64,000 bases of DNA, taken from Chitinophagales bacterium (GTDB lineage Bacteria > Bacteroidota > Bacteroidia > Chitinophagales > Chitinophagaceae). Positions 1 through 64,000 of this stretch are shown here, in pieces. Location of the stretch: assembly GCA_015654595.1 (NCBI GenBank), contig JAATGQ010000011.1:1-64000 (forward strand), written 5' to 3'. The notes under the pieces were generated by a model that worked only from the letters and a program-made list of their open reading frames with translations, was not told the origin of the DNA and made no database searches. Each line of letters begins with the position of its first letter. Position 1 is the stretch's first letter. Both the position numbers and the translations under genes were made by a program.

Positions 1-209
1 ATCCCGACGAATTGTTCGGCGGAGATATTGGAGGCGATCAGCGAGGCGCCGATGGCCCACCAGGTGAGCGAGCCTTCAGCAAGGAAAAAGTCTTTTGTGT
101 CTGTGACGTCTTTCTTTTTGCGGCGGTAGATCCAGAAGCCGTAGGAGGCGACGATAACGAAATAGATGAAGAAGACGACGTAGTCGGCGAAGACGAGATT
201 TTTGTTCAT
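1..209 (-). CDS. Sodium/solute symporter (SSS family), N-terminal part, cut by window edge
   Basis: Only the first 69 codons lie in the window, starting from ATG at 209. The translation has a first membrane segment (DYVVFFIYFVIVASYGFWIY), a short basic loop, and the SSS-type block FFLAEGSLTWWAIGASLIAS followed by NISAEQ. It is nearly the same as the start of the complete symporter at 21471-23162, so the two are paralogues. It is the last visible gene of the araB-araD-araA run, so L-arabinose or an arabinose-containing sugar is the likely substrate. That substrate assignment is inference from context. Confidence 0.88.
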   Translation of the reverse strand, partial: MNKNLVFADYVVFFIYFVIVASYGFWIYRRKKKDVTDTKDFFLAEGSLTWWAIGASLIASNISAEQFVG

Positions 210-231
210 AAGCAACCGTTTTGCGTTTTAT

Positions 232-267
232 CGGCTGCGGTCCGCAGAGACGCGGACCGCTTTGCCG
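232..267 (-). terminator. Hairpin between araA and the symporter gene
   Basis: GCGGTCCGC (237-245) and GCGGACCGC (252-260) form a perfect 9-bp stem with a 6-nt loop. Outer CGGC/GCCG arms at 232-235 and 264-267 can extend it. It lies in the 65-nt gap after the araA stop. There is no clean U-tract, so it may attenuate or stabilise the mRNA rather than fully terminate. Confidence 0.5.
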
Positions 268-274
268 AAAAACC

Positions 275-1771
275 TTATTTGTTTAGCTGATAATAGGCTT
301 CATTCCAACGGAGTTCGTTGCGGAACTGGTGGATGTCTGTGTTCTTTCCGATCAGTGCGAACTCGATACCGGCCATGTCTGCGAAGTCGCGCATGTGCTC
401 GGAGGTCAGGTTCTGGCTGTAGCCGGTGTGGTGGGCGCCGCCGGCATAGATCCAGGCAGAGCAGCCTGTCGCCATATCCGGGTAGGGTTTCCACAATACG
501 CGGGCAACGGGCAGTTTGGGAAGGCTTTCCTTTGGCTTTACCGCCACTACTTCGTTGACGAGCATTCTGAAGCGGTTGCCCATGTCGACGATAGACGCAT
601 TAATGGCGGGGCCTGCCGCGGAGTTGAAGACCAGGCGAACGGGGTCGGCCTTGCCGCCGATACCCAGCGGATGGATCTCGCAATTCGCTGTTCCATCTGC
701 GATGGATTCACAGATCTCGAGCATATGAGATCCGAGGACCAGGTTATTATTGGGTTCGAAATGGTAAGTGTAGTCTTCCATAAACGAGTTGCCGCCGGGG
801 AGGCCGCTGCCCATTACTTTCATTGCGCGGACGAGGGCGGATGTTTTCCAGTCGCCTTCGCCAGCGAAGCCGTAGCCGCTGCCCATCAGGCGTTGGGCGG
901 CGATGCCGGGCAGCTGGACCATGCCGTGGAGATCTTCGAAGGTATCGGTAAAGCCTTTGAAGCTGCCGGCTTCGAGGAAGTGGCGCAGACCCAGTTCGAT
1001 GCGGGCTGCATCGCGAAGCGAATTGTGCTGGGCGCTGCCTTTCTTCAGGTTTTCGGCCAGGTTATATTTCTCGCCGTATTCCTTTACCAGGGTGTCGACT
1101 TCGGCATCCGAGACGCTCTTGACGACGTCTACGAGGTCACCGATGCCATAGGTATTGACGGAGTAGCCAAACTTCAGTTCTGCTTCCACCTTGTCGCCTT
1201 CGGTAACGGCGACGTAGCGCATGTTGTCGCCAAAGCGGGCGAATTTTGCGCCCTGCCAGTCGTGCCAGCCGGCGGCAGCGCGTGTCCATGCGTTAATGCG
1301 TTCAAGAACATTGGGATCCTGCCAGTGGCCCGTGACGACCTTGCGGTTGAGGCGCATGCGGCTGACCATGAAGCCAAATTCCCGGTCGCCGTGGGCGCTT
1401 TGGTTAAGGTTCATGAAGTCCATGTCGATGCTGCTCCATGGAATATCGCGGTTGAACTGTGTGTGCAGGTGAAGCAATGGTTTTTGAAGGATGCGCAGAC
1501 CGCCGATCCACATTTTGGCGGGGGAGAAGGTGTGCATCCATGCGATGATGCCGATGCAGTTGGGTTTTGTATTGGCTTCCTGGCAGGTCTGGTAGATCTC
1601 TTCGGAGCTCTTTACAGTGGGCTTGAAGACGACGGTGACGGGGATCTGTTTTGCTTCGTTAAGCGCTTTGGCAATCGTTTGAGAGTGTTCGGCGACTTGT
1701 TTCAGCGTTTCTTCTCCGTAGAGGTGTTGGCTGCCGGTGACAAACCATACCTCGAGCTTTTTTAAATCCAT
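275..1771 (-). CDS. araA: L-arabinose isomerase
   Basis: Converts L-arabinose to L-ribulose in the cytoplasm, a Mn-dependent step. The 498-aa length matches the family. The N-terminus ([18 protein letters not shown]) is the typical AraA opening. The expected metal/catalytic residues are visible: Glu near residue 305 in FAGEGDWK, Glu in [10 protein letters not shown], His in GSHMLE and the His pair in GGAHHTGYS. It sits 108 nt downstream of araD on the same strand and is followed by the symporter, which gives the order araB-araD-araA-transporter. No araC- or araR-like regulator is adjacent in the window. Confidence 0.97.
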
Positions 1772-1879
1772 TTGTGAGATGCTTTTGGGTTGAGCGGAGG
1801 CGAGCCTCTGCCGTTATGAATGAATTATCTGCGTTCGATGCGGCGCTGTGGGGTTGTTTGTCCCGTCAGCTGCTACGGA

Positions 1880-2578
1880 TTACTGTCCGTAATACGAATT
1901 CGGGCCGTGTTTACGCAGGTAGTGTTTTTTGATCAGCGAATCTTTTAACCGGGGCGCGTCGTTGCGGATCTGTTCGGTGAGCAGTGCCATTTGTGCTATG
2001 CTTTCCAGTACGGCGCTGTTGTAGACTGCTTTTTCGGGTGTCTTGCCCCAGGTGAAGGGGGCGTGATTGCCGACCAGTATCATTTCGACTTCTTCGTAGC
2101 TGAGACCTTTGTCTCTGAAGGCGTTCATGATCTGGAAGCCGGTCTGGAACTCATAGTCGCCTTCGATCATTTCGTCGCTCATTGGCGGTGCGCAGGGGAT
2201 GTCTACGGTGTTGTGGTCGGCGTGCGTTGTCCCGAAGATCGGGATGTCGCGCTGTGCCTGGGCCCATGCGGTGGCGTAGGTGGAATGCGTATGAGCGATA
2301 CCGCCGATCTTTTCCCAATGCTTATATAATACCGCATGGGTAAGCGTGTCGGAGGAGGGACGGAGTTTTCCTTTTACCGTTACGCCTTCGTAGTCGACGA
2401 TCACCATCTTTTCCGGTGACAGGTCTTCGTAAGGAACGCAGCTGGGTTTGATCGCAAAGACGGCCAGGTCGCGGTCGACGGCGCTGACGTTACCGAAGGT
2501 AAAGAGGACGAGGCCTAGTTTGGGCAGCTGTTTGTTGGCTTCGTATGCTGCCTCCTGGATGTGGGTGTATTTACTCAT
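1880..2578 (-). CDS. araD: L-ribulose-5-phosphate 4-epimerase
   Basis: Interconverts L-ribulose 5-phosphate and D-xylulose 5-phosphate, linking arabinose to the pentose phosphate pathway. The 232-aa protein has the class II aldolase fold signature: GGIAHTHSTYATAWAQ with the two zinc His residues, the FGTTHADH stretch, and a later His in GNHAPFTWG. The tail HYLRKHGPNSYYGQ is typical of AraD. The start is 9 nt after the araB stop, so translational coupling is likely. Confidence 0.96.
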   Translation of the reverse strand: MSKYTHIQEAAYEANKQLPKLGLVLFTFGNVSAVDRDLAVFAIKPSCVPYEDLSPEKMVIVDYEGVTVKGKLRPSSDTLTHAVLYKHWEKIGGIAHTHSTYATAWAQAQRDIPIFGTTHADHNTVDIPCAPPMSDEMIEGDYEFQTGFQIMNAFRDKGLSYEEVEMILVGNHAPFTWGKTPEKAVYNSAVLESIAQMALLTEQIRNDAPRLKDSLIKKHYLRKHGPNSYYGQ

Positions 2579-2587
2579 GATAGGGGA

Positions 2588-4246
2588 TTAGTGATCCTGG
2601 GTTGTTGATACGATGTATTCTCCGAGTGCGGCATATTTCTTAAATCGTTCTGCATAGACCGGAGCCCTTGCAGGGTCAGGTGTATAGGTTGCGTCGAAGC
2701 CTTGTCCGATGGCGTTCATCGCGTCTTCTACCTTTGGGTAGAGGCCTGCGGCGGTGGCGGCGAACATGGCCGCGCCGAGTGCGCAGGTTTGTTCCGAGCT
2801 ATGGATGCGGATGGGCATGTTCATGATATCGGCCATCATCTGCATGATGAAGGGCGCTTTTTTTGCTACGCCGCCAAGGCCGATGAGTCCTTTTACGGTT
2901 ACTCCTTCCCGGTTGAAGCGGTCTACGATGGCTTTTGCGCCAAAGCAGGTGGCTTCGACGACGGCTCTGAAGATGCGGGGGGCGTCGCTGCCGAGGTTGA
3001 GGCCGGCGATTGCGCCTTTGAGCAGCTGGTTGGCGTCGGGTGTGCGGCGGCCGTTGAACCAGTCGAGCGCCAGTTCCGAATTATTGTCGATGGGAAGCGC
3101 TGCGGCTTGTTTACTGAGTTCCGGGATGATATTATCTATGATGGCATTGGCCTGATCGGGTGTGAGTCCGGAGGCGGGTTGTTTGAGCGGCCATGCAAGT
3201 ATGTTACGGAACCAGGCGTAGGCGTCGCCAAAGGCGGACTGGCCTGCTTCCATGCCCATCATACCGGGGATTACCGAGCCGGGGACCTGGCCGCAGATGC
3301 CTTTTACGAGGATGCCTTTTACTTCATCCAGCGGGGCGACGAGCATGTCGCAGGTCGAAGTGCCCATCACCTTGGAGAGGTGGTAGGGTTCGATCTGGCC
3401 GCCGACGGCGCCCATATGGGCGTCGAAAGCACCCACTCCGACGTGGGTGTCTTTGGGCAGACCGAGCCGGTCGGCCCATTCGGCAGAGAGCGTTCCTGCG
3501 GAGGTGTCTGAAGTATAGGTCTTTTCGAAAAGCCTTTTGGTGAATCCCTGCAGCAGGGGATCGAGCGAGGTCCAGAAGTCATCGGGGGGAAGTCCGCCGA
3601 ATTCTTCGGCCCAGAGGGCCTTGTGACCTGCGGCGCAGACGCTTCGTTTCATTTCAGAGACGTGTTTGCCGCCGGTGAGCAGGAAGGGGATCCAGTCGCA
3701 GTGTTCGACCCAGGAGTAGCAGGCCTTTCTAACCGATTCGTCTACGCGAAGTGTATGGAGCAGCTTTGACCAGAACCATTCCGAGGAATAGATACCGCCG
3801 ACGAACTGCAGGTAGTTGGTGTCGAAGGTTGCTGCGTGTGCGTTGATCTGTGCCGCCTCTTTTGTTCCGGTGTGGTCTTTCCACAGGACGAACATCGCGT
3901 TTGGATTTTCTTCGAAGCCGGGCAGGAGGCTGAGGGGCGTTCCTGATTCGTCGACTGCGATGGGTGTGGAGCCTGTCGTGTCGATGGAGATCGCTTTTAC
4001 ATTGGCGGCAACGTCTGCGCCTGCTTTTTGGAGGCAGGTGCGGATGGTGTATTCGAGTCCTTCGACATAGTCGAGGGGATGCTGACGAAATTGATTACCG
4101 GCAGGGTTGCAATAGCGGCCTTCCTTCCAACGGGGATAATAGTATACTGCGGATGCGAGTTCGCTGCCGTCGGCAGCGTTGACGAGGAGGGACCGGACCG
4201 AGTCGGTACCGTAGTCCACTCCGATGACAAAGCTTTCTTTTTTCAT
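2588..4246 (-). CDS. araB: Ribulokinase (FGGY family)
   Basis: Phosphorylates L-ribulose with ATP. The 552-aa protein starts FVIGVDYGTDSVRSLLV, the FGGY-kinase phosphate-1 motif. It contains VGVGAFDAHMGAVGG, which carries the catalytic Asp, and a C-terminal GLIGLGGVAKKAPF ATP-binding segment. Its length fits bacterial AraB rather than the shorter xylulokinases. It is the first gene of the arabinose operon, so the promoter should lie in the gap above 4246. I did not find a clear consensus promoter there. Confidence 0.96.
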   Translation of the reverse strand: MKKESFVIGVDYGTDSVRSLLVNAADGSELASAVYYYPRWKEGRYCNPAGNQFRQHPLDYVEGLEYTIRTCLQKAGADVAANVKAISIDTTGSTPIAVDESGTPLSLLPGFEENPNAMFVLWKDHTGTKEAAQINAHAATFDTNYLQFVGGIYSSEWFWSKLLHTLRVDESVRKACYSWVEHCDWIPFLLTGGKHVSEMKRSVCAAGHKALWAEEFGGLPPDDFWTSLDPLLQGFTKRLFEKTYTSDTSAGTLSAEWADRLGLPKDTHVGVGAFDAHMGAVGGQIEPYHLSKVMGTSTCDMLVAPLDEVKGILVKGICGQVPGSVIPGMMGMEAGQSAFGDAYAWFRNILAWPLKQPASGLTPDQANAIIDNIIPELSKQAAALPIDNNSELALDWFNGRRTPDANQLLKGAIAGLNLGSDAPRIFRAVVEATCFGAKAIVDRFNREGVTVKGLIGLGGVAKKAPFIMQMMADIMNMPIRIHSSEQTCALGAAMFAATAAGLYPKVEDAMNAIGQGFDATYTPDPARAPVYAERFKKYAALGEYIVSTTQDH

Positions 4247-5396
4247 ATAGCTGATGCGCTGTTGCGCTTTGCGTGATACCGCCTTTTTGATCGGGGCGGA
4301 ATGAATGTCAAAATAACATTTATTTTTTTGTATGCGGAAAAAAAATATCGGAGGTGCTGCTGGCTTTATTCGTCCAGCGCGGGGGAGGGTTTATCCGGGA
4401 AGGCGCGCGAGGACGGGGGCGTGGGGGTGCGGAATAGCTGGAGCGCGCGTTGCGGGAGGACGGGCATGGCGGGGCCGGGGAATGTGAAGTGTTGAAGGAG
4501 GACGCCGGGGCATGGCGGCCGGCTGATTGCGCGGACTGGGGAGGTGCAGAATAGCTGGAGCACGCGTTGCGGTGGGCGCGGGCCCATCGGTTGCATGCTG
4601 GTTGTGCGGCGGGCTGCTCGTTGCGGGGGACACGGGGCGGTACGGGGGTGTCCCGGGATGGATGCAGGGTATTTGCGTTTGAGTTGATGTGGTGTGTGGG
4701 CTGATGTTGGCGTTTGGTTGCACGGGGCCGCCGGTTGTGCGATGGGGTGGAGGCGCGGAGTACCTGGAGCGCGCGTTGCGGATGTGCGGGCCACAGGTTG
4801 CATGCTGGTTGTGCGGCGGGCTGTGCGATATGGAAGGATGCGGGCGGGCTTGCTGCCGGGTCGAAAAGCCTCTGGCGGAAACGCCCCATCGGGAGGTATT
4901 TCCACACGATACAATAAATAATGACCATTAGGGACGAATCTGTCTTTCGTCGCTGATAGTTATGCCTGCCTGGGGCATTCCTTCATCTTCCATGTATAGC
5001 GGGGTCCGGTAGATTTGTTGACCGATAATGGTAAAAAGCCTGCAGTGAATGGGTGATTAGTTACCGAAACGGTATTTGATTTGATAAACCAGGAAAAGGA
5101 AAAATAGCGTTTGGACTGGAAAAATTCTTGCTGTCTTTAAGAAAATCAGGGGAATACATTTGTTTCCCCCGATATATTAGTTTTTATAAAATGCCAGAGC
5201 CATAACCAAAAATTTACTGTCGAGCGTAAGATACGTAAAAATTATTTTATGATACATTATACTGAATAAAAAATATCAATGGCGTATCTGAAAAACTTGG
5301 AAGAGATTGATTTATAGAAGTTTATATTCAATTTGATGCACCAGTTATAAAAGAAATAGCCTAAATTGTCTTGCCCCTCAAACCGCTGGAAGAAAA
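4247..5396. other. 1.15-kb gap between araB and the XRE gene
   Basis: 4247-4360 is AT-rich and should hold the araB promoter. 4370-4860 is strongly G-rich on the + strand and holds degenerate direct repeats, listed separately. The long Pro/Arg-rich reading frames on the opposite strand look like composition artefacts. 4930-5396 is AT-rich with no recognisable gene and probably includes the XRE gene promoter. No RNA gene was recognised. Confidence 0.6.
4541..4823. repeat. Degenerate about 75-bp direct repeat, two full copies plus one partial
   Basis: Copies at about 4541-4616 and 4749-4823 share a core containing TGGAGCrCGCGTTGCGG and, about 25 nt on, TTGCATGCTGGTTGTGCGGC. A third, partial copy of the first half lies at 4423-4455. 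All are G-rich on the + strand. There is no coding conservation and no spacer pattern, so this looks like locally duplicated noncoding DNA. Confidence 0.7.
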
Positions 5397-5612
5397 ATGG
5401 AAAACAAGATTAAAATAAATCGCATCAAAGCTGTCTTAGCAGAAAAAGATATATCGCATAAAGAACTGGCGATCAGAGTGGGTATTGCGCCCAACAGCGT
5501 TACACGAATCTGCAACAACGAATTCCAGCCGACTTTAAAACTCCTGCGTGAGATCGCGCTTGCTCTCGATGTAGATATCCGGGAGCTCCTTATTCCGACA
5601 CGTAATCCCTGA
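5397..5612 (+). CDS. Small XRE-family (Cro/CI-type) DNA-binding protein
   Basis: A 71-aa protein that is almost entirely one HTH_3 domain. Residues about 8-63 follow the five-helix Xre pattern: KAVLAEKDISHKELAIRVG, recognition region IAPNSVTRICNNEFQPTL, then LLREIALALDVDIRELL. ATG 5397 follows an A-rich leader (GAAGAAAAATGG). It stands alone between two noncoding stretches with no toxin-like partner, so it is likely a stand-alone regulator. Its targets cannot be read from the sequence. Confidence 0.88.
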   Translation: MENKIKINRIKAVLAEKDISHKELAIRVGIAPNSVTRICNNEFQPTLKLLREIALALDVDIRELLIPTRNP

Positions 5613-5820
5613 TCGGATTGTCTTATTTGGGCGACTACGATCTTTCATGATTATTTTTGATGGGTCTTTGCGTTTATCCGCTTATTGGCTGGAGAAGGCC
5701 TTCATTTTGGAGGTTTATTGCTGCCGCAAAGTTATCGACCGCAAAATGTGGAACGCGGGTACCTGCTGGGGGCGGGTCAACGGATGTGTCCGGGTGGCTG
5801 CGGAGAGCGGGGGGCTGCTG

Positions 5821-6000
5821 CGCCCGGAGGTGGGAAGACAGGTGTCTAGCGCGGAGTTGAGCCTTGGTGCTACTCTGCTGCGGCCGGAGGTGGGATGATG
5901 GGTGTCGAGTGCGGAGTTGAGCCTTGGTGCTGCGCTGCTGCGGCTGGGGGTGGGATGATGGGGGGTCGAGTGCGGAGTTGAGCCTTGGGCTGCGCTGCTG
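5821..6000. repeat. Three exact-length 60-bp tandem repeats
   Basis: Units 5821-5880, 5881-5940 and 5941-6000 are each 60 bp and start CGsCyGGrGGTGGGA. They share GCGGAGTTGAGCCTTGG and end GCTGCTG. Units 2 and 3 differ by a few substitutions and a compensated small indel. The repeat lies between the XRE gene and the Lrp promoter and is G-rich on the + strand. An overlapping small reading frame (5647-5898) ends inside it and lacks any domain, so I do not call it a gene. Confidence 0.92.
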
Positions 6001-6040
6001 CAGGCGGCGGGCAGGGGAATATTCGGGGAGAGGGTTTATG

Positions 6041-6089
6041 TTCAGAATTTAATTCTTGTTTGATGATTTATTTGGAATTTAATTCTGAA
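6041..6089. promoter_or_regulatory. Inverted repeat, probable Lrp/AsnC autoregulatory operator
   Basis: TTCAGAATTTAATTC (6041-6055) and GAATTTAATTCTGAA (6075-6089) are inverted copies with one mismatch and centres 34 bp apart, about three helical turns. AT-rich palindromic pairs upstream of an lrp/asnC-type gene are typical Lrp-family sites. The second arm abuts the -33 element of the promoter listed next, so it could repress that promoter. The binding itself is inferred. Confidence 0.6.
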
Positions 6090-6103
6090 TATGCCTATCT
6101 TTA
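6071..6103 (+). promoter_or_regulatory. Bacteroidota-type promoter for the Lrp-exporter operon
   Basis: TTTG at 6071-6074 and TATCTTTA at 6096-6103, 21 nt apart, match TTTG-N19-TAnnTTTG with one mismatch. Transcription would start near 6110, just before ATG 6120. Confidence 0.5.
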
Positions 6104-6119
6104 GTGTAAACTAATCGCA

Positions 6120-6593
6120 ATGGAAGTCACGCTGGATAATATTGACCTTCGCATTCTCGAACTCATGCAGGCAAATGCCCGTATCTCGAATGTCGATATG
6201 GCCAAGCAGTTGGAAATGGCGCCTTCTGCGGTACTCGAACGGGTGAAGAAGTTGGAGAACAAGAAAGTTATCCGCGGGTACTCGGCCAGTATTGATCCAG
6301 TCCATGTGGATCAGAAGCTGCTGGCCTTTATTTTTATCCGGACCAATGAACCAATGGGTTGCAGCGTCTCTGGGCCGGCTCTTGCAAAGATCCCTGAAGT
6401 GCAGGAAGTGCATAGTATTGCAGGAGAAGATTGTTTTCTGGTGAAGGTACGCACGACCGATTCCGCTGCCCTTATCGCGTTGATGCGAAATGAATTTGGA
6501 AAGATCCCTGGTGTTCAGTCTACAAAAACGACCATCGTACTTGAAACCGTAAAAGAAGAACAGAAGATCCAGATTCCCACTTTTAAAAAATAA
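6120..6593 (+). CDS. Lrp/AsnC-family transcriptional regulator
   Basis: A 157-aa regulator. Residues 1-60 form the AsnC-type winged HTH (LDNIDLRILELMQANARISN, then MAPSAVLERVKKLENKKVIRGY). Residues about 65-145 form the RAM ligand-binding domain (AFIFIRTNE...VHSIAGEDCFLVKVRTTD). Family members sense amino acids or related metabolites and often control a neighbouring transporter. The next gene starts 4 nt after the stop and encodes a DMT exporter, so the pair is likely an amino-acid or metabolite efflux unit regulated by this protein. The inverted repeat at 6041-6089 is its probable operator. Confidence 0.93.
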   Translation: MEVTLDNIDLRILELMQANARISNVDMAKQLEMAPSAVLERVKKLENKKVIRGYSASIDPVHVDQKLLAFIFIRTNEPMGCSVSGPALAKIPEVQEVHSIAGEDCFLVKVRTTDSAALIALMRNEFGKIPGVQSTKTTIVLETVKEEQKIQIPTFKK

Positions 6594-6597
6594 TCAT

Positions 6598-7725
6598 ATG
6601 ACACCTTCAAGCAGGTCTGCATCTGCCACTCAGGTAGTTGTAGCCTTCGCCGTCCTGTACATTGTATGGGGTTCGACTTATTTTGCCATACGCGTGGCGG
6701 TCGGGCATATCCCGCCGTTGATTGTCGGCTCTATCCGCTTCATTATCGCCGGTGCGATGATGCTGACATGGTGCGCATGGAAAAAGGAAAAGATCTTTTC
6801 CTGGAAGTATATCAAGCCCGCTGCCATCAGTGGCTTTTTTGTCTTGTTTATTGGCAATGGCGGTGTGATGTGGGGTGAGCAGTATCTGCCAAGCAGTCTG
6901 GCTGCTATCGTCGTTGCGGGTTCGCCGCTCTGGTATGTGGTGTTGGACTATTCTAAATGGTCGGAGAATTTGCGCAGTAAGGAAACTTTGATCGGTCTGC
7001 TGGTTGGTTTTGGCGGGATGTTCCTGCTTTTCGGAGAAGGGCTTTTTGGTAAGGGTGTCCCGGCGGCTGACCACATGACGGCGGCAGTGCAGGGACAGCA
7101 GGCGCTGGCTGGCGCGGGAGGAGTTGCGGATAGTGTTGCGGGGGCTGTCGCAGCAGGGCATGCGGGGTCGGCTTTGCAGGAGGCCGTGAATGGTGCGGGT
7201 ACTGCATCGGGACACATGGTGCTTGTGGCGATGGGCGTTTTGTTGTTGTCTTCCGTATGCTGGGTAGCGGGCGCGCTTTACTCTAAATACAAGTCAACGG
7301 CGCCTTCGACCTGGGTGAATGCGGGATGGCAGATGTTTGCCGCCGGGATGGTTTTTATACCGGCCAGTGCGGCCAGGGGCGAGTTCCGGCATTTTCATCT
7401 CAGCGATACGACACCGGCTGCCTGGATGGGCGTCGCTTATCTCGTCACCTTTGGTTCGCTGGCCGGCTATAGTTCTTTTGCCTGGCTGATGCAGAACCGG
7501 CCGGCCACCCAGGTTAGCACATATGCCTATGTGAATCCGGTTGTGGCGGTATTGCTGGGCGTGTTGTTTGCCGGGGAGCATTTGTCGCTGCTTCAGCTGC
7601 TGGGGCTTGGCGTCATCCTGGTCAGTGTGCTGCTGATCAACCTGAGCAAGTACAGGAGTGCGGCCGCGCAAAAGAAGGCTTCCCGGTCCGTAGAGGCAGG
7701 GACGGAGACGTTGGCGAAGGGGTGA
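6598..7725 (+). CDS. EamA/DMT-family transporter with a Gly/Ala-rich insert
   Basis: An inner-membrane exporter of the drug/metabolite transporter superfamily, 375 aa, with two EamA repeats. The first starts VVVAFAVLYIVWGSTYFAIR, and the second ends near YAYVNPVVAVLLGVLFAGEHLS. About ten hydrophobic segments can be traced. Residues about 153-204 (nt 7054-7209) are a low-complexity loop rich in Ala, Gly, Val and Gln between the two repeats. Usual family members are about 290-320 aa, so the insert accounts for the extra length. Translational coupling with the Lrp gene (4-nt gap) suggests amino-acid or related metabolite export. The substrate is not determinable. Confidence 0.9.
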   Translation: MTPSSRSASATQVVVAFAVLYIVWGSTYFAIRVAVGHIPPLIVGSIRFIIAGAMMLTWCAWKKEKIFSWKYIKPAAISGFFVLFIGNGGVMWGEQYLPSSLAAIVVAGSPLWYVVLDYSKWSENLRSKETLIGLLVGFGGMFLLFGEGLFGKGVPAADHMTAAVQGQQALAGAGGVADSVAGAVAAGHAGSALQEAVNGAGTASGHMVLVAMGVLLLSSVCWVAGALYSKYKSTAPSTWVNAGWQMFAAGMVFIPASAARGEFRHFHLSDTTPAAWMGVAYLVTFGSLAGYSSFAWLMQNRPATQVSTYAYVNPVVAVLLGVLFAGEHLSLLQLLGLGVILVSVLLINLSKYRSAAAQKKASRSVEAGTETLAKG

Positions 7726-7883
7726 ATAAGCGGGAGGCGGGGCGGTAATACGCAGTTTCTTGGTTTATTATATGTATATAGCTTATATATTGTTGTCGTT
7801 TTCTACAGAATTCCGCCAAAAAGCGCAATTATTTGGTAACTTGGACGCGGTAAGGAACTAGGTTCCTTTGCAAAAAACCGTCC

Positions 7884-9113
7884 ATGGATTACAGTAGTAT
7901 TTTAGAACAGGCGCAGCATTACGTCCGGTCTTTTTATGAGGCACATGTCGACGATAAGTTGATCTATCACAACGCAAAGCATACCGAAATGGTGGTGGAT
8001 GCTGCTGCCCGTATCGGCCAGCATTATCAGCTGAGTGATGTCGACTTTTTTATCGTCAACGTCGCCGCCTGGTTTCACGATATCGGTTATCTCACCGGTG
8101 AAGCCCAGAACCATGAAGAAAGGGGGGCCAGAATGGCTCAATCCTTTTTGGAAGGGGTTGGGGTTGATAAGCGGGTCATAGAATCGGTCAGCCGCTGTAT
8201 CGTTGCCACGCAGCTGCCACAGCGGGCGGTTGGCCTGGTCGAGCAGATCGTCTGTGATGCGGACCTGTTTCACCTGGGGACGGACGACTTTAGCGAACGC
8301 AACAAGCTGATGCGTAAAGAGGCGGAGGCGATGAGTCACAAAAAGATCTCCAAGGACGAATGGAGACGCGGCACGATCCGTCTGCTGGAAAGTCACCAGT
8401 ATTATACGGATTACTGCAGGGTGTTGCTGGGTGAGAAACAGCATGAGAACCTGATGAAGCTAAAGGCGAAGGAGCCGGAACCGGACGGCAATCCTATCGA
8501 AGATCTGCTGCGCGAGCATGGTATGGGTGATCTGACGCCGGAAAAGCAGCAGTTGACGGCAAAGGAAAAGAAGAAAAAAGATCCGGGAAGGGGTATCGAC
8601 ACGGTCTTTCGTATCACCTCCAATAATAATCAGAAACTCAGCTCGCAGGCTGACAGCAAGGCTCATATCCTGATCCAGGTCAACTCCATCATTATTTCGG
8701 TATTGTTGAGTTTGCTGCTCCGGAAGATCGAGGATCACACCAACCTGGAGATCCCGGCGATCATCCTGCTTTCGGTCAACCTGGTGACTATTATCTTTTC
8801 TATCCTGGCTACAAGACCGCATATCCCTGAGGGGACCTTCAATAAGGAGGATCTTGACAACAAAAAGGTCAATCTGTTGTTTTTTGGTAACTTCTATCGT
8901 ATGACCCTGGAAGAATATGCGGGAGGGATGCTGATCATGATGGACGATAAGGATTTTTTGTATGGCAGTCTTATCCGGGATGTTTATTATCAGGGCATCG
9001 CGCTTGGAAAGAAATACCGCTGGCTGCGGTTGTCCTATAATGTGTTCATGTATGGGCTGATCGCTTCTGTTATTGCCTTTGTGATCGCGGCCCTTGTCTA
9101 TACTCCTAAATGA
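7884..9113 (+). CDS. HD-domain phosphohydrolase fused to a PycTM-like membrane domain
   Basis: 409 aa. Residues about 1-180 are an HD domain: His in IYHNAKHTE, the paired His65-Asp66 in WFHDIGY, and a later Asp in VCDADLFHLG. HD enzymes of this type hydrolyse nucleotides or phosphomonoesters. Residues about 245-409 match the Pycsar effector membrane domain (PycTM, former DUF5706): ADSKAHILIQVNSIIISVLL, a second segment around IILLSVNLVTIIFS, and a third near the C-terminus. In Pycsar defence, PycTM acts as a cCMP/cUMP-gated membrane effector. No cyclase gene is adjacent here. HD-PycTM fusions are common in Bacteroidota chromosomes and may be housekeeping. The stop overlaps the next start as ATGA. 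Confidence 0.82.
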   Translation: MDYSSILEQAQHYVRSFYEAHVDDKLIYHNAKHTEMVVDAAARIGQHYQLSDVDFFIVNVAAWFHDIGYLTGEAQNHEERGARMAQSFLEGVGVDKRVIESVSRCIVATQLPQRAVGLVEQIVCDADLFHLGTDDFSERNKLMRKEAEAMSHKKISKDEWRRGTIRLLESHQYYTDYCRVLLGEKQHENLMKLKAKEPEPDGNPIEDLLREHGMGDLTPEKQQLTAKEKKKKDPGRGIDTVFRITSNNNQKLSSQADSKAHILIQVNSIIISVLLSLLLRKIEDHTNLEIPAIILLSVNLVTIIFSILATRPHIPEGTFNKEDLDNKKVNLLFFGNFYRMTLEEYAGGMLIMMDDKDFLYGSLIRDVYYQGIALGKKYRWLRLSYNVFMYGLIASVIAFVIAALVYTPK

Positions 9114-11476
9114 AACGCTTAGCTTTATCGATGCAGAATTCGGTTATTCATATTATAAAAGAACTTGAGGGCGCTGAGCAGCTGGAAAGCTGTTTGTCGT
9201 TTAAGGGATTTGTCAACTTTCTAAAGGAGAGACTGCCTTATGAGAAGACGATGAAGTCCCGTTTTCTTGAATTTGTTATTCATACGTTCGAGCAGCGGCT
9301 ACAGGGGAAGGAAACGTTTGAGCTGGACGAAATGTCGCAGTATACGGATCTGATGGAGTTGATCTATACCTGTGTGTTTCCGGTGCTCGCCGATGAGAAA
9401 AAGAAGCTGTGGGCTCTTTCGGTGCCGGTGTCGCCTGTATTCATTTATGGGACGGAGGCGCTTTACAACCTGCTCCGTGATCCTATCAGCAAGGCCAGCA
9501 AGGCTTGTATGATGGAGCATCGGCATGTCCGCAAAAAGCTGAATTATCAGCACGTCTATTCCATCATCCTGAAGGCGCTTTACAATATTGAATTTCCTTC
9601 CGGCCCAAGCATTATCCGCAGCTGGGTCAATGAGGCGACGGGGCTTTCGAGTTTTTATAAACTCATTATCGATACGCGGTTTGTGGAGGTGCTGCCAAAG
9701 GGACCTTTACCGGATATCGATCCCCAGTTGTTCAATTCGCATCTTAGTGCGAACGAGATCGTCGAATGGCTGAAGGTGCATGTGCCGTTGACGAGCTTCC
9801 GGTTCGAAGGGATCACCGCGTTGACGATGGTGGATGTGACGGTAGATTATGTTGTCGAAAGCATCAAGAATATTATTCTGAGTCCTGTTACGGATTGTGA
9901 AATGGGCAGCCACCAGGAGGAGGTCATTCACTATCTGAAGATCCTGGGTGGAAGCAACGATATCAATTTTGGGCTGCTGCCTTTTCTGAAGGTCAACGAT
10001 AAGCCTGTTTTTTCTTCTGAGATCTGTCATCATAGCGTAATGGCTGCAGCCGTGGAGGATGAGTCGAGAACACAGGAGACTTATCTGGCCCTGGTAGAAA
10101 ATTACTTTGCCGACCCCAAGCTGGTCGTCTATGAGTCCGTTCCCACAAAGCTGCAAGGCGAACCTGCATTTCTTGAGGCGTTGCGGCATGACGATATACA
10201 TGCTTATGGTCTTGTGCCTGTCTATAACAACAACGAGCTGGCTGGCGTACTGGAGGTTTCTTCGCATAAGGAAGGACTGGTAGACAGCGATCTGTTGTCG
10301 AGACTGGAGGGGGTGTTGCCCTTGCTGGCTCAGTTACTGGTGCAGACCATCGATAGGTTTGACGAACGGATCAACGCAATAGTTAAAGAGAATTTTACCT
10401 CGATCCAGCCAGCGGTAGAATGGAAGTTCAATGAAGCAGCCTGGCATTATGAGCGCAAGCTGCAGTTGGGAGAGCCGACGCCATTGATGGAAACGATCTA
10501 CTTTAAAGACGTCTATCCGTTGTATGGGGCTATCGATATCCGAAATTCCACTATCGAGAGGAATAGCGCGTTGCGGAAGGATCTTCAAGTGCAGTTCTCG
10601 GTGCTGACGGCTACGCTGGAATCGCTGAAAGAAGCGGTCAGTCTGCCGCTGCTGGAAGAGTTGCTTTACCAGTCCCGGAAGTGGGAGCGGGGTATTGCCG
10701 GGGCCTTGACGACCGCCGATGAGATGAATCTTTCTTTTTTCCTGAAAGACAAGGCGGGTGTATTCTTTAATCATTTTAAGGAGAGCCGGCCAGATGTAGC
10801 GTATCTGATCCGGCCTTATCTGGAAGCTATCGATGAACAGGATGGGATCGCCTTCAGGCATCGCCGGGAATTGGAAGAGTCCATCCAGCTTATTAATAAA
10901 ACGATCAGCCGTCACCTGGACAAGGGGGCGGAAGAGATACAAAAGTCTTACCCGTCTTATTTCGAAAAGTTCAGAACGGACGGGGTTGAGTATGATATTT
11001 ATATCGGGCAGGCAATAGCGCCGGATCATCCTTTCGATCTGTTGTATTTGCGCAACCTCCGGCTTTGGCAGTTGCATTCGATGGCAACCATCGCCCGTCT
11101 TACGCATGCGTTATTACCGCAAATGCCCGAACACCTGCAGACCACCCAGCTTATCTTTGTTCATTCGGCGGCTATCGATATCAGCTTCCGCAAGGATGAG
11201 AGGCGATTCGATGTCGAGGGTGGGTACAATATCCGTTACCAGGTCGTAAAGAAGCGGATCGATAAGGTCCATGTGCTCGAAACCAATGAGCGGCTGACGC
11301 AGCCCGGTATGATCGCCATCATTTATTTTAATGACAGGGAGGCGGAGGAGTATGCGGGGTATATCAAGTACCTGCAGGAGCAGGGTATGCTGCACTCGGA
11401 AGTGGAGCATCTCGAACTCGAGGAGTTGCAGGGGGTGAGCGGCTTACGGGCTTTGCGCGTCGCGGTTAAATGGTAA
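9110..11476 (+). CDS. Large cytoplasmic protein with a GAF-like domain, function unknown
   Basis: 788 aa with no signal peptide or membrane segment. A GAF-like sensor region is seen at about residues 320-420, for example AYGLVPVYNNNELAGVLEVS followed by a helix LLSRLEGVLPLLAQLLVQTI. The rest is helical and unrecognised, including a C-terminal stretch with SAAIDISFRKDERRFDVEGG. No catalytic motif was identified. It starts inside the stop of the HD-PycTM gene (ATGA overlap), so the two are translationally coupled and probably work together. Similar long GAF-annotated proteins exist in Bacteroidota, from memory and not verified here. Confidence 0.6.
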   Translation: MKRLALSMQNSVIHIIKELEGAEQLESCLSFKGFVNFLKERLPYEKTMKSRFLEFVIHTFEQRLQGKETFELDEMSQYTDLMELIYTCVFPVLADEKKKLWALSVPVSPVFIYGTEALYNLLRDPISKASKACMMEHRHVRKKLNYQHVYSIILKALYNIEFPSGPSIIRSWVNEATGLSSFYKLIIDTRFVEVLPKGPLPDIDPQLFNSHLSANEIVEWLKVHVPLTSFRFEGITALTMVDVTVDYVVESIKNIILSPVTDCEMGSHQEEVIHYLKILGGSNDINFGLLPFLKVNDKPVFSSEICHHSVMAAAVEDESRTQETYLALVENYFADPKLVVYESVPTKLQGEPAFLEALRHDDIHAYGLVPVYNNNELAGVLEVSSHKEGLVDSDLLSRLEGVLPLLAQLLVQTIDRFDERINAIVKENFTSIQPAVEWKFNEAAWHYERKLQLGEPTPLMETIYFKDVYPLYGAIDIRNSTIERNSALRKDLQVQFSVLTATLESLKEAVSLPLLEELLYQSRKWERGIAGALTTADEMNLSFFLKDKAGVFFNHFKESRPDVAYLIRPYLEAIDEQDGIAFRHRRELEESIQLINKTISRHLDKGAEEIQKSYPSYFEKFRTDGVEYDIYIGQAIAPDHPFDLLYLRNLRLWQLHSMATIARLTHALLPQMPEHLQTTQLIFVHSAAIDISFRKDERRFDVEGGYNIRYQVVKKRIDKVHVLETNERLTQPGMIAIIYFNDREAEEYAGYIKYLQEQGMLHSEVEHLELEELQGVSGLRALRVAVKW

Positions 11477-11492
11477 TTCTTCAAATTTCACG

Positions 11493-12347
11493 ATGATAAA
11501 GCGTCTTGTTCTTGTCCTCCTGGGGATGGCGGCCCTGTCCGGCTGCTATCATGCGCCGCCGGTGATCTCTCCGCCGGGGTATGACCTTGCCAGTCCCACA
11601 AAGTTTGTGGTCAGCGAGGTACTGCATGAAATTTCGGGGATCGTCTTTCTGAAAGGGAATCCGGATTCGATGTATGCGATAGAGGATGAGGCGGGCAAGC
11701 TCTTTTATTTCCACCTGGGCGACAACAAGTATCCTTATTGGCGATTTGGAAGGAGTGGAGATTATGAGGACGTCACTATCCTCAATGGGAACGAGTTTGT
11801 GGTTTTGAGGAGCGACGGCAGCCTGTATGCTTTTCCTACGAGCACGGACCCGCGCGGCAAGGAAGGGCATGACAGCATCGTAAAGATCTATGAGCATATT
11901 CTTCCGAAGGGGGAATACGAGGGGCTTTATGGAGATGACAGCGGGAAGCTGATCGCTTTGTGTAAGGATTGCCCGATAGATGACCAGCGCGACGAGGTAT
12001 CGGCTTATACGCTGAAGCATCAGGGTGGGGGCGATCTTGCCATAGCCGATCATTTTCTCATCGATGTCCCCCAACCGCTGCGTAAGCAGCAGAAGCACAG
12101 GGACAAATTCCATCCATCCTGTCTGGCCCGTCATCCCTTGACCCATGAATGGTATATCATTTCTTCGGTCAACAAGGTGCTGGTGATCTGTGACGACAAG
12201 TGGAAGGTGAAGGGCTTTTATTCTCTCGACCCCATTTTGTTCAAGCAGCCGGAGGGATTGGCGTTCGACCGGGCCGGCAATATGTACGTATCGAATGAGG
12301 GGCACGGCGGCAATGCCAACGTGCTGTTGTTTCCATATAAGCAATAA
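11493..12347 (+). CDS. Lipoprotein with beta-propeller-like (SdiA-regulated-like) repeats
   Basis: 284 aa with a lipoprotein signal: hydrophobic MIKRLVLVLLGMAALSGC, lipobox ending at Cys18. After it come propeller-like blades (EISGIVFLKGNPDSMYAIED, GDYEDVTILNGNEFVVLRSD, then QPEGLAFDRAGNMYVSNEG). The E-G-L-A-F-D and N-M-Y-V-S-N-E motifs are typical of SdiA-regulated or SMP-30-like propellers. It lies 16 nt after the GAF gene and 17 nt before the metallophosphatase-barrel gene, so all four are probably one operon. It is expected at the outer or inner membrane facing the periplasm. No enzymatic activity can be assigned. Confidence 0.72.
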   Translation: MIKRLVLVLLGMAALSGCYHAPPVISPPGYDLASPTKFVVSEVLHEISGIVFLKGNPDSMYAIEDEAGKLFYFHLGDNKYPYWRFGRSGDYEDVTILNGNEFVVLRSDGSLYAFPTSTDPRGKEGHDSIVKIYEHILPKGEYEGLYGDDSGKLIALCKDCPIDDQRDEVSAYTLKHQGGGDLAIADHFLIDVPQPLRKQQKHRDKFHPSCLARHPLTHEWYIISSVNKVLVICDDKWKVKGFYSLDPILFKQPEGLAFDRAGNMYVSNEGHGGNANVLLFPYKQ

Positions 12348-12364
12348 CAATATCACACATACTT

Positions 12365-15300
12365 ATGAGAAGAGGACTACGAATCATTAGCCTGATCTTT
12401 ATCGCCATTGCCTGGCTTCCGGCCGTCAATGGTCAGACTGATCCAGTCACTCAGCGGGTGTTCCTGGTAGGGGATGCCGGAGAGCTGCACGATGGTCATC
12501 ATCCTGTCTGTGACTGGCTGAAGCAGCATGTGGATTGGAACGACAGCAGCAATGTGCTGGTTTACCTTGGAGACAATATTTATCCGATGGGTATGCCTTC
12601 CGATGGTAAGCCGGGTAAAGCCGAAGCTCAAAAGATAATGGACTACCAGGTCTCAGTCGTTGCCGGGAAGAATGCGCGGGCTTTTTTTGTGCCGGGAAAT
12701 CATGACTGGAGGGAAGGCAGGGTCGGCGGTCTGCAGCAGGAGCTGAACGAGGAAGCGTATCTCGCTTCGCTCAACCTGCCCAATGTCACCATGCTTCCCG
12801 GGGGCGGTTGTCCCGGACCGATATCGGTGCAGGTGGGGGAGAAGATCGTTCTTGTTGGTATGGACAGCGAATGGTGGCTGGAAAATCCCGGTGAAAGACC
12901 GGGGGTGGAGTCTGCCTGTGACTGTAAGGATCCCAAAGCGATCATCAATGGTTTGAAGGATATCATTAGTACTTATCCCGATAAGTTGATCCTTATCGCG
13001 ATGCACCATCCGATGTATTCACATGGGGAGCATGGCGGATATTATACGATCAAGCAGCATATATTTCCTTTGACCGATCTGAAGTCGGGTCTTTGGGTTC
13101 CCTTGCCGCTGATCGGGTCGATCTATCCTATCGGGCGCAGCGTTTTCGGAAATGTCCAGGACTTGCCAAACCCCCGCTACAAAGACCTGCGGGAGCAGAT
13201 CCAAAGCGTTATTGCCGGGCATTCCAATGTGGTGCATGTGGCGGGGCACGAGCATACGTTACAGCTGTTGCAGCATGACAGCGTGTATTATGTAGTCAGC
13301 GGCGCCGGGTCAAAGGAGACGCGGGTAAAGATGGGGAAATATTCGCTGATGGCCAAAGAGGCGAAGGGGTTTGCGGTGGTGGAGATGCATGCCAGCGGCA
13401 GGTCAGAAATCAAGTTCTATACGGTTGATGCAAAAGATATCGATCAGGCTTTTTATGTGGCGGCGGTACCGCAGCTGATCTCGCACGTGGACACAGGTGC
13501 TATCGTCGCTAATTTTCCCGATTCGGTAACGGCTGCGGCTGACAGCGAGTTCCTGGCCAGCGGTTTTAAGAAATGGCTGTTGGGAAAGAATTACAGAAAG
13601 GAATGGTCGATCCCTGTCAGGGCAAAGGTTTTTGATCTGACGGGCTGGACGCCTTTGCAGCGTGGCGGCGGCAACCAGACGCGTTCTCTGCGGATGCGCG
13701 GCCCTGATGGAAAGGAATGGGTAATCCGGGGCGTTAAAAAGTATGTGACTGAGAATGCGCTGCCTGTCGCGATACAGGGCGACCAGTTGGTAATGGACCT
13801 GGTGACGGATGGCGTTTCGGCTTCTTATCCTTATGCCGCGTTGTCGGTACCGCCGCTGGCCACGGCTTTGGATGTACCGCATGCTAATCCGTCGCTGGTT
13901 TATATACCGGATGATCCGAGGCTGGGCAGGTTCAGGGCAGACTATGGCAATTTGTTTGCTTTTATCGAGGAGCGCGAGCCGGGTAATGGGAAGAAGACCT
14001 ATAATATGGACGATCTGGAAGTAAAGCTTAAGAAGGACAACGACTATACGATCGATCAGGCAAAGGCTTTGCGTGCCCGTCTGCTGGATATGTTAGTAAT
14101 GGACTTCGATCGCCATGAAGACCAGTGGCGCTGGGAACTGGATGAGACGGGGAAGACGAAGTACCTGTCGCCTGTCCCGCGTGATCGTGACCAGCCCTTT
14201 TTTATCAATTCGGGTGTCATTCCCTATATCGTCGGCAGCGCCTGGGCTGCTCCGCAGCTGCAGGGTTTTAAACCAAAGGCGCGTAATATCAGGACGTTTA
14301 ATTTCAATGCGCGCAACTTCGATCACAATTACCTGAACGAGTTGACGGCGCAGCAATGGCGTACAGACGCGGAATATGTATTGTCAAAGATGACGGGCCC
14401 GCTGATCGACAGTGCGCTTTATTTGCAGCCTCGGCCGCTGAGGCCTTATGCGATGAATTCCATTATCGCCAAGCTGAGGGAAAGAAAGAAGTACTACCTG
14501 TCGGATATGATGGAATATTATCGTTTCCTGGCGCGGCAGGTGAGTATTTATGGCAGCGACAAGGAAGAGTTGTTTGATGTGGATCGAAAAGGGGATTCTG
14601 TAACGGTGACGATGTCGAAGATCGGGAAGGATGGGGACGTAGGTCGGGTATTGTATCATAGAGTATTCCTATCGGGTGAGACGAAGGAGGTCAGATTATA
14701 TGGCCAGGGTGGTGACGATAAGTTCCATGTACATGGTGATGGAGGCGGTTCGGTCGTGGTGCGGATCATCGGCGGACCGGGCAATGACGATTATAAGAAT
14801 GAGGCAACTTCGGGGGCAGGGAAGACAAAGATCTATGATCTGAGTACTGAAAAGAATACATTCGAAGGCGATGGACATTACAGGGAATTTCTTTCCAAAG
14901 ATCCTTCGGTCAATGCGGTGAATAAGCTTGGGTTCAAGTACAATGTGCTGACGCCGATGGTTGACGTGGGCTATAACCCGGATGACGGGGTGTTGCTTGG
15001 TCTTGGATTCCGTTATGTAGCGCAGGGCTTTCATAAGGACCCGTATAAGTTGATGCACAATCTGACGGCAGAACATGCGTTGGCGACAAAGGCTTATGCT
15101 TTTAAGTATTTGTTCGATGCGACGCATGTGATCGGGTCACTGGATTATCTTATTCATGCCAGTGTTCGTGCTCCGGAAAACACGATCAATTTCTTTGGAT
15201 TCGGAAATGAAAGCGTTTATCTGAAGGATACGAAAGAAGGGGTGCGTTATTATCGGGCCCGTTTTAACAGCTATGATGCGGATATGCAATTGCGGAAACG

Positions 15301-16000
15301 TTTTGGGACAGTCTTCTCGCTTGCTGCCGGTCCCGTCTTTCAATATTTCTCGATGGACAGCGCCGACAACAAGGATCGGTTCATCAATCAGACGGCTATT
15401 AATGGCTTAGACAAGGCCACGCTTTATGATCACCGTACTTATGCAGGTGGAAGGGCGACGGCTATTGTCGACAGCCGTAATAACAAGATCATGCCTGGCC
15501 GGGGTATCTTCTGGGAAACGCAGTATAGTAATCTGGGCGGTTTGAATGATAACAGTCATCACTATTCCCAGTTAAATTCAGAGTTCTCGTTCTTCCTGAG
15601 TTTCAACTCCCGTCAGAATGTTGTGATCGCCAACAGGGTTGGATGGGGTAGAACGTTTGGAAATTATGAGTTCTACCAGGCGCAGTTCCTGGGGGGGACG
15701 GAGAATCTGAGGGGGTATCGTAAATACCGCTTTGCGGGCGACGAGGCCGCATTCCACAATATTGATCTTCGGATAAAGCTGGCGCAGTTTCAGACTTATT
15801 TCTTCCCGGGTTCTCTTGGCCTGACCTTATTCAATGACGTGGGGCGTGTCTGGCAGAAGGGCCAGTCCAGTGACGAGTGGCATGACGGTTATGGCGGTGG
15901 GTTGTGGATCAGTCCGCTGTCCAAGTTTGTGTTTAGCGCTAACTATGCGAGGGGTTCGGATGGCGGGATCGTATTGTTGAAGTTGGGATATCAGTTTTAG
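12365..16000 (+). CDS. Metallophosphatase fused to a BamA/TamA-like outer-membrane barrel
   Basis: 1211 aa. A Sec signal peptide (cleavage near VNGQ, residue 23) is followed by a calcineurin-like phosphoesterase at about 30-330. Its motifs are FLVGDAG, YLGDNIYP, VPGNHDW, IAMHHPMYSHGEH and HVAGHEHT. A middle region (about 400-800) has no clear match. The C-terminal third, about 850-1211, looks like an Omp85-type barrel, with GGTENLRGYRKYRF and a terminal beta-strand ending LLKLGYQF with C-terminal Phe. The enzyme would therefore face the periplasm or cell surface. Such fusions occur in Bacteroidota, but their substrate is unknown. It ends the four-gene run before a strong bidirectional terminator. 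Confidence 0.85.
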   Translation: MRRGLRIISLIFIAIAWLPAVNGQTDPVTQRVFLVGDAGELHDGHHPVCDWLKQHVDWNDSSNVLVYLGDNIYPMGMPSDGKPGKAEAQKIMDYQVSVVAGKNARAFFVPGNHDWREGRVGGLQQELNEEAYLASLNLPNVTMLPGGGCPGPISVQVGEKIVLVGMDSEWWLENPGERPGVESACDCKDPKAIINGLKDIISTYPDKLILIAMHHPMYSHGEHGGYYTIKQHIFPLTDLKSGLWVPLPLIGSIYPIGRSVFGNVQDLPNPRYKDLREQIQSVIAGHSNVVHVAGHEHTLQLLQHDSVYYVVSGAGSKETRVKMGKYSLMAKEAKGFAVVEMHASGRSEIKFYTVDAKDIDQAFYVAAVPQLISHVDTGAIVANFPDSVTAAADSEFLASGFKKWLLGKNYRKEWSIPVRAKVFDLTGWTPLQRGGGNQTRSLRMRGPDGKEWVIRGVKKYVTENALPVAIQGDQLVMDLVTDGVSASYPYAALSVPPLATALDVPHANPSLVYIPDDPRLGRFRADYGNLFAFIEEREPGNGKKTYNMDDLEVKLKKDNDYTIDQAKALRARLLDMLVMDFDRHEDQWRWELDETGKTKYLSPVPRDRDQPFFINSGVIPYIVGSAWAAPQLQGFKPKARNIRTFNFNARNFDHNYLNELTAQQWRTDAEYVLSKMTGPLIDSALYLQPRPLRPYAMNSIIAKLRERKKYYLSDMMEYYRFLARQVSIYGSDKEELFDVDRKGDSVTVTMSKIGKDGDVGRVLYHRVFLSGETKEVRLYGQGGDDKFHVHGDGGGSVVVRIIGGPGNDDYKNEATSGAGKTKIYDLSTEKNTFEGDGHYREFLSKDPSVNAVNKLGFKYNVLTPMVDVGYNPDDGVLLGLGFRYVAQGFHKDPYKLMHNLTAEHALATKAYAFKYLFDATHVIGSLDYLIHASVRAPENTINFFGFGNESVYLKDTKEGVRYYRARFNSYDADMQLRKRFGTVFSLAAGPVFQYFSMDSADNKDRFINQTAINGLDKATLYDHRTYAGGRATAIVDSRNNKIMPGRGIFWETQYSNLGGLNDNSHHYSQLNSEFSFFLSFNSRQNVVIANRVGWGRTFGNYEFYQAQFLGGTENLRGYRKYRFAGDEAAFHNIDLRIKLAQFQTYFFPGSLGLTLFNDVGRVWQKGQSSDEWHDGYGGGLWISPLSKFVFSANYARGSDGGIVLLKLGYQF

Positions 16001-16031
16001 GTAAAGGCCGTCCTGGTGGGGCGGCAAAGAG

Positions 16032-16072
16032 AAACGAAAAGGCCGCGGTTGAAAACCGCGGCCTTTTCGTTT
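16032..16072. terminator. Bidirectional terminator
   Basis: A perfect 19-bp stem (16032-16050 with 16054-16072) with a GAA loop. Its A-rich left base and T-rich right base give U-tracts in both directions. It separates the convergent metallophosphatase-barrel gene and the small secreted-protein gene. Confidence 0.93.
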
Positions 16073-16091
16073 AAGATATATTGCGTATCGC

Positions 16092-16508
16092 TTAGAGGCG
16101 AGTTACAACTGTGTTTTCGGTCAGGGTCTTGCTTACTTCGAAGGTGCGAACGATTTCACCGTTTGCGCTGCGGATGATGAAAGTAGGGCGGAATTCCGTA
16201 TCCGTGTTCTGGAACAGAACAGATTTAGAGAAGTGAGCTTCGGAGAACTGTTGGTTAAAGATCACGTCACCGTTGTCGTTCTTGATGATCAGGTTGAACT
16301 TTTCAGAAGTAGGGTTTTCGAATTCCACTTTGAAACGGATGCTTGTTTCGGAAGTGCCCTGGTACTTTACAGAAACTTGTTCTTCGGTCAGGGTTGATTT
16401 CTTTGTGTCTACGCCGCCGCCATTAGCGAGGGTAGAAGTAGGGTTGCTAACAAATACTACAACGGTAGCGATTACAACTGCGAGTGTTTTTACAAATTTG
16501 GTGTTCAT
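16092..16508 (-). CDS. Small secreted protein with a beta-sandwich-like tail
   Basis: 138 aa with a signal peptide (MNTKFVKTLAVVIATVVVFV, Ala-containing cleavage site near STLANGG). The mature part alternates polar and hydrophobic residues, as in an all-beta domain: IRFKVEFENPTSEKFNLIIK, then IFNQQFSEAHFSKSVLFQN. It resembles the general shape of T9SS-tail or FN3-like modules but lacks a convincing signature. It is monocistronic, with its own promoter upstream (16615-16646) and a terminator just downstream. Codon use looks AT-richer than its neighbours. Function unknown. Confidence 0.78.
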   Translation of the reverse strand: MNTKFVKTLAVVIATVVVFVSNPTSTLANGGGVDTKKSTLTEEQVSVKYQGTSETSIRFKVEFENPTSEKFNLIIKNDNGDVIFNQQFSEAHFSKSVLFQNTDTEFRPTFIIRSANGEIVRTFEVSKTLTENTVVTRL

Positions 16509-16614
16509 AACTTTATATAATTATTTATTTTACTGTATTGTTCGTATGGCGGAGCAAGCGGTGCGACTTGAGTAGTGATTTTCAGAAGTGGTCGCTATCA
16601 TCTGAATTGTTACA

Positions 16615-16646
16615 CAAATTTAGGTTTGATTTCAGGCTGTTGCAAA
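16615..16646 (-). promoter_or_regulatory. Bacteroidota-type promoter for the small secreted protein
   Basis: Read on the - strand, TTTG (16646-16643) is followed after 20 nt by TAAATTTG (16622-16615), matching TTTG-N19-TAnnTTTG at every defined base. Transcription would start near 16608, leaving a leader of about 100 nt. Confidence 0.65.
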
Positions 16647-16926
16647 CCCAGTTTTACAGGTTTTTATTATGCCAAATAGGAATGGGAGGTTCTTAAATGA
16701 TTGGTTTTAACCTGTTTGTAGCTTTATTTTTCATGATAACCAAGCACTTTTTGGGGTGTAATTCTTCTCTATTAGTCTATTGGATTAGGGGGTAAATAGG
16801 AGGGGAAATGTGTTTTCCGGCTTTTTGGACCAGGGCATTAGGGTCGAAAGCAGGCGTTTGAGCAAGGAAGGGTGCTGCTAATGTTACCGGAAAATTATCA
16901 AATATTGTATATTTTAATATGATGTG
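16647..16926. other. Gap without a recognised gene
   Basis: AT-rich noncoding stretch between the promoter of the small secreted protein and the end of the LacI-type gene. No gene, RNA or repeat was recognised. Confidence 0.6.
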
Positions 16927-16945
16927 CCGCCGCTGCGCACGGCGG
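16927..16945 (-). terminator. Hairpin downstream of the LacI-type gene
   Basis: CCGCCG (16927-16932) pairs with CGGCGG (16940-16945) around a 7-nt loop. On the - strand it is followed by AT-rich sequence. It lies about 55 nt past the repressor stop. Confidence 0.45.
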
Positions 16946-17000
16946 ATCGCGCAGTATCGTTGTCGGCGTTAGGACTGAGCGGAGTATCGGGCAAGTTTGC

Positions 17001-18032
17001 TTAGACCTTGCGGTGGATGGAGGAGTCGCGGATGATGAGCTCGCTGCGGACGATGATGGTGTCCATGGTGGTTGCAGCGGGTTTTTTTTCCAGTTGGGCG
17101 ATGAGGCTTTGGGCTGCTTTTTCGCCCATTTCTTCTCCGGGGTAGTCGATGGTGGTCAGTTTGGGTTGAACTATTTTGGAGATGGCGTCGTTGTTGAAGC
17201 TGACGATGGCAATGTCTTCCGGAACGCGGAGTCCGCCGTCTTTTATGGCTTGCTGGAAGACTGCGGCAAAGAAATCATTTGTAATAAACACCCCATCCGG
17301 TTTCGTGGGCATGGACAGGATATCCCTGGCGGTCTTCAGCGCGGCTGCTTCGCTCAGGTCATTGACAAAGAGCAGGTTTGCGTCATAGTGAAGGCCATAG
17401 TCGTGCAGGGCTTGTTTATAGCCTTTGAGGCGTCCGGCGTAGACGTTGCGGCTGAGGCTTGCTGTTATATGGGCGATCCGGCGGCAGCCTTGTGCGGCCA
17501 GGTGTGCGGTTGCTTCGAATCCCGCTTTGACGTTGTCGATGATCACTTGTGTGCCGTAGGCGAAGTCTTCGACGCGGTCAAAGAAGACGACGGGAATCCC
17601 TTTTTGTACAAAGGGTTCGAAGTGTCCCATGTCGGTGGTGTCGAAGGCGAGGGAGGCGATGAGGCCGTCTACGCGCTGGTGGAAGAGGTTGTGTACGTTG
17701 GCCGCTTCCTTGCGATAGGTTTCGGAGGAGTGGGCGATGATGAGATGGTAGCCGGCTTCGGTGGCTACTTTTTCAATACCGGCGAGGACGCTGCTGATGA
17801 ACTGGCTTTTCAGTTCATGGACGATGATGCCGATGGTATTGGTCTTTTGTTTGCGCAGGTTGCTGGCGAAGCTGTTGGAGCGGTAGCCCATTTCCCGGGC
17901 GGTGTCGTTTATCCGTTGGCGGGTCTTTATGTTGATAGCCGGGTGATCTTTTAGTCCTCTACTAACCGTGGCGGGGGACAGCCCCAGAACTTCTGCAATA
18001 TCGTATATGGTGATTTCCTTTTTGTCCGTCAT
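17001..18032 (-). CDS. LacI-family repressor of the xylose genes
   Basis: 343 aa from ATG 18032. An upstream in-frame start (18113) would add 27 residues without family similarity and is unlikely. The HTH is ITIYDIAEVLGLSPATVSRG, then the hinge helix near NSFASNLRKQKTNTIG. A periplasmic-binding-like ligand domain follows: DGVFITNDFFAAVFQQAI and a C-terminal LTTIDYPGEEMGEKAAQ. It diverges from xylB, with a LacI-type palindrome between them. The likely role is a xylose- or xylulose-responsive repressor of xylB-xylA-symporter and of itself. The effector is inferred. Confidence 0.93.
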   Translation of the reverse strand: MTDKKEITIYDIAEVLGLSPATVSRGLKDHPAINIKTRQRINDTAREMGYRSNSFASNLRKQKTNTIGIIVHELKSQFISSVLAGIEKVATEAGYHLIIAHSSETYRKEAANVHNLFHQRVDGLIASLAFDTTDMGHFEPFVQKGIPVVFFDRVEDFAYGTQVIIDNVKAGFEATAHLAAQGCRRIAHITASLSRNVYAGRLKGYKQALHDYGLHYDANLLFVNDLSEAAALKTARDILSMPTKPDGVFITNDFFAAVFQQAIKDGGLRVPEDIAIVSFNNDAISKIVQPKLTTIDYPGEEMGEKAAQSLIAQLEKKPAATTMDTIIVRSELIIRDSSIHRKV

Positions 18033-18090
18033 GATTCTAAAGTCGTCAATTGTCTTTGGATAACCTAAAAAATGTGCTTTTAAAAAAACA

Positions 18091-18108
18091 ATTGCAACCG
18101 ATTGCAAT
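18091..18108. promoter_or_regulatory. LacI-type operator in the xyl divergon
   Basis: ATTGCAACCGATTGCAAT has 7-bp inverted arms around a central CG, the typical LacI/GalR operator form. It lies 59 nt upstream of the repressor ATG and 152 nt upstream of the xylB ATG. A half-site-like GGTTGCAAAGCC follows at about 18162. Confidence 0.8.
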
Positions 18109-18259
18109 ATCAAAAAAGCATCTTATATTTATCCCCGGATAGCGCCATATGAATGCGTCGTCGGTTGCAAAGCCGTCGGGGTGGTTTGGATGGACTGCTT
18201 GTCTGGCAACGCAAAATCAGGACTTGGATTCGAGTCCCGGCGGGATCAAACAAAACATC

Positions 18260-19744
18260 ATGTTATTATTAGGCATTGACCTTGGAACGTCTTCGATAAA
18301 AGTAGCAGTCACCGATTCTGCTACGCATAAAGTACTTGCTACAGCGCAGTTTCCCGATACAGAAGCCACAATTATAAGTCGTCAGCCTGGCTGGGCGGAG
18401 CAGTCCCCGGACCTCTGGTGGGATTATGTCCGGCAGGCGATCCTTCGTGCGCATGCCAGCGGTGCGTATGATCCTGCCGATATCGGCGCGATTGGTATTG
18501 CCTATCAGATGCATGGGCTGGTGTTGGTGGACAGGGGCCAGAAGGTTTTGAGGGATAGTATTATCTGGTGTGACAGTCGGGCGGTGCCTTATGGGGATAG
18601 GGCTTTCGCGGCGATTGGCCAGCGGCGCAGCCTGGACCGGCTGCTGAATTCTCCCGGCAATTTTACCGCGGCAAAGCTGGCCTGGGTAAAGGAGAATGAG
18701 CCGGCGGTTTATGCCCGGATCGACAAGATCCTGTTACCGGGAGATTTTATCGCTTTGCGGTTGACGGGTGAAGCGACGACGCATATCTCTGCCTTATCGG
18801 AGGGGATCTTTTGGGATTTTGCGTCGAATAGTTTGTCGGAGGATGTGTTCCACTTTTTTGGTTTTGACAAAGCATTGATACCGGAGATCCGGCCTTTGTT
18901 TTCGCGTCATGGCGGGGTGAAGACCGATGTGGCTGCGCCTCTTGGGCTTAAGGCTGGCATACCGGTCAGTTATAAGGCGGGGGATCAGCCGAACAACGCG
19001 CTTTCTTTGAATGTGCTGGAGCCGGGTGAGGTGGCTGCGACGGCTGGTACTTCGGGGGTGATCTATGTGGTGAGCGATAAGGCTACCTATGATCCCCAGT
19101 CGAGGGTTAACAGTTTTGCGCACGTGAATTACACGCCGGAGAGTACGCGGGTTGGAGTGTTGCTTTGTATCAATGGAACGGGTATACTTAACCGATGGAT
19201 AAGGGATTTGACAGGGGGCCCGGGGGGGTGGGATTATGCGAGGCTGAACGCCGCGGCGGCGGCTATTGCTGCGGGGAGTGCGGGTTTGAAGATACTGCCT
19301 TTTGGCAATGGTGCGGAGCGCATTTTTCACAATCGTATTATTGGCGCGCAGTTGCTGGATGTCGACCTCAACGTTCATGGGGCGGCGCATATTTATCGGG
19401 CGGGGCAGGAAGGGATTGCTTTTTCTTTCCGCTATGGGTTGGATATCATGCGCGAGAATGGGATGCAGCCTTCCGTTATCCGTGCGGGTAAGGCCAACAT
19501 GTTCCTGAGTTCCGTTTTTACGGAGGCGTTTGTCAATGCAACGAATGTCCCTGTCGAATTGTATAACAGCGATGGCAGCGTTGGCGCTTCGCTTGGGGCT
19601 GGTATTGGAGCGGGCGCCTTTGCCAGTGCAAAGGAGGCGTTTGCCGGGTTGAAGCCTTTGCAGCTGGTGGAGCCGAGGGATGCAACGGTTTATGAAGGGT
19701 TGTACCAGGAATGGAGGGAGAAGCTGGACAAGTTTCTGAAATAG
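18260..19744 (+). CDS. xylB: Xylulokinase (FGGY family)
   Basis: Phosphorylates D-xylulose to xylulose 5-phosphate. I place the start at ATG 18260, giving MLLLGIDLGTSSIKVAVTD, because the FGGY motif normally sits at the very N-terminus. An in-frame ATG at 18149 would add 37 unrelated residues and would start inside the leader. The 494-aa length fits XylB. Further support comes from YQMHGLVLVD, IWCDSRA, the catalytic-Asp region YKAGDQPNNAL, and ATAGTSGVIYVV. It is the first gene of xylB-xylA-symporter, divergent from the LacI-type repressor. Confidence 0.95.
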   Translation: MLLLGIDLGTSSIKVAVTDSATHKVLATAQFPDTEATIISRQPGWAEQSPDLWWDYVRQAILRAHASGAYDPADIGAIGIAYQMHGLVLVDRGQKVLRDSIIWCDSRAVPYGDRAFAAIGQRRSLDRLLNSPGNFTAAKLAWVKENEPAVYARIDKILLPGDFIALRLTGEATTHISALSEGIFWDFASNSLSEDVFHFFGFDKALIPEIRPLFSRHGGVKTDVAAPLGLKAGIPVSYKAGDQPNNALSLNVLEPGEVAATAGTSGVIYVVSDKATYDPQSRVNSFAHVNYTPESTRVGVLLCINGTGILNRWIRDLTGGPGGWDYARLNAAAAAIAAGSAGLKILPFGNGAERIFHNRIIGAQLLDVDLNVHGAAHIYRAGQEGIAFSFRYGLDIMRENGMQPSVIRAGKANMFLSSVFTEAFVNATNVPVELYNSDGSVGASLGAGIGAGAFASAKEAFAGLKPLQLVEPRDATVYEGLYQEWREKLDKFLK

Positions 19745-19876
19745 GGCACGGCGGATGGGAGTGGGGCCACGGCGTTACGTAGAAGTGCAGGGGATGGCCA
19801 ATTGGTGAGTCGGGTTGGGTTGGAGTTAGTCGAGGCGGGCGTTGATTAATTCTTATAAAATATAAACATATACGTT

Positions 19877-21205
19877 ATGGCAGTCATCACAGGTCAAAAA
19901 GAATTCTTTAAAGGAATAGGGCAGATAAAATACGAAGGTCCAAAGACGGATAATCCGCTGGCTTATCGCTGGTATGATGCGAACAAGGTTGTTGCGGGCA
20001 AGACAATGAAAGATCATCTGCGGTTTGCGGTGGCTTACTGGCATTCCTTTGTCGGTAATGGCGCTGATCCTTTTGGCGAGCCTACGCACCTGTATCCCTG
20101 GAATGAGAAAAGTGATCCGGCGGGAAGGGCAAAGGATAAGATGGATGCAGCCTTTGAATTTATCACGAAGCTTGATCTGCCCTATTATTGTTTTCACGAC
20201 GTAGACGTCGTGGATTATAGCAATGATGTTGCCGGCAATGAAAAGCTTTTGCAGACGCTGGTGGAGTATGCAAAAGAAAAGCAGAAGGGCAGCGGTGTTA
20301 AGTTGTTGTGGGGGACGGCCAATCTCTTTTCTCATCGTCGTTATATGAATGGCGCTGCTACCAATCCCGATTTTCATGTGTTGGCGCATGCAGGCGCGCA
20401 GGTTAAGGCGGCTCTTGATGCGACGATTGCGCTTGGCGGCGAGAACTATGTATTCTGGGGTGGAAGAGAAGGGTATATGAGTCTGCTCAATACGAATATG
20501 AAGAGGGAGCAGGAGCATCTCGCGCGGTTCTTACATACGGCAAAAGATTATGCCCGCAAGCAAGGGTTTAAGGGAACTTTCTTTATCGAGCCCAAGCCCT
20601 GTGAGCCAACCAAACATCAATACGATTATGATGCGGCAACGGTTATCGGTTTTCTGCGTCAGTATGATCTGCTGAAGGATTTCAAACTGAACCTGGAGGT
20701 TAACCATGCTACGCTGGCTGGTCATACCTTTACGCATGAGCTGCAGGTGGCGGTCGATGCGGGTATGCTGGGTTCGATGGATGCCAACCGCGGCGATTAT
20801 CAAAATGGCTGGGATACCGATCAATTCCCTACTAACCTGAATGAGTTGGTCGAGACGATGCTGATCGTGCTCGAGGGCGGTGGTTTTCAGGGCGGCGGTA
20901 TTAATTTCGATGCTAAGCGCCGGCGGAATTCGACCGATGATGCCGATCTGTTCCATGCGCATATCGGCGGGGTGGATAACTTTGCCCGCGCTTTGGTTGT
21001 GGCGGATGCTATTCTTCAAAACGGAGAGTATGCAAAGATCCGTGCTGACCGCTATGCTTCTTATGATAGCGGCGAAGGGGCGGCTTTTGAGAAGGGAGAA
21101 CTGAGTCTGGAGCAGCTGCGGGATTATGCGGCTTCACATGGTGAACCGAAGGTGATCAGCGGGCGCCAGGAGTACCTGGAAAACCTGATCAACCGGTTTA
21201 TCTAG
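19877..21205 (+). CDS. xylA: Xylose isomerase
   Basis: Converts D-xylose to D-xylulose with two divalent metals. The 442-aa length is that of group II XylA. Signatures include YYCFHDVDV (catalytic His-Asp), [49 protein letters not shown] and [12 protein letters not shown] 19877 follows an AT-rich leader. It lies 132 nt after xylB and is followed by a tandem repeat and a strong hairpin before the symporter. Confidence 0.98.
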
Positions 21206-21212
21206 GCGTGGG

Positions 21213-21342
21213 TGACGGCGGAAGTTGTTTGCCTGGTGAGGTGTGTCCTCGCTGAATGATGCGCGGGATGTTTTCCCGGCGAGGCGTGTCCGTATCGAGT
21301 GACGCCGAGGGTTGTTTCCCGGTGAAGCGTGTCGCCGGCGAG
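21213..21342. repeat. Three 43-44-bp tandem repeats after xylA
   Basis: Units 21213-21256, 21257-21299 and 21300-21342 each start TGAyGC/TGACGG, contain GTTGTTT or ATGTTTT followed by CCCGG-like bases, and carry GTGwrGyGTGTC near the end. The second and third are the closest pair. They lie in the noncoding spacer just after the xylA stop. Confidence 0.75.
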
Positions 21343-21386
21343 GGCTGAGCCTGTGTTGGACAGGGTGCTTTTTTAACTGTATAAAT

Positions 21387-21419
21387 GACAATTGGCCGAT
21401 GATAAATCGGCCAATTGTC
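21387..21419 (+). terminator. Intrinsic terminator after xylA
   Basis: GACAATTGGCCGAT (21387-21400) pairs perfectly with ATCGGCCAATTGTC (21406-21419) around GATAA, followed by TTATTTT. A smaller hairpin (TTTTAGCC/GGCTAAAA, 21423-21453) follows just before the symporter gene. Confidence 0.85.
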
Positions 21420-21470
21420 TTATTTTAGCCCTTCGGCTGGTCGCCGGCTAAAAACAACCATCGCTACCAT

Positions 21471-23162
21471 ATGCAAATGTTACAATCCCTGGACTACGTC
21501 GTCTTTTTTATTTACTTTCTCATAGTCGCATTTTATGGCTGGTGGATCTACAACCGCAAAAAAACAGCCCAAACCAGTTCCAAAGACTATTTTCTCGCTG
21601 AAGGATCGCTGACCTGGTGGGCAATCGGGGCTTCGCTGATCGCGTCGAATATTTCTGCGGAGCAGATGATCGGTATGAGCGGATCGGGTTTTAAGCTGGG
21701 GCTGGCGATTTCGACCTACGAATGGATGGCTGCCCTGACCCTGGTCATTGTGGCGATATTTTTTATACCTGTATATCTGAAGAATAAGATCTATACCATG
21801 CCTCAGTTCCTGAGTCAGCGGTATAATGACAAGGTGGCTATGATCATGGCCATTTTTTGGCTGGCCCTGTATATTGTGGTCAACCTGATGTCGATTCTTT
21901 ATTTAGGAGCGCTTGCGGTGAGCAGTATCTCCGGGATGAACATCTATTCCTGTATTTTCCTGTTGGCTGGCTTCTCTGTCATTATTACGCTGGGCGGGAT
22001 GAAGGTTATCGGGTATACGGATGTTATCCAGGTATTCTTCCTGATCCTGGGTGGCTTGGTAGCGACCTGGATCGCGCTGCACCTGGTGGCTGAAAAGTCT
22101 GGTCAGCATGGGTTGCTGGCGGGGTTCAATATCATGACGACGGAGGCGAACGATCACTTTCATATGATCTTTAAGAAAGATTCACCGAACTATGTCAGTC
22201 TGCCTGGTTTGTCGGTGTTGATCGGCGGGATGTGGATCGTCAACCTGAATTACTGGGGCTGTAACCAGTATATCACGCAGCGGGCGCTGGGCGCTTCTTT
22301 GCCGACGGCGCGCGGCGGTTTGTTGTATGCCGCTTTCTTAAAGCTGCTGATGCCGGTGATCGTTGTATTGCCTGGCATCGGGGCTTATGTACTTTATCAG
22401 AAGGGTATGTTCCATACGACGATGCTCAGCCATGCCGGCGCGGTCGACGTGAACAAGGCTTATCCGAACCTGATGACGCTGTTGCCGGAAGGTTTCAAGG
22501 GGCTTGCGTTTGCGGCCTTGACGGCGGCGATCGTCGCTTCTCTTGCCGGTAAGGCCAATAGTATCGCGACCATTTTTACGCTTGACATTTATAAGAAGGC
22601 CATCAATCCCAATGCGGATGAGAAGAAGCTGGTTGTAACCGGGAAGATCACGGTTGTCGTATCGATGCTGCTGGCGATCCTGATGTCGCTGGCTATCGGT
22701 GAAAAGCTCATGGGTGAAGGCAAGCAGGGTTTTACCTATATACAGGAGTATACGGGGTTTGTGTCGCCGGGGATCTTTGCGATGTTCCTGCTTGGGTTCT
22801 TCTGGAAGCGGACGACGTCGAATGCGGCCTTGTTTGCAACGATCGGCGGTTTCGTTCTCTCTTGTATCCTGAAATTCCTGCCGATGTGGGTAAACCTGAG
22901 CTGGCTGACTCCTTATGGTTTCTATCAGCCCAATCCGGACAACGGCGGTAAGTTCGAGATCCCCTTCCTGGATAGAATGAGCATGGTTTTCGTGTTCTGT
23001 ATTGCGGGTATGGCGGTCATCAACTTTGTCGAGAACAAGAGAGGCGTCAAGACGAAGGGGCTGGAAGTGGATTCGAGTATGTTCAAGGTGTCGAAGTCCT
23101 TTGCGATCGGGTCGCTGATCATTTGTGGATTGTTGTTGACGCTGTATACGATCTACTGGTAA
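21471..23162 (+). CDS. Sodium/sugar symporter (SSS family)
   Basis: A 563-aa inner-membrane protein with about 14 hydrophobic segments. The N-terminus (LDYVVFFIYFLIVAFYGWWI) and the motif FLAEGSLTWWAIGASLIAS then NISAEQMIGMSG are SGLT-type. The region GGMWIVNLNYWGCNQYITQR is the conserved SSS sugar-transporter core. Its position after xylB-xylA suggests Na+-coupled D-xylose uptake, as does the paralogue in the arabinose operon. The hairpins upstream suggest partial termination or a separate promoter, and hence lower expression than xylA. Confidence 0.93.
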   Translation: MQMLQSLDYVVFFIYFLIVAFYGWWIYNRKKTAQTSSKDYFLAEGSLTWWAIGASLIASNISAEQMIGMSGSGFKLGLAISTYEWMAALTLVIVAIFFIPVYLKNKIYTMPQFLSQRYNDKVAMIMAIFWLALYIVVNLMSILYLGALAVSSISGMNIYSCIFLLAGFSVIITLGGMKVIGYTDVIQVFFLILGGLVATWIALHLVAEKSGQHGLLAGFNIMTTEANDHFHMIFKKDSPNYVSLPGLSVLIGGMWIVNLNYWGCNQYITQRALGASLPTARGGLLYAAFLKLLMPVIVVLPGIGAYVLYQKGMFHTTMLSHAGAVDVNKAYPNLMTLLPEGFKGLAFAALTAAIVASLAGKANSIATIFTLDIYKKAINPNADEKKLVVTGKITVVVSMLLAILMSLAIGEKLMGEGKQGFTYIQEYTGFVSPGIFAMFLLGFFWKRTTSNAALFATIGGFVLSCILKFLPMWVNLSWLTPYGFYQPNPDNGGKFEIPFLDRMSMVFVFCIAGMAVINFVENKRGVKTKGLEVDSSMFKVSKSFAIGSLIICGLLLTLYTIYW

Positions 23163-23203
23163 GATTCATTTGGCTGAGCGTTTGTTCGGCAGTGCATAAT
23201 AAA

Positions 23204-23230
23204 AAAGGGCGGCTAGATAGCCGCCTTTTG
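23204..23230. terminator. Bidirectional terminator
   Basis: AAAAGGGCGGCTA and TAGCCGCCTTTT pair around GA with one bulged G. Flanking A- and T-runs serve both the symporter (+) and the convergent M13 peptidase gene (-). Confidence 0.85.
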
Positions 23231-23243
23231 TGTTTGTTTTGGT

Positions 23244-25295
23244 TTACCAAATGTTGACACGAAGACTGTCCGGCCGATACATTTTATCGCCGCTTTTAAC
23301 TTGAAAGGCCTGATAAAATTCAGGTATATTGACTACGGGGCCATTGACCCTTTCTTTTGCAGGTGCGTGAACGTCTGTCATCAGCTGGGATGCAAGCGCC
23401 TCTTTTCTTTCCGTATACATCCATCCGTAGGCATAGCCCAGGAAGTAGCGTTGCAGCGGGGTAAGACCGCCTATCTTTTCTCCTTTGGCGTAGGAGTCTG
23501 TTTTTTTGAAAGCGTCGAGGCCCAGCAGCAGGCCGCCAAGGTCGGCGATATTTTCGCCCTGGGTGGCGTCACCTTTAACGTGCAGGGTGTCGACGGGGTT
23601 GAACTCATCGAACTGACGGATGATATAAGAAGCGCGGCGTTTGAACTGTGTTTCGTCAGCGGGCTGCCACCAGTCGCGGAGGTTGCCTTTTTCATCGTAT
23701 TGACGGCCTTCATCGTCGAAGCCATGGGTGATCTCGTGGCCGATGGTCGAGGCGGCTGCATAACCGTAAACGAAGGCGTCGTCCAGCTGTTGGTCTTTCA
23801 TACCGGGAACGGCAAATATTCCGGCGGGCAGAACGATCTCGTTGTTGCTTGGGTTATAGTAAGCGTTATAGGTTTGTGGAGACATATCCCATTCGGTGCG
23901 GTCGACGGGATGTCCCAGCTTTTTGATATAGTAGTGTCTCCACCAGGCAGCGGCTTTTTCCATGTTGAGGACAAAGGGACCGCGGTCGATATCCAGCGAG
24001 CTGAAGTCTTTCCAGTGGTCGGGGTAGCCTACTTTTTTTGTGATGGAAGCCAGTTTGGTGAGCGCTTTTTGTTTGGTGGAGTCGCTCATCCAGGTCAGTT
24101 TTTGTATCCGGTCGCGATAGGCGGAACGGATGTTCTCTACCATGTCGCTATAGCGTTTCTTGGCGGCTTCGGGAAAGTATTCTTTTACGAAGAGTTGTCC
24201 GAGGGCTTCGCCCATGGCCCGCTCCTCAGCGTCCAGGACCCTCTTCCAGCGGGGTCTTGGGGCTTTTGCGCCGCTAAGTGCGCGACGGAAAGCAAAGTAG
24301 TTATTAAAGGTTACCGAGTCAAGGTAGGGAGCTGCCGACTGGACGAGGTGGGCAGAAAGATAGTCTTTCCAGATGTCGACCGGCGTGGATCCGATCAGTT
24401 TGTTCAGGGCCGTAAAAAATTCCGGCTGGCCGACGACGACGCTGTCCTGCCGGGGTACTCCCGTTTGTTCGAACCATTTTGACCAGGATATAGCAGGGGA
24501 CAGGCTCTGTACGGCCGGTAGCGAAAGCCGGTGGTAGTTCTTGATCGGGTCGCGCAGCTCAGCCAGCTTACGGGAGGCGCCTGCCAGTTGTTTTTCGACC
24601 ATGAAAACCCCATTGGCCTTTTTGGCCGCCGTGGCGTCATTGCTGCCTAGTTGCTTGAAAGTCAATTTCAGCCATTCTATATAAGCGGTTCTGACGGTAG
24701 AAGATTTGGGGTCGGAGTTGAAGTAATAATCCCGGTTGGGCATGCCCAGTCCGCCTTGCCAAAGTTCTATGACCATTTCGTTGCTGTTCTTCGCATCCTG
24801 GTCGATCCGGTCGGAGAACAGGGCATTGACGTTTTTGTCGTGGAGGCTGGCGGTGACCTGCAGCAGTTGTTCCGGGTTATGGATCGCTGCGATGCTGGAC
24901 AGGTCGGGCTGAAGGGGGCTTAGTCCGGCGTGCTCGATGGCTATGGAGTCCATGCCGCTGGCCCAGAGGTCGCCTATTTTTTTGGCTACGCTGCCTGCGC
25001 TGTCCAGGTGGCCGGCGGCAGCTTTTTCGCTGATGGTCTTCAGACGGAGGTAAATGTCTTCCTGGACGAGCTGTCCGATGCCCCAGACGCTTTCTTCGTC
25101 GGGGATATGATTATTCTTTATCCAGCCGCCATTGGCGTAGTCAAAGAAGTCGTCAGCGGGATTGATCGAGGTATCCAGATTTTGCGCCAGGAAGTCTGGC
25201 GGGGGAGGGGGTTTTATCTCATTGTGACAAGCGCCAAGCGCAAGCAGCATAGCTGTTCCAACAAAGTTGAATCTTGATTTCATGCGTTGTTTCAT
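23244..25295 (-). CDS. M13-family (neprilysin/PepO-like) zinc metallopeptidase lipoprotein
   Basis: 683 aa. A lipoprotein signal ends in LALGAC (Cys23), followed by a Pro-rich linker and the M13 opening DDFFDYANGGWIKNNHIPD. The zinc site is clear: His520-Glu521-xx-His524 in GHEITHGFDDEG, the distal Glu in ENIADLGG, and the upstream substrate-binding block NAYYNPSNNEIVLPAG. Members cleave small peptides in the periplasm or at the surface. It stands alone, convergent with the xyl operon across a shared terminator. An internal ATG at codon 5 could be the true start. Confidence 0.95.
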   Translation of the reverse strand: MKQRMKSRFNFVGTAMLLALGACHNEIKPPPPPDFLAQNLDTSINPADDFFDYANGGWIKNNHIPDEESVWGIGQLVQEDIYLRLKTISEKAAAGHLDSAGSVAKKIGDLWASGMDSIAIEHAGLSPLQPDLSSIAAIHNPEQLLQVTASLHDKNVNALFSDRIDQDAKNSNEMVIELWQGGLGMPNRDYYFNSDPKSSTVRTAYIEWLKLTFKQLGSNDATAAKKANGVFMVEKQLAGASRKLAELRDPIKNYHRLSLPAVQSLSPAISWSKWFEQTGVPRQDSVVVGQPEFFTALNKLIGSTPVDIWKDYLSAHLVQSAAPYLDSVTFNNYFAFRRALSGAKAPRPRWKRVLDAEERAMGEALGQLFVKEYFPEAAKKRYSDMVENIRSAYRDRIQKLTWMSDSTKQKALTKLASITKKVGYPDHWKDFSSLDIDRGPFVLNMEKAAAWWRHYYIKKLGHPVDRTEWDMSPQTYNAYYNPSNNEIVLPAGIFAVPGMKDQQLDDAFVYGYAAASTIGHEITHGFDDEGRQYDEKGNLRDWWQPADETQFKRRASYIIRQFDEFNPVDTLHVKGDATQGENIADLGGLLLGLDAFKKTDSYAKGEKIGGLTPLQRYFLGYAYGWMYTERKEALASQLMTDVHAPAKERVNGPVVNIPEFYQAFQVKSGDKMYRPDSLRVNIW

Positions 25296-25555
25296 ACGAT
25301 AAGTCTAGGCAAATATTTGCAGTCCAAAAGAGGTTTTGGCTAAAATATGATCAACGGGGTTTTAGCAAGATAAAAGGAAAGCTATGCTAAGGAACCTGGG
25401 TATATTTTATTTACAACAGTCTTTTTTACGCACGAAAATGGCTTTAAAAGCCCGCCAGAAAAAGTTACCAATTGTTTTTGCTGTACTCATGATCTTCCGC
25501 CTCGGTGACATTTATGTTAATCGGGTGTTAATGGTTTCGAAACACCCTTAAAAAG

Positions 25556-25816
25556 CTACTTTCTCGCATGGGTGGAGATGTATTCGATAACCGATCCGAC
25601 GGTGGTCAGCTTTTCGGCGTCCTCGTCTGTGATCTTGATATTGAATTCCTTTTCCATTGCCATAAAGGTCTCGAGCACGTCGAGAGAATCGAGTCCCAGA
25701 TCGTCGGAGAAACGGGCTGTATCTACCAGTGACGCGGTGTCTACGCCCAGTTTTTCATGAAGGATTGTTTTTACCCGATTGGCAATATCTGTCTTCCTAT
25801 CCACAACAGTGTTCAT
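25556..25816 (-). CDS. Acyl carrier protein, free-standing
   Basis: An 86-aa ACP from ATG 25816. A TTG two codons upstream is in frame but less likely. Helix-II motif DDLGLDSLDVLETFMAMEKE has the phosphopantetheine Ser44. The protein is acidic with the usual four-helix spacing (VKTILHEKLGVD, then ITDEDAEKLTTVGSVIEYI). No fabF, fabD or other acyl enzyme is next to it, unlike the usual acpP-fabF pair. It could be a second, specialised ACP. Whether it serves the lipid-synthase operon 23 kb away is unknown. Confidence 0.92.
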   Translation of the reverse strand: MNTVVDRKTDIANRVKTILHEKLGVDTASLVDTARFSDDLGLDSLDVLETFMAMEKEFNIKITDEDAEKLTTVGSVIEYISTHARK

Positions 25817-26049
25817 AATCAAAAGTTTTGAGAAGTTTTATCAAATGATCACTGGCAAGAATCGCATCGGTAGTTACCAGCAAATATAGTAATGACAAAA
25901 CGTTCTTCAAATAGTACAAAAGATAGAGGGTTTTGTTGATTGTTTCGCTGCAGCGGAAGGGGGCGTTTACATTTAATTAACAATATTGCCCCACTTCTTT
26001 CCCGGCCGCGATCAAAGCCTTATTTTCGTGCCCTTTTACGAGCAAAGAA

Positions 26050-29000
26050 ATGACGAAGAAAACCATAATCGTACCTGCCACGCCGGCTGTGACTGCTGCC
26101 ACTGCAAAGAAGGCGGCTTCTGCCGTAAAGGTGGGCATATTGTTGAATTTTGGCCAGGAGAAGAAAGGCGGAATGGCGGTAGAGCTGATCCTGGTAATGG
26201 ATAAGAAAGAGGGGCGGAGCTATCAGCGTATCCCGATGTCGGGGGAGTTATACCGCACTTATCTGCCTGGTCTGCCGGCGCCGATTGCCGCGGTGGTCCG
26301 GAAGTTTTCCGATGAGGCGCTGATCGAATACCTGGTTCGTAACGGATATGGGTGGTTGAAGGATGCCGATAAGCCGTTTGAGCACCTGGATGAGAAACAT
26401 TTTGTGCTGCTCCGTAAGTGGACGGGGGAAGTGTTACAGGAGTTGAAACCGCTGGCGCCGGCGATTGCGCATCTTTTTTATCTGCCTGCCGGGGAGCCGT
26501 TTTTGAGCGCCAACATCAGACCGGCTGCCATCAGTGCGGCGACCCCTTCTCTTCAATTCAAGGTGGAGAGGGCCTGGGGAGAGCTTTGGCTTAGCTGTAC
26601 GGTGAAGATCAATAACGGCGTTTTTCCGATCGATGAGTTTCAGCGGCCCCCTTATTTCTTAAAGAGCGGGAATGAGTTTTTTCTTTTACGGGCGGCGGAC
26701 AGGGAAGTGCTGGAACAGTTGGTACAAGGGGAGTTTTCGGCTAGGGAGGAAGGTCTGCCCCGGTGGCTGGCTGAAGTAGTGAGGCCATTGGCGGAGATTT
26801 ATCCGGTGGATATGGACGCGGTTATTCGGGTGGAAAGGGTTCAGGTTTCGCCTTTGTCGAGGGTATATGTCAGCGAACTGAATGAGAATTTTTTGTTGAT
26901 CAAGCCGAAGTGGCTGTATTCCGATATAGAGTTGGAAGAAGGGGAAGAATCGGAGACAAGGGTTGAGCAGGAAGAGAAGGTTTTTGTGGTGGCGCGTCAG
27001 AAGGAGTCGGAGAAGGCTTTGCTGGATGCGCTGCAAGCGCTGCATCCGAAGTTTTCGGGTCAAAGCAACGGTTATTTCTATCTCAATTTTAAGGAGGCGC
27101 TGGAGAAGAGCTGGTTTCTTAATTTTTATCAGCGGATGCAGGAGATGGATATTCCGGTGCTTGGGATGAACAAGCTGCGGAAGTTCAAGTATAACACGAA
27201 TGTGCCTGTCTTTGAAATTACTACGGGACGGCCAAGGCCTCTGGAAGAGGCGTCGTCCGATAGGGCAGATATTAGCGGTGCGGCGGGAGCCGCTAATTTT
27301 CCGGTAGCGAATCCCCGCCGCACTATAGACTGGTTCGATCTGACGATCCGGGTGACGTATGGGGATCTTGTTGTGCCGCTAGGTGATTTGCGGAAGGCTA
27401 TTCTTGGCCGGCAGGATTTTATCCTTTTGTCGGATGGAAGTCTGGGGATGTTGCCAAAAGAATGGCTGGAGAAGTATTCCCTGTTGTTGAAGATGGGTCA
27501 GATGAAAGAGGGGGGTATGCGTTTGCCGGCGGTGCATTGGTCGGTGTTGCAGGAGTCCGGCGGTGGGGATGAAGCGTTGCAAAAGGAGTTGGAGGAGAAG
27601 AAGAAGCGGCTGATGGGGATCGATCGGGACAAGACCTGGTCTGTGCCTGCTGCGGTGAAGGCCAGTCTTCGCGATTATCAGCAGGCAGGGTTCCAGTGGA
27701 TGTGTTTATTGGATGAGATGGGGTGGGGCGGTTGTCTGGCGGATGATATGGGGCTGGGCAAGACCTTGCAGACCCTGAGTTTTTTGCAGCACCTGGTGGA
27801 GGCTTATCCTGATGAGACGCACCTGGTGGTTTGTCCGACTTCGCTGTTATATAACTGGGAGGGAGAGGCGAAGAAGTTTTTGCCGAACCTGGATTATCAT
27901 ATTCATTATGGGGCGGATCGTGCGTTGGATCAGGAGACGTTTGACAGGGCGCATGTGATCATTACGAGCTATGGGATGGTGAGGAATGATATCGAGCATT
28001 TTTCCAGCTTTCGCTTTGGGTATGTGATCCTGGACGAGAGTCAGGCGATCAAGAATCCCGCTTCGCAGGTCCGCAAGGCGGTACAGCAGCTGCAGGCGCG
28101 TAACCGGCTGGCATTGAGTGGGACGCCGGTGCAGAACAATACTTTTGATCTGTATGCGCAGATGGATTTCCTGAATCCGGGTATGCTGGGTGGGGCGGAT
28201 TTTTTCCGGAGCGAGTTTGCGACGCCGATCGATAAGAATGGGGACAAGGAGGCGGCGGCGCGTCTTCGGCGGTTGGTTTATCCTTTTATCCTGCGTCGGA
28301 CGAAGGAGCAGGTGGCGAAGGATCTTCCGGATCGGACGGAGATGATCCTGTGGTGTGAGATGGGGGATGAGCAAAGGAAGATCTATAATAGTTTTAAGGA
28401 ATATTACCGCGAGAGTTTGTTGGAGAAGATAGCGGAAGAGGGGGTTGGGAAGAGTGCGATTTATATTTTGGAGGGGTTGACGAAGCTGCGGCAGATCTGT
28501 GATAGTCCGGCGTTGTTGAGGGAATCGGGGGGCGGGGGCCGGAGGGCCGGAGAGACGCCGGACGAAGTTTCTGCGGACGGTGGTTTGACGCTGGTAGGCG
28601 GCAGGGATTGGGATGAGGTTGCCGGTGAGGCGCTTGCCGGCGGGGATGCTGCCAGTTCTCCTGATGACGACGCGGGGCTGGCTGGCATTGCCATCCGGAA
28701 GGGTGGTTATCCGAATGTGAGTGCAAAGCTGGATGAGCTGGTACGGGAGATCGAGGAGAATACGGGCAGGCACAAGGCGCTGGTGTTTTCGCAGTTTACT
28801 TCGATGCTGCAGCTGATACGGGAGGCGCTGGATGCGCGGGGGATCGCCTATCTCTATCTGGATGGGAGTATTCCTGCGGAAGAGCGCAGGAGAAGCGTGG
28901 AGCAGTTCCAGAGCGATGCGGATATGCGGGTATTCCTGATCAGTCTGAAGGCTGGCGGGGTAGGGTTGACGTTGACGGCTGCGGATTATGTGTACCTGGT

Positions 29001-29229
29001 AGATCCCTGGTGGAATCCGGCGGCGGAGCAGCAGGCGATTGACCGGAGTCACCGTATCGGTCAAACGAATAAAGTTTTTGCCTACCGGATGATCTGTAAG
29101 GATTCGGTAGAAGAAAAGATCCTGCAGCTGCAGGAAAGGAAGAAGGCCTTAGCTGCTGACCTGGTTGCCGATGAGGGCGGGTTTGTGAAGAAGCTGACGC
29201 AGGATGATGTAGCGTATTTGTTTAGTTAG
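26050..29229 (+). CDS. SNF2-family helicase with an acidic low-complexity insert
   Basis: A 1059-aa DNA-dependent ATPase. The N-terminal ~500 residues hold a bacterial SNF2-associated region. The helicase core starts near residue 540. Walker A is GGCLADDMGLGKTLQT (Lys571). The Walker B equivalent is DESQ near residue 664. Motif III is LSGTPVQNNTFDLYAQ. The C-terminal lobe has FSQFTSMLQL, then LKAGGVGLTLTAADYVY and DRSHRIGQTNKVFAYR. Residues about 826-880 are a Gly/Asp/Ala-rich stretch between the two lobes, coded by G-rich DNA. The probable role is in transcription or nucleoprotein remodelling. It is monocistronic. Confidence 0.94.
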   Translation: MTKKTIIVPATPAVTAATAKKAASAVKVGILLNFGQEKKGGMAVELILVMDKKEGRSYQRIPMSGELYRTYLPGLPAPIAAVVRKFSDEALIEYLVRNGYGWLKDADKPFEHLDEKHFVLLRKWTGEVLQELKPLAPAIAHLFYLPAGEPFLSANIRPAAISAATPSLQFKVERAWGELWLSCTVKINNGVFPIDEFQRPPYFLKSGNEFFLLRAADREVLEQLVQGEFSAREEGLPRWLAEVVRPLAEIYPVDMDAVIRVERVQVSPLSRVYVSELNENFLLIKPKWLYSDIELEEGEESETRVEQEEKVFVVARQKESEKALLDALQALHPKFSGQSNGYFYLNFKEALEKSWFLNFYQRMQEMDIPVLGMNKLRKFKYNTNVPVFEITTGRPRPLEEASSDRADISGAAGAANFPVANPRRTIDWFDLTIRVTYGDLVVPLGDLRKAILGRQDFILLSDGSLGMLPKEWLEKYSLLLKMGQMKEGGMRLPAVHWSVLQESGGGDEALQKELEEKKKRLMGIDRDKTWSVPAAVKASLRDYQQAGFQWMCLLDEMGWGGCLADDMGLGKTLQTLSFLQHLVEAYPDETHLVVCPTSLLYNWEGEAKKFLPNLDYHIHYGADRALDQETFDRAHVIITSYGMVRNDIEHFSSFRFGYVILDESQAIKNPASQVRKAVQQLQARNRLALSGTPVQNNTFDLYAQMDFLNPGMLGGADFFRSEFATPIDKNGDKEAAARLRRLVYPFILRRTKEQVAKDLPDRTEMILWCEMGDEQRKIYNSFKEYYRESLLEKIAEEGVGKSAIYILEGLTKLRQICDSPALLRESGGGGRRAGETPDEVSADGGLTLVGGRDWDEVAGEALAGGDAASSPDDDAGLAGIAIRKGGYPNVSAKLDELVREIEENTGRHKALVFSQFTSMLQLIREALDARGIAYLYLDGSIPAEERRRSVEQFQSDADMRVFLISLKAGGVGLTLTAADYVYLVDPWWNPAAEQQAIDRSHRIGQTNKVFAYRMICKDSVEEKILQLQERKKALAADLVADEGGFVKKLTQDDVAYLFS

Positions 29230-29237
29230 GCTGCTGG

Positions 29238-29261
29238 GGCGGCGCGGAGAATGGCGCCGCC
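29238..29261. terminator. GC-rich hairpin between convergent genes
   Basis: GGCGGCGC and GCGCCGCC pair over 8 bp around an 8-nt loop, 9 nt after the SNF2 stop. There is no T-tract. Confidence 0.45.
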
Positions 29262-29364
29262 TGATTCGCTGATGTGATAGTATTGGTTGGTGATGGCGGT
29301 ACAGATAGTGACGCCGCCTGATTTGGTGGTTGTTTTGATTGCGGACGGCGTTGCTGCCGTTCGG

Positions 29365-30216
29365 CTATTTGACCAACGCAATCCCTTCGTCTGAGATGGT
29401 GATCTTTCTTTCTTTATATAGTCGGCCGAGGGTCATTTTGAATGTTTTCTTGCTCATGCCAAAGAAGTCGACGATCCTGTCGGGATCGGATTTGTCATGG
29501 TAGGGAAGGTGGCCTTTGTTTTCGCGCAGAAGGCGGAGAATTTTGGCGGAGGCGTCCTCCGTCCGTTCGTATCCTGGTTTGCCGACAACTACGTCGATCT
29601 GGGTTTCACCGGAGGGGGACTCCCCGGCTGGTGTTATTTGCTTGATAAAACCTTCGAATTTATCGCCGACCTGGATATTTCGGAATATTTCGTTGTGATG
29701 GAGAACGCCGGTATGTTTGTTATTGATGATGACGACATAGCCGATGTCGGTTCGGCGGTAGACAGTGAGGTCGACGATGTCCTTTTCTTTTACCGTCAGG
29801 TTTTCATTGTCGAGGAGGTATTGGAATTTTTCGGTGGCGGCTATTCTGCCTGTTTGTTCGTCAAGGTAAATGTAGACGAGATAGTCACCGCCGAGACGCA
29901 TGCCGCTGAGCTGTTTGCTTTTGGGGACAAACAGATCTTTCATCAGCCCCCAGTCGAGGAAGGCGCCTTGCGGCGTCACGTCGACGACGCGAAGGAGAAC
30001 GATATCGCCGAGAACGCCTTTGGGATGTTGGGTTGTAGCGATCAGCCGGTCTTCGCCATCGTGGTAGATAAAGACGTCGAGTTGGTCGCCGATACGAGCT
30101 CCGCGGGGCACAAAGCGTTTGGGCAACAGTATGCCTTCTTTGCCGTCATCGAGGATGAGGCCAAATTCTAATTCCTTTTTTACCGGGAGCCTGTTGTATT
30201 GGCCGACGTTGATCAT
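29365..30216 (-). CDS. CvfB-like S1 RNA-binding protein
   Basis: 283 aa. Consecutive OB-fold/S1 repeats are seen at about 1-65, 70-130 and 145-215: LEFGLILDDGKEGILLPKRF, VTPQGAFLDWGLMKDLFVP and DIGYVVIINNKHTGVLHHNE. They are followed by a C-terminal winged helix (IVDFFGMSKKTFKMTLGRLY). This is the CvfB/YitL architecture at its usual length. Family members bind RNA and influence translation or virulence regulators. The exact target is unknown. It is a single gene on the - strand. Confidence 0.9.
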   Translation of the reverse strand: MINVGQYNRLPVKKELEFGLILDDGKEGILLPKRFVPRGARIGDQLDVFIYHDGEDRLIATTQHPKGVLGDIVLLRVVDVTPQGAFLDWGLMKDLFVPKSKQLSGMRLGGDYLVYIYLDEQTGRIAATEKFQYLLDNENLTVKEKDIVDLTVYRRTDIGYVVIINNKHTGVLHHNEIFRNIQVGDKFEGFIKQITPAGESPSGETQIDVVVGKPGYERTEDASAKILRLLRENKGHLPYHDKSDPDRIVDFFGMSKKTFKMTLGRLYKERKITISDEGIALVK

Positions 30217-30379
30217 GCGGCAAAGATACAGGAATTTGTGGGGAGTGGGGTTTTCGGTAGCTGGGGCAGGGCTGGTTAGTGGTTTGGGACGTGATGGAGC
30301 AGGAAGTAGGGACTCTGTCCTGTCGCCTGTCTTTCGGGCGACATTTGTTGTGATCAGCTTTGAGGGAATCGTCTTTTAT

Positions 30380-30862
30380 TTACTTGGGAAGAGGTGTTTT
30401 AAGCTTGCGCAGAATTTCGTTTACTTCGGCTTGTTTTTGAGGTGCAGCTTTCTGAATATCGATGTTGTTGAGCTTCTCTTTGACAGTAAGAGTTATCTCC
30501 TGTCCCGTCAATTCGTTGTTATATTTGGTGATTTTCATAGGTGCTAGGTTAATTGATTTTTCTTTTAATGAGAAAAGTTTGTGTTGATAAGTTGGGGGTG
30601 AAAGGCATAATTCTCCTTTGTCTGAAAAGCAGAAAATTGTATAAAATTGGGATAGTTCGTTCAAATACAGGCTTAAAGCCATTCGATAAAGCCGGGTTCT
30701 GACTTTTGAATTTCCGGAGAAAATAACCCACCGGTCGGGAAACCTGTTTGTGTATAATCCAATAATGGAAGCAACTGTGGCGAGCACTTTATTTCTGTCG
30801 CCATTATTGGTGATCAGGTAATCATTCACCTCATTATCTTCATCTACGTCTCCTAAACCAGA
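30380..30862 (-). pseudogene. Broken DUF6934-family gene, 5'-truncated and frameshifted
   Basis: The open frame contains DUF6934 hallmarks NNGDRNKVLATVAS, then TRLYRMALSLYLNEL. These normally sit about 60 residues into a protein of about 150 aa. Upstream of GTG 30829 the same frame still reads SGLGDVDEDNEVNDYL up to a stop at 30863-30865. Shifting one frame gives IYNLV just before it, the expected preceding motif (Y-N-L-x-F/L-G-D). The gene was thus longer and broken by a one-base change, with a further stop upstream. The C-terminal 52 residues, from Met at 30538, run past the normal family end and could be a separate small gene now fused by loss of a stop. Confidence 0.65.
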
Positions 30863-31015
30863 TTATATATTTGAGGTTGTTCCGTTGGAAGAAAACCATT
30901 CACACTTTAGTTGTAGAAAACTACTTAGAAAAATGGATTTTTTTTGACAAATTTTTTGGGAAAGATTTTTCGGCTGTAGGAAGCAAAAGAAAAAGTATAC
31001 GTTTGTAAAAATTAA

Positions 31016-31546
31016 GTGAACTTGAAAGGATTACCGTTTTTATTGGGGATGGTTTTATTGGCGGCTTGTAAAGGACATTCGGGGGGAACGCAGGTCTTAT
31101 CTGCGGGACAGAGTTTTAAAAACAGCGGAAGCGGATCGCTGCGGGTGAGCTTGCCGGATGGAAGCCAAGTATTGCTCTTGCCGGGAACTGAAGTGTCGTT
31201 AGATCAGGGGTTTGGGGGGAAGAACAGGAATGTGCAGCTGGATGGGGTAGCGGTATTTACGGCGAAGCCGGAAGGAGGACAGTCTTTTATAGTGTTGACG
31301 CGCAATTTGCAAATCACGGTGCTGGGGACTGTTTTCAGGGTGGATGCGTTTAGGAAAAATGCGGGAGAAGAAGTGGATGTGTTAGAAGGGAAGGTGCATG
31401 TCGTGAAAGCATATCATTCGGATACAGATAATGCTCCGGAGGATTTGAATGGAGGGGAAATGGTGATGATCAACCGGGATATCGATCTGATGGAAAAAGA
31501 GAAGATGAATGCTGAGGAATTGGAGAAAGTTAAAGCGATAAAATAA
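31016..31546 (+). CDS. FecR-like domain lipoprotein, orphan
   Basis: 176 aa from GTG 31016. The next ATG would cut into the signal peptide. The signal ends LLAAC with Cys18 as lipid site. The body resembles the FecR periplasmic domain: GSLRVSLPDGSQVLLLPGTE, AVFTAKPEGGQSFIVLTRN, then ITVLGTVFRVDAFRKNAGEE and VDVLEGKVHV. Normal FecR proteins have an N-terminal anti-sigma segment and membrane helix and sit beside an ECF sigma gene and susC. Here there is neither, so it is a truncated or repurposed FecR domain held at the membrane. Role unknown. Confidence 0.82.
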   Translation: MNLKGLPFLLGMVLLAACKGHSGGTQVLSAGQSFKNSGSGSLRVSLPDGSQVLLLPGTEVSLDQGFGGKNRNVQLDGVAVFTAKPEGGQSFIVLTRNLQITVLGTVFRVDAFRKNAGEEVDVLEGKVHVVKAYHSDTDNAPEDLNGGEMVMINRDIDLMEKEKMNAEELEKVKAIK

Positions 31547-31612
31547 AAGGGCGGGGGCGCTCTTCATTTGCCACCCTTCGTAAAGCGTAACCAAGATCTT
31601 TTTTGAAAAAGC

Positions 31613-31644
31613 GGCCGACCCGGTGATGCTCGTTCGGGCCGGCC
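31613..31644 (+). terminator. Terminator-like hairpin
   Basis: GGCCGACCCG and CGGGCCGGCC pair over 10 bp with one mismatch around a 12-nt loop, followed by TTACTCTTTCTT. It lies about 65 nt after the FecR-like gene. Confidence 0.6.
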
Positions 31645-31986
31645 TTACTCTTTCTTATTGCTCCGCCTATATGTGTCTATCGTTTGTTATCTGAGTTTGT
31701 TCCCATAAAATTACGGCTAAGGAAAGGTTTTGGTTGCCTTGTAAGGGCCGGTTGGGGAAGTGCTGCGATCAGGGAGGAAAATTATGCGACGAATGGGAGA
31801 AATGGTGCTGTGAAAAGGGGAGAGGGGTTGGTCGGGAATGCGGGGCATGCGACGGGGGTGAGGGTGGGTAAGAAGTGGTTGGGCGCAGCGCGGCAAGGGC
31901 GGGTGGATGTGGTTGGATCCGTGCGGGGTGTGGAGATGGGAAGATGCGGGTATGCGGCGCAGGCGGTAGAAGGATGCAGTGGGGCC
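31645..31986. other. G-rich noncoding gap
   Basis: About 340 nt between the hairpin and the end of the response-regulator gene. From about 31735 it is strongly G-rich on the + strand with scattered GGGTGG/GGGG runs, like the other G-rich gaps, but with no clear repeat unit. Reading frames across it show no domain. Confidence 0.6.
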
Positions 31987-32676
31987 TTATTTGCCATAGT
32001 GTTTGCGGAAGGCGGCTTCGTAATTGTTGCCGATAGGTATCTCGTGTCCTGCAAGGGAAATGGTTTTGTTACGGACGGTATCGATCCTGCGGACCGAAAC
32101 GATATAAGACCGATGCGTGCGGACGAAATCCGTAGGCGGAAGCATTTCGATTATGCTTTTCATGGTCATACGAACCAGGAGCGGATTTTTATTTTCCCGA
32201 TGGATCTTGAGATAATCATCGGCTCCTTCGACAAAGAGGATCTCGGAGACGGGTATGCGGATGAGGCTATAGTCGGCGCGAATGAGCAGCGCTTCTGACC
32301 GGGGATCTTTGTTCTGCCGGAAGTTGAGGTATTCGGCGGCTTTGCTTACGGCCTGCTGGAATCGCTGGATAGTGAATGGCTTTAGCAGGTAGTCGATCGC
32401 ATTGACGTTGAATCCTTCTACGGCGTATTCGCTAAAAGCGGTGGTGAAAACAGCCAGTGTACCCGGGCCAATTTTGCGATAGAGGTCGAGTCCTGACAGG
32501 GTAGGCATTTGTATATCGAGAAAGAGCAGGTCCACGGGATCGGATTCGAGATAGGCCAGCGCTTCGGTTGGTTTTTGAAATACCTTTTTCAGTTCGATAC
32601 CCGGTGTTTGGTTGCAAAAGTTGACAATCACTTTTAGTGCCGGCGCTTCGTCGTCTATGGCAATCGCTTTTATCAT
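31987..32676 (-). CDS. LytTR-family response regulator
   Basis: 229 aa. The receiver domain is at 1-115, with acidic pocket IAIDDEAPAL, phospho-acceptor Asp54 in LLFLDIQMP, and the Lys in YLLKPFTIQRF. A LytTR DNA-binding domain is at about 130-229 (LFVEGADDYLKIHRENKN, then FVRTHRSYIVSVRRID and IPIGNNYEAAFRK). Its start overlaps the stop of the histidine kinase gene by 4 nt (ATGA), so it is a coupled two-component pair. Targets are unknown. Confidence 0.96.
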   Translation of the reverse strand: MIKAIAIDDEAPALKVIVNFCNQTPGIELKKVFQKPTEALAYLESDPVDLLFLDIQMPTLSGLDLYRKIGPGTLAVFTTAFSEYAVEGFNVNAIDYLLKPFTIQRFQQAVSKAAEYLNFRQNKDPRSEALLIRADYSLIRIPVSEILFVEGADDYLKIHRENKNPLLVRMTMKSIIEMLPPTDFVRTHRSYIVSVRRIDTVRNKTISLAGHEIPIGNNYEAAFRKHYGK

Positions 32677-33809
32677 GTCAGTTTCAAAGTTAGGGAAACA
32701 GAGAATTGGGTTGTTCCATCTTCTATAAAGAGGGTATGCTTTCGCGGATAGAGGTATTGAAGTCTTTGTCTGGTGTTGCTGATCCCCAGTCCGCTTGGAA
32801 TAGGGATGGGCTGCGGGATTGCAACTTTATTGTTGACGACCTGGAGTTGAAGCTCTTCTTCGAGGATAAGGATATGAATGCGGATGACGGAGGGCTCTTC
32901 GGGAGAAACGCCGTGTTTAAAGGCGTTCTCGACAAAGGGTATCAGGAGCAGCGGCACGATATATTTGTCGTCGGCCACGCCGGTAACGGTGCAGTCGACA
33001 TCGATCGAACCTTCAAAACGTGTTTGTTGAAGTTGAATATAGTCTTGCAGATAGGTGATCTCTTGTGCAAGGGCGACTTTTTCGCGGCCGGCGTCGAGCA
33101 GTACATAGCGCATCATCGACGACAGTTTGACGATGGCGGTGGAGGCGCGATCGGAGTGTTCGAGGGTGAGGGCGTAGATGCTGTTTAATGTATTGAACAG
33201 AAAATGAGGATTGACCTGGGCTTTCAGATAGGAGAGCTCCGCTTCGAGTTTTTCTTTTTCCGCTCGTTTCCAGCGGTCTCTGACTTTCAGCAGGAGCGCG
33301 AGGGAAAGAGCCAGCAGGAAGAGCAGCAGGTGCTGGGTGATGTCCATGAGAAAGGCGCGGCGTCCAAAGGCATTGGGGTGCGGCGGATGAAAGAAGGATT
33401 GACCGGGCTGGAAGCCCTGACCGGGTTGAAAGCTCTGACCTTGGTGAATGCCTTGACCGGGTTGAAAGCTCTGACCTGGGTGAAAGCCCTGAACTGGGCC
33501 GAAGCCTTGCTGATCCGGGAAGTGGATCGTGATCACCGGCATTATGATGACCAGTGCGAAGATCAATAAATTGACCAACGAGAAAGGGAGGTATCGTCGG
33601 GGAAAGTAAAATTTTGGGATAAGGAAGTAGTAGTTGCTATAAAAGGCGGCGAGTACCAGGACATAAGCGATGATATCCCTTTGGGTCGGGGGATTGGTAA
33701 GATAGGAGTGCAGGCTTAGTGATTCCGGCGAAAAGATCAGCGGCATGGAAAGGAACACGACACAGCCGATCGCGTGAACAAGGATTTGAAGTGCTGGCCT
33801 CCGTTTCAT
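32673..33809 (-). CDS. LytS/YehU-type sensor histidine kinase with hexapeptide repeats
   Basis: 378 aa. There are four membrane helices, at about 8-26, 45-64, 75-95 and 155-172. A coiled linker and a His_kinase domain follow, with phospho-His in QVNPHFLFNTLNSIY and an ATPase region with PLLLIPFVENAFKHG and GLGISNTRQRL. Residues about 102-139, in the loop between helices 3 and 4, consist of six copies of a hexapeptide close to S/G-F-Q/H-P-G-Q, encoded by an 18-bp tandem repeat. That loop should be periplasmic, so the repeat could act in ligand or wall contact, or be neutral. It is cotranscribed with the LytTR regulator. Confidence 0.95.
   Translation of the reverse strand: MKRRPALQILVHAIGCVVFLSMPLIFSPESLSLHSYLTNPPTQRDIIAYVLVLAAFYSNYYFLIPKFYFPRRYLPFSLVNLLIFALVIIMPVITIHFPDQQGFGPVQGFHPGQSFQPGQGIHQGQSFQPGQGFQPGQSFFHPPHPNAFGRRAFLMDITQHLLLFLLALSLALLLKVRDRWKRAEKEKLEAELSYLKAQVNPHFLFNTLNSIYALTLEHSDRASTAIVKLSSMMRYVLLDAGREKVALAQEITYLQDYIQLQQTRFEGSIDVDCTVTGVADDKYIVPLLLIPFVENAFKHGVSPEEPSVIRIHILILEEELQLQVVNNKVAIPQPIPIPSGLGISNTRQRLQYLYPRKHTLFIEDGTTQFSVSLTLKLT
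33399..33506. repeat. Six in-frame 18-bp tandem repeats inside the kinase gene
   Basis: Consecutive 18-bp units start at 33399, 33417, 33435, 33453, 33471 and 33489. On the + strand they are close to yTGACCGGGTTGAAAGCy. Units 2 and 4 differ only at the first base. They encode the Phe-x-Pro-Gly-Gln repeats. Confidence 0.92.
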
Positions 33810-33888
33810 AAGGGATAAATATACCCCTTTTGAAATAACTGTTTTTTTTAATGAGGTAGACGGGGGGATTCATCAGGTAAATGGGGTT

Positions 33889-33920
33889 CCCCTTTGAGCA
33901 ACGATAGTTGCTCAAAGGGG
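33889..33920. terminator. Strong hairpin between the amidase and kinase genes
   Basis: CCCCTTTGAGCAAC and GTTGCTCAAAGGGG pair perfectly over 14 bp around GATA. It lies 21 nt past the amidase stop and upstream of the kinase ATG on the - strand. No U-tract follows, so an RNA-processing role is possible. Confidence 0.75.
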
Positions 33921-33941
33921 TAAGATGGCCGGACGGCGGAC

Positions 33942-34973
33942 CTACTCGTCTGAGGAGTGTTTCTCGGCGGCCGCGCCGCCGGCGATTGAGGCGGCATATT
34001 TTTTCAATGCGTTGATCAGGTCTTGTACGACTTCGTCCTGGCCTTCATCGCTGTTGAGGTATTTTTCTTCTTCTTCATTGGTGAGGTAGCCGGTCTCGAC
34101 CAGTACGCTGGGCATTCCTGTTGCTTCGAGCACCCAGATCCCTTTTTCGCGCTGCTGTATACCTTCGTCGCGGCGGCCGCTTTCGACAAATTCCTTTTGT
34201 ATCAGGGTCGCCAGCAGCGCGCTGTTCGCAAAGTATTTCTTCTCGTAGAGTTTGGCGCGCATCTGTGCTTCGGGAGAAGTCATATCGGGGGCAGCGGCAA
34301 GGCTGTCGCCCATATCTTCTTCGGCGCCGGAGTTGGAGCCGATGATCGAGCTTTTATAGTCGCCCCAGGACGCTTTCCAGATAAAGCTGGATGTGCCTAC
34401 GACGGTGTTCTTCACCATATGCGATTCGTAGATGGCTATTTTCTTTTTCTTTTTGCCTTTACCCACCCATTTGTACCCGGTGACATGACGGGATTCGTAT
34501 GTGCCTGCGGGTCTGACGGTGGCGTTAGCATGGATACAAAGAAAGAGGTCACCCCTTGATTTGTTGGCAATCTCGGCTCTTGCCCGGAGACCTTCGTGCA
34601 GGGATGGGGCATTGCCTGGCATGATGTCCGTTGTCCGTGTATAGACGATCTTTACATTGGGGAAATTCTCTTCGATGGCCTTACCCAGTTTGAGCGATAT
34701 GGCGAGTGTGACGTTCTTTTCCTTAGAAAAGAGGCCATGACAGCCGGGGTCGAAACCTCCGTGGCCGGGATCGATGATGATCGTGTGAAGTCCTGGTTTG
34801 ACCGGGGCGCTGGCGGTGAATGTGGCCGATGGAAGGGCTGCCGCTGCTGCGGCGGATGGAGCCGCGTGAAGCCTATGGGCGAAAGGATAGTGCGGAGTTG
34901 GCACAAAGGAGGTAATGCCCAGGGAGGTTAGGGTCAGTAAAAGGAACCGAAGTGCTTTCACAGATTGCTTCAT
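33942..34973 (-). CDS. N-acetylmuramoyl-L-alanine amidase (Amidase_3)
   Basis: 343 aa from ATG 34973. The in-frame TTG at 34985 is less likely. A signal peptide is followed by an Ala-rich linker (about 40-62) and the zinc amidase domain: IIIDPGHGGFDPGCHG, Glu in SKEKNVTLAISLKLG, FLCIHANAT, and late catalytic Glu in VETGYLTNEEEEKYL. It cleaves the amide between MurNAc and the stem peptide in the periplasm, typically for cell separation. It is near the LytTR/LytS pair, but a hairpin separates them, so a shared regulon is only a possibility. Confidence 0.94.
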   Translation of the reverse strand: MKQSVKALRFLLLTLTSLGITSFVPTPHYPFAHRLHAAPSAAAAAALPSATFTASAPVKPGLHTIIIDPGHGGFDPGCHGLFSKEKNVTLAISLKLGKAIEENFPNVKIVYTRTTDIMPGNAPSLHEGLRARAEIANKSRGDLFLCIHANATVRPAGTYESRHVTGYKWVGKGKKKKKIAIYESHMVKNTVVGTSSFIWKASWGDYKSSIIGSNSGAEEDMGDSLAAAPDMTSPEAQMRAKLYEKKYFANSALLATLIQKEFVESGRRDEGIQQREKGIWVLEATGMPSVLVETGYLTNEEEEKYLNSDEGQDEVVQDLINALKKYAASIAGGAAAEKHSSDE

Positions 34974-35190
34974 GGCGTTGTACAATAGTTCGGGTTAATG
35001 GCCGGCGAAAATCGTACAACGCACATGAAGCGCAAATAGTCTGCATCGGATGTTAAGATCGGATTAAAAAGGCCGGGAGCTGCTCGCGAGTGGTGCGGGT
35101 TTGCGCAGGGTTACGCGGATCGGCGGCGGTGCGACGATTATGGGAGCCGGGGCTGGGGCAGATGCAGGCCGAAACCGGGCGGGACAGCGT

Positions 35191-35580
35191 TTATCCCTGC
35201 TCTTCGTGTTGGGCGAAGGTCAGCACGTAGTTGTTGGGGTCGAGGATCGACAATTCGGTGGCGCCGTAGAAGGTCTTTTCGAGTCCTTTGAGCACGGTGA
35301 CCTTGTCTTTTACCTGGTCGAAGAGGGACTGGATGTCGGCGACATTGATATAAAGCAGCAGGGAACCGCCGTTTTGCCTGCTGATGGCGGGGAGTTCTTC
35401 GCCAAGGCTTTCAAAGGTCTGGAACATGATGGTGACGGCGCCGTGGTTGAGCATCGCCCATACCAGATCGCCTTGTCCCTGTTCGGGGACGGTCATGGTG
35501 GTAGAGAACCCCAGAATAGTGTAGAATTCGATGGTCGCAGTCATGTTGTTCACGAAAATGTTGGGAGAAAGGGATTGCAT
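35191..35580 (-). CDS. VOC-family (glyoxalase/bleomycin-resistance fold) protein
   Basis: A 129-aa protein with two beta-alpha-beta-beta-beta modules: FVNNMTATIEFYTILGFSTT..., then LLYINVADIQSLFDQVKDKV and LSILDPNNYVLTFAQH. The acidic and His positions that bind metal in active glyoxalases are only partly present, so the substrate is unknown. The start faces a large perfect palindrome at 35592-35632 and the divergent RMD1-like gene. Confidence 0.88.
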   Translation of the reverse strand: MQSLSPNIFVNNMTATIEFYTILGFSTTMTVPEQGQGDLVWAMLNHGAVTIMFQTFESLGEELPAISRQNGGSLLLYINVADIQSLFDQVKDKVTVLKGLEKTFYGATELSILDPNNYVLTFAQHEEQG

Positions 35581-35591
35581 GTAGTGATTTT

Positions 35592-35632
35592 AGAATCTAA
35601 AAATACTAAATTATTTAGTATTTTTAGATTCT
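35592..35632. promoter_or_regulatory. Perfect 41-nt AT-rich palindrome between divergent genes
   Basis: The 19-nt arms at 35592-35610 and 35614-35632 are exact inverted copies around TTA, followed on the + side by seven T. It starts 12 nt upstream of the VOC gene ATG and ends 23 nt before the RMD1-like ATG. It may be a dyad operator for both genes. It also has terminator form on the + strand, though no + gene lies upstream. Confidence 0.8.
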
Positions 35633-35654
35633 TTTTTTGTGGCTACCTTGGGGT

Positions 35655-36437
35655 ATGCTACACGTTATATCATACCAGATAGCCGACAGCATCGATGTCA
35701 AAGCTTTCAGGGCGGCATTCAGGGAAGGGATCTATCATTATGATGCGGACGAGCTGTTCTATAAGATGGGGGAGGAGTCCTTCGTCTATGTTTTCAAGTA
35801 CGGCGTAGTGTGTTTTATGAATTATGATGAGGCTTCGACTGAGCTTTTTATGGGGCGGATCGCTCCCTATTGTAAGAATGTATTTGAACTGCGGCTAAGT
35901 GAGGAGTTCGAGGTCGAGACCAATGCCCGGGAAAATAAGTTCGGATATAATAAGATTGAGATCGTCAAGCCCGATATAGAGGTATACCGGCTGATCATGC
36001 TAAATGTCAGCCAGTCGGTTTCGCTGGATTATTACCTGGAACAGACCAACCTGCTTCAGGAAGAAACGAATTCGCATACACAGGAACTGGAGCTGCGGGG
36101 TAAACTGGCCATTTCGGGCAAGGCGCTGAAAATGTATATCGGGAAGACGCTGAATCTGAAAAATCGCATTGCGGAAAATCTTTATATTTTTGATTCGCCG
36201 CCTGAGACCTGGGAAGATGAGAATTTGAACCGGATCGATGTTGGTTTGAAGCGGACATTTGATCTGCAAGAACGTTTTCGGGATATAAAAGAGGGTTTAG
36301 AGATCATTTCTGATAATCTTGAGCTTTTTAAGGATCTTCTTCAATATCGAAATAGCACCGTCCTCGAATGGATTATCATTGTCCTCGTCTCCGTCGAGGT
36401 GCTTAATCTGATCATCGATAAATTATTTAAACATTAG
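35655..36437 (+). CDS. RMD1/DUF155-family membrane protein
   Basis: 260 aa from ATG 35655. An in-frame TTG six codons earlier is unlikely. The soluble part (1-230) shows the DUF155 pattern: YHYDADELFYKMGEESFVYV, FKYGVVCFMNYDE, then a long helical region with RDIKEGLEIISDNLELFKDL. A single C-terminal membrane helix (STVLEWIIIVLVSVEVLNLI) ends in a basic tail. The family is linked in eukaryotes to mitochondrial inner-membrane organisation. The bacterial role is unclear. The stop runs directly into a tandem repeat. Confidence 0.85.
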   Translation: MLHVISYQIADSIDVKAFRAAFREGIYHYDADELFYKMGEESFVYVFKYGVVCFMNYDEASTELFMGRIAPYCKNVFELRLSEEFEVETNARENKFGYNKIEIVKPDIEVYRLIMLNVSQSVSLDYYLEQTNLLQEETNSHTQELELRGKLAISGKALKMYIGKTLNLKNRIAENLYIFDSPPETWEDENLNRIDVGLKRTFDLQERFRDIKEGLEIISDNLELFKDLLQYRNSTVLEWIIIVLVSVEVLNLIIDKLFKH

Positions 36438-36661
36438 GGATGCCGCGTCGGGGTGCGAGGATAGTAGGGGCTTCCCGTGTCGGGTGGGAGGATAGTAGGG
36501 GCCGCCCGCGTCGGGGTCTCGGGAGGATAGTAGGACTACTCATGTCGGGGTGGAGGATAGTAGGGGCTTCCCGTGTCGGGGATGGGAGGATATTAAGGGC
36601 TGCTCGTGTTAGGATGGAGGTTATTAGGGCCGCCTGGGTGAGGGCGGAAGTTCTTAATGGC
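36438..36661. repeat. Seven degenerate 30-34-bp tandem repeats
   Basis: Units begin near 36438, 36472, 36503, 36537, 36568, 36601 and 36631. Units 1-5 are close to CCCGTGTCGGGGTGG then GAGGATAGTAGGGGC, and units 6-7 are decayed. The array starts at the base after the RMD1-like stop. The gap 36662-36970 after it is AT-rich and holds the susC leader, where I found no clear promoter. Confidence 0.88.
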
Positions 36662-36970
36662 GCCTGCGCGATGATGACAGATTGCGGTTGTGATGGTGAT
36701 CATGCCGGCAGCGATGGCGGCTTAGGCAGGCCTTACCGTGTACTATATACGCACTATTTCTGGCGGAAAATCCCCCACAAAGGCAATATATATAATTTTA
36801 TTTAATTTGTTGTTAATAGTTTGATTATCAAATCGATATGCTTGCTCATAAAGTGAAAAAGGCTTCATTTTGTTATACTAACCGAATATAAGTTGCACTG
36901 CCTTCTTTCAGTTGATTTCTTTGGGGCGTCTTCGATTACTTCCATTAGTTAACACAACAAACAGCTGTTT

Positions 36971-39900
36971 ATGACTCAACGATTGCTGAAGAGAATGCTG
37001 ACAGGCATTTTTATTGTCTTCTCCTTCTGTTATGCCCGGGCCCAGGATAAGGTCGTCACCGGGACGATCCTCGACGACAAGGGCAACGCTCTATCCGGTG
37101 CAACGATCAAAGTAAAGGGTTTTGAAAAAGGTGTAAACTCGGATGCTTCGGGTAAGTTTAGCCTCACCGTTCCGGCCAGTTCAAAGGTGCTGGTGATCTC
37201 TTATATCGGTTATACGACACAGGAAATTTCTGTTGCCGGTAAGACGGATATCCAGGTTAATCTTCAACAAACGTCTTCCAACCTTAACGAGGTGGTGGTT
37301 GTCGGTTATGGCACCCAGACTCGTAAGGATCTGACGGGAGCGATTGCTTCGGTCAAAGGGGCGCAGATCAAGAACCTGCCCGTGACCAATGCGACGGAAG
37401 CGCTGCAGGGCAGGGCTGCGGGTGTCGAAATTATCAAGAACTCCGGGGCTCCTGACGCGACTCCGACAATCATTATCCGCGGTGTCTCCTCATTGCATCA
37501 GCCGGCCCCCCTTTATATCGTAGACGGGGTCAGGGTGCCTGCGGACAACATCAACGTGCAGGACATCGCCACTATCGATGTACTAAAAGACGCCAGTGCC
37601 TCTGCGATCTATGGTTCGGCTGCAGCAGGCGGGGTAATTCTGATCACGACAAAGAAAGGGGCGGGCAGCAAGCCCACGATCGATTTCAACATGCGGTATG
37701 GCAGGACGAGGGCCGAACTGGTCAGGAATCTGCTGAACCGGGATCAGTATATCAAGCTGGAAAACATTGTAAACCCGCAGTATTTTACGGGCGCCGCGCA
37801 GACGGATACCTTACCCAATACGAATTGGGTGGATGCGCTTTACCGCAACGGGTATGAGCAGAATTATAATCTTTCGGTCGCCGGCAGCAGTCCGGCCGTC
37901 AATTATCTCTTTTCGGGCTTTTATAACACGCAAGAGGGCGTCTATCTGAACAACTTCAGCAATATCGGGGGGGCGCGTATCAATACAGATTATAAGCTGG
38001 GAAACTGGATCAAGGTTGGCGAACAGCTTGCCGTATCCCAACGGCATACGACTCCGCCGGTCCCGGGCCGTTACGATCTGCAATACCACAATGCGCCATT
38101 CCGTACGCTGCCGATCATTCCTATCAAGAATAAGGACGGCAGCTGGGGTTCGGTTCCTCCGGGGTACAACGGACTTAGTTTTAGCGGTCCCAACCTGGTC
38201 GGCGCTGTGGAGAATGCATCGACCGATAATTATAAGAACAACTTTCAGGGGAATGTGTATGCGGAGATAAAGTTGCCAATCCACCTGACTTTCAGGACGA
38301 ATCTTGGGTATACCTATTACCTGGAAACGCAGGATTATTTTCAGAACTCCTTTAATTACGGGGCCGTTGTCCAAACCTATAATTCTCTCAATAAATATTT
38401 TATTGAAAGTACGCAGCTGTTGAGCAACTATCTGTTGACGTACAATCAGACTTTCGACAAGCATACGATCACGGCGCTTGCCGGTTTTGAGCAGATCACG
38501 GGCAAGTACAATACGGTCAATGCGTATGAAAGCTCTGTCGGTCTGAACGGTTATTCTTTTATCCAGACGTCTGCTTCGGGGATTACGATCTCTGGTAAGA
38601 ACGACCCGAATGCGTTGATCAAGTCTTATTTCGGCCGGCTCAATTACGACTATGACAAGCGTTATTATCTGACGGGTTCTATCCGCCAGGATGCCAACTT
38701 TACGGTGTTTGGTCCTAACCATCAGAAGGCTGTGTTTGCGGCGGGTTCTGTGGGTTGGAACATCAGCGACGAAGCCTTTTTCAAAAGTGCGCTGCCTTAT
38801 GTCAATCTGTTGAAGCTGCGGGGCAGTTATGGTACGCTGGGTAATTCGGCGATCAATCCGTATACGTATGCGTCGACGTACACGCAGTTCAGTACCCAGG
38901 GGGGTGCTGCTTCAGGGGGGCAGAACTTCTCGCCGGGCGGGTCCCTGGTCATTGCAAACTCGGTCAACTCGCTGCCCAACCCCAATCTGCATTGGGAGAC
39001 GGTAAAGGAAACGAATATCGGTCTGGACGGAGAAGCGCTTAATGGCAAGTTGTATTTCACTGTTGAATGGTACAACAAGACGACCAGCAATATGCTATAT
39101 GCGCTGCCGCTGGCGCTTAGCTCCGGGATCACGCAGTCTTATTTCACGAATATCGGGAATGTCGACAGCCGTGGATGGGACATCCTTGCGGGGTATAGAA
39201 GCCAGGCGGGCAAGCTGGGTTATGATGTCAGCGTCACGATGGGCTTTAATCACAACAAGGTGACGAACCTGGATAATATCGCTACGGATGCGTTGTATGA
39301 TGGCTATAACTATTACAATATCGGCGATGCGAGCTATAATATTATGTCGAACCAGCCGCTGACTATCACAAAGGCGGGATTGCCTTTTGGCAGCTTCTAT
39401 GGCTATAAGGTGCTTGGTCAATTTAAGACGGATGCGCAAGCCGCATCCCAAACGGTCAATGGGGTAGCCGCACACGCTGGCGACCTGATCTTTGCGCATG
39501 ACGCGAAGAACGGGAAAGATATTTCTCCTTCCGATCGTCAGGTGATCGGGAACCCCAACCCTAAACTGGTATATGGTTTAAACCTGCACCTCAATTACGG
39601 AGGGTTTGATCTGTCGGCTTTGTTCAATGGCGTAGCCGGCGTTCAGCTATTCAATGGCGTAAAGGCTTACGAGCAGTATCCTTTTCAGGATGGCAACACA
39701 ACGACCAAGGTCTTTGGCGATTCTTACCTGGGCAGCAATGGGCTGACATCGCAGCCAAGGCTGGGTGTGGTGGGGACTTCGGGCGGGTTTACGCTTGATC
39801 CGAATGGCAACTACACTACGGTCAACAGTTATTTTGTCGAAAGCGGCGCTTATTTCAAACTGAAGAATCTGCAGGTCGGCTATACGTTCATGGAAAAATG

Positions 39901-40129
39901 GATGGAACCGGCTAAGATCAAGAGCGCAAGGGTCTTTGTGATGGCCAACAATGTATTCACGATCACGCATTATTCAGGGCTCGATCCCGAAGTGGGATCC
40001 GGCTATTCCCTTGCGGCGCAGTCTGGCGTTGTAGGCAGCTCGGTCGGAGTTACTACTCGTGGACTGGATGCGGTACCGCAGTATCCACAGGTGCGTATTT
40101 TCTCTGCAGGTCTTGACGTGAATTTTTAA
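36971..40129 (+). CDS. SusC/RagA-family TonB-linked outer-membrane transporter
   Basis: 1052 aa. Signal peptide (ends FCYARAQ), then a carboxypeptidase-regulatory-like domain at about 27-110 (VVTGTILDDKGNALSGATIK). A TonB-box/plug junction follows (NEVVVVGYGTQTRKDLTGAI), then plug motif YIVDGVRVPADNINVQDI and VLKDASASAIYGSAAAGGVI, and a 22-strand-type barrel ending in VNF. It imports oligosaccharides with its SusD partner. The downstream GH97 suggests an alpha-linked glucan or galactoside. No ECF sigma/FecR pair or HTCS is adjacent. The nearest candidate regulator is the DUF6377 protein at the far end. Confidence 0.97.
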   Translation: MTQRLLKRMLTGIFIVFSFCYARAQDKVVTGTILDDKGNALSGATIKVKGFEKGVNSDASGKFSLTVPASSKVLVISYIGYTTQEISVAGKTDIQVNLQQTSSNLNEVVVVGYGTQTRKDLTGAIASVKGAQIKNLPVTNATEALQGRAAGVEIIKNSGAPDATPTIIIRGVSSLHQPAPLYIVDGVRVPADNINVQDIATIDVLKDASASAIYGSAAAGGVILITTKKGAGSKPTIDFNMRYGRTRAELVRNLLNRDQYIKLENIVNPQYFTGAAQTDTLPNTNWVDALYRNGYEQNYNLSVAGSSPAVNYLFSGFYNTQEGVYLNNFSNIGGARINTDYKLGNWIKVGEQLAVSQRHTTPPVPGRYDLQYHNAPFRTLPIIPIKNKDGSWGSVPPGYNGLSFSGPNLVGAVENASTDNYKNNFQGNVYAEIKLPIHLTFRTNLGYTYYLETQDYFQNSFNYGAVVQTYNSLNKYFIESTQLLSNYLLTYNQTFDKHTITALAGFEQITGKYNTVNAYESSVGLNGYSFIQTSASGITISGKNDPNALIKSYFGRLNYDYDKRYYLTGSIRQDANFTVFGPNHQKAVFAAGSVGWNISDEAFFKSALPYVNLLKLRGSYGTLGNSAINPYTYASTYTQFSTQGGAASGGQNFSPGGSLVIANSVNSLPNPNLHWETVKETNIGLDGEALNGKLYFTVEWYNKTTSNMLYALPLALSSGITQSYFTNIGNVDSRGWDILAGYRSQAGKLGYDVSVTMGFNHNKVTNLDNIATDALYDGYNYYNIGDASYNIMSNQPLTITKAGLPFGSFYGYKVLGQFKTDAQAASQTVNGVAAHAGDLIFAHDAKNGKDISPSDRQVIGNPNPKLVYGLNLHLNYGGFDLSALFNGVAGVQLFNGVKAYEQYPFQDGNTTTKVFGDSYLGSNGLTSQPRLGVVGTSGGFTLDPNGNYTTVNSYFVESGAYFKLKNLQVGYTFMEKWMEPAKIKSARVFVMANNVFTITHYSGLDPEVGSGYSLAAQSGVVGSSVGVTTRGLDAVPQYPQVRIFSAGLDVNF

Positions 40130-40172
40130 TCATCCTTCAATCTTTTATCATGATACGAAAGTCATATAAACA

Positions 40173-41996
40173 GTGCTGACGCTGGCGATGGTGTTTGCCT
40201 TTTCCGGATGTCAGAAAGATCCTTCGCTGGTTGCGCCGAAAGACGCTTATGCCAACTCGAATTACCCGGCTACGCTTGACGATTTGAACAGTATACTGGC
40301 TGCCTGCTATAGCAACCTGCGTGATCCGGGGCTTTTCGGATTTCACTTTTTGCCAAAGGCGGTCTCCAATGCAACGCATGCGGTGAACTCCTCTTATGAT
40401 GGCGATCTGAGCTGGAATGAGATGGCGGCGACAAACCTGAGCGTCCCGAACACTTATGTCTATGAGGCCTGGCAGGTCTTGTTTACAGGGGTAAAGAACT
40501 GTAATGCTACGCTTTCCGGCGCGGATTTTTATATGAAGAATTTTGCAAAGGCCGGGGATGCTGCGACGGTCAACCTGGTTCGCGGGCAGGCGCTTTTTCT
40601 TCGCGGGTATTATTATTTTATGCTCGAGACTTTGTTCGGCGAAGATAACGTGCCCAATGCAAGTGCAACGGATACCCTTGGCGTGCCTTTGTTTGATAGT
40701 CTACCGACGACCCTGGCTGGGAGTCAACAGGGGCGGGCGTCTATAAAGGCTGTCTGGGCTAATATCAAGAGCGATCTGAATGCGGCGGCTGTATTGCTGA
40801 AGGGGCAAGTCTGGGGGACGGCCGATGAGGGGCGCGTGACGGAATGGGCTGCAAAGGGGTTGTTGGGCAAGGCGCATGTGTTTACAAAGAATTATGACAG
40901 CGCAAGGACGGTGCTGCTGGACGTTATCCAGAACAGTGGCAAGAGCCTGATGGCTTATGATAAGTACCGGGCTTCTTTTGTGGGGGTGACGACGGCGGAG
41001 TTTAACGAAGAATCTTTGTTCGAGTTGAATGTAGACCCCGATTCGAAGGGCGATTATGGGGTGTATGGTACGGCGCCGAACGCTACGACGATCAACGGGT
41101 TGATCTGGTGTCCCTGGACTTTGACTACAACTGGGACGGAGACGGGGGCTATCGCGCTTGGGTATGGGAATGAGAACTTTCATGATCGGAATGTGGTGCG
41201 GTTTGGTTTTCCTCTGGGTACTTCTTATGCCATGGTGACCAATCCCGATTACGATCCGAATTATGATCCAAGTCAGAGCGGGTATGTCTCGAAGTATTGG
41301 CCCCAGACGATCATGTCGCCTACATATATGCAGCAGTCATTGGACGTCCGCACGAACAAGACCTGTGATCCAAGGCTTTTTGTCAATGCGTTACAGCCCT
41401 GGGTAGATTCTGTCGGCTATGACGGCAAGGGAGATTATATGCGGGTATCGCGTCCTGCGTATAACGCGAACGACAATACCAAGTATGGCTGGAGCATCCG
41501 TAAATACAATACTCTTACCAATAATGTCAATAATACGGGCCCTGCGGATGGCGCCAATATTTATTTGCTGCGGCTGGCGGATGTGTATCTGCTTTATGCG
41601 GAGGCTAATATCGGTACTGACAATGCGACGGCACTGGAGTATCTGAACAAGGTAAAGCGCAGGGCTTATGGTTATGATGTGAACAGCCCATCGCCTGTCG
41701 ACTATGCTTCGCTTAGCGATAATACGCCTGCTGCCACGGCTGGTGATCCTGTTCTGGGCACGAATCCATTGTATTATGAGCGTTGGGCGGAATTATTCAA
41801 TGAGGGGCATTGGTGGCAGGACCTTTGCCGCTGGCATCTGGGCGCTTCCGAAGCGGCGTTCTACCAGACGGCTTTCAATGTACATAGCGGTAATCTGACC
41901 TGGAATGATAAGACCTATGCCTGGCCTATCCCTTTACAGGAGCTTAATTCAAATGCTAAGATGGCAGGGGAGCAAAACCCTGGTTACGGAAATTAG
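40173..41996 (+). CDS. SusD/RagB-family glycan-binding lipoprotein, start codon problem
   Basis: 607 aa from GTG 40173. SusD features are the lipobox FAFSGC, an N-terminal YPATLDDLNSILAACYSNLR, TPR-like RGQALFLRGYYYFMLETLFG, and the C-terminal YERWAELFNEGHWWQDLCRW. From GTG 40173 the signal peptide lacks its positive N-region. An ATG at 40150 gives MIRKSYK, which would fit exactly in front, but it is one base out of frame at a short A-run. The original start was probably 40150, with a one-A loss that is a real mutation or a sequencing error. Binds glycan at the surface on top of SusC. Confidence 0.93.
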   Translation: MLTLAMVFAFSGCQKDPSLVAPKDAYANSNYPATLDDLNSILAACYSNLRDPGLFGFHFLPKAVSNATHAVNSSYDGDLSWNEMAATNLSVPNTYVYEAWQVLFTGVKNCNATLSGADFYMKNFAKAGDAATVNLVRGQALFLRGYYYFMLETLFGEDNVPNASATDTLGVPLFDSLPTTLAGSQQGRASIKAVWANIKSDLNAAAVLLKGQVWGTADEGRVTEWAAKGLLGKAHVFTKNYDSARTVLLDVIQNSGKSLMAYDKYRASFVGVTTAEFNEESLFELNVDPDSKGDYGVYGTAPNATTINGLIWCPWTLTTTGTETGAIALGYGNENFHDRNVVRFGFPLGTSYAMVTNPDYDPNYDPSQSGYVSKYWPQTIMSPTYMQQSLDVRTNKTCDPRLFVNALQPWVDSVGYDGKGDYMRVSRPAYNANDNTKYGWSIRKYNTLTNNVNNTGPADGANIYLLRLADVYLLYAEANIGTDNATALEYLNKVKRRAYGYDVNSPSPVDYASLSDNTPAATAGDPVLGTNPLYYERWAELFNEGHWWQDLCRWHLGASEAAFYQTAFNVHSGNLTWNDKTYAWPIPLQELNSNAKMAGEQNPGYGN

Positions 41997-42000
41997 ACCA

Positions 42001-42034
42001 ATAGACCGGCGGGTTTTGTGACTCGCCGGTCTAT
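42001..42034 (+). terminator. Hairpin between susD-like and GH97 genes
   Basis: ATAGACCGGCG (42001-42011) and CGCCGGTCTAT (42024-42034) pair perfectly over 11 bp around a 12-nt loop, followed by CATTTTTC. It starts 4 nt after the SusD stop and ends 19 nt before the GH97 ATG, so it likely lowers GH97 expression. Confidence 0.8.
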
Positions 42035-42053
42035 CATTTTTCATGAAAATAGG

Positions 42054-44147
42054 ATGATTATGTTACGGTACATGCTTAGCTTTTGCCTGAGTATTTTTTT
42101 GTTTTTACAATGTTTTCCCGAAGAGACTGTCACCAATGGGAAGGTTAAACTGACGGTCGGGCTGGACGGGAATGGGCGACCGGTTTATTCGGTGGATCTT
42201 GGCGGTAAGCCGGTGGTAAAGGAGTCGCATCTGGGGTTTGTGATCGATGCGGATTCGGCTTTTTATCAGGGATTTGTGTGGAAGGGGGTGGAGAGGAGGA
42301 GTGTAGATGAGAAATGGTCGCCTGTTTGGGGTGAGGTTAAGGAGGTGCGGAATGCTTATAACGAGTTGACGGTACACCTGGAAAAGAAGGGGAGATGGCT
42401 GGATATCGTGTTCAGGGTTTTCGAGGATGGGGTAGGTTTCCGGTATCGTTTTCCAAAGCAGGATGGACTTCGCTACTTTGTCGTACGGCAGGAGCTGACC
42501 GAGTTTGCGATGGGGGGTGATCATAAGACGTTTTGGATCCCCGGGGATTACGACACCAACGAATATCTGTATTCGACGACCTTATTGAGTGCTATCGATA
42601 ACCGTTCGGTGGTTGATTCCTCGACGGATATTGCGGTTCGTGTGGCGCCTGATGCTCAGGCTGTCGCGACTCCTTTGATGATGAAAACCCAGGATGGGCT
42701 TTATATCAATATCCACGAGGCGGGGCTGATGGATTATCCGGCGATGCAGCTGCATGTGGACAAGGCAACGCGTGTGCTGCGTTCGAGCCTGGTGCCGGAT
42801 GCGGTTGGCAATATGGCCTATCTGCATGCGCCTTATGCAACGCCATGGCGGACGATCATCGTCAGTGATAAGGCGACGGATATCCTTGCCTCGAAGTTGA
42901 TCCTGAACTTAAACGAACCCAGCAAGCTGACCTCGACGGATTGGATACATCCGATGAAATTTGTCGGTGTATGGTGGGAGATGCAGACGGGGAAGAGCAC
43001 CTGGAGTTATTCCGATTATGCGGATAGTCTGGGGTCCGATGGAAAGCTGATCCCCAATGGAAGACATGGCGCCAATACTGTGAATGTAAAGCGATACATC
43101 GATTTTGCCGCGGCCAATCATATTGGCGGGGTATTGGTCGAAGGCTGGAATGCGGGTTGGGAGGATTGGTTTGGTAACTGGAAGGAGAAGGTGTTTGATT
43201 TTGTCACGCCTTATCCCGATTTTGATATACATGCGTTGACGGCTTATGCGGCCTCCAAGGGGGTGCAGTTGATCATGCATAACGAGACCTCGGGTTCTGC
43301 GACCAACTATGATCAGCAGATGGATACAGCCTTTAAGTTTATGGCTGGATTGGGTTATCATGCAGTCAAGACGGGTTATGTCGGAAAGATCATTCCGCGC
43401 GGGGAGCATCATGATGGGCAGTGGATGGTGCTGCATTATACGAGGGTGGCGGAGAAGGCGGCGCAGTATCACGTTATGCTGGATGCGCATGAGCCGATGC
43501 GTCCGACGGGCTTGCAACGGACCTATCCGAACTGGATGGCTTGTGAGGCGGGAAGGGGTAATGAGTATAATGCTTTTTCGAAAGGATCTCCGCCCGAGCA
43601 CGAGACGATCATGCCGTTTACCCGGCTGATGGGCGGGCCGATGGATTATACGCCGGGTATCTTTAAGTTAAGGGAATATAGTTCTGTGCCGGGAAGGCAG
43701 ATGCATACGACGCTGGCCAAACAGTTGGCGCTATATGTGACGATGTATAGTCCTTTACAGATGGCGGCGGATGTGCCGGAGAATTATGAAGCGCATAGCG
43801 ATGCCTTTCAGTTTATCCGGGATGTACCGGTGGATTGGGATGATACAAAGGTGTTGGATGCGGAGCCGGGGGATTATGTGGTGATTGCCCGTCGGGAAAA
43901 GGGTAAGGACAATTGGTTTGTAGGCGCGATAACGGATGAGAACGCTCGTACGATGAAGGTGTCTTTGTCTTTCCTGGATAAGGGCAGGAAGTATAAAGCG
44001 GTGATCTATAAAGATGGCGTTTCTGCCGACTGGAAGACGAATCCCGAAGCGTATACGATCGAGACGCTGACTGTTGATTCGCGCGGGCAGTTGACGCTGC
44101 CGCTGGCGCCGGGTGGAGGGGCCGCGGTAAGTTTGTTTGCACTATAA
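42054..44147 (+). CDS. Glycoside hydrolase family 97 (SusB-like)
   Basis: 697 aa from ATG 42054. An earlier in-frame GTG lies inside the terminator stem. A signal peptide (LRYMLSFCLSIFLFLQCF) is followed by an N-terminal beta-sandwich at about 30-280 and a TIM-barrel with GVLVEGWNAGWEDWFGNW, LIMHNETSG, VMLDAHEPMRPTGLQRTYPN and MACEAGRGNEYNAF. The Glu residues in HNE, AHEP and CEAGRGNEY correspond to those of inverting SusB-type enzymes rather than the Asp nucleophile of retaining members. It probably hydrolyses alpha-glucosidic bonds in the periplasm. It overlaps the convergent regulator gene by 6 nt. Confidence 0.94.
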   Translation: MIMLRYMLSFCLSIFLFLQCFPEETVTNGKVKLTVGLDGNGRPVYSVDLGGKPVVKESHLGFVIDADSAFYQGFVWKGVERRSVDEKWSPVWGEVKEVRNAYNELTVHLEKKGRWLDIVFRVFEDGVGFRYRFPKQDGLRYFVVRQELTEFAMGGDHKTFWIPGDYDTNEYLYSTTLLSAIDNRSVVDSSTDIAVRVAPDAQAVATPLMMKTQDGLYINIHEAGLMDYPAMQLHVDKATRVLRSSLVPDAVGNMAYLHAPYATPWRTIIVSDKATDILASKLILNLNEPSKLTSTDWIHPMKFVGVWWEMQTGKSTWSYSDYADSLGSDGKLIPNGRHGANTVNVKRYIDFAAANHIGGVLVEGWNAGWEDWFGNWKEKVFDFVTPYPDFDIHALTAYAASKGVQLIMHNETSGSATNYDQQMDTAFKFMAGLGYHAVKTGYVGKIIPRGEHHDGQWMVLHYTRVAEKAAQYHVMLDAHEPMRPTGLQRTYPNWMACEAGRGNEYNAFSKGSPPEHETIMPFTRLMGGPMDYTPGIFKLREYSSVPGRQMHTTLAKQLALYVTMYSPLQMAADVPENYEAHSDAFQFIRDVPVDWDDTKVLDAEPGDYVVIARREKGKDNWFVGAITDENARTMKVSLSFLDKGRKYKAVIYKDGVSADWKTNPEAYTIETLTVDSRGQLTLPLAPGGGAAVSLFAL

Positions 44148-45764
44148 CGTTTTTATCTCCATGATCCGTTGTTCGAACTCATCGTTTGGAACAACGGATT
44201 TATTTTTTATACGGGTTTTGTAGGTATTGATCGTGTTGACGGAGTATTCGAGGATGCGGGCGATCTTTTCGTTCTCGTGGATGCCCATGCGGATGAGGGC
44301 AAATATGCGGAGGTCGGTATTCAGCAGCTCGTTATCTTTCAGCAGTACTTTGTCTTCGTCGCGGAAGAGGTCGTTGTATCGTTGTACGAAGTCGGGGAAT
44401 AGTTTGAGGAAGACGCGGTCAAAGTTGAGGAGGAGCTCTTCTTTTTCCTTTTTCAGATTGGTACTGTTGACCAGCGCGATGATATCTTCCCATTTGCGGT
44501 AGGCGATCTTTTGTTCGAGGTTCTTTTTGAATTTTTCGATCCTCGACAGGGATTCCGAATCCGCGTTGAAGAAGTAGCTGATGTATTCCTCTTTAATTTT
44601 GTTGGCTTCTGAAAGCGCGCGGTTGGTATCTTTTAGTCTTGCGTTGGCGGCCTGCTCTGCCTCGTGGGCTTCTGTCAGTGCGCTCTGGGCGGCTTTTAGG
44701 TGGTTGACCTGTCGGAATACGATAAAGACCAGGACGATGACGGCGAGCAATAACAGGGTAGAGATGATTGCCCAGGTGACGAAGACGGCTTTTTGTTCTT
44801 CGACCCGGCTGACTTTTTCTCCTTCGATGAGGGGCAGGATGGCGCTGACCTGGACCTTTCGCTGGCGGGCGCCGTAGAAAACGGCATTTTGGATCGCGGT
44901 TTCGATATAGACGGAGGCATGACGGACATCGCCTTTTTTATAGAGCAGCTGGGCCAGGTTGAAGATGGCTGCATTTTCTTTCGTCGAGGACTGTATATCG
45001 GCTATGGCGGCCCGGATGAGCAGTAGGATGGCGGTGTCGGGTTGACCTTCGGTGATATAGATATCGCTGAGAGTAGAAGTGGTAACCGCCACCTGATGCA
45101 GACTGAGGTTGGGATGGCTGAGGATCTCTTTTAGTAAGACGGCGGCGTCTTTACGTTTACCTGATTTTATCTGTTGAAGCCCTTGGTAGTATAGCGAGTG
45201 GAAGGAGCCTTTGGGATAGAGGGCCAGTGCGGAATCGATATAGGCGTTGCCGATGCGGGTATAATTGGGTGTGAGATAGCTGTCGTTGTCGAAGTCGCCA
45301 AGATCATAGTAGTAGCGGCCCATCAACGCGTAGTATTCCGCTTTGAGACTGTCGGGGGCGCCCTGGATATTAATTTTATCGAGCGAATCGAGGGTTTCTT
45401 TGAACAACCCGGAAGAGAGAAGACAGAAACCCATCTTTAGCCTGGCGTCTACGATACGGTTGGCGTCGTGAGAGGCGACGGCGGTGGCTTGCAGCAGCCG
45501 GGCATAAGCAAAGGCCGAGTCGTAATTAAAGACCTTGTAGGCTTCGTAAAGACGAAGGTAACCGTCAAATAATGGTGTCTGACCCAGCGCGTGTTTAAGG
45601 TCGGAGATAGCGGCTAGCTTTCCGGCATCATAGGTTGGGGCAGCTTCGATGGTCTGGTTGAGTTCCTGCAGGAGGCGACCGGTGGAGTCCTGGCTCTGGA
45701 CTTTTACAGGCAAGAGGGCAAGGAGCAGCAACCCTGTCAGGAGTTGTCTCATAATCGTTGTCAT
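44142..45764 (-). CDS. TPR/membrane regulator with DUF6377 domain
   Basis: 540 aa from ATG 45764. Signal peptide (LLTGLLLLALLPVKVQSQ), then tetratricopeptide-like repeats in the periplasm at about 30-310. A single membrane helix follows (VTWAIISTLLLLAVIVLVFI). Next come a cytoplasmic coiled coil (about 350-390) and a C-terminal DUF6377 region whose tail has an HTH-like segment (GIHENEKIARILEYSVNTIN then TYKTRIKNKS). This is the layout of SusR-like transmembrane regulators in Bacteroidota. It overlaps GH97 tail to tail by 6 nt and is the most likely regulator of the SusCD-GH97 locus. Confidence 0.9.
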   Translation of the reverse strand: MTTIMRQLLTGLLLLALLPVKVQSQDSTGRLLQELNQTIEAAPTYDAGKLAAISDLKHALGQTPLFDGYLRLYEAYKVFNYDSAFAYARLLQATAVASHDANRIVDARLKMGFCLLSSGLFKETLDSLDKINIQGAPDSLKAEYYALMGRYYYDLGDFDNDSYLTPNYTRIGNAYIDSALALYPKGSFHSLYYQGLQQIKSGKRKDAAVLLKEILSHPNLSLHQVAVTTSTLSDIYITEGQPDTAILLLIRAAIADIQSSTKENAAIFNLAQLLYKKGDVRHASVYIETAIQNAVFYGARQRKVQVSAILPLIEGEKVSRVEEQKAVFVTWAIISTLLLLAVIVLVFIVFRQVNHLKAAQSALTEAHEAEQAANARLKDTNRALSEANKIKEEYISYFFNADSESLSRIEKFKKNLEQKIAYRKWEDIIALVNSTNLKKEKEELLLNFDRVFLKLFPDFVQRYNDLFRDEDKVLLKDNELLNTDLRIFALIRMGIHENEKIARILEYSVNTINTYKTRIKNKSVVPNDEFEQRIMEIKTL

Positions 45765-46113
45765 GGACCCCAAAAGTATTGGAAAGAACTAGTATTTGGG
45801 CTGCAGGGGGATAAAAAAAAGAAGCCTAGATAGAAATCCAGGCCGTTGCTAAAATCCAATATCCTATTAAAAGCCGATATAGTTAATGCAAAGAAAGGAC
45901 CAGAACGGTTTAAAGGTGAAATGCTGCAGGAATTGGGGTATTTTCGGGGAGTGGTGAGGAATCTTGTAGAGTATATTCCTCATGAAGTGTGGATGCAGCG
46001 AGCATGCGGTGGGAATGAGCGCCTCCCCGACGCTGGCGGGTGTGCCGGCGAGCAAGGCGGCGTGGTGTTGCGGCGGATGGGGGCAAAGGCGGCTTTTAGC
46101 TTATTTTTGGTGT
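45765..46113. other. Gap between the DUF6377 gene and the deaminase gene
   Basis: About 350 nt. The first part is AT-rich. From about 45990 it becomes GC-rich. Reading frames here lack domains. One of them runs in frame into the deaminase gene but has no family similarity. No clear promoter was found. Confidence 0.55.
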
Positions 46114-46593
46114 ATGATAACTGATTTGGATAAGACCTTTTTACAAAAGGCCGTCGAGCTGGCCAGGCAGGGGATTGATCAGGGCCGGGGCGGACCTTTT
46201 GGTTGTATCATTGTCCGGAACGGAGAGATTGTGGGACAGGGTTCCAATGGGGTGACTTCGACGAATGATCCGACTGCGCATGCTGAAATTGTAGCGATCC
46301 GGGATGCCTGTCGGCGCCTGGGGGATTATCAGCTTACGGATTGTGATGTGTATACTTCCTGTGAACCTTGTCCGATGTGTCTGGGTGCTTTATACTGGGC
46401 AAGACCCCGCCGGGTTGTCTATGCATCGACGCGGTATGAGGCTGCTTCAGTGGGTTTCGACGATGCTTTTATTTATGAGGAGATCGGACTGCCGGATGCG
46501 CAGCGGAGATTGCTTTTTGAACATGTGGGCATTCCCGAGGCGGAAAGGCTTTTTGCGCTGTGGAAGGAGAAGGGGAATAAGAAGCTCTATTAA
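46114..46593 (+). CDS. Nucleoside/guanine deaminase (cytidine-deaminase fold)
   Basis: 159 aa from ATG 46114. A longer in-frame start 132 nt upstream adds residues without similarity. Zinc site: His and catalytic Glu in DPTAHAEIVAIRDAC, and the two Cys in SCEPCPMCLGALYWARP. The wording CEPCPMCLGA together with the C-terminal YEEIGLPDAQR matches GuaD-type guanine deaminases, which hydrolyse guanine to xanthine, better than TadA. The C-terminal half (FEHVGIPEAERLFALWKEK) fits a domain-swapped GuaD. Monocistronic with its own terminator. Confidence 0.88.
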   Translation: MITDLDKTFLQKAVELARQGIDQGRGGPFGCIIVRNGEIVGQGSNGVTSTNDPTAHAEIVAIRDACRRLGDYQLTDCDVYTSCEPCPMCLGALYWARPRRVVYASTRYEAASVGFDDAFIYEEIGLPDAQRRLLFEHVGIPEAERLFALWKEKGNKKLY

Positions 46594-46600
46594 ATATAGA

Positions 46601-46620
46601 CGGCCCTGAGAACAGGGCCG
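46601..46620 (+). terminator. Terminator after the deaminase gene
   Basis: CGGCCCTG and CAGGGCCG pair perfectly over 8 bp around AGAA, followed by CCTGATTTTA. Confidence 0.75.
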
Positions 46621-46668
46621 CCTGATTTTACTACACATGAGAAAATATATCTTTATCTCTCTTCGAGA

Positions 46669-47154
46669 TTATTGTTTGGTCGTCTTGTTGAAAACTTCCC
46701 AGTTGTCGGCTCCGTTGGAGCGTAAGGTGATGCGAACATCGGCAGTCTCTACAGTTACGTAGTAGGTATTTGTTTCATCGATGTTGATCTCGAACAGTTC
46801 GGTAATCCAGTAGTTGGTGTAGTCCTTTTTCAGGTCCAGCATCAACTGCAGGGGCAGCTTATCGGATGTGATGTTGCGTGATACAGCCAGCAGCTCGCCT
46901 TTATCCGAGTAGAAGGCAAACAAGATGATGTCATTCATTTTGAAAGTCAACTTGTTGTAGTTCTTTGCAGGTTCGAAGGCCAGCAGTTCAGCTTTATGGA
47001 AGTCCTTGTGGAAGGAAGCTTTGATGGTGCTGTTGCTGTCGTCTGTAAGATGACTGTTGGTTGAATCGGAAGCAAAACTGCTGTTAAGGCCTACTGTAAC
47101 AAACATGGCTACTGTGAAGGCGAGTTTTTTGGCGAAGGAAATAGCGAGTGACAT
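46669..47154 (-). CDS. Small secreted protein, function unknown
   Basis: 161 aa from ATG 47154. The longer frame begins at a TTG and would put 18 polar residues before the signal peptide. The signal is LAISFAKKLAFTVAMFVTVG with cleavage near SSFAS. The mature part is mostly beta-like: LTFKMNDIILFAFYSDKGEL and TNTYYVTVETADVRITLRSN. It has the size and layout of the secreted protein at 16092-16508, but I see no convincing sequence similarity between them. No domain recognised. Monocistronic and AT-richer than its surroundings. Confidence 0.78.
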   Translation of the reverse strand: MSLAISFAKKLAFTVAMFVTVGLNSSFASDSTNSHLTDDSNSTIKASFHKDFHKAELLAFEPAKNYNKLTFKMNDIILFAFYSDKGELLAVSRNITSDKLPLQLMLDLKKDYTNYWITELFEINIDETNTYYVTVETADVRITLRSNGADNWEVFNKTTKQ

Positions 47155-47193
47155 ATACTTAAGTTTTATTGTTTTTTGTGATTGTTTGCATAA

Positions 47194-47226
47194 CAAAGAT
47201 AGTGACAAGGTTTAGTACTTTACAAT
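47194..47226 (-). promoter_or_regulatory. Possible promoter for the small secreted protein
   Basis: On the - strand TATCTTTG (47201-47194) matches TAnnTTTG exactly, with ATTG (47226-47223) 21 nt upstream as an imperfect -33 box. Confidence 0.4.
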
Positions 47227-47469
47227 GCATAGTACCTTGGACGGTTTAATACCGGGTTGAGCGGTAAGAAACGCCTGATGAATGATGCACGTTTCTGATT
47301 TTTGTTGCTTCCTGGGCTGTTTCATTTTCTTTATCCTTTTTGTTTGGGGACGTATACTCCTTTGCCAGCGCAGTGCCAATTCCCTCGTTTTACTGGTTAT
47401 CAATATGTTATGGGTTTTTCCTTTTTGGAAGGTGTACGGTTTTGAGTCTATCAGTGTACGGATTTGGGG

Positions 47470-47640
47470 GAAGCGCCGGGGTGCAGGGTGATTTTCGGGG
47501 TGTGTTTGGGGTTTGGGCTTTTTGGAGCTGGGGTTTTTGGGGTTTTGGGCGTTGGTTTTTTTTGGGGGGGCTTTTTGGAGCTGGGTTTTTTTGGGGGGGG
47601 TGGAGGGTTTTGGGTGCTGGGGCCTCGGGCATGACTGTGC
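47470..47640. other. G-run tract with quadruplex-forming potential
   Basis: Many runs of 3-8 G separated by T-rich loops. A duplicated motif GCTTTTTGGAGCTGGG occurs at about 47517 and 47570. The tract would be G-rich in the coding-strand sense of the downstream operon. Long frames on the opposite strand are Pro-rich composition artefacts. Confidence 0.6.
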
Positions 47641-47772
47641 CGGCGCTGCGCATTTTTATTATGGACGGGCTTTTTTTCGCTGTTGGGCCGACGCGGGGAT
47701 GGACGGGGGCACGGGGCTGGCCGGTATGCGAGGCGCCTTGCACAGCATGCCGCTGCGGCCCTGGCCGCGGAG

Positions 47773-47978
47773 GGGCGGGTGCGTGGACCCTGTATGATGA
47801 GACCCTGGCGCATTTTGTGGGGGGGTAAGAAGAGGGTAAGAAGGGGTGGGGGTGGGTGTGGGTGTAGGTGAAGATGTGGGTGCAGTTGTGGGTGAAGATA
47901 TGGGTGTAGGTGTGGGTGAAGATGTGGGGCGGGTGCATGGACCCTGTATGATGAGACCCCGGCGCATTTTGTGGGGGG
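47773..47978. repeat. 52-bp direct repeat flanking a GTGGGTG tract
   Basis: Copies at 47773-47824 and 47927-47978 are 52 bp with two mismatches, including ACCCTGTATGATGAGACC. Between them, 47838-47926 is made of degenerate GTGGGTGwAGrT-like hexamer/nonamer repeats. No coding potential recognised. Confidence 0.88.
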
Positions 47979-48118
47979 ATGGATCCTGTAGCTTGTAGAA
48001 TAAATTGACCTTTTAGGGGTATTTGCCGGCGGTAGCGGCCGGCCTGTGATTGGAGATGATTTTTGGCGTATGTGCATTGTTGTTATACTGCTGTAAGGGC
48101 AAATATTGAACTGAAATG

Positions 48119-48150
48119 TTTGCTAATATGCATTAAAGAATATAATTTTA
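48119..48150 (+). promoter_or_regulatory. Probable promoter of the lipid-synthase operon
   Basis: TTTG (48119-48122) and TAATTTTA (48143-48150), 20 nt apart, match the Bacteroidota consensus except for the last base of the -7 box. Transcription would start near 48157, leaving a leader of about 230 nt. Confidence 0.5.
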
Positions 48151-48217
48151 TTGCCAACCCAACATCAACCGCGCGCGCAAGCCTTTTTAAACTCTACTTT
48201 GCCATCTATTAAACTAA

Positions 48218-48307
48218 CGGTTGCATGTTGCTGTGTGGAATTACTCCTGATTTTTATATACGCCCTTTTTCTTCCTGTCTGATTTTTTGTCTGCAACGGT
48301 GCAACCG
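48218..48307. other. Inverted repeat in the lipid-synthase operon leader
   Basis: CGGTTGCA (48218-48225) and TGCAACCG (48300-48307) are exact inverted copies 74 nt apart inside the predicted 5' leader. They could pair in RNA or be two half-operators. Function unknown. Confidence 0.4.
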
Positions 48308-48388
48308 CTATCACCCTCATTATACGTGTAGGCGTCTGCGCTGTTAAGGGCAACCCCAAATTTCCTGTTAATAGTTAAAGACATCCTC

Positions 48389-51300
48389 ATGAAAAAAAGT
48401 CAGATCTTTGGAGTAACTCCTTTCGAAAGACCGGATGTGCAGCTGGCGTTGGCTATAGAAAAAGCCGGCGCTTATCCGGTGCTCAGTCTGGGACGTGATA
48501 AAGCAATAGCCGCGGCTGCATTAAAAGAGATGGCTGCGCGTTGCGACCGCCGCTGGGGCGTTTGTTTAGTCGAGCCTTTATGGGAAGACCTGTCTTTGCC
48601 GGACGTGGTCGATCTGGTGGTGCTGCCGTATGGTTTGAGTCGCGGCGCGAATAGTTGGCTGCGGCGTGATGAAGGGGCGCGGCGTGGTGAAGGGTTTGGT
48701 GCGCGGGCCGATGAAAGCGGTCGTGGTAAGGGTTCGGAGGCGCGGGACGGGATACGCACTTTATACCAGGTGCATTCGATGGAAGAGGCGCTGGCTGCTT
48801 CTGCGGCCGGGGCTCGCTCTCTTATTATAAAGGGCAATGAAGCTGCTGGCCGGGTTGGATCTGACTCTTCTTTTATTTTTTTTCAACGGATGCGTCGTCA
48901 GCTGCCGGAGATTAGTTTGTTTGTGCAAGGCGGGATCGGCGTTCATACGATGGCGGCACTTACGGCGCTGGGTGCGGCAGGGGTTGTGCTGGATAGTCAG
49001 CTGGTATTGTTTGCTGCATGCAGCGCCTCTGTTGAGACGAAGAAAATATGTGAGCATCTCAATGGTCAGGAAACGAAAGTGGTAGAAGGCCGGCGGATAC
49101 TGGTTCGTCCTAATTCGCCGGAACTGCCGCTGGGACAGGATATCGCGCTTTCGGCAGATCTGGTTCGCCGATATAAGACCCTGGACAGACTGGTGTTTGG
49201 ACTTCATGAGGCGGCCCATGGTTACCTGAGACAGGCCAAGGCTAAACCTGCGATTGCACGGGATGGCGCCTTTGCCAAGGCTTATAACCTGGAATATCCA
49301 ATCGCTCAGGGCCCTATGACAAGGGTCAGTGACGTGCCGGACTTTGGCGCGCGGGTTGGCGAAGGCGGGGGGCTGCCCTTTGTTGCGCTTTCGCTTTTGA
49401 AAGGCGATCAGGCGCGTACTCTTATCCGTGAAACGGGCCGGTTGGCTGGCTCACGGACCTGGGGGGTGGGTATCCTTGGCTTTGCGCCTGCTGAATTAAG
49501 GGAAGAGCAGCTTGGCTACATCCTGGAGGAAAAGCCGCCGGTTGTGCTTATCGCGGGTGGACGACCCTCGCAGGCTAAGCCGCTTGAGAAAGCTGGTATC
49601 CGTACCTTCCTGCATGTGCCCTCGGTGGCTTTGCTGGATATATTTTTGAAAGAGGGCAGCCGACGGATGGTGTTTGAAGGCCGGGAATGCGGCGGACATG
49701 TTGGTCCTTTGTATAGTCTGATCCTTTGGGAAAAGCAGATCGCCCGGTTGATGCAGGAAGAGAGCCTGGAAGGAATGGAAATACTCTTTGCGGGAGGGAT
49801 CCATGATGATCTTTCCGCCGCCTTTGTTTCTGTTATGGCAGCGCCGCTGGCTACGAGAGGCGCGTGTATCGGCGTGTTGATGGGGACTGCTTATCTGTAT
49901 ACGGAAGAAGCGGTAGCCTCTGGCGCTATCGTTCCGACCTTTCAGCAGCAGGCGGTTGCGCATATCAATACTTGTTTATTGGAGACGGCGCCGGGGCATG
50001 AGACGCGTTGCCTGGATACGGACTTTGTTGCGCTGTTTGGCCGGGAGAAGGAGATGCTGCAGGACAGCGGACTTGATAAGCAGGAGATCTGGGCGCGCCT
50101 GGAAAGTCTAAACGTGGGCCGGCTCAGGATTGCTGCAAAGGGCCTGGAAAGGCGAGATGATCAGCTAGTCTCCATAGATGAAACCGAACAGCTTTCCTCC
50201 GGTATGTATATGATCGGGCAGGTCGTTGCTTTGCAAGACAAGATAACCACCATCAGGAGACTGCATGAAACGGTTGCGGTGGATAGTGTTCGCTTGTTGG
50301 AGGCGGCTGAGTTGCCATCGCTTCCGGAAAGTTCTGTAAAGCCGTTGGATATCGCGGTGATCGGGATGGCTTGTATCTATCCCGGCGCCAGAAATATAGA
50401 AGAGTACTGGCGCAATATCATCCTTGGTAAGGATGCGATCACGGAAGTGCCTGACGAAAGATGGAATAAGGAGCTGTATTTTGATCCTCACTCTAACAAT
50501 GGAGACAAATCTCCTTCGAAATGGGGCGGGTTTATCCCGCGTATTGATTTTGACCCGATGGAATTTGGTATACCGCCTCAGTCCCTGGCCGCGATCGAGC
50601 CCTCGCAGCTGCTGAGTCTGCTTGTTGCCAGGCAGGCCCTGGAGAACGCGGGTTATGCGGGACCGGAGGCTGATAAGGAAAATGTATCGGTGATCATTGG
50701 CGCAGAAGGGGGAAACCATTTGTCGAGCAGCTATGGATTTCGTTGTCTTTATCCGCAGCTCTTTGGCGCGATCCCGGCGGAGCTGGATCAGGCGCTTCCC
50801 CGATTGACGGAAGACAGCTTCCCCGGTGTGCTGGCCAATGTGATTGCGGGACGCATCACCAACCGTCTTGATCTGGGCGGCCGGAATTATACGGTCGATG
50901 CGGCTTGCGCCTCTTCTCTCGCGGCTGTCGACCTGGCCTGCCAGGAGCTTGTGCTTGGCAAGTCAGATATGGTGATTGCCGGAGCAGTCGATCTGCACAA
51001 TGATATCAATGACTATTTGCTTTTCTCGAGTACGCATGCGCTTTCGCGTAATGGACGCTGCATGACCTTCGATTCTTCTGCCGACGGTATTGCGCTTGGG
51101 GAAGGGGTGGCCATGCTGGTCCTCAAACGATATGAAGATGCGCAGCGGGACGGAGACAATGTTTATGCTGTGATCAAGGGTGTTGGGGGAAGCAGCGACG
51201 GCAAGAGTCTTGGGCTCACGGCTCCGAGAAGGGCCGGACAGGAAAAGGCACTGCAGCGGGCTTATCAGCAGGCTGGCATCTCGCCGGTGAAGGTGGGACT

Positions 51301-54300
51301 TTTTGAAGCCCACGGCACGGGGACGGTTGTCGGCGATAAGACGGAATTGTCCGCTTTGACGGATCTGATGACGGCGTGCGGGGCTATTGCCGGGCAGACG
51401 CATTTGGGGTCTGTCAAGACGCAGATCGGGCATACCAAATGTGCGGCGGGGATGGCGGGGCTTATCAAGGCCGTGTTGTCGGTCTATCATGGAGTGAAGC
51501 CGCCGACCTTGCATCTGAAGACGCCGAACCAGTATTATAATAGGGAAACGAGTCCTTTTGCTTTCCATACGCAGAGCGGGTTGTGGAATGAGACGACGCG
51601 TGTTGCGGGTGTAAGCGCGTTTGGTTTCGGCGGGACGAATTTTCATGCGGTGTTGCAGAGTGCGGGAGAGGCAGCCGGCCAGCATGGTTTGGGCCGTGAT
51701 GGGGAACAGGGGGGTGCTGTGAAAGGAGACGCGGCGGCAGTTGAAAACAGACCGGTACTGGATGCGTGGCCGACGGAGCTGTTTGTTTTTAGAGGCGACA
51801 CCTATGAGGAGGCAATGGAATTGTTAAGGACTGTTCGTGCGATCCTGCTGAACAGCGACACGACACAATGTCGTGATCTGGCCTATTCGCTGGTGTGTCA
51901 TTCGGATAAGCCGGTGCAGCTGTCGATAGTTGCGGATTGTGCCGATGATCTATTGATCAAGATGGATCTTGCGTTGAGCGGAGCCGGCGCCAGGGGGCTT
52001 TATCCGCTGAAGCCGGTGGAGGGGAAGGCTGCGTTTCTTTTCTCGGGGCAGGGAAGTCAGCAGGTGAATATGGGAAGGGAATTGCTTGTGCTGTTCCCGT
52101 TCATGCGGAAGTTGCTTCGCGAGTATCCGCATTATGAGAAGCTGCTGTTTCCGGATGCGGTGTTTGATGAGCAGGCAAAAAAGGAACAAAAAGAAAATAT
52201 TCGTGATACGCGTGTTGCGCAACCCTTATTGGGGATAATAGAGCATGCGCTTGCCGGCTTGCTTCGGCATTGGGGAATAGAGCCGGATATGGCGGCGGGT
52301 CATAGTTATGGTGAGCTGCCGGCTTTGTGTTTTGCCGGTGTTTTTCCTGACACTGCGCTGGTTGCCTTGAGTGAGAAGCGTGCGGCTTCGATCCTCGACG
52401 CTATTGGCGAAGACAAGGGGATGATGGTGGCCGTGAATGCTGCGGGGGATGTGTTGGAGACCTTGTTGGCTGGTGTGGAGGGCGTGTATGCTGTCAATCA
52501 TAATTCGTCCCGGCAGTGGGTATTGGCGGGTACGACGAAAGGAGTAAGGACGCTGATCGAACAATTGAAAGAAAGAAAGCTGTCTTACCGGCAGCTGGAA
52601 GTGGCTTGTGCCTTTCATAGTCCCTTATTGAATGGAGCGGATCTGCGCTTTTTGTCGGTGTTGAATGAGTTGCCAATGCAGGCGCCCCGGATACCTGTCT
52701 GGTCGAATACCAGCGGAGGCCTTTATCCAACGGAGGCGGATGCTATTCGGGGGCGGTTGGCGGAGCACCTGGTGAAGCCGGTGTTGTTTCATCAGCAGAT
52801 CGAGCAGATGGCGCAGGAAGGAGCAAAGATCTGGATCGAAGTGGGGCCGGGTAAGGTTTTGTGCGGACTGGTGAAAGATATTCTTGGCCAGGAAGAAGGC
52901 ATCTGGCATACGGAAGATACGCAGGGTTTGTCTCATCTGTTATCGGTGGCGGCAAGCTGGCTGTCGACAGGCCGGTCGATGAACCTGGATCGGTTGTTTG
53001 AAGGAAGGAATGTCCGGATGTTGGATCTGAGTAGTCCGGATAACTATAAGAAGAGCGCTACGACCTGGGTGATCAACGGGCATACGGCTATGCCTGTATA
53101 TGGGTCGTTGCCGGCGCATGGAGCCGTGCCGGTGGTGAAGCCGCTGGTGTTGGCGGGGGCTGCTGTTGTGCCGGCAGGAGGCGTGGGGCAGACGGTTTCG
53201 AATGCCGACCGGATGGTGGAAGAATATTTAAAGACGACGCAGCTGATGATCCAGGCGCAGCGGGATGTATTGCTACAGTACCTGGGGCAATCGCCGACAG
53301 CTTTTGAAAGACCGGCAGCTTTGCCCGCGTCCTCGAATACCGCGACTCCTGTCTCAGCTGTAACGGTTGCTGCCGAGCCGGTAGAGGCAGTGAAATCTGC
53401 ATTGCCAGAGCCGCCGGTGGAGAAGCTGGATGTAAAGATGATATTATTAAAAGTGGTCAGCGACAAGACCGGTTACCCGATCGATATGCTGGGGCTTGAC
53501 CAGGATATGGAGGCTGATCTGAGTATAGATTCTATCAAGCGGATGGAGATCATTGCCACGCTGAAGTCGAAGCTGGGTGAGCTGGGCACGGGGCAGGAGA
53601 ATGAGGCGGATCTGACGGAGCAGCTTTCGGCTATCAAGACTTTGCAGGGTATCATCGATTGGGTTGGGATCCGTGTGGGGATGGATGGGAATGCGGTGGA
53701 AGAGGCGCGAAAGATCATCGAGGAGGGATTCTCTCATAATGAGCAGGAAGAAACGCTTACGCGTATGCGCTTTAGTCTTGATCCCTGCCCGATGTTGTCG
53801 ATGGATGGCAGCAGTCTGCGGGGAGCAAGGCTGGCGATTGCGGGCGGCGGCGCTCAGGGCATTTTATTGAAGACGAGGCTGGAAGAAGACGGAGTCGTTG
53901 TTGATATACTGGAAGATGGTGCTGGAACTGTCCTTGCGAAAGGCCAACGGGCGATGGATGAGTACGACGGCCTGGTCCTTTTGAATGCGGTCAGTTCTGC
54001 GACGGAAGTTGAAGCCGAGTTGTCGGCGCTGGATGCGTTTTCGCTGATCAAATCGCTTGATCTTGGTCGGGTGCGATGGGTATATGCCGTTTCGGGCCGG
54101 CGTCGGTCGCATGGATTCAGCGGACTGTTGAAGAGCCTGGAAAAGGAGTTTCCTTCTTTGTGCTGCAGATCCATCCAGCTGGATGCGGCCTTTGATCCGG
54201 AGTTGATCATAGGGGAATTGTTGAATACGGACAGGTTGCCGGAGATCGTATACCAGGATGGGATTCGTCACCAGGTGGCGGCTGTTGCTTCTCCGCTGAT

Positions 54301-55231
54301 TGCCGGCGGGGAGTCGGACATCCGGTTGACAAAGGATTCGGTGGTGTTGGTGCTGGGCGGCGGCCAGGGGATTACGGCCGAGCTGATGCTGCGGCTTTCG
54401 CAGGAAAATCCTTGTCGTTATGTGGTGGTGGGGAGGAGTCCCGATCCGCGGGAAACAAAGATTGCGGATTATCCGGCGCAGCTGGAACTGGTGTTGGCGG
54501 AAGACGGGGTGGAAGACGGAGCTGGCAGCAGCGGTGCGGTTGACGGCAGCGGTCTGGGGTTGACGAGAGACCGGATAAGAGAGGCGTTGATAGCCGAGCG
54601 TCGGATAAAGCATCCTGCGGAGATCGAGAGGAAGGTAGACGAGATCTATCGGCATCAGCAGGTAATGGAGACGTTGCAGGCGCTGGAGAGCAATGGTGCT
54701 GTTGCCGACTATTATTCGCTGGATGTACGGGACGCAGAAAAGCTGACTTCCCTTATACAAGAGCTATACCGGAGATATGACCGGATCGATGGGGTGATCC
54801 ATGGAGCGGGGGTGTTGGAGGATAAGCTGCTGCGGCAAAAGAGTGTAGAATCTTTTAACCGCGTTTTTTCGACGAAGGTTGAGCCGTTGAAAACCCTGGA
54901 GACGACGATAAAGGATGATGTCCAATTCGTGGCGCTTTTCTCGAGTGTGTCATCTGTCTTTGGCAATCGTGGCCAGACCGACTACGCTGCTGCCAATAGT
55001 GTGCTTGACCGGACAGCGATGGAGTGGAATGCTGCCATCGATGGGAAGGTGTTGGCAATCAACTGGGGGCCCTGGAAAGGCAAGGGTATGGTCTCGGTTG
55101 AATTGGAGCGGGAGTATGCCCGGCGTGGGATCGCGTTGATCCCTTTGCAAACGGGAGCGGATGCATTTATCAATGAACTGAAATACGGAAGGGATGCCCA
55201 GGTGCTGATCATGGCGGGGCAAACATTCTAA
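48389..55231 (+). CDS. Type I PKS/secondary-lipid synthase: NPD-NPD-KS-AT-ACP-KR
   Basis: 2280 aa. Residues about 1-270 and 295-590 are two TIM-barrel segments of the nitronate monooxygenase/FabK/NPD type. The second has YPIAQGPMTRVSD, ECGGHVG (near 433) and FAGGIHDDLSAAF. The first is shorter, lacks ECGGHVG, and holds an Arg/Gly/Glu insert at about 91-121. KS: 654-1090, with Cys840 (VDAACASS), His975 (EAHGTGT) and His1015 (GHTKCAAG). AT: about 1215-1500, with Ser1306 (GHSYGE) and His1410. ACP: Ser1715 in LSIDSIKRMEI, the LGxDSIKR form typical of PUFA/Hgl-type synthases. KR: GGGQGI at 1990 and Tyr2199 in TDYAAAN. The FMN domains may supply enoyl reduction. It is the first gene of the operon and ends 10 nt before the second synthase gene. 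Confidence 0.93.
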   Translation: MKKSQIFGVTPFERPDVQLALAIEKAGAYPVLSLGRDKAIAAAALKEMAARCDRRWGVCLVEPLWEDLSLPDVVDLVVLPYGLSRGANSWLRRDEGARRGEGFGARADESGRGKGSEARDGIRTLYQVHSMEEALAASAAGARSLIIKGNEAAGRVGSDSSFIFFQRMRRQLPEISLFVQGGIGVHTMAALTALGAAGVVLDSQLVLFAACSASVETKKICEHLNGQETKVVEGRRILVRPNSPELPLGQDIALSADLVRRYKTLDRLVFGLHEAAHGYLRQAKAKPAIARDGAFAKAYNLEYPIAQGPMTRVSDVPDFGARVGEGGGLPFVALSLLKGDQARTLIRETGRLAGSRTWGVGILGFAPAELREEQLGYILEEKPPVVLIAGGRPSQAKPLEKAGIRTFLHVPSVALLDIFLKEGSRRMVFEGRECGGHVGPLYSLILWEKQIARLMQEESLEGMEILFAGGIHDDLSAAFVSVMAAPLATRGACIGVLMGTAYLYTEEAVASGAIVPTFQQQAVAHINTCLLETAPGHETRCLDTDFVALFGREKEMLQDSGLDKQEIWARLESLNVGRLRIAAKGLERRDDQLVSIDETEQLSSGMYMIGQVVALQDKITTIRRLHETVAVDSVRLLEAAELPSLPESSVKPLDIAVIGMACIYPGARNIEEYWRNIILGKDAITEVPDERWNKELYFDPHSNNGDKSPSKWGGFIPRIDFDPMEFGIPPQSLAAIEPSQLLSLLVARQALENAGYAGPEADKENVSVIIGAEGGNHLSSSYGFRCLYPQLFGAIPAELDQALPRLTEDSFPGVLANVIAGRITNRLDLGGRNYTVDAACASSLAAVDLACQELVLGKSDMVIAGAVDLHNDINDYLLFSSTHALSRNGRCMTFDSSADGIALGEGVAMLVLKRYEDAQRDGDNVYAVIKGVGGSSDGKSLGLTAPRRAGQEKALQRAYQQAGISPVKVGLFEAHGTGTVVGDKTELSALTDLMTACGAIAGQTHLGSVKTQIGHTKCAAGMAGLIKAVLSVYHGVKPPTLHLKTPNQYYNRETSPFAFHTQSGLWNETTRVAGVSAFGFGGTNFHAVLQSAGEAAGQHGLGRDGEQGGAVKGDAAAVENRPVLDAWPTELFVFRGDTYEEAMELLRTVRAILLNSDTTQCRDLAYSLVCHSDKPVQLSIVADCADDLLIKMDLALSGAGARGLYPLKPVEGKAAFLFSGQGSQQVNMGRELLVLFPFMRKLLREYPHYEKLLFPDAVFDEQAKKEQKENIRDTRVAQPLLGIIEHALAGLLRHWGIEPDMAAGHSYGELPALCFAGVFPDTALVALSEKRAASILDAIGEDKGMMVAVNAAGDVLETLLAGVEGVYAVNHNSSRQWVLAGTTKGVRTLIEQLKERKLSYRQLEVACAFHSPLLNGADLRFLSVLNELPMQAPRIPVWSNTSGGLYPTEADAIRGRLAEHLVKPVLFHQQIEQMAQEGAKIWIEVGPGKVLCGLVKDILGQEEGIWHTEDTQGLSHLLSVAASWLSTGRSMNLDRLFEGRNVRMLDLSSPDNYKKSATTWVINGHTAMPVYGSLPAHGAVPVVKPLVLAGAAVVPAGGVGQTVSNADRMVEEYLKTTQLMIQAQRDVLLQYLGQSPTAFERPAALPASSNTATPVSAVTVAAEPVEAVKSALPEPPVEKLDVKMILLKVVSDKTGYPIDMLGLDQDMEADLSIDSIKRMEIIATLKSKLGELGTGQENEADLTEQLSAIKTLQGIIDWVGIRVGMDGNAVEEARKIIEEGFSHNEQEETLTRMRFSLDPCPMLSMDGSSLRGARLAIAGGGAQGILLKTRLEEDGVVVDILEDGAGTVLAKGQRAMDEYDGLVLLNAVSSATEVEAELSALDAFSLIKSLDLGRVRWVYAVSGRRRSHGFSGLLKSLEKEFPSLCCRSIQLDAAFDPELIIGELLNTDRLPEIVYQDGIRHQVAAVASPLIAGGESDIRLTKDSVVLVLGGGQGITAELMLRLSQENPCRYVVVGRSPDPRETKIADYPAQLELVLAEDGVEDGAGSSGAVDGSGLGLTRDRIREALIAERRIKHPAEIERKVDEIYRHQQVMETLQALESNGAVADYYSLDVRDAEKLTSLIQELYRRYDRIDGVIHGAGVLEDKLLRQKSVESFNRVFSTKVEPLKTLETTIKDDVQFVALFSSVSSVFGNRGQTDYAAANSVLDRTAMEWNAAIDGKVLAINWGPWKGKGMVSVELEREYARRGIALIPLQTGADAFINELKYGRDAQVLIMAGQTF

Positions 55232-55241
55232 CACTTATCTG

Positions 55242-58200
55242 ATGAAAGAAAAGAGCGATATCGCTATTGTCGGGATGTCGTGCATCTTCCCGGGTGCGGG
55301 GGATGTAGAAACTTTTTGGAATAATATAGCCCAAAAGGTGGATGCGATTGGTCCTGTTCCTGAGAGCAGGATGGAGGCCTTATTTTTTGACAAGAAAGGC
55401 GGCGGGCCGGATCGGTTTTATTGTTCGCGGGGCGGCTTTATCGATGACTTTGTTTCTTTCGATGCAGCATCCTACGGGCTTCTTCCTGTTGCAGTGGAGG
55501 GGATGGAGCCGGAGCAGCTGTTGGCGTTGAAGATGGCGCATCGGGCTTTGAGCGATGCGGGTGTGTGGGAGAAGGATCTTTCTTTGGATACGGCGGGTGT
55601 GATCATTGGAAAGGGCAATTATACGGGGCCTGGTGCTACGCGTGCGATAGAGATCATCCGGACGGGGCAGCAGCTGGTGGAGTTGTTGAAGGAGCTGGCG
55701 CCGGATGCGGATCCGGAGCTTGTGGAAAGGGTCAAAAAAGAATACCAGTTAAAGAAGGGGAGGTTTGCGGCGGATACGGCGATGGGGTTGATACCGAACC
55801 TGGTCGCTTCGCTGGTGTCGAACCGCTTCGATATGGGCGGTTGTGCGTATACGGTAGACGCAGCTTGTGCGAGTAGCCTGGTGGCGGTTGATCATGCGGT
55901 GCGGGAGTTGCGTGGCGGCGGCGCTGATCTGATGTTGGCGGGCGGGGTACATGCGGGGCAGAATGCGCCTTTCTGGAGCATCTTTAGTCAGCTGGGGGCG
56001 ATGTCGAGGGGGGAAGTTCTTAGGGCGTTTGACCGGCGGGCCGACGGTCTTCTGATAGGAGAGGGCTGTGGGTTTGTCGTGTTGCGGCGGTTGGAGGATG
56101 CGATTCGGGATGGGCATAGGATCTACGCGGTCATCAAGGGGGTGGGTGTTTGCAGTGATGGGGCTGGCGTCAGTGTGATGAGTCCTTCGGTGAAGGGGCA
56201 GGCGAAGGCGATCCGGAAGGCCTGGGCTGATGCGGGTTTGGGAGAAGATGCGTGGGGTGGAATGGCTGCGGCGGCCGGTAGTTTGTCGCGTGCGGCTGTG
56301 GACGCTGCTGGCGTCGGTGTGGCTGAGGCTGGTAGCGGCGCGGTGGAAGGGGCTGCTAGCAGGACGGAAGGGTTTGATGACGCTGGCGGTGGGAAGGGGG
56401 ATGCCGCGGTGCATCCGCGGCTGGCCTTTATTGAGGCGCATGGAACGGGGACGCCATTGGGTGATAAGATAGAGTTGGAAACATTGGAGTCCGTCTTTGG
56501 GCGGGGGCCGCAATTATATAAGATTGGGATTGGTACGGTGAAGTCGAATATTGGTCATGCGATGCCTGCGGCGGGCATTGCGGGGTTGATCAAATCGGCG
56601 TTGGCGCTTTATCACCGGAGGATTCCGCCGACGCTGCATTGTGAAGAGCCGTTGATGGTGTTGGAGGGAAGTCGGTTTGTGCCGGTGAAGGAGCTGAGTA
56701 TTTGGGAAGAGGGGCCGATGCGGGCGGGGGTGAATGCGTTTGGGTTTGGGGGGATCAATGCGCATGTGGTACTTGAATCATATGGGGATGCGGGTGTGGC
56801 GGCTGCGCTGGACAAGCCGTCTGTTCTGAATAGGGGGATTGCGCTGGATGGGGGACTCGTGCTGGATGGAGGGTGTGTGTTGGACAGGCCGCTTGTATTG
56901 GCAAGGGAAAGTAAAGAAGAATTGGAGGCTGCGTTGGCTGCTGGGGGGGATTGGACGGAGTTGCCCGTGGGACTGGGGAAGTGGCGTATCGTCGTTTTTG
57001 ATCCGAGTGCAGAAAGGCTTGAGAAGGCATTGAAGATTGTCAGACGCGGGAATGCATGGCGCAATAGACAAGACATTTGGTTTACGAATGAGCCGTTGAT
57101 CAGCGGCGGTGGAAAGATAGCGTTTTTATTTCCTGGCCTCGATGGGCTGGGTGGGGAAGAGATGGGAAATGTGACGGATGCTGCGCTCAGGTTGACGGAG
57201 CGAAGTCACGCCCTGGATGCGGCGTTGAAGGAACTTGGCGTAAGGCCTGATCACAATGCCGGTCATAGCGTTGGGGAGTGGCTGGCGGGGAGAAGCGCGG
57301 GTTGGGTATCGGAGGAGACGGTGAAGCATTTGCTGCAGCAGATCGGCAAACAGTCCTTTGATCTGGAAGAAGCGGGATTTTTGATGGTGGGCTGCGGCTA
57401 TGACCAGGTTGCCCCGATGATGGCGGATATTCCCGATTTGTTTTTGTCAAACGATAACTGTCCGCAGCAGGTCATTCTTTGCGGGACGAATTCTGCGTTG
57501 GATCGGCTAGTGGTACGATTGAAGGAAGAGCAGGTCTTTCATCAGATGCTGCCTTTCCGGTCAGGGTTTCATTCGCCCTTTCTGAAAGACAGGCTTGGTG
57601 GGATGATGGAGCAGTTAAGGCGGGTGAAGTTCCAACGGGCGGCGATCCCGTTGTGGTCGGCTACGAGCCTGGACGTATATCCTTCGGATGAGTCGGCTAT
57701 TCATGCTTTGAGTATAAGGCATCTGCTTGAGCCGGTGCGTTTCAGGCAGCTGACCCGGCGGCTGCTGGAAGAAGGCGTACGTGTCTTTATACAGGTTGGA
57801 TCGGGGGGATTGATTGGATTTGTCGACGATACCTTAAAGAACGAGCGGTATAGTGCGGTGGCGGCACGTGTGCCTTCCCGTGAGGGGGCGTTGCAGTTGC
57901 AGCGGGTGCTGGCGGCCTTGTATGTGGAAGGGGCTGTGGTGAAGATGGAGTTTTTGAGGGGGGAGGGCAGCCGGGAGCATAGGTCGGCGGGCGGAGCGGG
58001 AGTTGCCGGTTTGGGACACGGTATTGCCGAAGGTGTTGCCGGCGAGGCGGGTATCGGCGTTGGACTTGGTATTGCCGGGGGGAATGTGGGTGTTGGTGTT
58101 GCCGGTGTTGGGCCGGAGACGGCTGCGGCTGGTGGCGGCATGGGGAAGACTGCGGCTGTGAGAAAGGTTGAGGGTGCCGGGAAGCTTTTACAGATGGGGT

Positions 58201-60101
58201 CTCCGATGATAAAAAGGTTGGAGTCACTGAAAGCGTTGATGAAGCGGGGGGAGACTAAGGTCGACGTCGGAGTAAGGGCTTTGGCCGCTGCGGCTTTAGC
58301 GGGGGTAAACAGCGGCGAATCGAGTATAGAGCGGGCCTTTTTGAATAATATGGCGGCGATGGCGGAAAGCCAGTCGGAGATAATGACTTTGCTGGGAAAG
58401 CGGCAAACGGGGAGCGGCGCTGGTCCGGAGCTGCGGCATCGGGCTGCCTTTCGCTGGCCGTTGGATATTTCGCTGCGTTCGCATCCTTACCTGATCGATC
58501 ATGCGTTGGTTCGTCAGCGTGAGGGATGGATGGATCCGAGCGATATGGATCCGGTTATACCGATGACGATGATGCTGGAGCTACTGGGGGAGATTGCGGA
58601 GGCGCAAGCTCCCGGTATCACGGTGAAGCTGATGAAGAATATCAGGATCCTGCAGTGGATGAATGTGGCTGCTCCTTTCCGTGAGACGGTTCAGGGGCAG
58701 TGGATCGGAGAAGAGGAAATGAGTCTTACCCTCGAAAAGTATGCGTCTGCTGAAATGGTGTTGGGTGATTTTGCGAAGGCTGTCGAATCGTTTCTTTTGC
58801 CAATTGGAGCGCCATTATCCTTGAGAGAGGCGGGGCTTTCGGGTGTGGAAAGGCTGACGACTGAGTTGATCTATGAAAAGCACATGTTTCATGGTCCTGC
58901 TTACCAAGGTATAAGGAGGGTGGTTGCGATGGGCGAGGAAGGGATTACGGGTATCATCGAGGGCAGTACGGGATATGGTTCGCTGCTGGATAATGCCGGG
59001 CAGCTCTTTGGGCTCTGGCTGCAGTTTGTGTTGGACAAGGACAGGATCGCGTTCCCGGTCAAGATAAGGGAGATCGAGTTTTACGAGGACAGGCATGCGC
59101 AGGAGGGCCGTTTTGAATGTACGTGCCGGCTGACAAGTCTCAACGATGGTTTTGCTACCGCTGATTTTGTGCTGAAGAAAGAGGGGCGTGTATGGGCGGT
59201 GGTCAGGGGATGGCAGAACAGGCGTTTGGAGATCGATCAGCAGTTCTGGCGGGTGGCGATGGCGCCGCTGCAGCATTTTCTTTCTGAAGAGATAGATGCG
59301 GGCGTTTTTTTCTTTCATAACGCTTATAGCCGGCTCGTATCTTGGGAGCTGGTCTTCAAGCGTTATTTTGATGCAAGGACGAGGGGGGAGTTTGCGTCGA
59401 TGTCACCGGCGAGAAAGAAGGAGTGGACGATCGGCCGGATTGCGGGTAAGGATGCGGTTCGTGCGTTGTTGCTTCGATTGAAGAAGGAGGCTTACTATCC
59501 CATCGAGCTGGATATCGTTAATGACGGGCAAGGCAGGCCGCTGGTAAGGGGCAATGGGGCGAGAGGCGTGTCTGTCTCGCTGGCGCATAAAGGGACGGAT
59601 TCGGTTGCTATAGCCCGCTACGGGTCACCGGTGGGGATCGATATCGAGCGGATCGAACATCGGGATGAAGATTTTGTGAAGGGGGCATTCTGTCCGGAGG
59701 AGCTGGCGTTGTGGGCGGAGACCTGGCAGGAGCGGGCAGATGGTGAGGAGACCGCGCAAGTGCGGGTGGGGGGTGCGACGGAGGGCGGCGAAGATGAGGA
59801 AAATGCTGTTGACGGGCGTGAGGGTGGAGAAGAGGGTGATGGTGAGGGAACCGGGGAGGGGCATCCTAATGACGAGGTGCGATCGGGATGGATTTTCGCG
59901 GCGGGGCAGGAAGACATGGATGAATGGATCACGCGGCTTTGGGTGGCCAAGGAGGCTTATGGGAAATATATCGGCGTTGGGTTGAAGGGCAATCCCAAGA
60001 ACTGGCGGGTGGAGGAAGTGAAGGACGATTTGCTGCGGATAAAAGAAGTCGTAATCAAAACCATTAAATACCAAAACTATATTATCGGATGGACGCTGTA
60101 A
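55242..60101 (+). CDS. Type I PKS subunit: KS-AT-DH-phosphopantetheinyl transferase
   Basis: 1619 aa. KS: 5-500, with the full triad Cys209 (VDAACASS), His400 (EAHGTGT) and His439 (NIGHAM), so not a chain-length factor lacking Cys. AT: about 630-900, with Ser676 (GHSVGE) and His777 (GFHSPF). DH-like double hotdog: about 1065-1400, with His1087 (HPYLIDHA), PVIPMTMMLE and Asp1250 (LLDNAGQ). A PPTase-like C-terminus has SLAHKG, Asp1467 in VGIDIERIE, and WVAKEAYGKY at 1567, so the complex could activate its own ACPs. Low-complexity Gly/Ala/Glu inserts interrupt the KS (about 338-390), the AT-DH linker (about 908-975) and the PPTase (about 1490-1550). No ACP domain is in this protein; one follows as a separate gene. 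Confidence 0.92.
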   Translation: MKEKSDIAIVGMSCIFPGAGDVETFWNNIAQKVDAIGPVPESRMEALFFDKKGGGPDRFYCSRGGFIDDFVSFDAASYGLLPVAVEGMEPEQLLALKMAHRALSDAGVWEKDLSLDTAGVIIGKGNYTGPGATRAIEIIRTGQQLVELLKELAPDADPELVERVKKEYQLKKGRFAADTAMGLIPNLVASLVSNRFDMGGCAYTVDAACASSLVAVDHAVRELRGGGADLMLAGGVHAGQNAPFWSIFSQLGAMSRGEVLRAFDRRADGLLIGEGCGFVVLRRLEDAIRDGHRIYAVIKGVGVCSDGAGVSVMSPSVKGQAKAIRKAWADAGLGEDAWGGMAAAAGSLSRAAVDAAGVGVAEAGSGAVEGAASRTEGFDDAGGGKGDAAVHPRLAFIEAHGTGTPLGDKIELETLESVFGRGPQLYKIGIGTVKSNIGHAMPAAGIAGLIKSALALYHRRIPPTLHCEEPLMVLEGSRFVPVKELSIWEEGPMRAGVNAFGFGGINAHVVLESYGDAGVAAALDKPSVLNRGIALDGGLVLDGGCVLDRPLVLARESKEELEAALAAGGDWTELPVGLGKWRIVVFDPSAERLEKALKIVRRGNAWRNRQDIWFTNEPLISGGGKIAFLFPGLDGLGGEEMGNVTDAALRLTERSHALDAALKELGVRPDHNAGHSVGEWLAGRSAGWVSEETVKHLLQQIGKQSFDLEEAGFLMVGCGYDQVAPMMADIPDLFLSNDNCPQQVILCGTNSALDRLVVRLKEEQVFHQMLPFRSGFHSPFLKDRLGGMMEQLRRVKFQRAAIPLWSATSLDVYPSDESAIHALSIRHLLEPVRFRQLTRRLLEEGVRVFIQVGSGGLIGFVDDTLKNERYSAVAARVPSREGALQLQRVLAALYVEGAVVKMEFLRGEGSREHRSAGGAGVAGLGHGIAEGVAGEAGIGVGLGIAGGNVGVGVAGVGPETAAAGGGMGKTAAVRKVEGAGKLLQMGSPMIKRLESLKALMKRGETKVDVGVRALAAAALAGVNSGESSIERAFLNNMAAMAESQSEIMTLLGKRQTGSGAGPELRHRAAFRWPLDISLRSHPYLIDHALVRQREGWMDPSDMDPVIPMTMMLELLGEIAEAQAPGITVKLMKNIRILQWMNVAAPFRETVQGQWIGEEEMSLTLEKYASAEMVLGDFAKAVESFLLPIGAPLSLREAGLSGVERLTTELIYEKHMFHGPAYQGIRRVVAMGEEGITGIIEGSTGYGSLLDNAGQLFGLWLQFVLDKDRIAFPVKIREIEFYEDRHAQEGRFECTCRLTSLNDGFATADFVLKKEGRVWAVVRGWQNRRLEIDQQFWRVAMAPLQHFLSEEIDAGVFFFHNAYSRLVSWELVFKRYFDARTRGEFASMSPARKKEWTIGRIAGKDAVRALLLRLKKEAYYPIELDIVNDGQGRPLVRGNGARGVSVSLAHKGTDSVAIARYGSPVGIDIERIEHRDEDFVKGAFCPEELALWAETWQERADGEETAQVRVGGATEGGEDEENAVDGREGGEEGDGEGTGEGHPNDEVRSGWIFAAGQEDMDEWITRLWVAKEAYGKYIGVGLKGNPKNWRVEEVKDDLLRIKEVVIKTIKYQNYIIGWTL

Positions 60102-60385
60102 TGTCAAACCCAAAGGAAGAGCAGATCTTTTTGATGCTGAGAAAGTTTATCGGAGAAGTGATTGGTGAAGAGTTTGCCGAAGAAATGGAGATCGGGCCCG
60201 ATAGCTCGTTTACAAGGGACCTGGAGATGGACAGTATCGAGATCGTGGCTTTCTCGGAGAAAGTAAAGAAATATTTTGGACAGCAGGTCGATTTTCCCGG
60301 CTGGTTGTCGGGGATGGATATCGATCAGTTGATCGCATTGAATATTCGTGATATAATAGAGTATATCGACAAATGCCAGTCATAG
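60101..60385 (+). CDS. Acyl carrier protein of the lipid-synthase operon
   Basis: 94 aa from ATG 60101, which overlaps the synthase stop as TAATG. An in-frame ATG 12 nt upstream is possible. The carrier motif is FTRDLEMDSIEIVAFSEKV with phosphopantetheine Ser45. Helix I reads EQIFLMLRKFIGEVIGEEF and the C-terminal helix DQLIALNIRDIIEYI. Its end overlaps the next gene by 13 nt. It probably hands the finished chain, or a starter, between the synthase and the hydrolase/acyltransferase enzymes. That role is inferred. Confidence 0.92.
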   Translation: MSNPKEEQIFLMLRKFIGEVIGEEFAEEMEIGPDSSFTRDLEMDSIEIVAFSEKVKKYFGQQVDFPGWLSGMDIDQLIALNIRDIIEYIDKCQS

Positions 60386-62301
60386 AAGTAAACGGTAGAG
60401 GTGTTCATTACCAGGAGTTCAACAAAGGAGCCCGGGAAACCATCGTATTGATACATGGTATGCTGGGTAATCTGTCCGTCTATTATTTCAGGATAGCGCC
60501 GATCCTTGCCGCTGATTATCATGTGGTGCTATACGATCTGAAGAGTCATGGAATGAGCGAACGAGCGGCGGAAGGGTATGATCTGGTTTCGATGGCTGGT
60601 GAATTGGCGGCTTTATTGGATGAACTCGGTTTGCGGCGGGTACACCTGGGCGGGTATAGCTTCGGCGCGTTGATCGCTTTGAAGGCTGCCGCGCTTTATC
60701 CCAGCCGGGTAAAACGATTGATTGTAGTAGAAGGTCCTGACCCGAGCGATAAGGAGCCATTGAGGGTGATGACCGAATACAGCCGTGAGGCCTTTGATCA
60801 GTTTGTCAATGATTCCGGGATAAGTTTTGGTCCGAGGCAACGCGAACGGCTGCATCGAATGTATGCCTATATTTTTCAAGGTACGACGGTTCGAGAGGAC
60901 ATGCGAAAAGAACACGATTTCTTTTATGGTGAGGAGTTAAGCCGGGTCACTCACAAGACCTTGCTTATTTATGGGCGTGCATCGGATTGCGCGGAGGCAA
61001 GCTGCGTATTGGAGAACAAACTGCCGGATGCAAGGCTGGTGCTGATAGAGGGAGATCATAACGTGCCTGTACAGCAGCCGGCCGCTGTAGCGGAGCTGAT
61101 AAGGGATTGGTGTCGTGAGACGAGGAGGTTTTTGTTTGTGGTGCCGCCTTTGTTTGGGCATGTCAATCCAACGCTGGGTGTCGGCGCCGAATTATTAAAG
61201 CGTGGGCATGCCGTTGCCTGGGCGAGTCTTGATCCTGCATTGGAGTCGATGCTTCCGGCTGGCGGGGAGTTGTTATTGATAAAGGAAGAAGCAGAAAAGG
61301 AGCATCGCGGAAGGATCTCTGAAAAGAATGTCTATGGGATCGAGAGTATCAAATTCCTATACGATGATGTGTTGATCCCGTTGAACCGGCATATGTACGG
61401 GGGGATACTTCGGTGTGTAGAATCCTTTAAGCCGGATGTCTGTATCAACGATCACCAGGTCTTTTCGGGGGCTATTGCTGCCCGTCAATCGGGAATAGCT
61501 TATGCTACTTCTGTGACGGCGCCGGCGGCGGTCCGGATGAGGGAAGACCTGCCGGGTGTACACCAATGGGAGAGTCAGCGTATGGTGGCTTTACAGCAGG
61601 AGTTGGGTGTAGAAGGTGAGCGTTGTATTGCCTGTAGTGAGCAGCTGGCTCTACTGTTTACCTCGCGTGCTTTTTTTGGAGAAATGTGTTTGCCGGATCA
61701 GTATCACTTTGTCGGCGTCGTGAATAACCGGCCTGCTGCTGTCGGCGATTTTGACTGGAAATGGCTGGAAGCAAGGAATGATCAGCCTCGTGTGCTGGTC
61801 TCTATCGGGACGACGTTTGATGGCCATCAAAAGAAGGACTTCTTTGAAAAGGTGGCGGAGGCGTTGGGGGCAAAGCCGTTATCGGTGATCGTTGTCGCCG
61901 ATCCTGCGATACTGGACAACTGGCCCGAAAACTTCCTGGTACGGGCGCGGGTGCCGCAGCTGGAGCTGTTACCGCATCTGGATGCGGTGCTTTGTCATGG
62001 AGGGCATAATACGACCTGTGAATCATTGATCAATGGGCTGCCGCTGGTGGTTGTTCCTATTGCTTACGATCAATCCTATGTTGCCGGCCGGGTCGTGGCA
62101 ACCGGTTGTGGGCTCCGGTTGAATTTCAAGCGGCTTCGCGTTGCGGATATTTTAAATTCAGTAGAAGAGGTGTTGATGAATCCCGTGTATAGGGAGGCGG
62201 CGCTGCGGGTCGGCGTGTCGTTTAAAGAAGCCGGTGGAGCGGCAAGAGCGGCAGGTTTATTGGAAGAAATAGCGGAAGAAAAAGTTACAGCAATCGTCTA
62301 A
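60373..62301 (+). CDS. Alpha/beta-hydrolase fused to a UGT-type glycosyltransferase
   Basis: 642 aa. Residues 1-250 are an alpha/beta-hydrolase: TIVLIHGMLGNLS oxyanion region, DLKSHGMSE, nucleophile Ser96 in GGYSFGAL, acid in GRASD, and His229 in EGDHNVP. Residues about 253-642 are a GT1/MGT-like glycosyltransferase: start RRFLFVVPPLFGHVNPTLGV, acceptor-side DHQVFSGAIAARQ, and the nucleotide-sugar signature around His542 (LCHGGHNTTCESLINGLPLV). The hydrolase could release or transfer the acyl chain from an ACP, and the transferase could glycosylate it. The join falls at a natural domain boundary, so this looks like a true fusion rather than a misread stop. It overlaps the ACP gene by 13 nt. 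Confidence 0.92.
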   Translation: MPVIEVNGRGVHYQEFNKGARETIVLIHGMLGNLSVYYFRIAPILAADYHVVLYDLKSHGMSERAAEGYDLVSMAGELAALLDELGLRRVHLGGYSFGALIALKAAALYPSRVKRLIVVEGPDPSDKEPLRVMTEYSREAFDQFVNDSGISFGPRQRERLHRMYAYIFQGTTVREDMRKEHDFFYGEELSRVTHKTLLIYGRASDCAEASCVLENKLPDARLVLIEGDHNVPVQQPAAVAELIRDWCRETRRFLFVVPPLFGHVNPTLGVGAELLKRGHAVAWASLDPALESMLPAGGELLLIKEEAEKEHRGRISEKNVYGIESIKFLYDDVLIPLNRHMYGGILRCVESFKPDVCINDHQVFSGAIAARQSGIAYATSVTAPAAVRMREDLPGVHQWESQRMVALQQELGVEGERCIACSEQLALLFTSRAFFGEMCLPDQYHFVGVVNNRPAAVGDFDWKWLEARNDQPRVLVSIGTTFDGHQKKDFFEKVAEALGAKPLSVIVVADPAILDNWPENFLVRARVPQLELLPHLDAVLCHGGHNTTCESLINGLPLVVVPIAYDQSYVAGRVVATGCGLRLNFKRLRVADILNSVEEVLMNPVYREAALRVGVSFKEAGGAARAAGLLEEIAEEKVTAIV

Positions 62302-62315
62302 ACAAAAACTATAGT

Positions 62316-63587
62316 ATGTCGAGATACCTGTTCGTTGTACCACCCTTTTTTGGCCATATCAGTCCTACGCTGAGCGTAGGAGCTGCCTTGTTGAGCAGGG
62401 GGCATGAAGTGATGTGGGCGGGGTTACAGGGGATTGCGTCGGATAGGGTTCCTTCCGGCGGGACTTTTGTGGTCCTGAAATCTGACCCGGAGGAGCTTGA
62501 ACGGATATTGAGGCGTCAGGATGATGGTCCTTCCGTGGGCGGGGCGGAGGTGTTGAAGCTGGCGTTGGAGGAGACGTATATACCGTTGGGCAGGATGATG
62601 ATGCGCGAATTGCCGGCGTTGGCGGCGCATTATCAGCCTGACGTCATCGTGAACGACTGTATCTGTTTTGCGGGGGCTTTCTGTGCGTATCTGATGGGTG
62701 TGCGTTGTGTGACGACTACGCCCGTCCCGCCGGACGTGATGGGTTCAGCTATGGACATGCCCAGGATCAGGGAGTGGCAGGAGCGGTTGATCCGGGATCT
62801 GCAAAGAGAGTGTGGGATTTACAGCGATCGGGTGGTGATCCATTCCGATCTGATGAATATCGTGTTTACCTCGAAGTTGTTCGCGGGGATTGCGGAGCCT
62901 GCGGGCTCCTTACAGTTCGTGGGTCCTGTAAGGGGAAGGCCGGAGGAAGGAGATTTTGATTGGAAGAGACTGGAAGAGTCTGCCGGGCAGCGGATATTTA
63001 TTTCACTGGGGACGCTGTTGGTGGATATCCGGAGGGCCTTTTTCAGGAAAATGGTCGAGGCTTTCCGGGACCAGCCGGTGACGATCGTCGCGGCTACTGA
63101 TCCCGCTATACTGGAAGAGTGGCCGGAGAATTTTATCGTACAGGCTTATGTGCCGCAAGCGAGGGTATTGGAGAAGATGGATATGGTGATTTGTCATGGC
63201 GGGTTTAATACGGTCAATGACGCGCTATTGAATGAGTTGCCGATACTGATCATCCCGATCGCATACGATCATTTTCACACCGCCTCGCTGATCGAAAGGG
63301 CGGGTTGTGGGATCTCTATCCGTTACAAGCGGCTTCGGATAGCCGATGTGCAGCGGGCGGCGGATCGGTTGTTGGAGGATAAAGAATATCGGCAGAATGC
63401 TGCAAGGGTAAAGGAAAGTTTTCGGCAGAGCGGGGGAAGTGTGCGTGCGGTGGAGCTGCTGGAGGAGGTGGCGGGGAGGCCGGTCGAGGCTGCGGCTGGA
63501 GATGAGGGGGATAGAAGGCTGGTTGATGACATGCTGTTTGGCGGGAATGTTGGGTCGAATGGCGGGTCAATAAAACAGAACCAATGA
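62316..63587 (+). CDS. UGT/MGT-family glycosyltransferase
   Basis: 423 aa. It starts SRYLFVVPPFFGHISPTLSV, nearly the same as the glycosyltransferase half of the preceding protein, so the two arose by duplication. Signature ICHGGFNTVNDALLNELPIL with His294, then PIAYDHFHTASLIERAGCG. Family members move a sugar from a nucleotide donor to small lipophilic acceptors (macrolides, carotenoids, glycolipids). The C-terminal ~30 residues are Gly/Asn-rich and not part of the fold. It lies 14 nt after the fusion gene and overlaps the next start as ATGA. Two transferases suggest two sugars or two acceptor sites. Confidence 0.94.
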   Translation: MSRYLFVVPPFFGHISPTLSVGAALLSRGHEVMWAGLQGIASDRVPSGGTFVVLKSDPEELERILRRQDDGPSVGGAEVLKLALEETYIPLGRMMMRELPALAAHYQPDVIVNDCICFAGAFCAYLMGVRCVTTTPVPPDVMGSAMDMPRIREWQERLIRDLQRECGIYSDRVVIHSDLMNIVFTSKLFAGIAEPAGSLQFVGPVRGRPEEGDFDWKRLEESAGQRIFISLGTLLVDIRRAFFRKMVEAFRDQPVTIVAATDPAILEEWPENFIVQAYVPQARVLEKMDMVICHGGFNTVNDALLNELPILIIPIAYDHFHTASLIERAGCGISIRYKRLRIADVQRAADRLLEDKEYRQNAARVKESFRQSGGSVRAVELLEEVAGRPVEAAAGDEGDRRLVDDMLFGGNVGSNGGSIKQNQ

Positions 63588-64000
63588 GACGGCAGTTGTT
63601 CTTCCTGGAAAGAGTTTTATATGGCGATGGCACATTGCCTTTCAACGGTGTGTTTGCGTTGAAGTTAAAAGGCCGTCCGGATGGCGGTTTGCTTGGGGAT
63701 GCGTTGAAGAAGATGCAGGCTCGTCATCCTTTGTTGAGGAGTCATATCGAGGTCGATGAGAAACAGATGCCGTGGTTTGTAGCAGGAGATGAATGGCCGG
63801 CGATCCCGGTACGGTTTGGGAAGCGTCTTTCCGACACCCAATGGACGGGTGAGGTGTTAGATGAACTGGCGACGGCATTTGATACTGCGGCGGGTCCTCT
63901 TTTTCGGGTCGTCTGGCTGGAAGATGAGGAGTCGGTGGATCTGATCATCTGTTTTCATCATTGTATGTGTGACGGAGGCAGCGGGTTGTGTTTGTTGTCG
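63584..64000 (+). CDS. Condensation/PapA-like acyltransferase, N-terminal part, cut by window edge
   Basis: The first 139 codons, from ATG 63584. The pattern is that of the CoA/ACP-dependent acyltransferase superfamily (NRPS condensation, PapA, WS/DGAT): FLERVLYGDGTLPFNGVFAL, LKKMQARHPLLRSHIEV, FDTAAGPLFRVVWLED, and the HHxxxDG active site with His125-His126, Asp130 and Gly131 in CFHHCMCDGGSG. Such enzymes esterify hydroxyls of polyketide or glycolipid products. Its place after two glycosyltransferases suggests acylation of the sugar or lipid product. There is no sign of A or T domains in the visible part. Confidence 0.85.
   Translation, partial: MRRQLFFLERVLYGDGTLPFNGVFALKLKGRPDGGLLGDALKKMQARHPLLRSHIEVDEKQMPWFVAGDEWPAIPVRFGKRLSDTQWTGEVLDELATAFDTAAGPLFRVVWLEDEESVDLIICFHHCMCDGGSGLCLLS

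Follow-up and report, generated by a model that had tools for sequence, protein, structure and literature searches.

The question raised by the window, the 64,000-nucleotide stretch of DNA analysed here, is what might be produced by an operon in which type I polyketide synthase-like genes are combined with glycosyltransferase (GT) and PapA-like acyltransferase genes. A first, sequence-only reading had suggested a reduced acyl or hydroxyacyl chain that is glycosylated and acylated to an undescribed surface glycolipid, and had judged the layout to match neither aryl-polyene, flexirubin nor classical Pfa clusters. Literature searches for the product of the operon named none, and the terms hglE, PUFA, type I PKS, T1PKS and glycolipid do not occur in the text of a 2022 survey of Bacteroidetes clusters (PMC9248904). 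According to the available part of another report, Sphingobacterium thalpophilum has an antiSMASH region of the 'hglE-KS, T1PKS' kind without known relative (PMC11446778). Judging from homology and gene context, we favour, with moderate confidence, an iterative type I fatty-acid/polyketide synthase that is built of two subunits, belongs to the secondary-lipid (Pfa-related) lineage and is joined to a glycosylation and acylation line.

Organization of the operon

Starting at position 48389, the ORF calls give six genes, all on the forward strand: PKS1 (NPD-NPD-KS-AT-ACP-KR), PKS2 (KS-AT-DH-PPTase), a stand-alone ACP, a hydrolase-GT1 fusion, GT2 and PapA1. That this one-strand operon is real, with the domains first attributed to it, is confirmed by the ORFs, by Pfam and by the recurrence of the gene order in other genomes, and no stop codon was called inside the genes. 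The intergenic spacings are +10, -13, -13, +14 and -4 nt. The values of 10, 14 and -4 agree with those initially given, while the gap of -1 after PKS2 becomes -13 with the longer form of the ACP (98 aa, 60089-60385, PP-binding by Pfam), whose start at 60089 is the one that the N-termini of the homologues resemble; an internal ATG at 60101 accounts for the earlier value.

The contig measures 68368 bases in total, and PapA1 (63584-64000 in the window) runs off the window to end at 64906 (440 aa). Export or sugar genes, which it had been proposed to look for past 64000, were not seen there, but a second PapA-like gene, PapA2, was found (64878-66218, contig numbering), followed, up to the contig end, by only one long forward-strand ORF, which lay outside the family scan.

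The PKS1 subunit

PKS1 (2280 aa, 48389-55231) resembles a PfaD-PfaA fusion with the order NPD1-NPD2-KS1-AT1-ACP-KR. Pfam supports its KS, AT, ACP, KR and NMO domains, and its best NCBIfam model is PfaA TIGR02813 (922 bits, below the cut-off of 1010.1). The tested catalytic residues of KS1, AT1, ACP, KR and NPD2 are invariant in all 79 aligned PKS1 proteins, including Cys840, His975 and His1015 of KS1 (50342-51664; 79/79). AT1 (52025-52894) carries the motifs GHSYG and AFHS, the ACP (53435-53593) has Ser1715, and the catalytic part of the KR (54644-55093) shows Ser2186, Tyr2199 and Asn2203. The ACP motif, formerly described as of the LGxDSIKR type, actually reads LSIDSIKR; by motif, one ACP copy is present in the window and two in 75 of the 79 proteins.

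The two reductase-like domains differ sharply. The catalytic histidine of FabK motif III is present in NPD2 of every PKS1 protein (79/79; His437 in the window, 49241-50308) and in NPD1 of none (0/79; Arg155 in the window, 48389-49228). NPD1, a FabK/NMO-like domain that forms part of the predicted model, scores 26.9 bits against the NMO profile (cut-off 28). We reject NPD1 as a second working reductase in view of the missing histidine and because the QGPM motif of NPD2 was not seen at its start; on these residues, it is probably non-catalytic. In a second comparison of the predicted model, which covers mainly residues 223-645 and thus barely probes the NPD1 fold, NPD2 aligns with FabK 2z6i_A (Z 33.1, rmsd 2.6, 312 aligned residues) better than with PfaD (Z at most 29.3), although against the FabK equivalog model it reaches 85.6 bits, far under the cut-off of 453. 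The same pair, with the histidine lost in one domain and kept in the other, occurs in Bacteroidota, Streptomyces and Alphaproteobacteria, and clearly exemplifies how a pseudo-reductase domain can be preserved beside an active one.

The PKS2 subunit and its private insertions

PKS2 (1619 aa, 55242-60101) consists of KS2 (55254-56783), AT2 (57192-57848; motifs GHSVG and GFHS), a DH (58464-59276) and a PPTase domain (59319-60098). KS, AT and ACPS (PPTase) are supported by Pfam; for the PPTase, the isolated domain of a homologue serves as further evidence. The DH, not listed in the whole-protein scan, matched PF14765 when its region was scanned alone (28.7 bits, cut-off 23.7); its predicted model has a mean pLDDT of 82, and the best PDB matches are PKS dehydratases. 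The tested catalytic residues of AT2, DH and PPTase are invariant in 81/81 PKS2 proteins, among them His1087 and Asp1250 of the DH. The catalytic Cys/His/His of KS2 is present in the window and in 80 of the 81 proteins; in a paralogue from the window's own genome, KS2 has lost the Cys and one His.

Alignment revealed nine insertions of 9-63 aa private to the window in PKS1 and PKS2, two of them within KS2 (56 aa, 56250-56417) and the PPTase (63 aa, 59721-59909), and the window copy may therefore be impaired. A copy in decay, in which low-complexity insertions have damaged KS2 and PPTase, would also suit the single ACP of PKS1 and a hydrolase-GT fusion absent from 80 named loci. However, the insertions keep the reading frame, internal stops are lacking and none of the tested catalytic residues is missing, so that we regard decay as unlikely. 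Low-complexity stretches occur outside the operon as well: among the genes listed, one other, at 6598-7725, also passes 0.5 Gly+Ala.

The tailoring genes

The gene at 60373-62301 (642 aa) encodes a fusion of an alpha/beta hydrolase, with Ser96 (motif GYSFG) and His229, and GT1 (Pfam Abhydrolase and UDPGT); in the named homologues the two are separate genes. GT2 (423 aa, 62316-63587) is a second UGT/MGT-type glycosyltransferase by its Pfam GT domains. The best PDB match of GT1 is the UDP-glucosyltransferase YjiC. For both GTs the best model is the macrolide-family MGT TIGR01426, whose cut-off of 260 is not reached (185.7 and 187 bits).

PapA1, a condensation/PapA5-like acyltransferase with the motif HHCMCDG, matches the Condensation profile (36.2 bits, cut-off 30.6), and its best PDB sequence match is the phthiocerol/phthiodiolone dimycocerosyl transferase 8s6l (E 5.9e-14). 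The two PapA-like proteins stay below the cut-offs of the curated PapA5-type model (27.7 and 28.2 bits, cut-off 396) and of PapA_C (15.9 and 26.3 bits, cut-off 30). The HHxxxDG motif is found in 80/80 PapA1-labelled proteins, whereas 72 of 94 PapA2-labelled proteins have PHxxxDG and one lacks any such motif. Mycobacterial lipid pathways also pair a type I PKS with a PapA acyltransferase; beside the match of PapA1 to 8s6l, this is a likeness of logic only.

Conservation and distribution of the operon

A scan of species genomes returned 211 loci, in the best 80 of which the order PKS1-PKS2-ACP-hydrolase-GT1-GT2-PapA-PapA is kept, with some exceptions. Among these 80, GT1 and GT2 are present in all, at least two PapA genes in 79, and a gene for a small membrane protein lies directly after the operon in 62. 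A chance gene cluster is ruled out by this recurrence. The operon is spread over four orders (Chitinophagales, Sphingobacteriales, Cytophagales and Flavobacteriales), and since the gene order is kept in 80 loci of these four orders, the tailoring genes can be taken to belong to the pathway. One order of genes over four bacterial orders, together with the kept catalytic residues, points to selection for a product not named in the literature searched.

The presence of the operon is patchy (22/79 genomes of one genus, 6/195 in the family draw). A FastTree phylogeny of PKS1+PKS2, with 79 rows drawn from the best 80 loci (77 named loci, the window and the C56 paralogue, the last two being long branches that meet in the tree), requires four switches from one order to another, where three would be the minimum, which does not support frequent transfer between orders. 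Such a pattern fits a history of inheritance in which the operon was lost many times and was perhaps transferred once, between Sphingobacterium and Flavobacteriales.

Relation to known synthase families

The sequence-only reading had staked its assignment on the KS domains not grouping with modular PKS or FabF. In the KS tree, KS1 shares a clade (support 91/96) with the KSs of Type P and with PfaA-like ones, the two PfaA labels being our own, assigned to unannotated records; modular PKS and FabF lie outside, so that an origin of KS1 from either of these is rejected. Of that reading, the synthase of PUFA-synthase lineage with a glycosylation and acylation tail is upheld by the KS tree and the gene content; the layout, however, is not singular, as the operon is widely conserved in Bacteroidota and was probably catalogued already, as Type N.

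A rival reading, in which the operon would work like a classical Pfa synthase and supply membrane phospholipids with a polyunsaturated fatty acid, could be argued from PfaA being the best NCBIfam model of PKS1 and from the position of KS1. However, one DH and no CLF domain were seen in the Pfam scan of the operon proteins, the modelled reductase appears nearer FabK than PfaD, and the GT1 and GT2 genes of all the best 80 loci, like the two or more PapA genes of 79 of them, have no known role in PUFA synthesis. We therefore reject classical PUFA synthesis as very improbable. As described in the available part of the survey by Shulse and Allen, Pfa Types A/B have a pfaA with 4-6 ACPs, a pfaC with KS-CLF and two DH, and separate pfaD and pfaE (PMC3098273). 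The operon shares with them the PfaA lineage of the proximal KS, but has one ACP in PKS1, a reductase fused to PKS1 and a KS-AT-DH-PPTase protein, a layout unlike the classical one, as first stated. The enediyne synthase PksE is one chain, KS-AT-ACP-KR-DH-PPTase, and differs from the operon, whose two chains carry additional NPD, KS and AT domains. By description only, and from the available part of the source, clade VI hybrid clusters (Aquimarina sp. TRL1, Flavobacterium sp. N502540) resemble the operon in a fused pfaDA and a PPTase-bearing pfaBC homologue, and differ in the NRPS/PKS genes linked there (PMC13291983).

Operon carriers among named strains are Chitinophaga filiformis DSM 527, Pedobacter caeni DSM 16990 and Dyadobacter soli DSM 25329, and one further carrier from the search of the genus Chitinophaga is what we take to be C. 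pinensis DSM 2588. The Type N secondary-lipid synthase of C. pinensis DSM 2588 and Chryseobacterium gleum was catalogued in 2011 with its product uncharacterised, according to the available part of the paper (Shulse and Allen, PMC3098273), whose main text does not contain the word 'glycosyltransferase'. Since the presumed C. pinensis genome carries the operon, the operon is probably Type N, judged by the genomes in which it occurs; two Chryseobacterium loci (L123 and L124) carry it as well. The PPTase motif VSLAH of the window fits the form hShxH, which Type N shares in that part of the source with six other types (M, O, P, R, S and T; PMC3098273). As named collection strains carry the operon, the Type N question left open in 2011 becomes testable.

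When NPD2-KS-AT was compared with the plasmid collection, the best matches found beyond Bacteroidota were a Streptomyces version, at 46.5-46.8% identity, and Type P or Type P-like synthases, at about 40%. The large-plasmid operons of Streptomyces sp. NBC_01243 and NBC_00984 have PKS1, PKS2, ACP, hydrolase and GT in the same order, and group with the Bacteroidota sequences in the KS tree (KS1 100/96, KS2 99/97). They differ in ending with a SAM methyltransferase, neither a further GT nor a PapA being annotated alongside, and are possibly Type M. By BLAST their GT favours GT1 (39% against 29% for GT2), whereas the GT tree does not separate the two placements, the branch being too long.

According to the available part of PMC4824345, the products of ArsA, the Type P synthase of Azotobacter, are C23-C25 fatty acids. 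The Type P/Ars synthases of alkylresorcinol lipids were compared with Beijerinckia indica ATCC 9039 as reference, typed as Type P in the available part of PMC3098273, which also states that Beijerinckia is not known as a phenolic lipid producer. Like the operon, its plasmid encodes a PKS1 homologue together with a protein in which DH and PPTase are combined; the PKS1 homologues of Beijerinckia and Methylosinus, NPD region included, show 37.6-39.9% identity over 1,587-1,777 columns. However, the DH-PPTase protein of Beijerinckia lacks KS2-AT2, behind which DH-PPTase is fused in the operon, and the GT of the Beijerinckia locus belongs to another Pfam family. Type P/Ars loci also have chalcone-synthase-like (type III PKS) genes: two Beijerinckia genes are annotated '3-oxoacyl-ACP synthase III C-terminal domain', and the one checked matches Chal_sti_synt_C, whereas no chalcone synthase family match was found by Pfam scan in any of the seven operon proteins.

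Putative biosynthetic function

Because the tailoring genes are clustered, the product can be predicted in outline. Starting from what is observed directly, namely gene content, domains, conserved catalytic residues, conserved order and KS placement, we infer the reactions and their order, the substrates, chain length, product and location as follows. The PPTase domain of PKS2 would activate the ACPs. A malonyl-derived chain would be extended and reduced by AT1, KS1 and KR of PKS1 with the DH of PKS2 and NPD2, NPD1 acting as a non-catalytic structural partner of NPD2, while KS2-AT2 and the stand-alone ACP might start or finish the chain. The hydrolase would then free the chain, GT1 and GT2 would add sugars, and the two PapA-like enzymes would esterify the glycoside with acyl groups, yielding an acylated glycoside of a long-chain (hydroxy)acid or alcohol, conceivably at the cell surface. 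Counted against this explanation is that several curated matches (PfaA, MGT, FabK and PapA5-type) fall below their cut-offs.

Instead of an envelope lipid, the product could be a polyketide that is glycosylated, acylated and then secreted as antibiotic, surfactant or signal, with the GTs acting as in macrolide pathways. MGT-type GTs act on macrolides too, and both GTs score best, if under cut-off, with the macrolide-family model; the patchy presence and the large plasmids of the Streptomyces version also speak for it. On the other hand, the substrates of PapA5-like enzymes are lipids, KS1 stands apart from the modular PKS rows of the tree, and reduced chains are favoured because KR, DH and NPD2 are all kept. 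Pfa-like synthases do contribute to secreted antibiotics elsewhere, according to the available part of PMC13291983, and we consider a secreted polyketide possible, but rather doubtful.

A more specific form of the acylated-glycolipid reading can be proposed tentatively, with slightly less confidence still. An Ars-like engine (PKS1 with DH-PPTase) might make a very-long, saturated chain. The second KS-AT pair, KS2-AT2, on this view deeply separate and catalytically intact, might then use its own ACP to perform a head-forming condensation that replaces the type III PKS of Ars and creates the hydroxyl for the two GTs, followed by esterification by the two PapA-like enzymes; the operon would then specify a widespread, undescribed class of Bacteroidota glycolipids.

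Organization of the operon

The genes that the sequence-only reading had placed on one strand were found at the proposed coordinates, on the + strand, from PKS1 to PapA1. They are PKS1 (NPD1-NPD2-KS1-AT1-ACP-KR, 48389-55231), PKS2 (KS2-AT2-DH-PPTase, 55242-60101), an ACP (60089-60385), a hydrolase fused to the glycosyltransferase GT1 (60373-62301), a second glycosyltransferase, GT2 (62316-63587), and the PapA-like acyltransferase PapA1, which starts at 63584 and ends at contig position 64906, past the window end. The contig (68368 bases in total) extends beyond the window, and carries there a second PapA-like gene, PapA2 (64878-66218, contig numbering); about 160 bases after it, one long + strand ORF begins and runs off the contig. 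The domain assignments are backed by Pfam, NCBIfam and PDB sequence comparisons, several of the matches being under the curated cut-offs. For the dehydratase of PKS2 the match to Pfam is weak (28.7 bits against a cut-off of 23.7), but the predicted model of this domain (mean pLDDT 82) resembles PKS dehydratases in the PDB. A G-rich minisatellite lies 5' of the operon within 47772-47978, with a 12/24-nt unit at 47852-47935 flanked by two 53-nt direct repeats (96% identical).

Conservation and distribution

A single scan of named species genomes, using an alignment of the dehydratase region (10 sequences) as query, returned 211 encoding stretches. Gene order was counted in the best 80 of these 211, with genes labelled by BLAST against the window's own genes. 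Title or lineage places the 80 loci in Bacteroidota, except L116, which is titled [Flexibacter] sp., has no lineage, and falls among Chitinophaga in the synthase tree. PKS2, ACP, hydrolase, GT1, GT2 and at least one PapA were present in all of these best 80 loci; PKS1 was present, at least in part, in 79 (the contig of L103 starts inside PKS2), and two or more PapA genes in 79 (L118 has one). Additional PapA genes occur mainly in Dyadobacter and Mucilaginibacter, and in L056, L078, L087 and L118 every PapA copy scores best with PapA2. Only the end of PKS1 is present in L045, the listed hydrolase ORF of L092 begins ahead of the ACP, and some genes are split into two ORFs (PKS1 in L064, GT2 in L079, PapA1 in L081 and L099). 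In nine loci, which belong to Flavobacterium, Chryseobacterium, Sphingobacterium and one Sphingobacteriaceae, GT1 and GT2 form a single gene, a state that maps as one change on the tree. One Chitinophaga genome, which we take to be that of C. pinensis, bears the operon, its PKS1 being incomplete only at the edge of the stretch examined.

In 62 of the best 80 loci, the last PapA is directly followed by a gene for a membrane protein of about 165 aa, an additional operon member that starts between 43 bases before and 11 bases after the operon end. A search of the window contig, from 60001 onward, found no counterpart, and the two copies scanned gave no Pfam match above cut-off.

In even genome draws that counted the window's own genome, matching genomes numbered 6 out of 195 at family level, 2 out of 298 at order level and 4 out of 395 at phylum level. 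The three congeners listed in the family draw all lacked a match; 22 of 79 Chitinophaga genomes had one.

Pedobacter panaciterrae O48 (NZ_LGEL01000011.1) holds two operon copies, L051 and L052, about 70 kb apart in opposite orientation. Their synthase rows in the tree are identical, and the pair may be either a real duplication or an assembly artefact.

Catalytic residues and KS lineage

Residues were compared in 79 PKS1 and 81 PKS2 sequences, taken from the window, from L010 (a second operon copy in the window's own genome) and from the named loci whose ORFs are nearly complete. The tested residues of KS1, AT1, ACP, KR, NPD2, AT2, DH and PPTase were invariant. KS2 was intact in 80 of the 81 PKS2, the sole exception being L010, where Phe and Asn replace the Cys and one His. 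The motif III histidine, for which PMC13311796 gives a proposed catalytic role in FabK and PfaD, is absent from NPD1 in all 79 PKS1 (K in 33, R in 18, L in 13, others in 15). Because it is also missing in four relatives from outside this set (R in Streptomyces, Q in Beijerinckia, R in Methylosinus and W in a Rhodobacteraceae sequence), its loss looks old. NPD1 and NPD2 may pair up. In Schizochytrium, according to the same paper, two ER domains that both have the histidine form a heterodimer; here one of the two domains, NPD1, is without it.

In a KS tree of 38 rows, from which HglE and PksE were left out, KS1 joined Streptomyces KS1 at 100/96; the clade next takes in a Rhodobacteraceae sequence (98/91), then Beijerinckia and Methylosinus (94/83), then two PfaA-like sequences (91/96). 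KS2 and Streptomyces KS2 form a clade (99/97) whose position among the other rows the tree leaves unsettled. In agreement with the PUFA-synthase-like character first proposed, five modular-PKS rows and FabF lie outside both clades, the FabF row and one PfaC row having very long branches. The Persicobacter and S. albogriseolus rows are unannotated, and were labelled in this analysis.

Relation to known systems and putative pathway

Shulse and Allen distinguished 20 cluster types; in their paper (PMC3098273), Type N comprises C. pinensis and Chryseobacterium gleum, its product is not known, and it is suggested to play a structural part in the resting bodies of C. pinensis. PMC13291983 describes Flavobacteriales clusters whose pfaDA is fused and whose pfaBC homologue includes a PPTase domain; the comparison drawn there is with a Renibacterium synthase that is itself uncharacterised. 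A literature search, with subscription journals mostly outside its scope, found neither a product for the operon nor a description of its GT-GT-PapA-PapA tail.

Analogy with Type P, which couples the product of Azotobacter from the literature (C23-C25 chains for the synthase ArsA, according to PMC4824345) with Beijerinckia sequences, suggests that a PKS1-like chain and a DH-PPTase protein would be enough for reduced very-long chains. Beyond Type P, the Streptomyces and Bacteroidota versions have in addition KS2-AT2, ACP, hydrolase and GT, and the Bacteroidota version adds GT2 and the acyltransferases to the Streptomyces one. This nested gene content supports a course in which the chain would be synthesized, released, glycosylated and acylated, although it sets no chain length, sugars or order. 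The Streptomyces operons, on large plasmids (L125, 15125-30099; L126, 15074-30045), have a methyltransferase at the end and transposase genes nearby.

Private insertions and the second copy

In the window, PKS1 and PKS2 together contain nine private insertions, all in frame. They are 9-63 aa long and have a G+C of 0.59-0.70, compared with 0.55-0.57 over the full length of the genes. The six larger ones (48641-48733, 51662-51727, 54464-54535, 56250-56417, 57969-58154 and 59721-59909; G+C 0.65-0.70) are gaps in > 90% of homologues. The nine insertions leave the tested catalytic residues untouched, but two of them fall within KS2 and PPTase, and this copy may be impaired. The paralogue L010 (G000:C56, 1-12941), which is divergent and whose contig ends inside GT1, has no Gly/Ala-rich stretch like these insertions; its PKS1 carries two ACP motifs.
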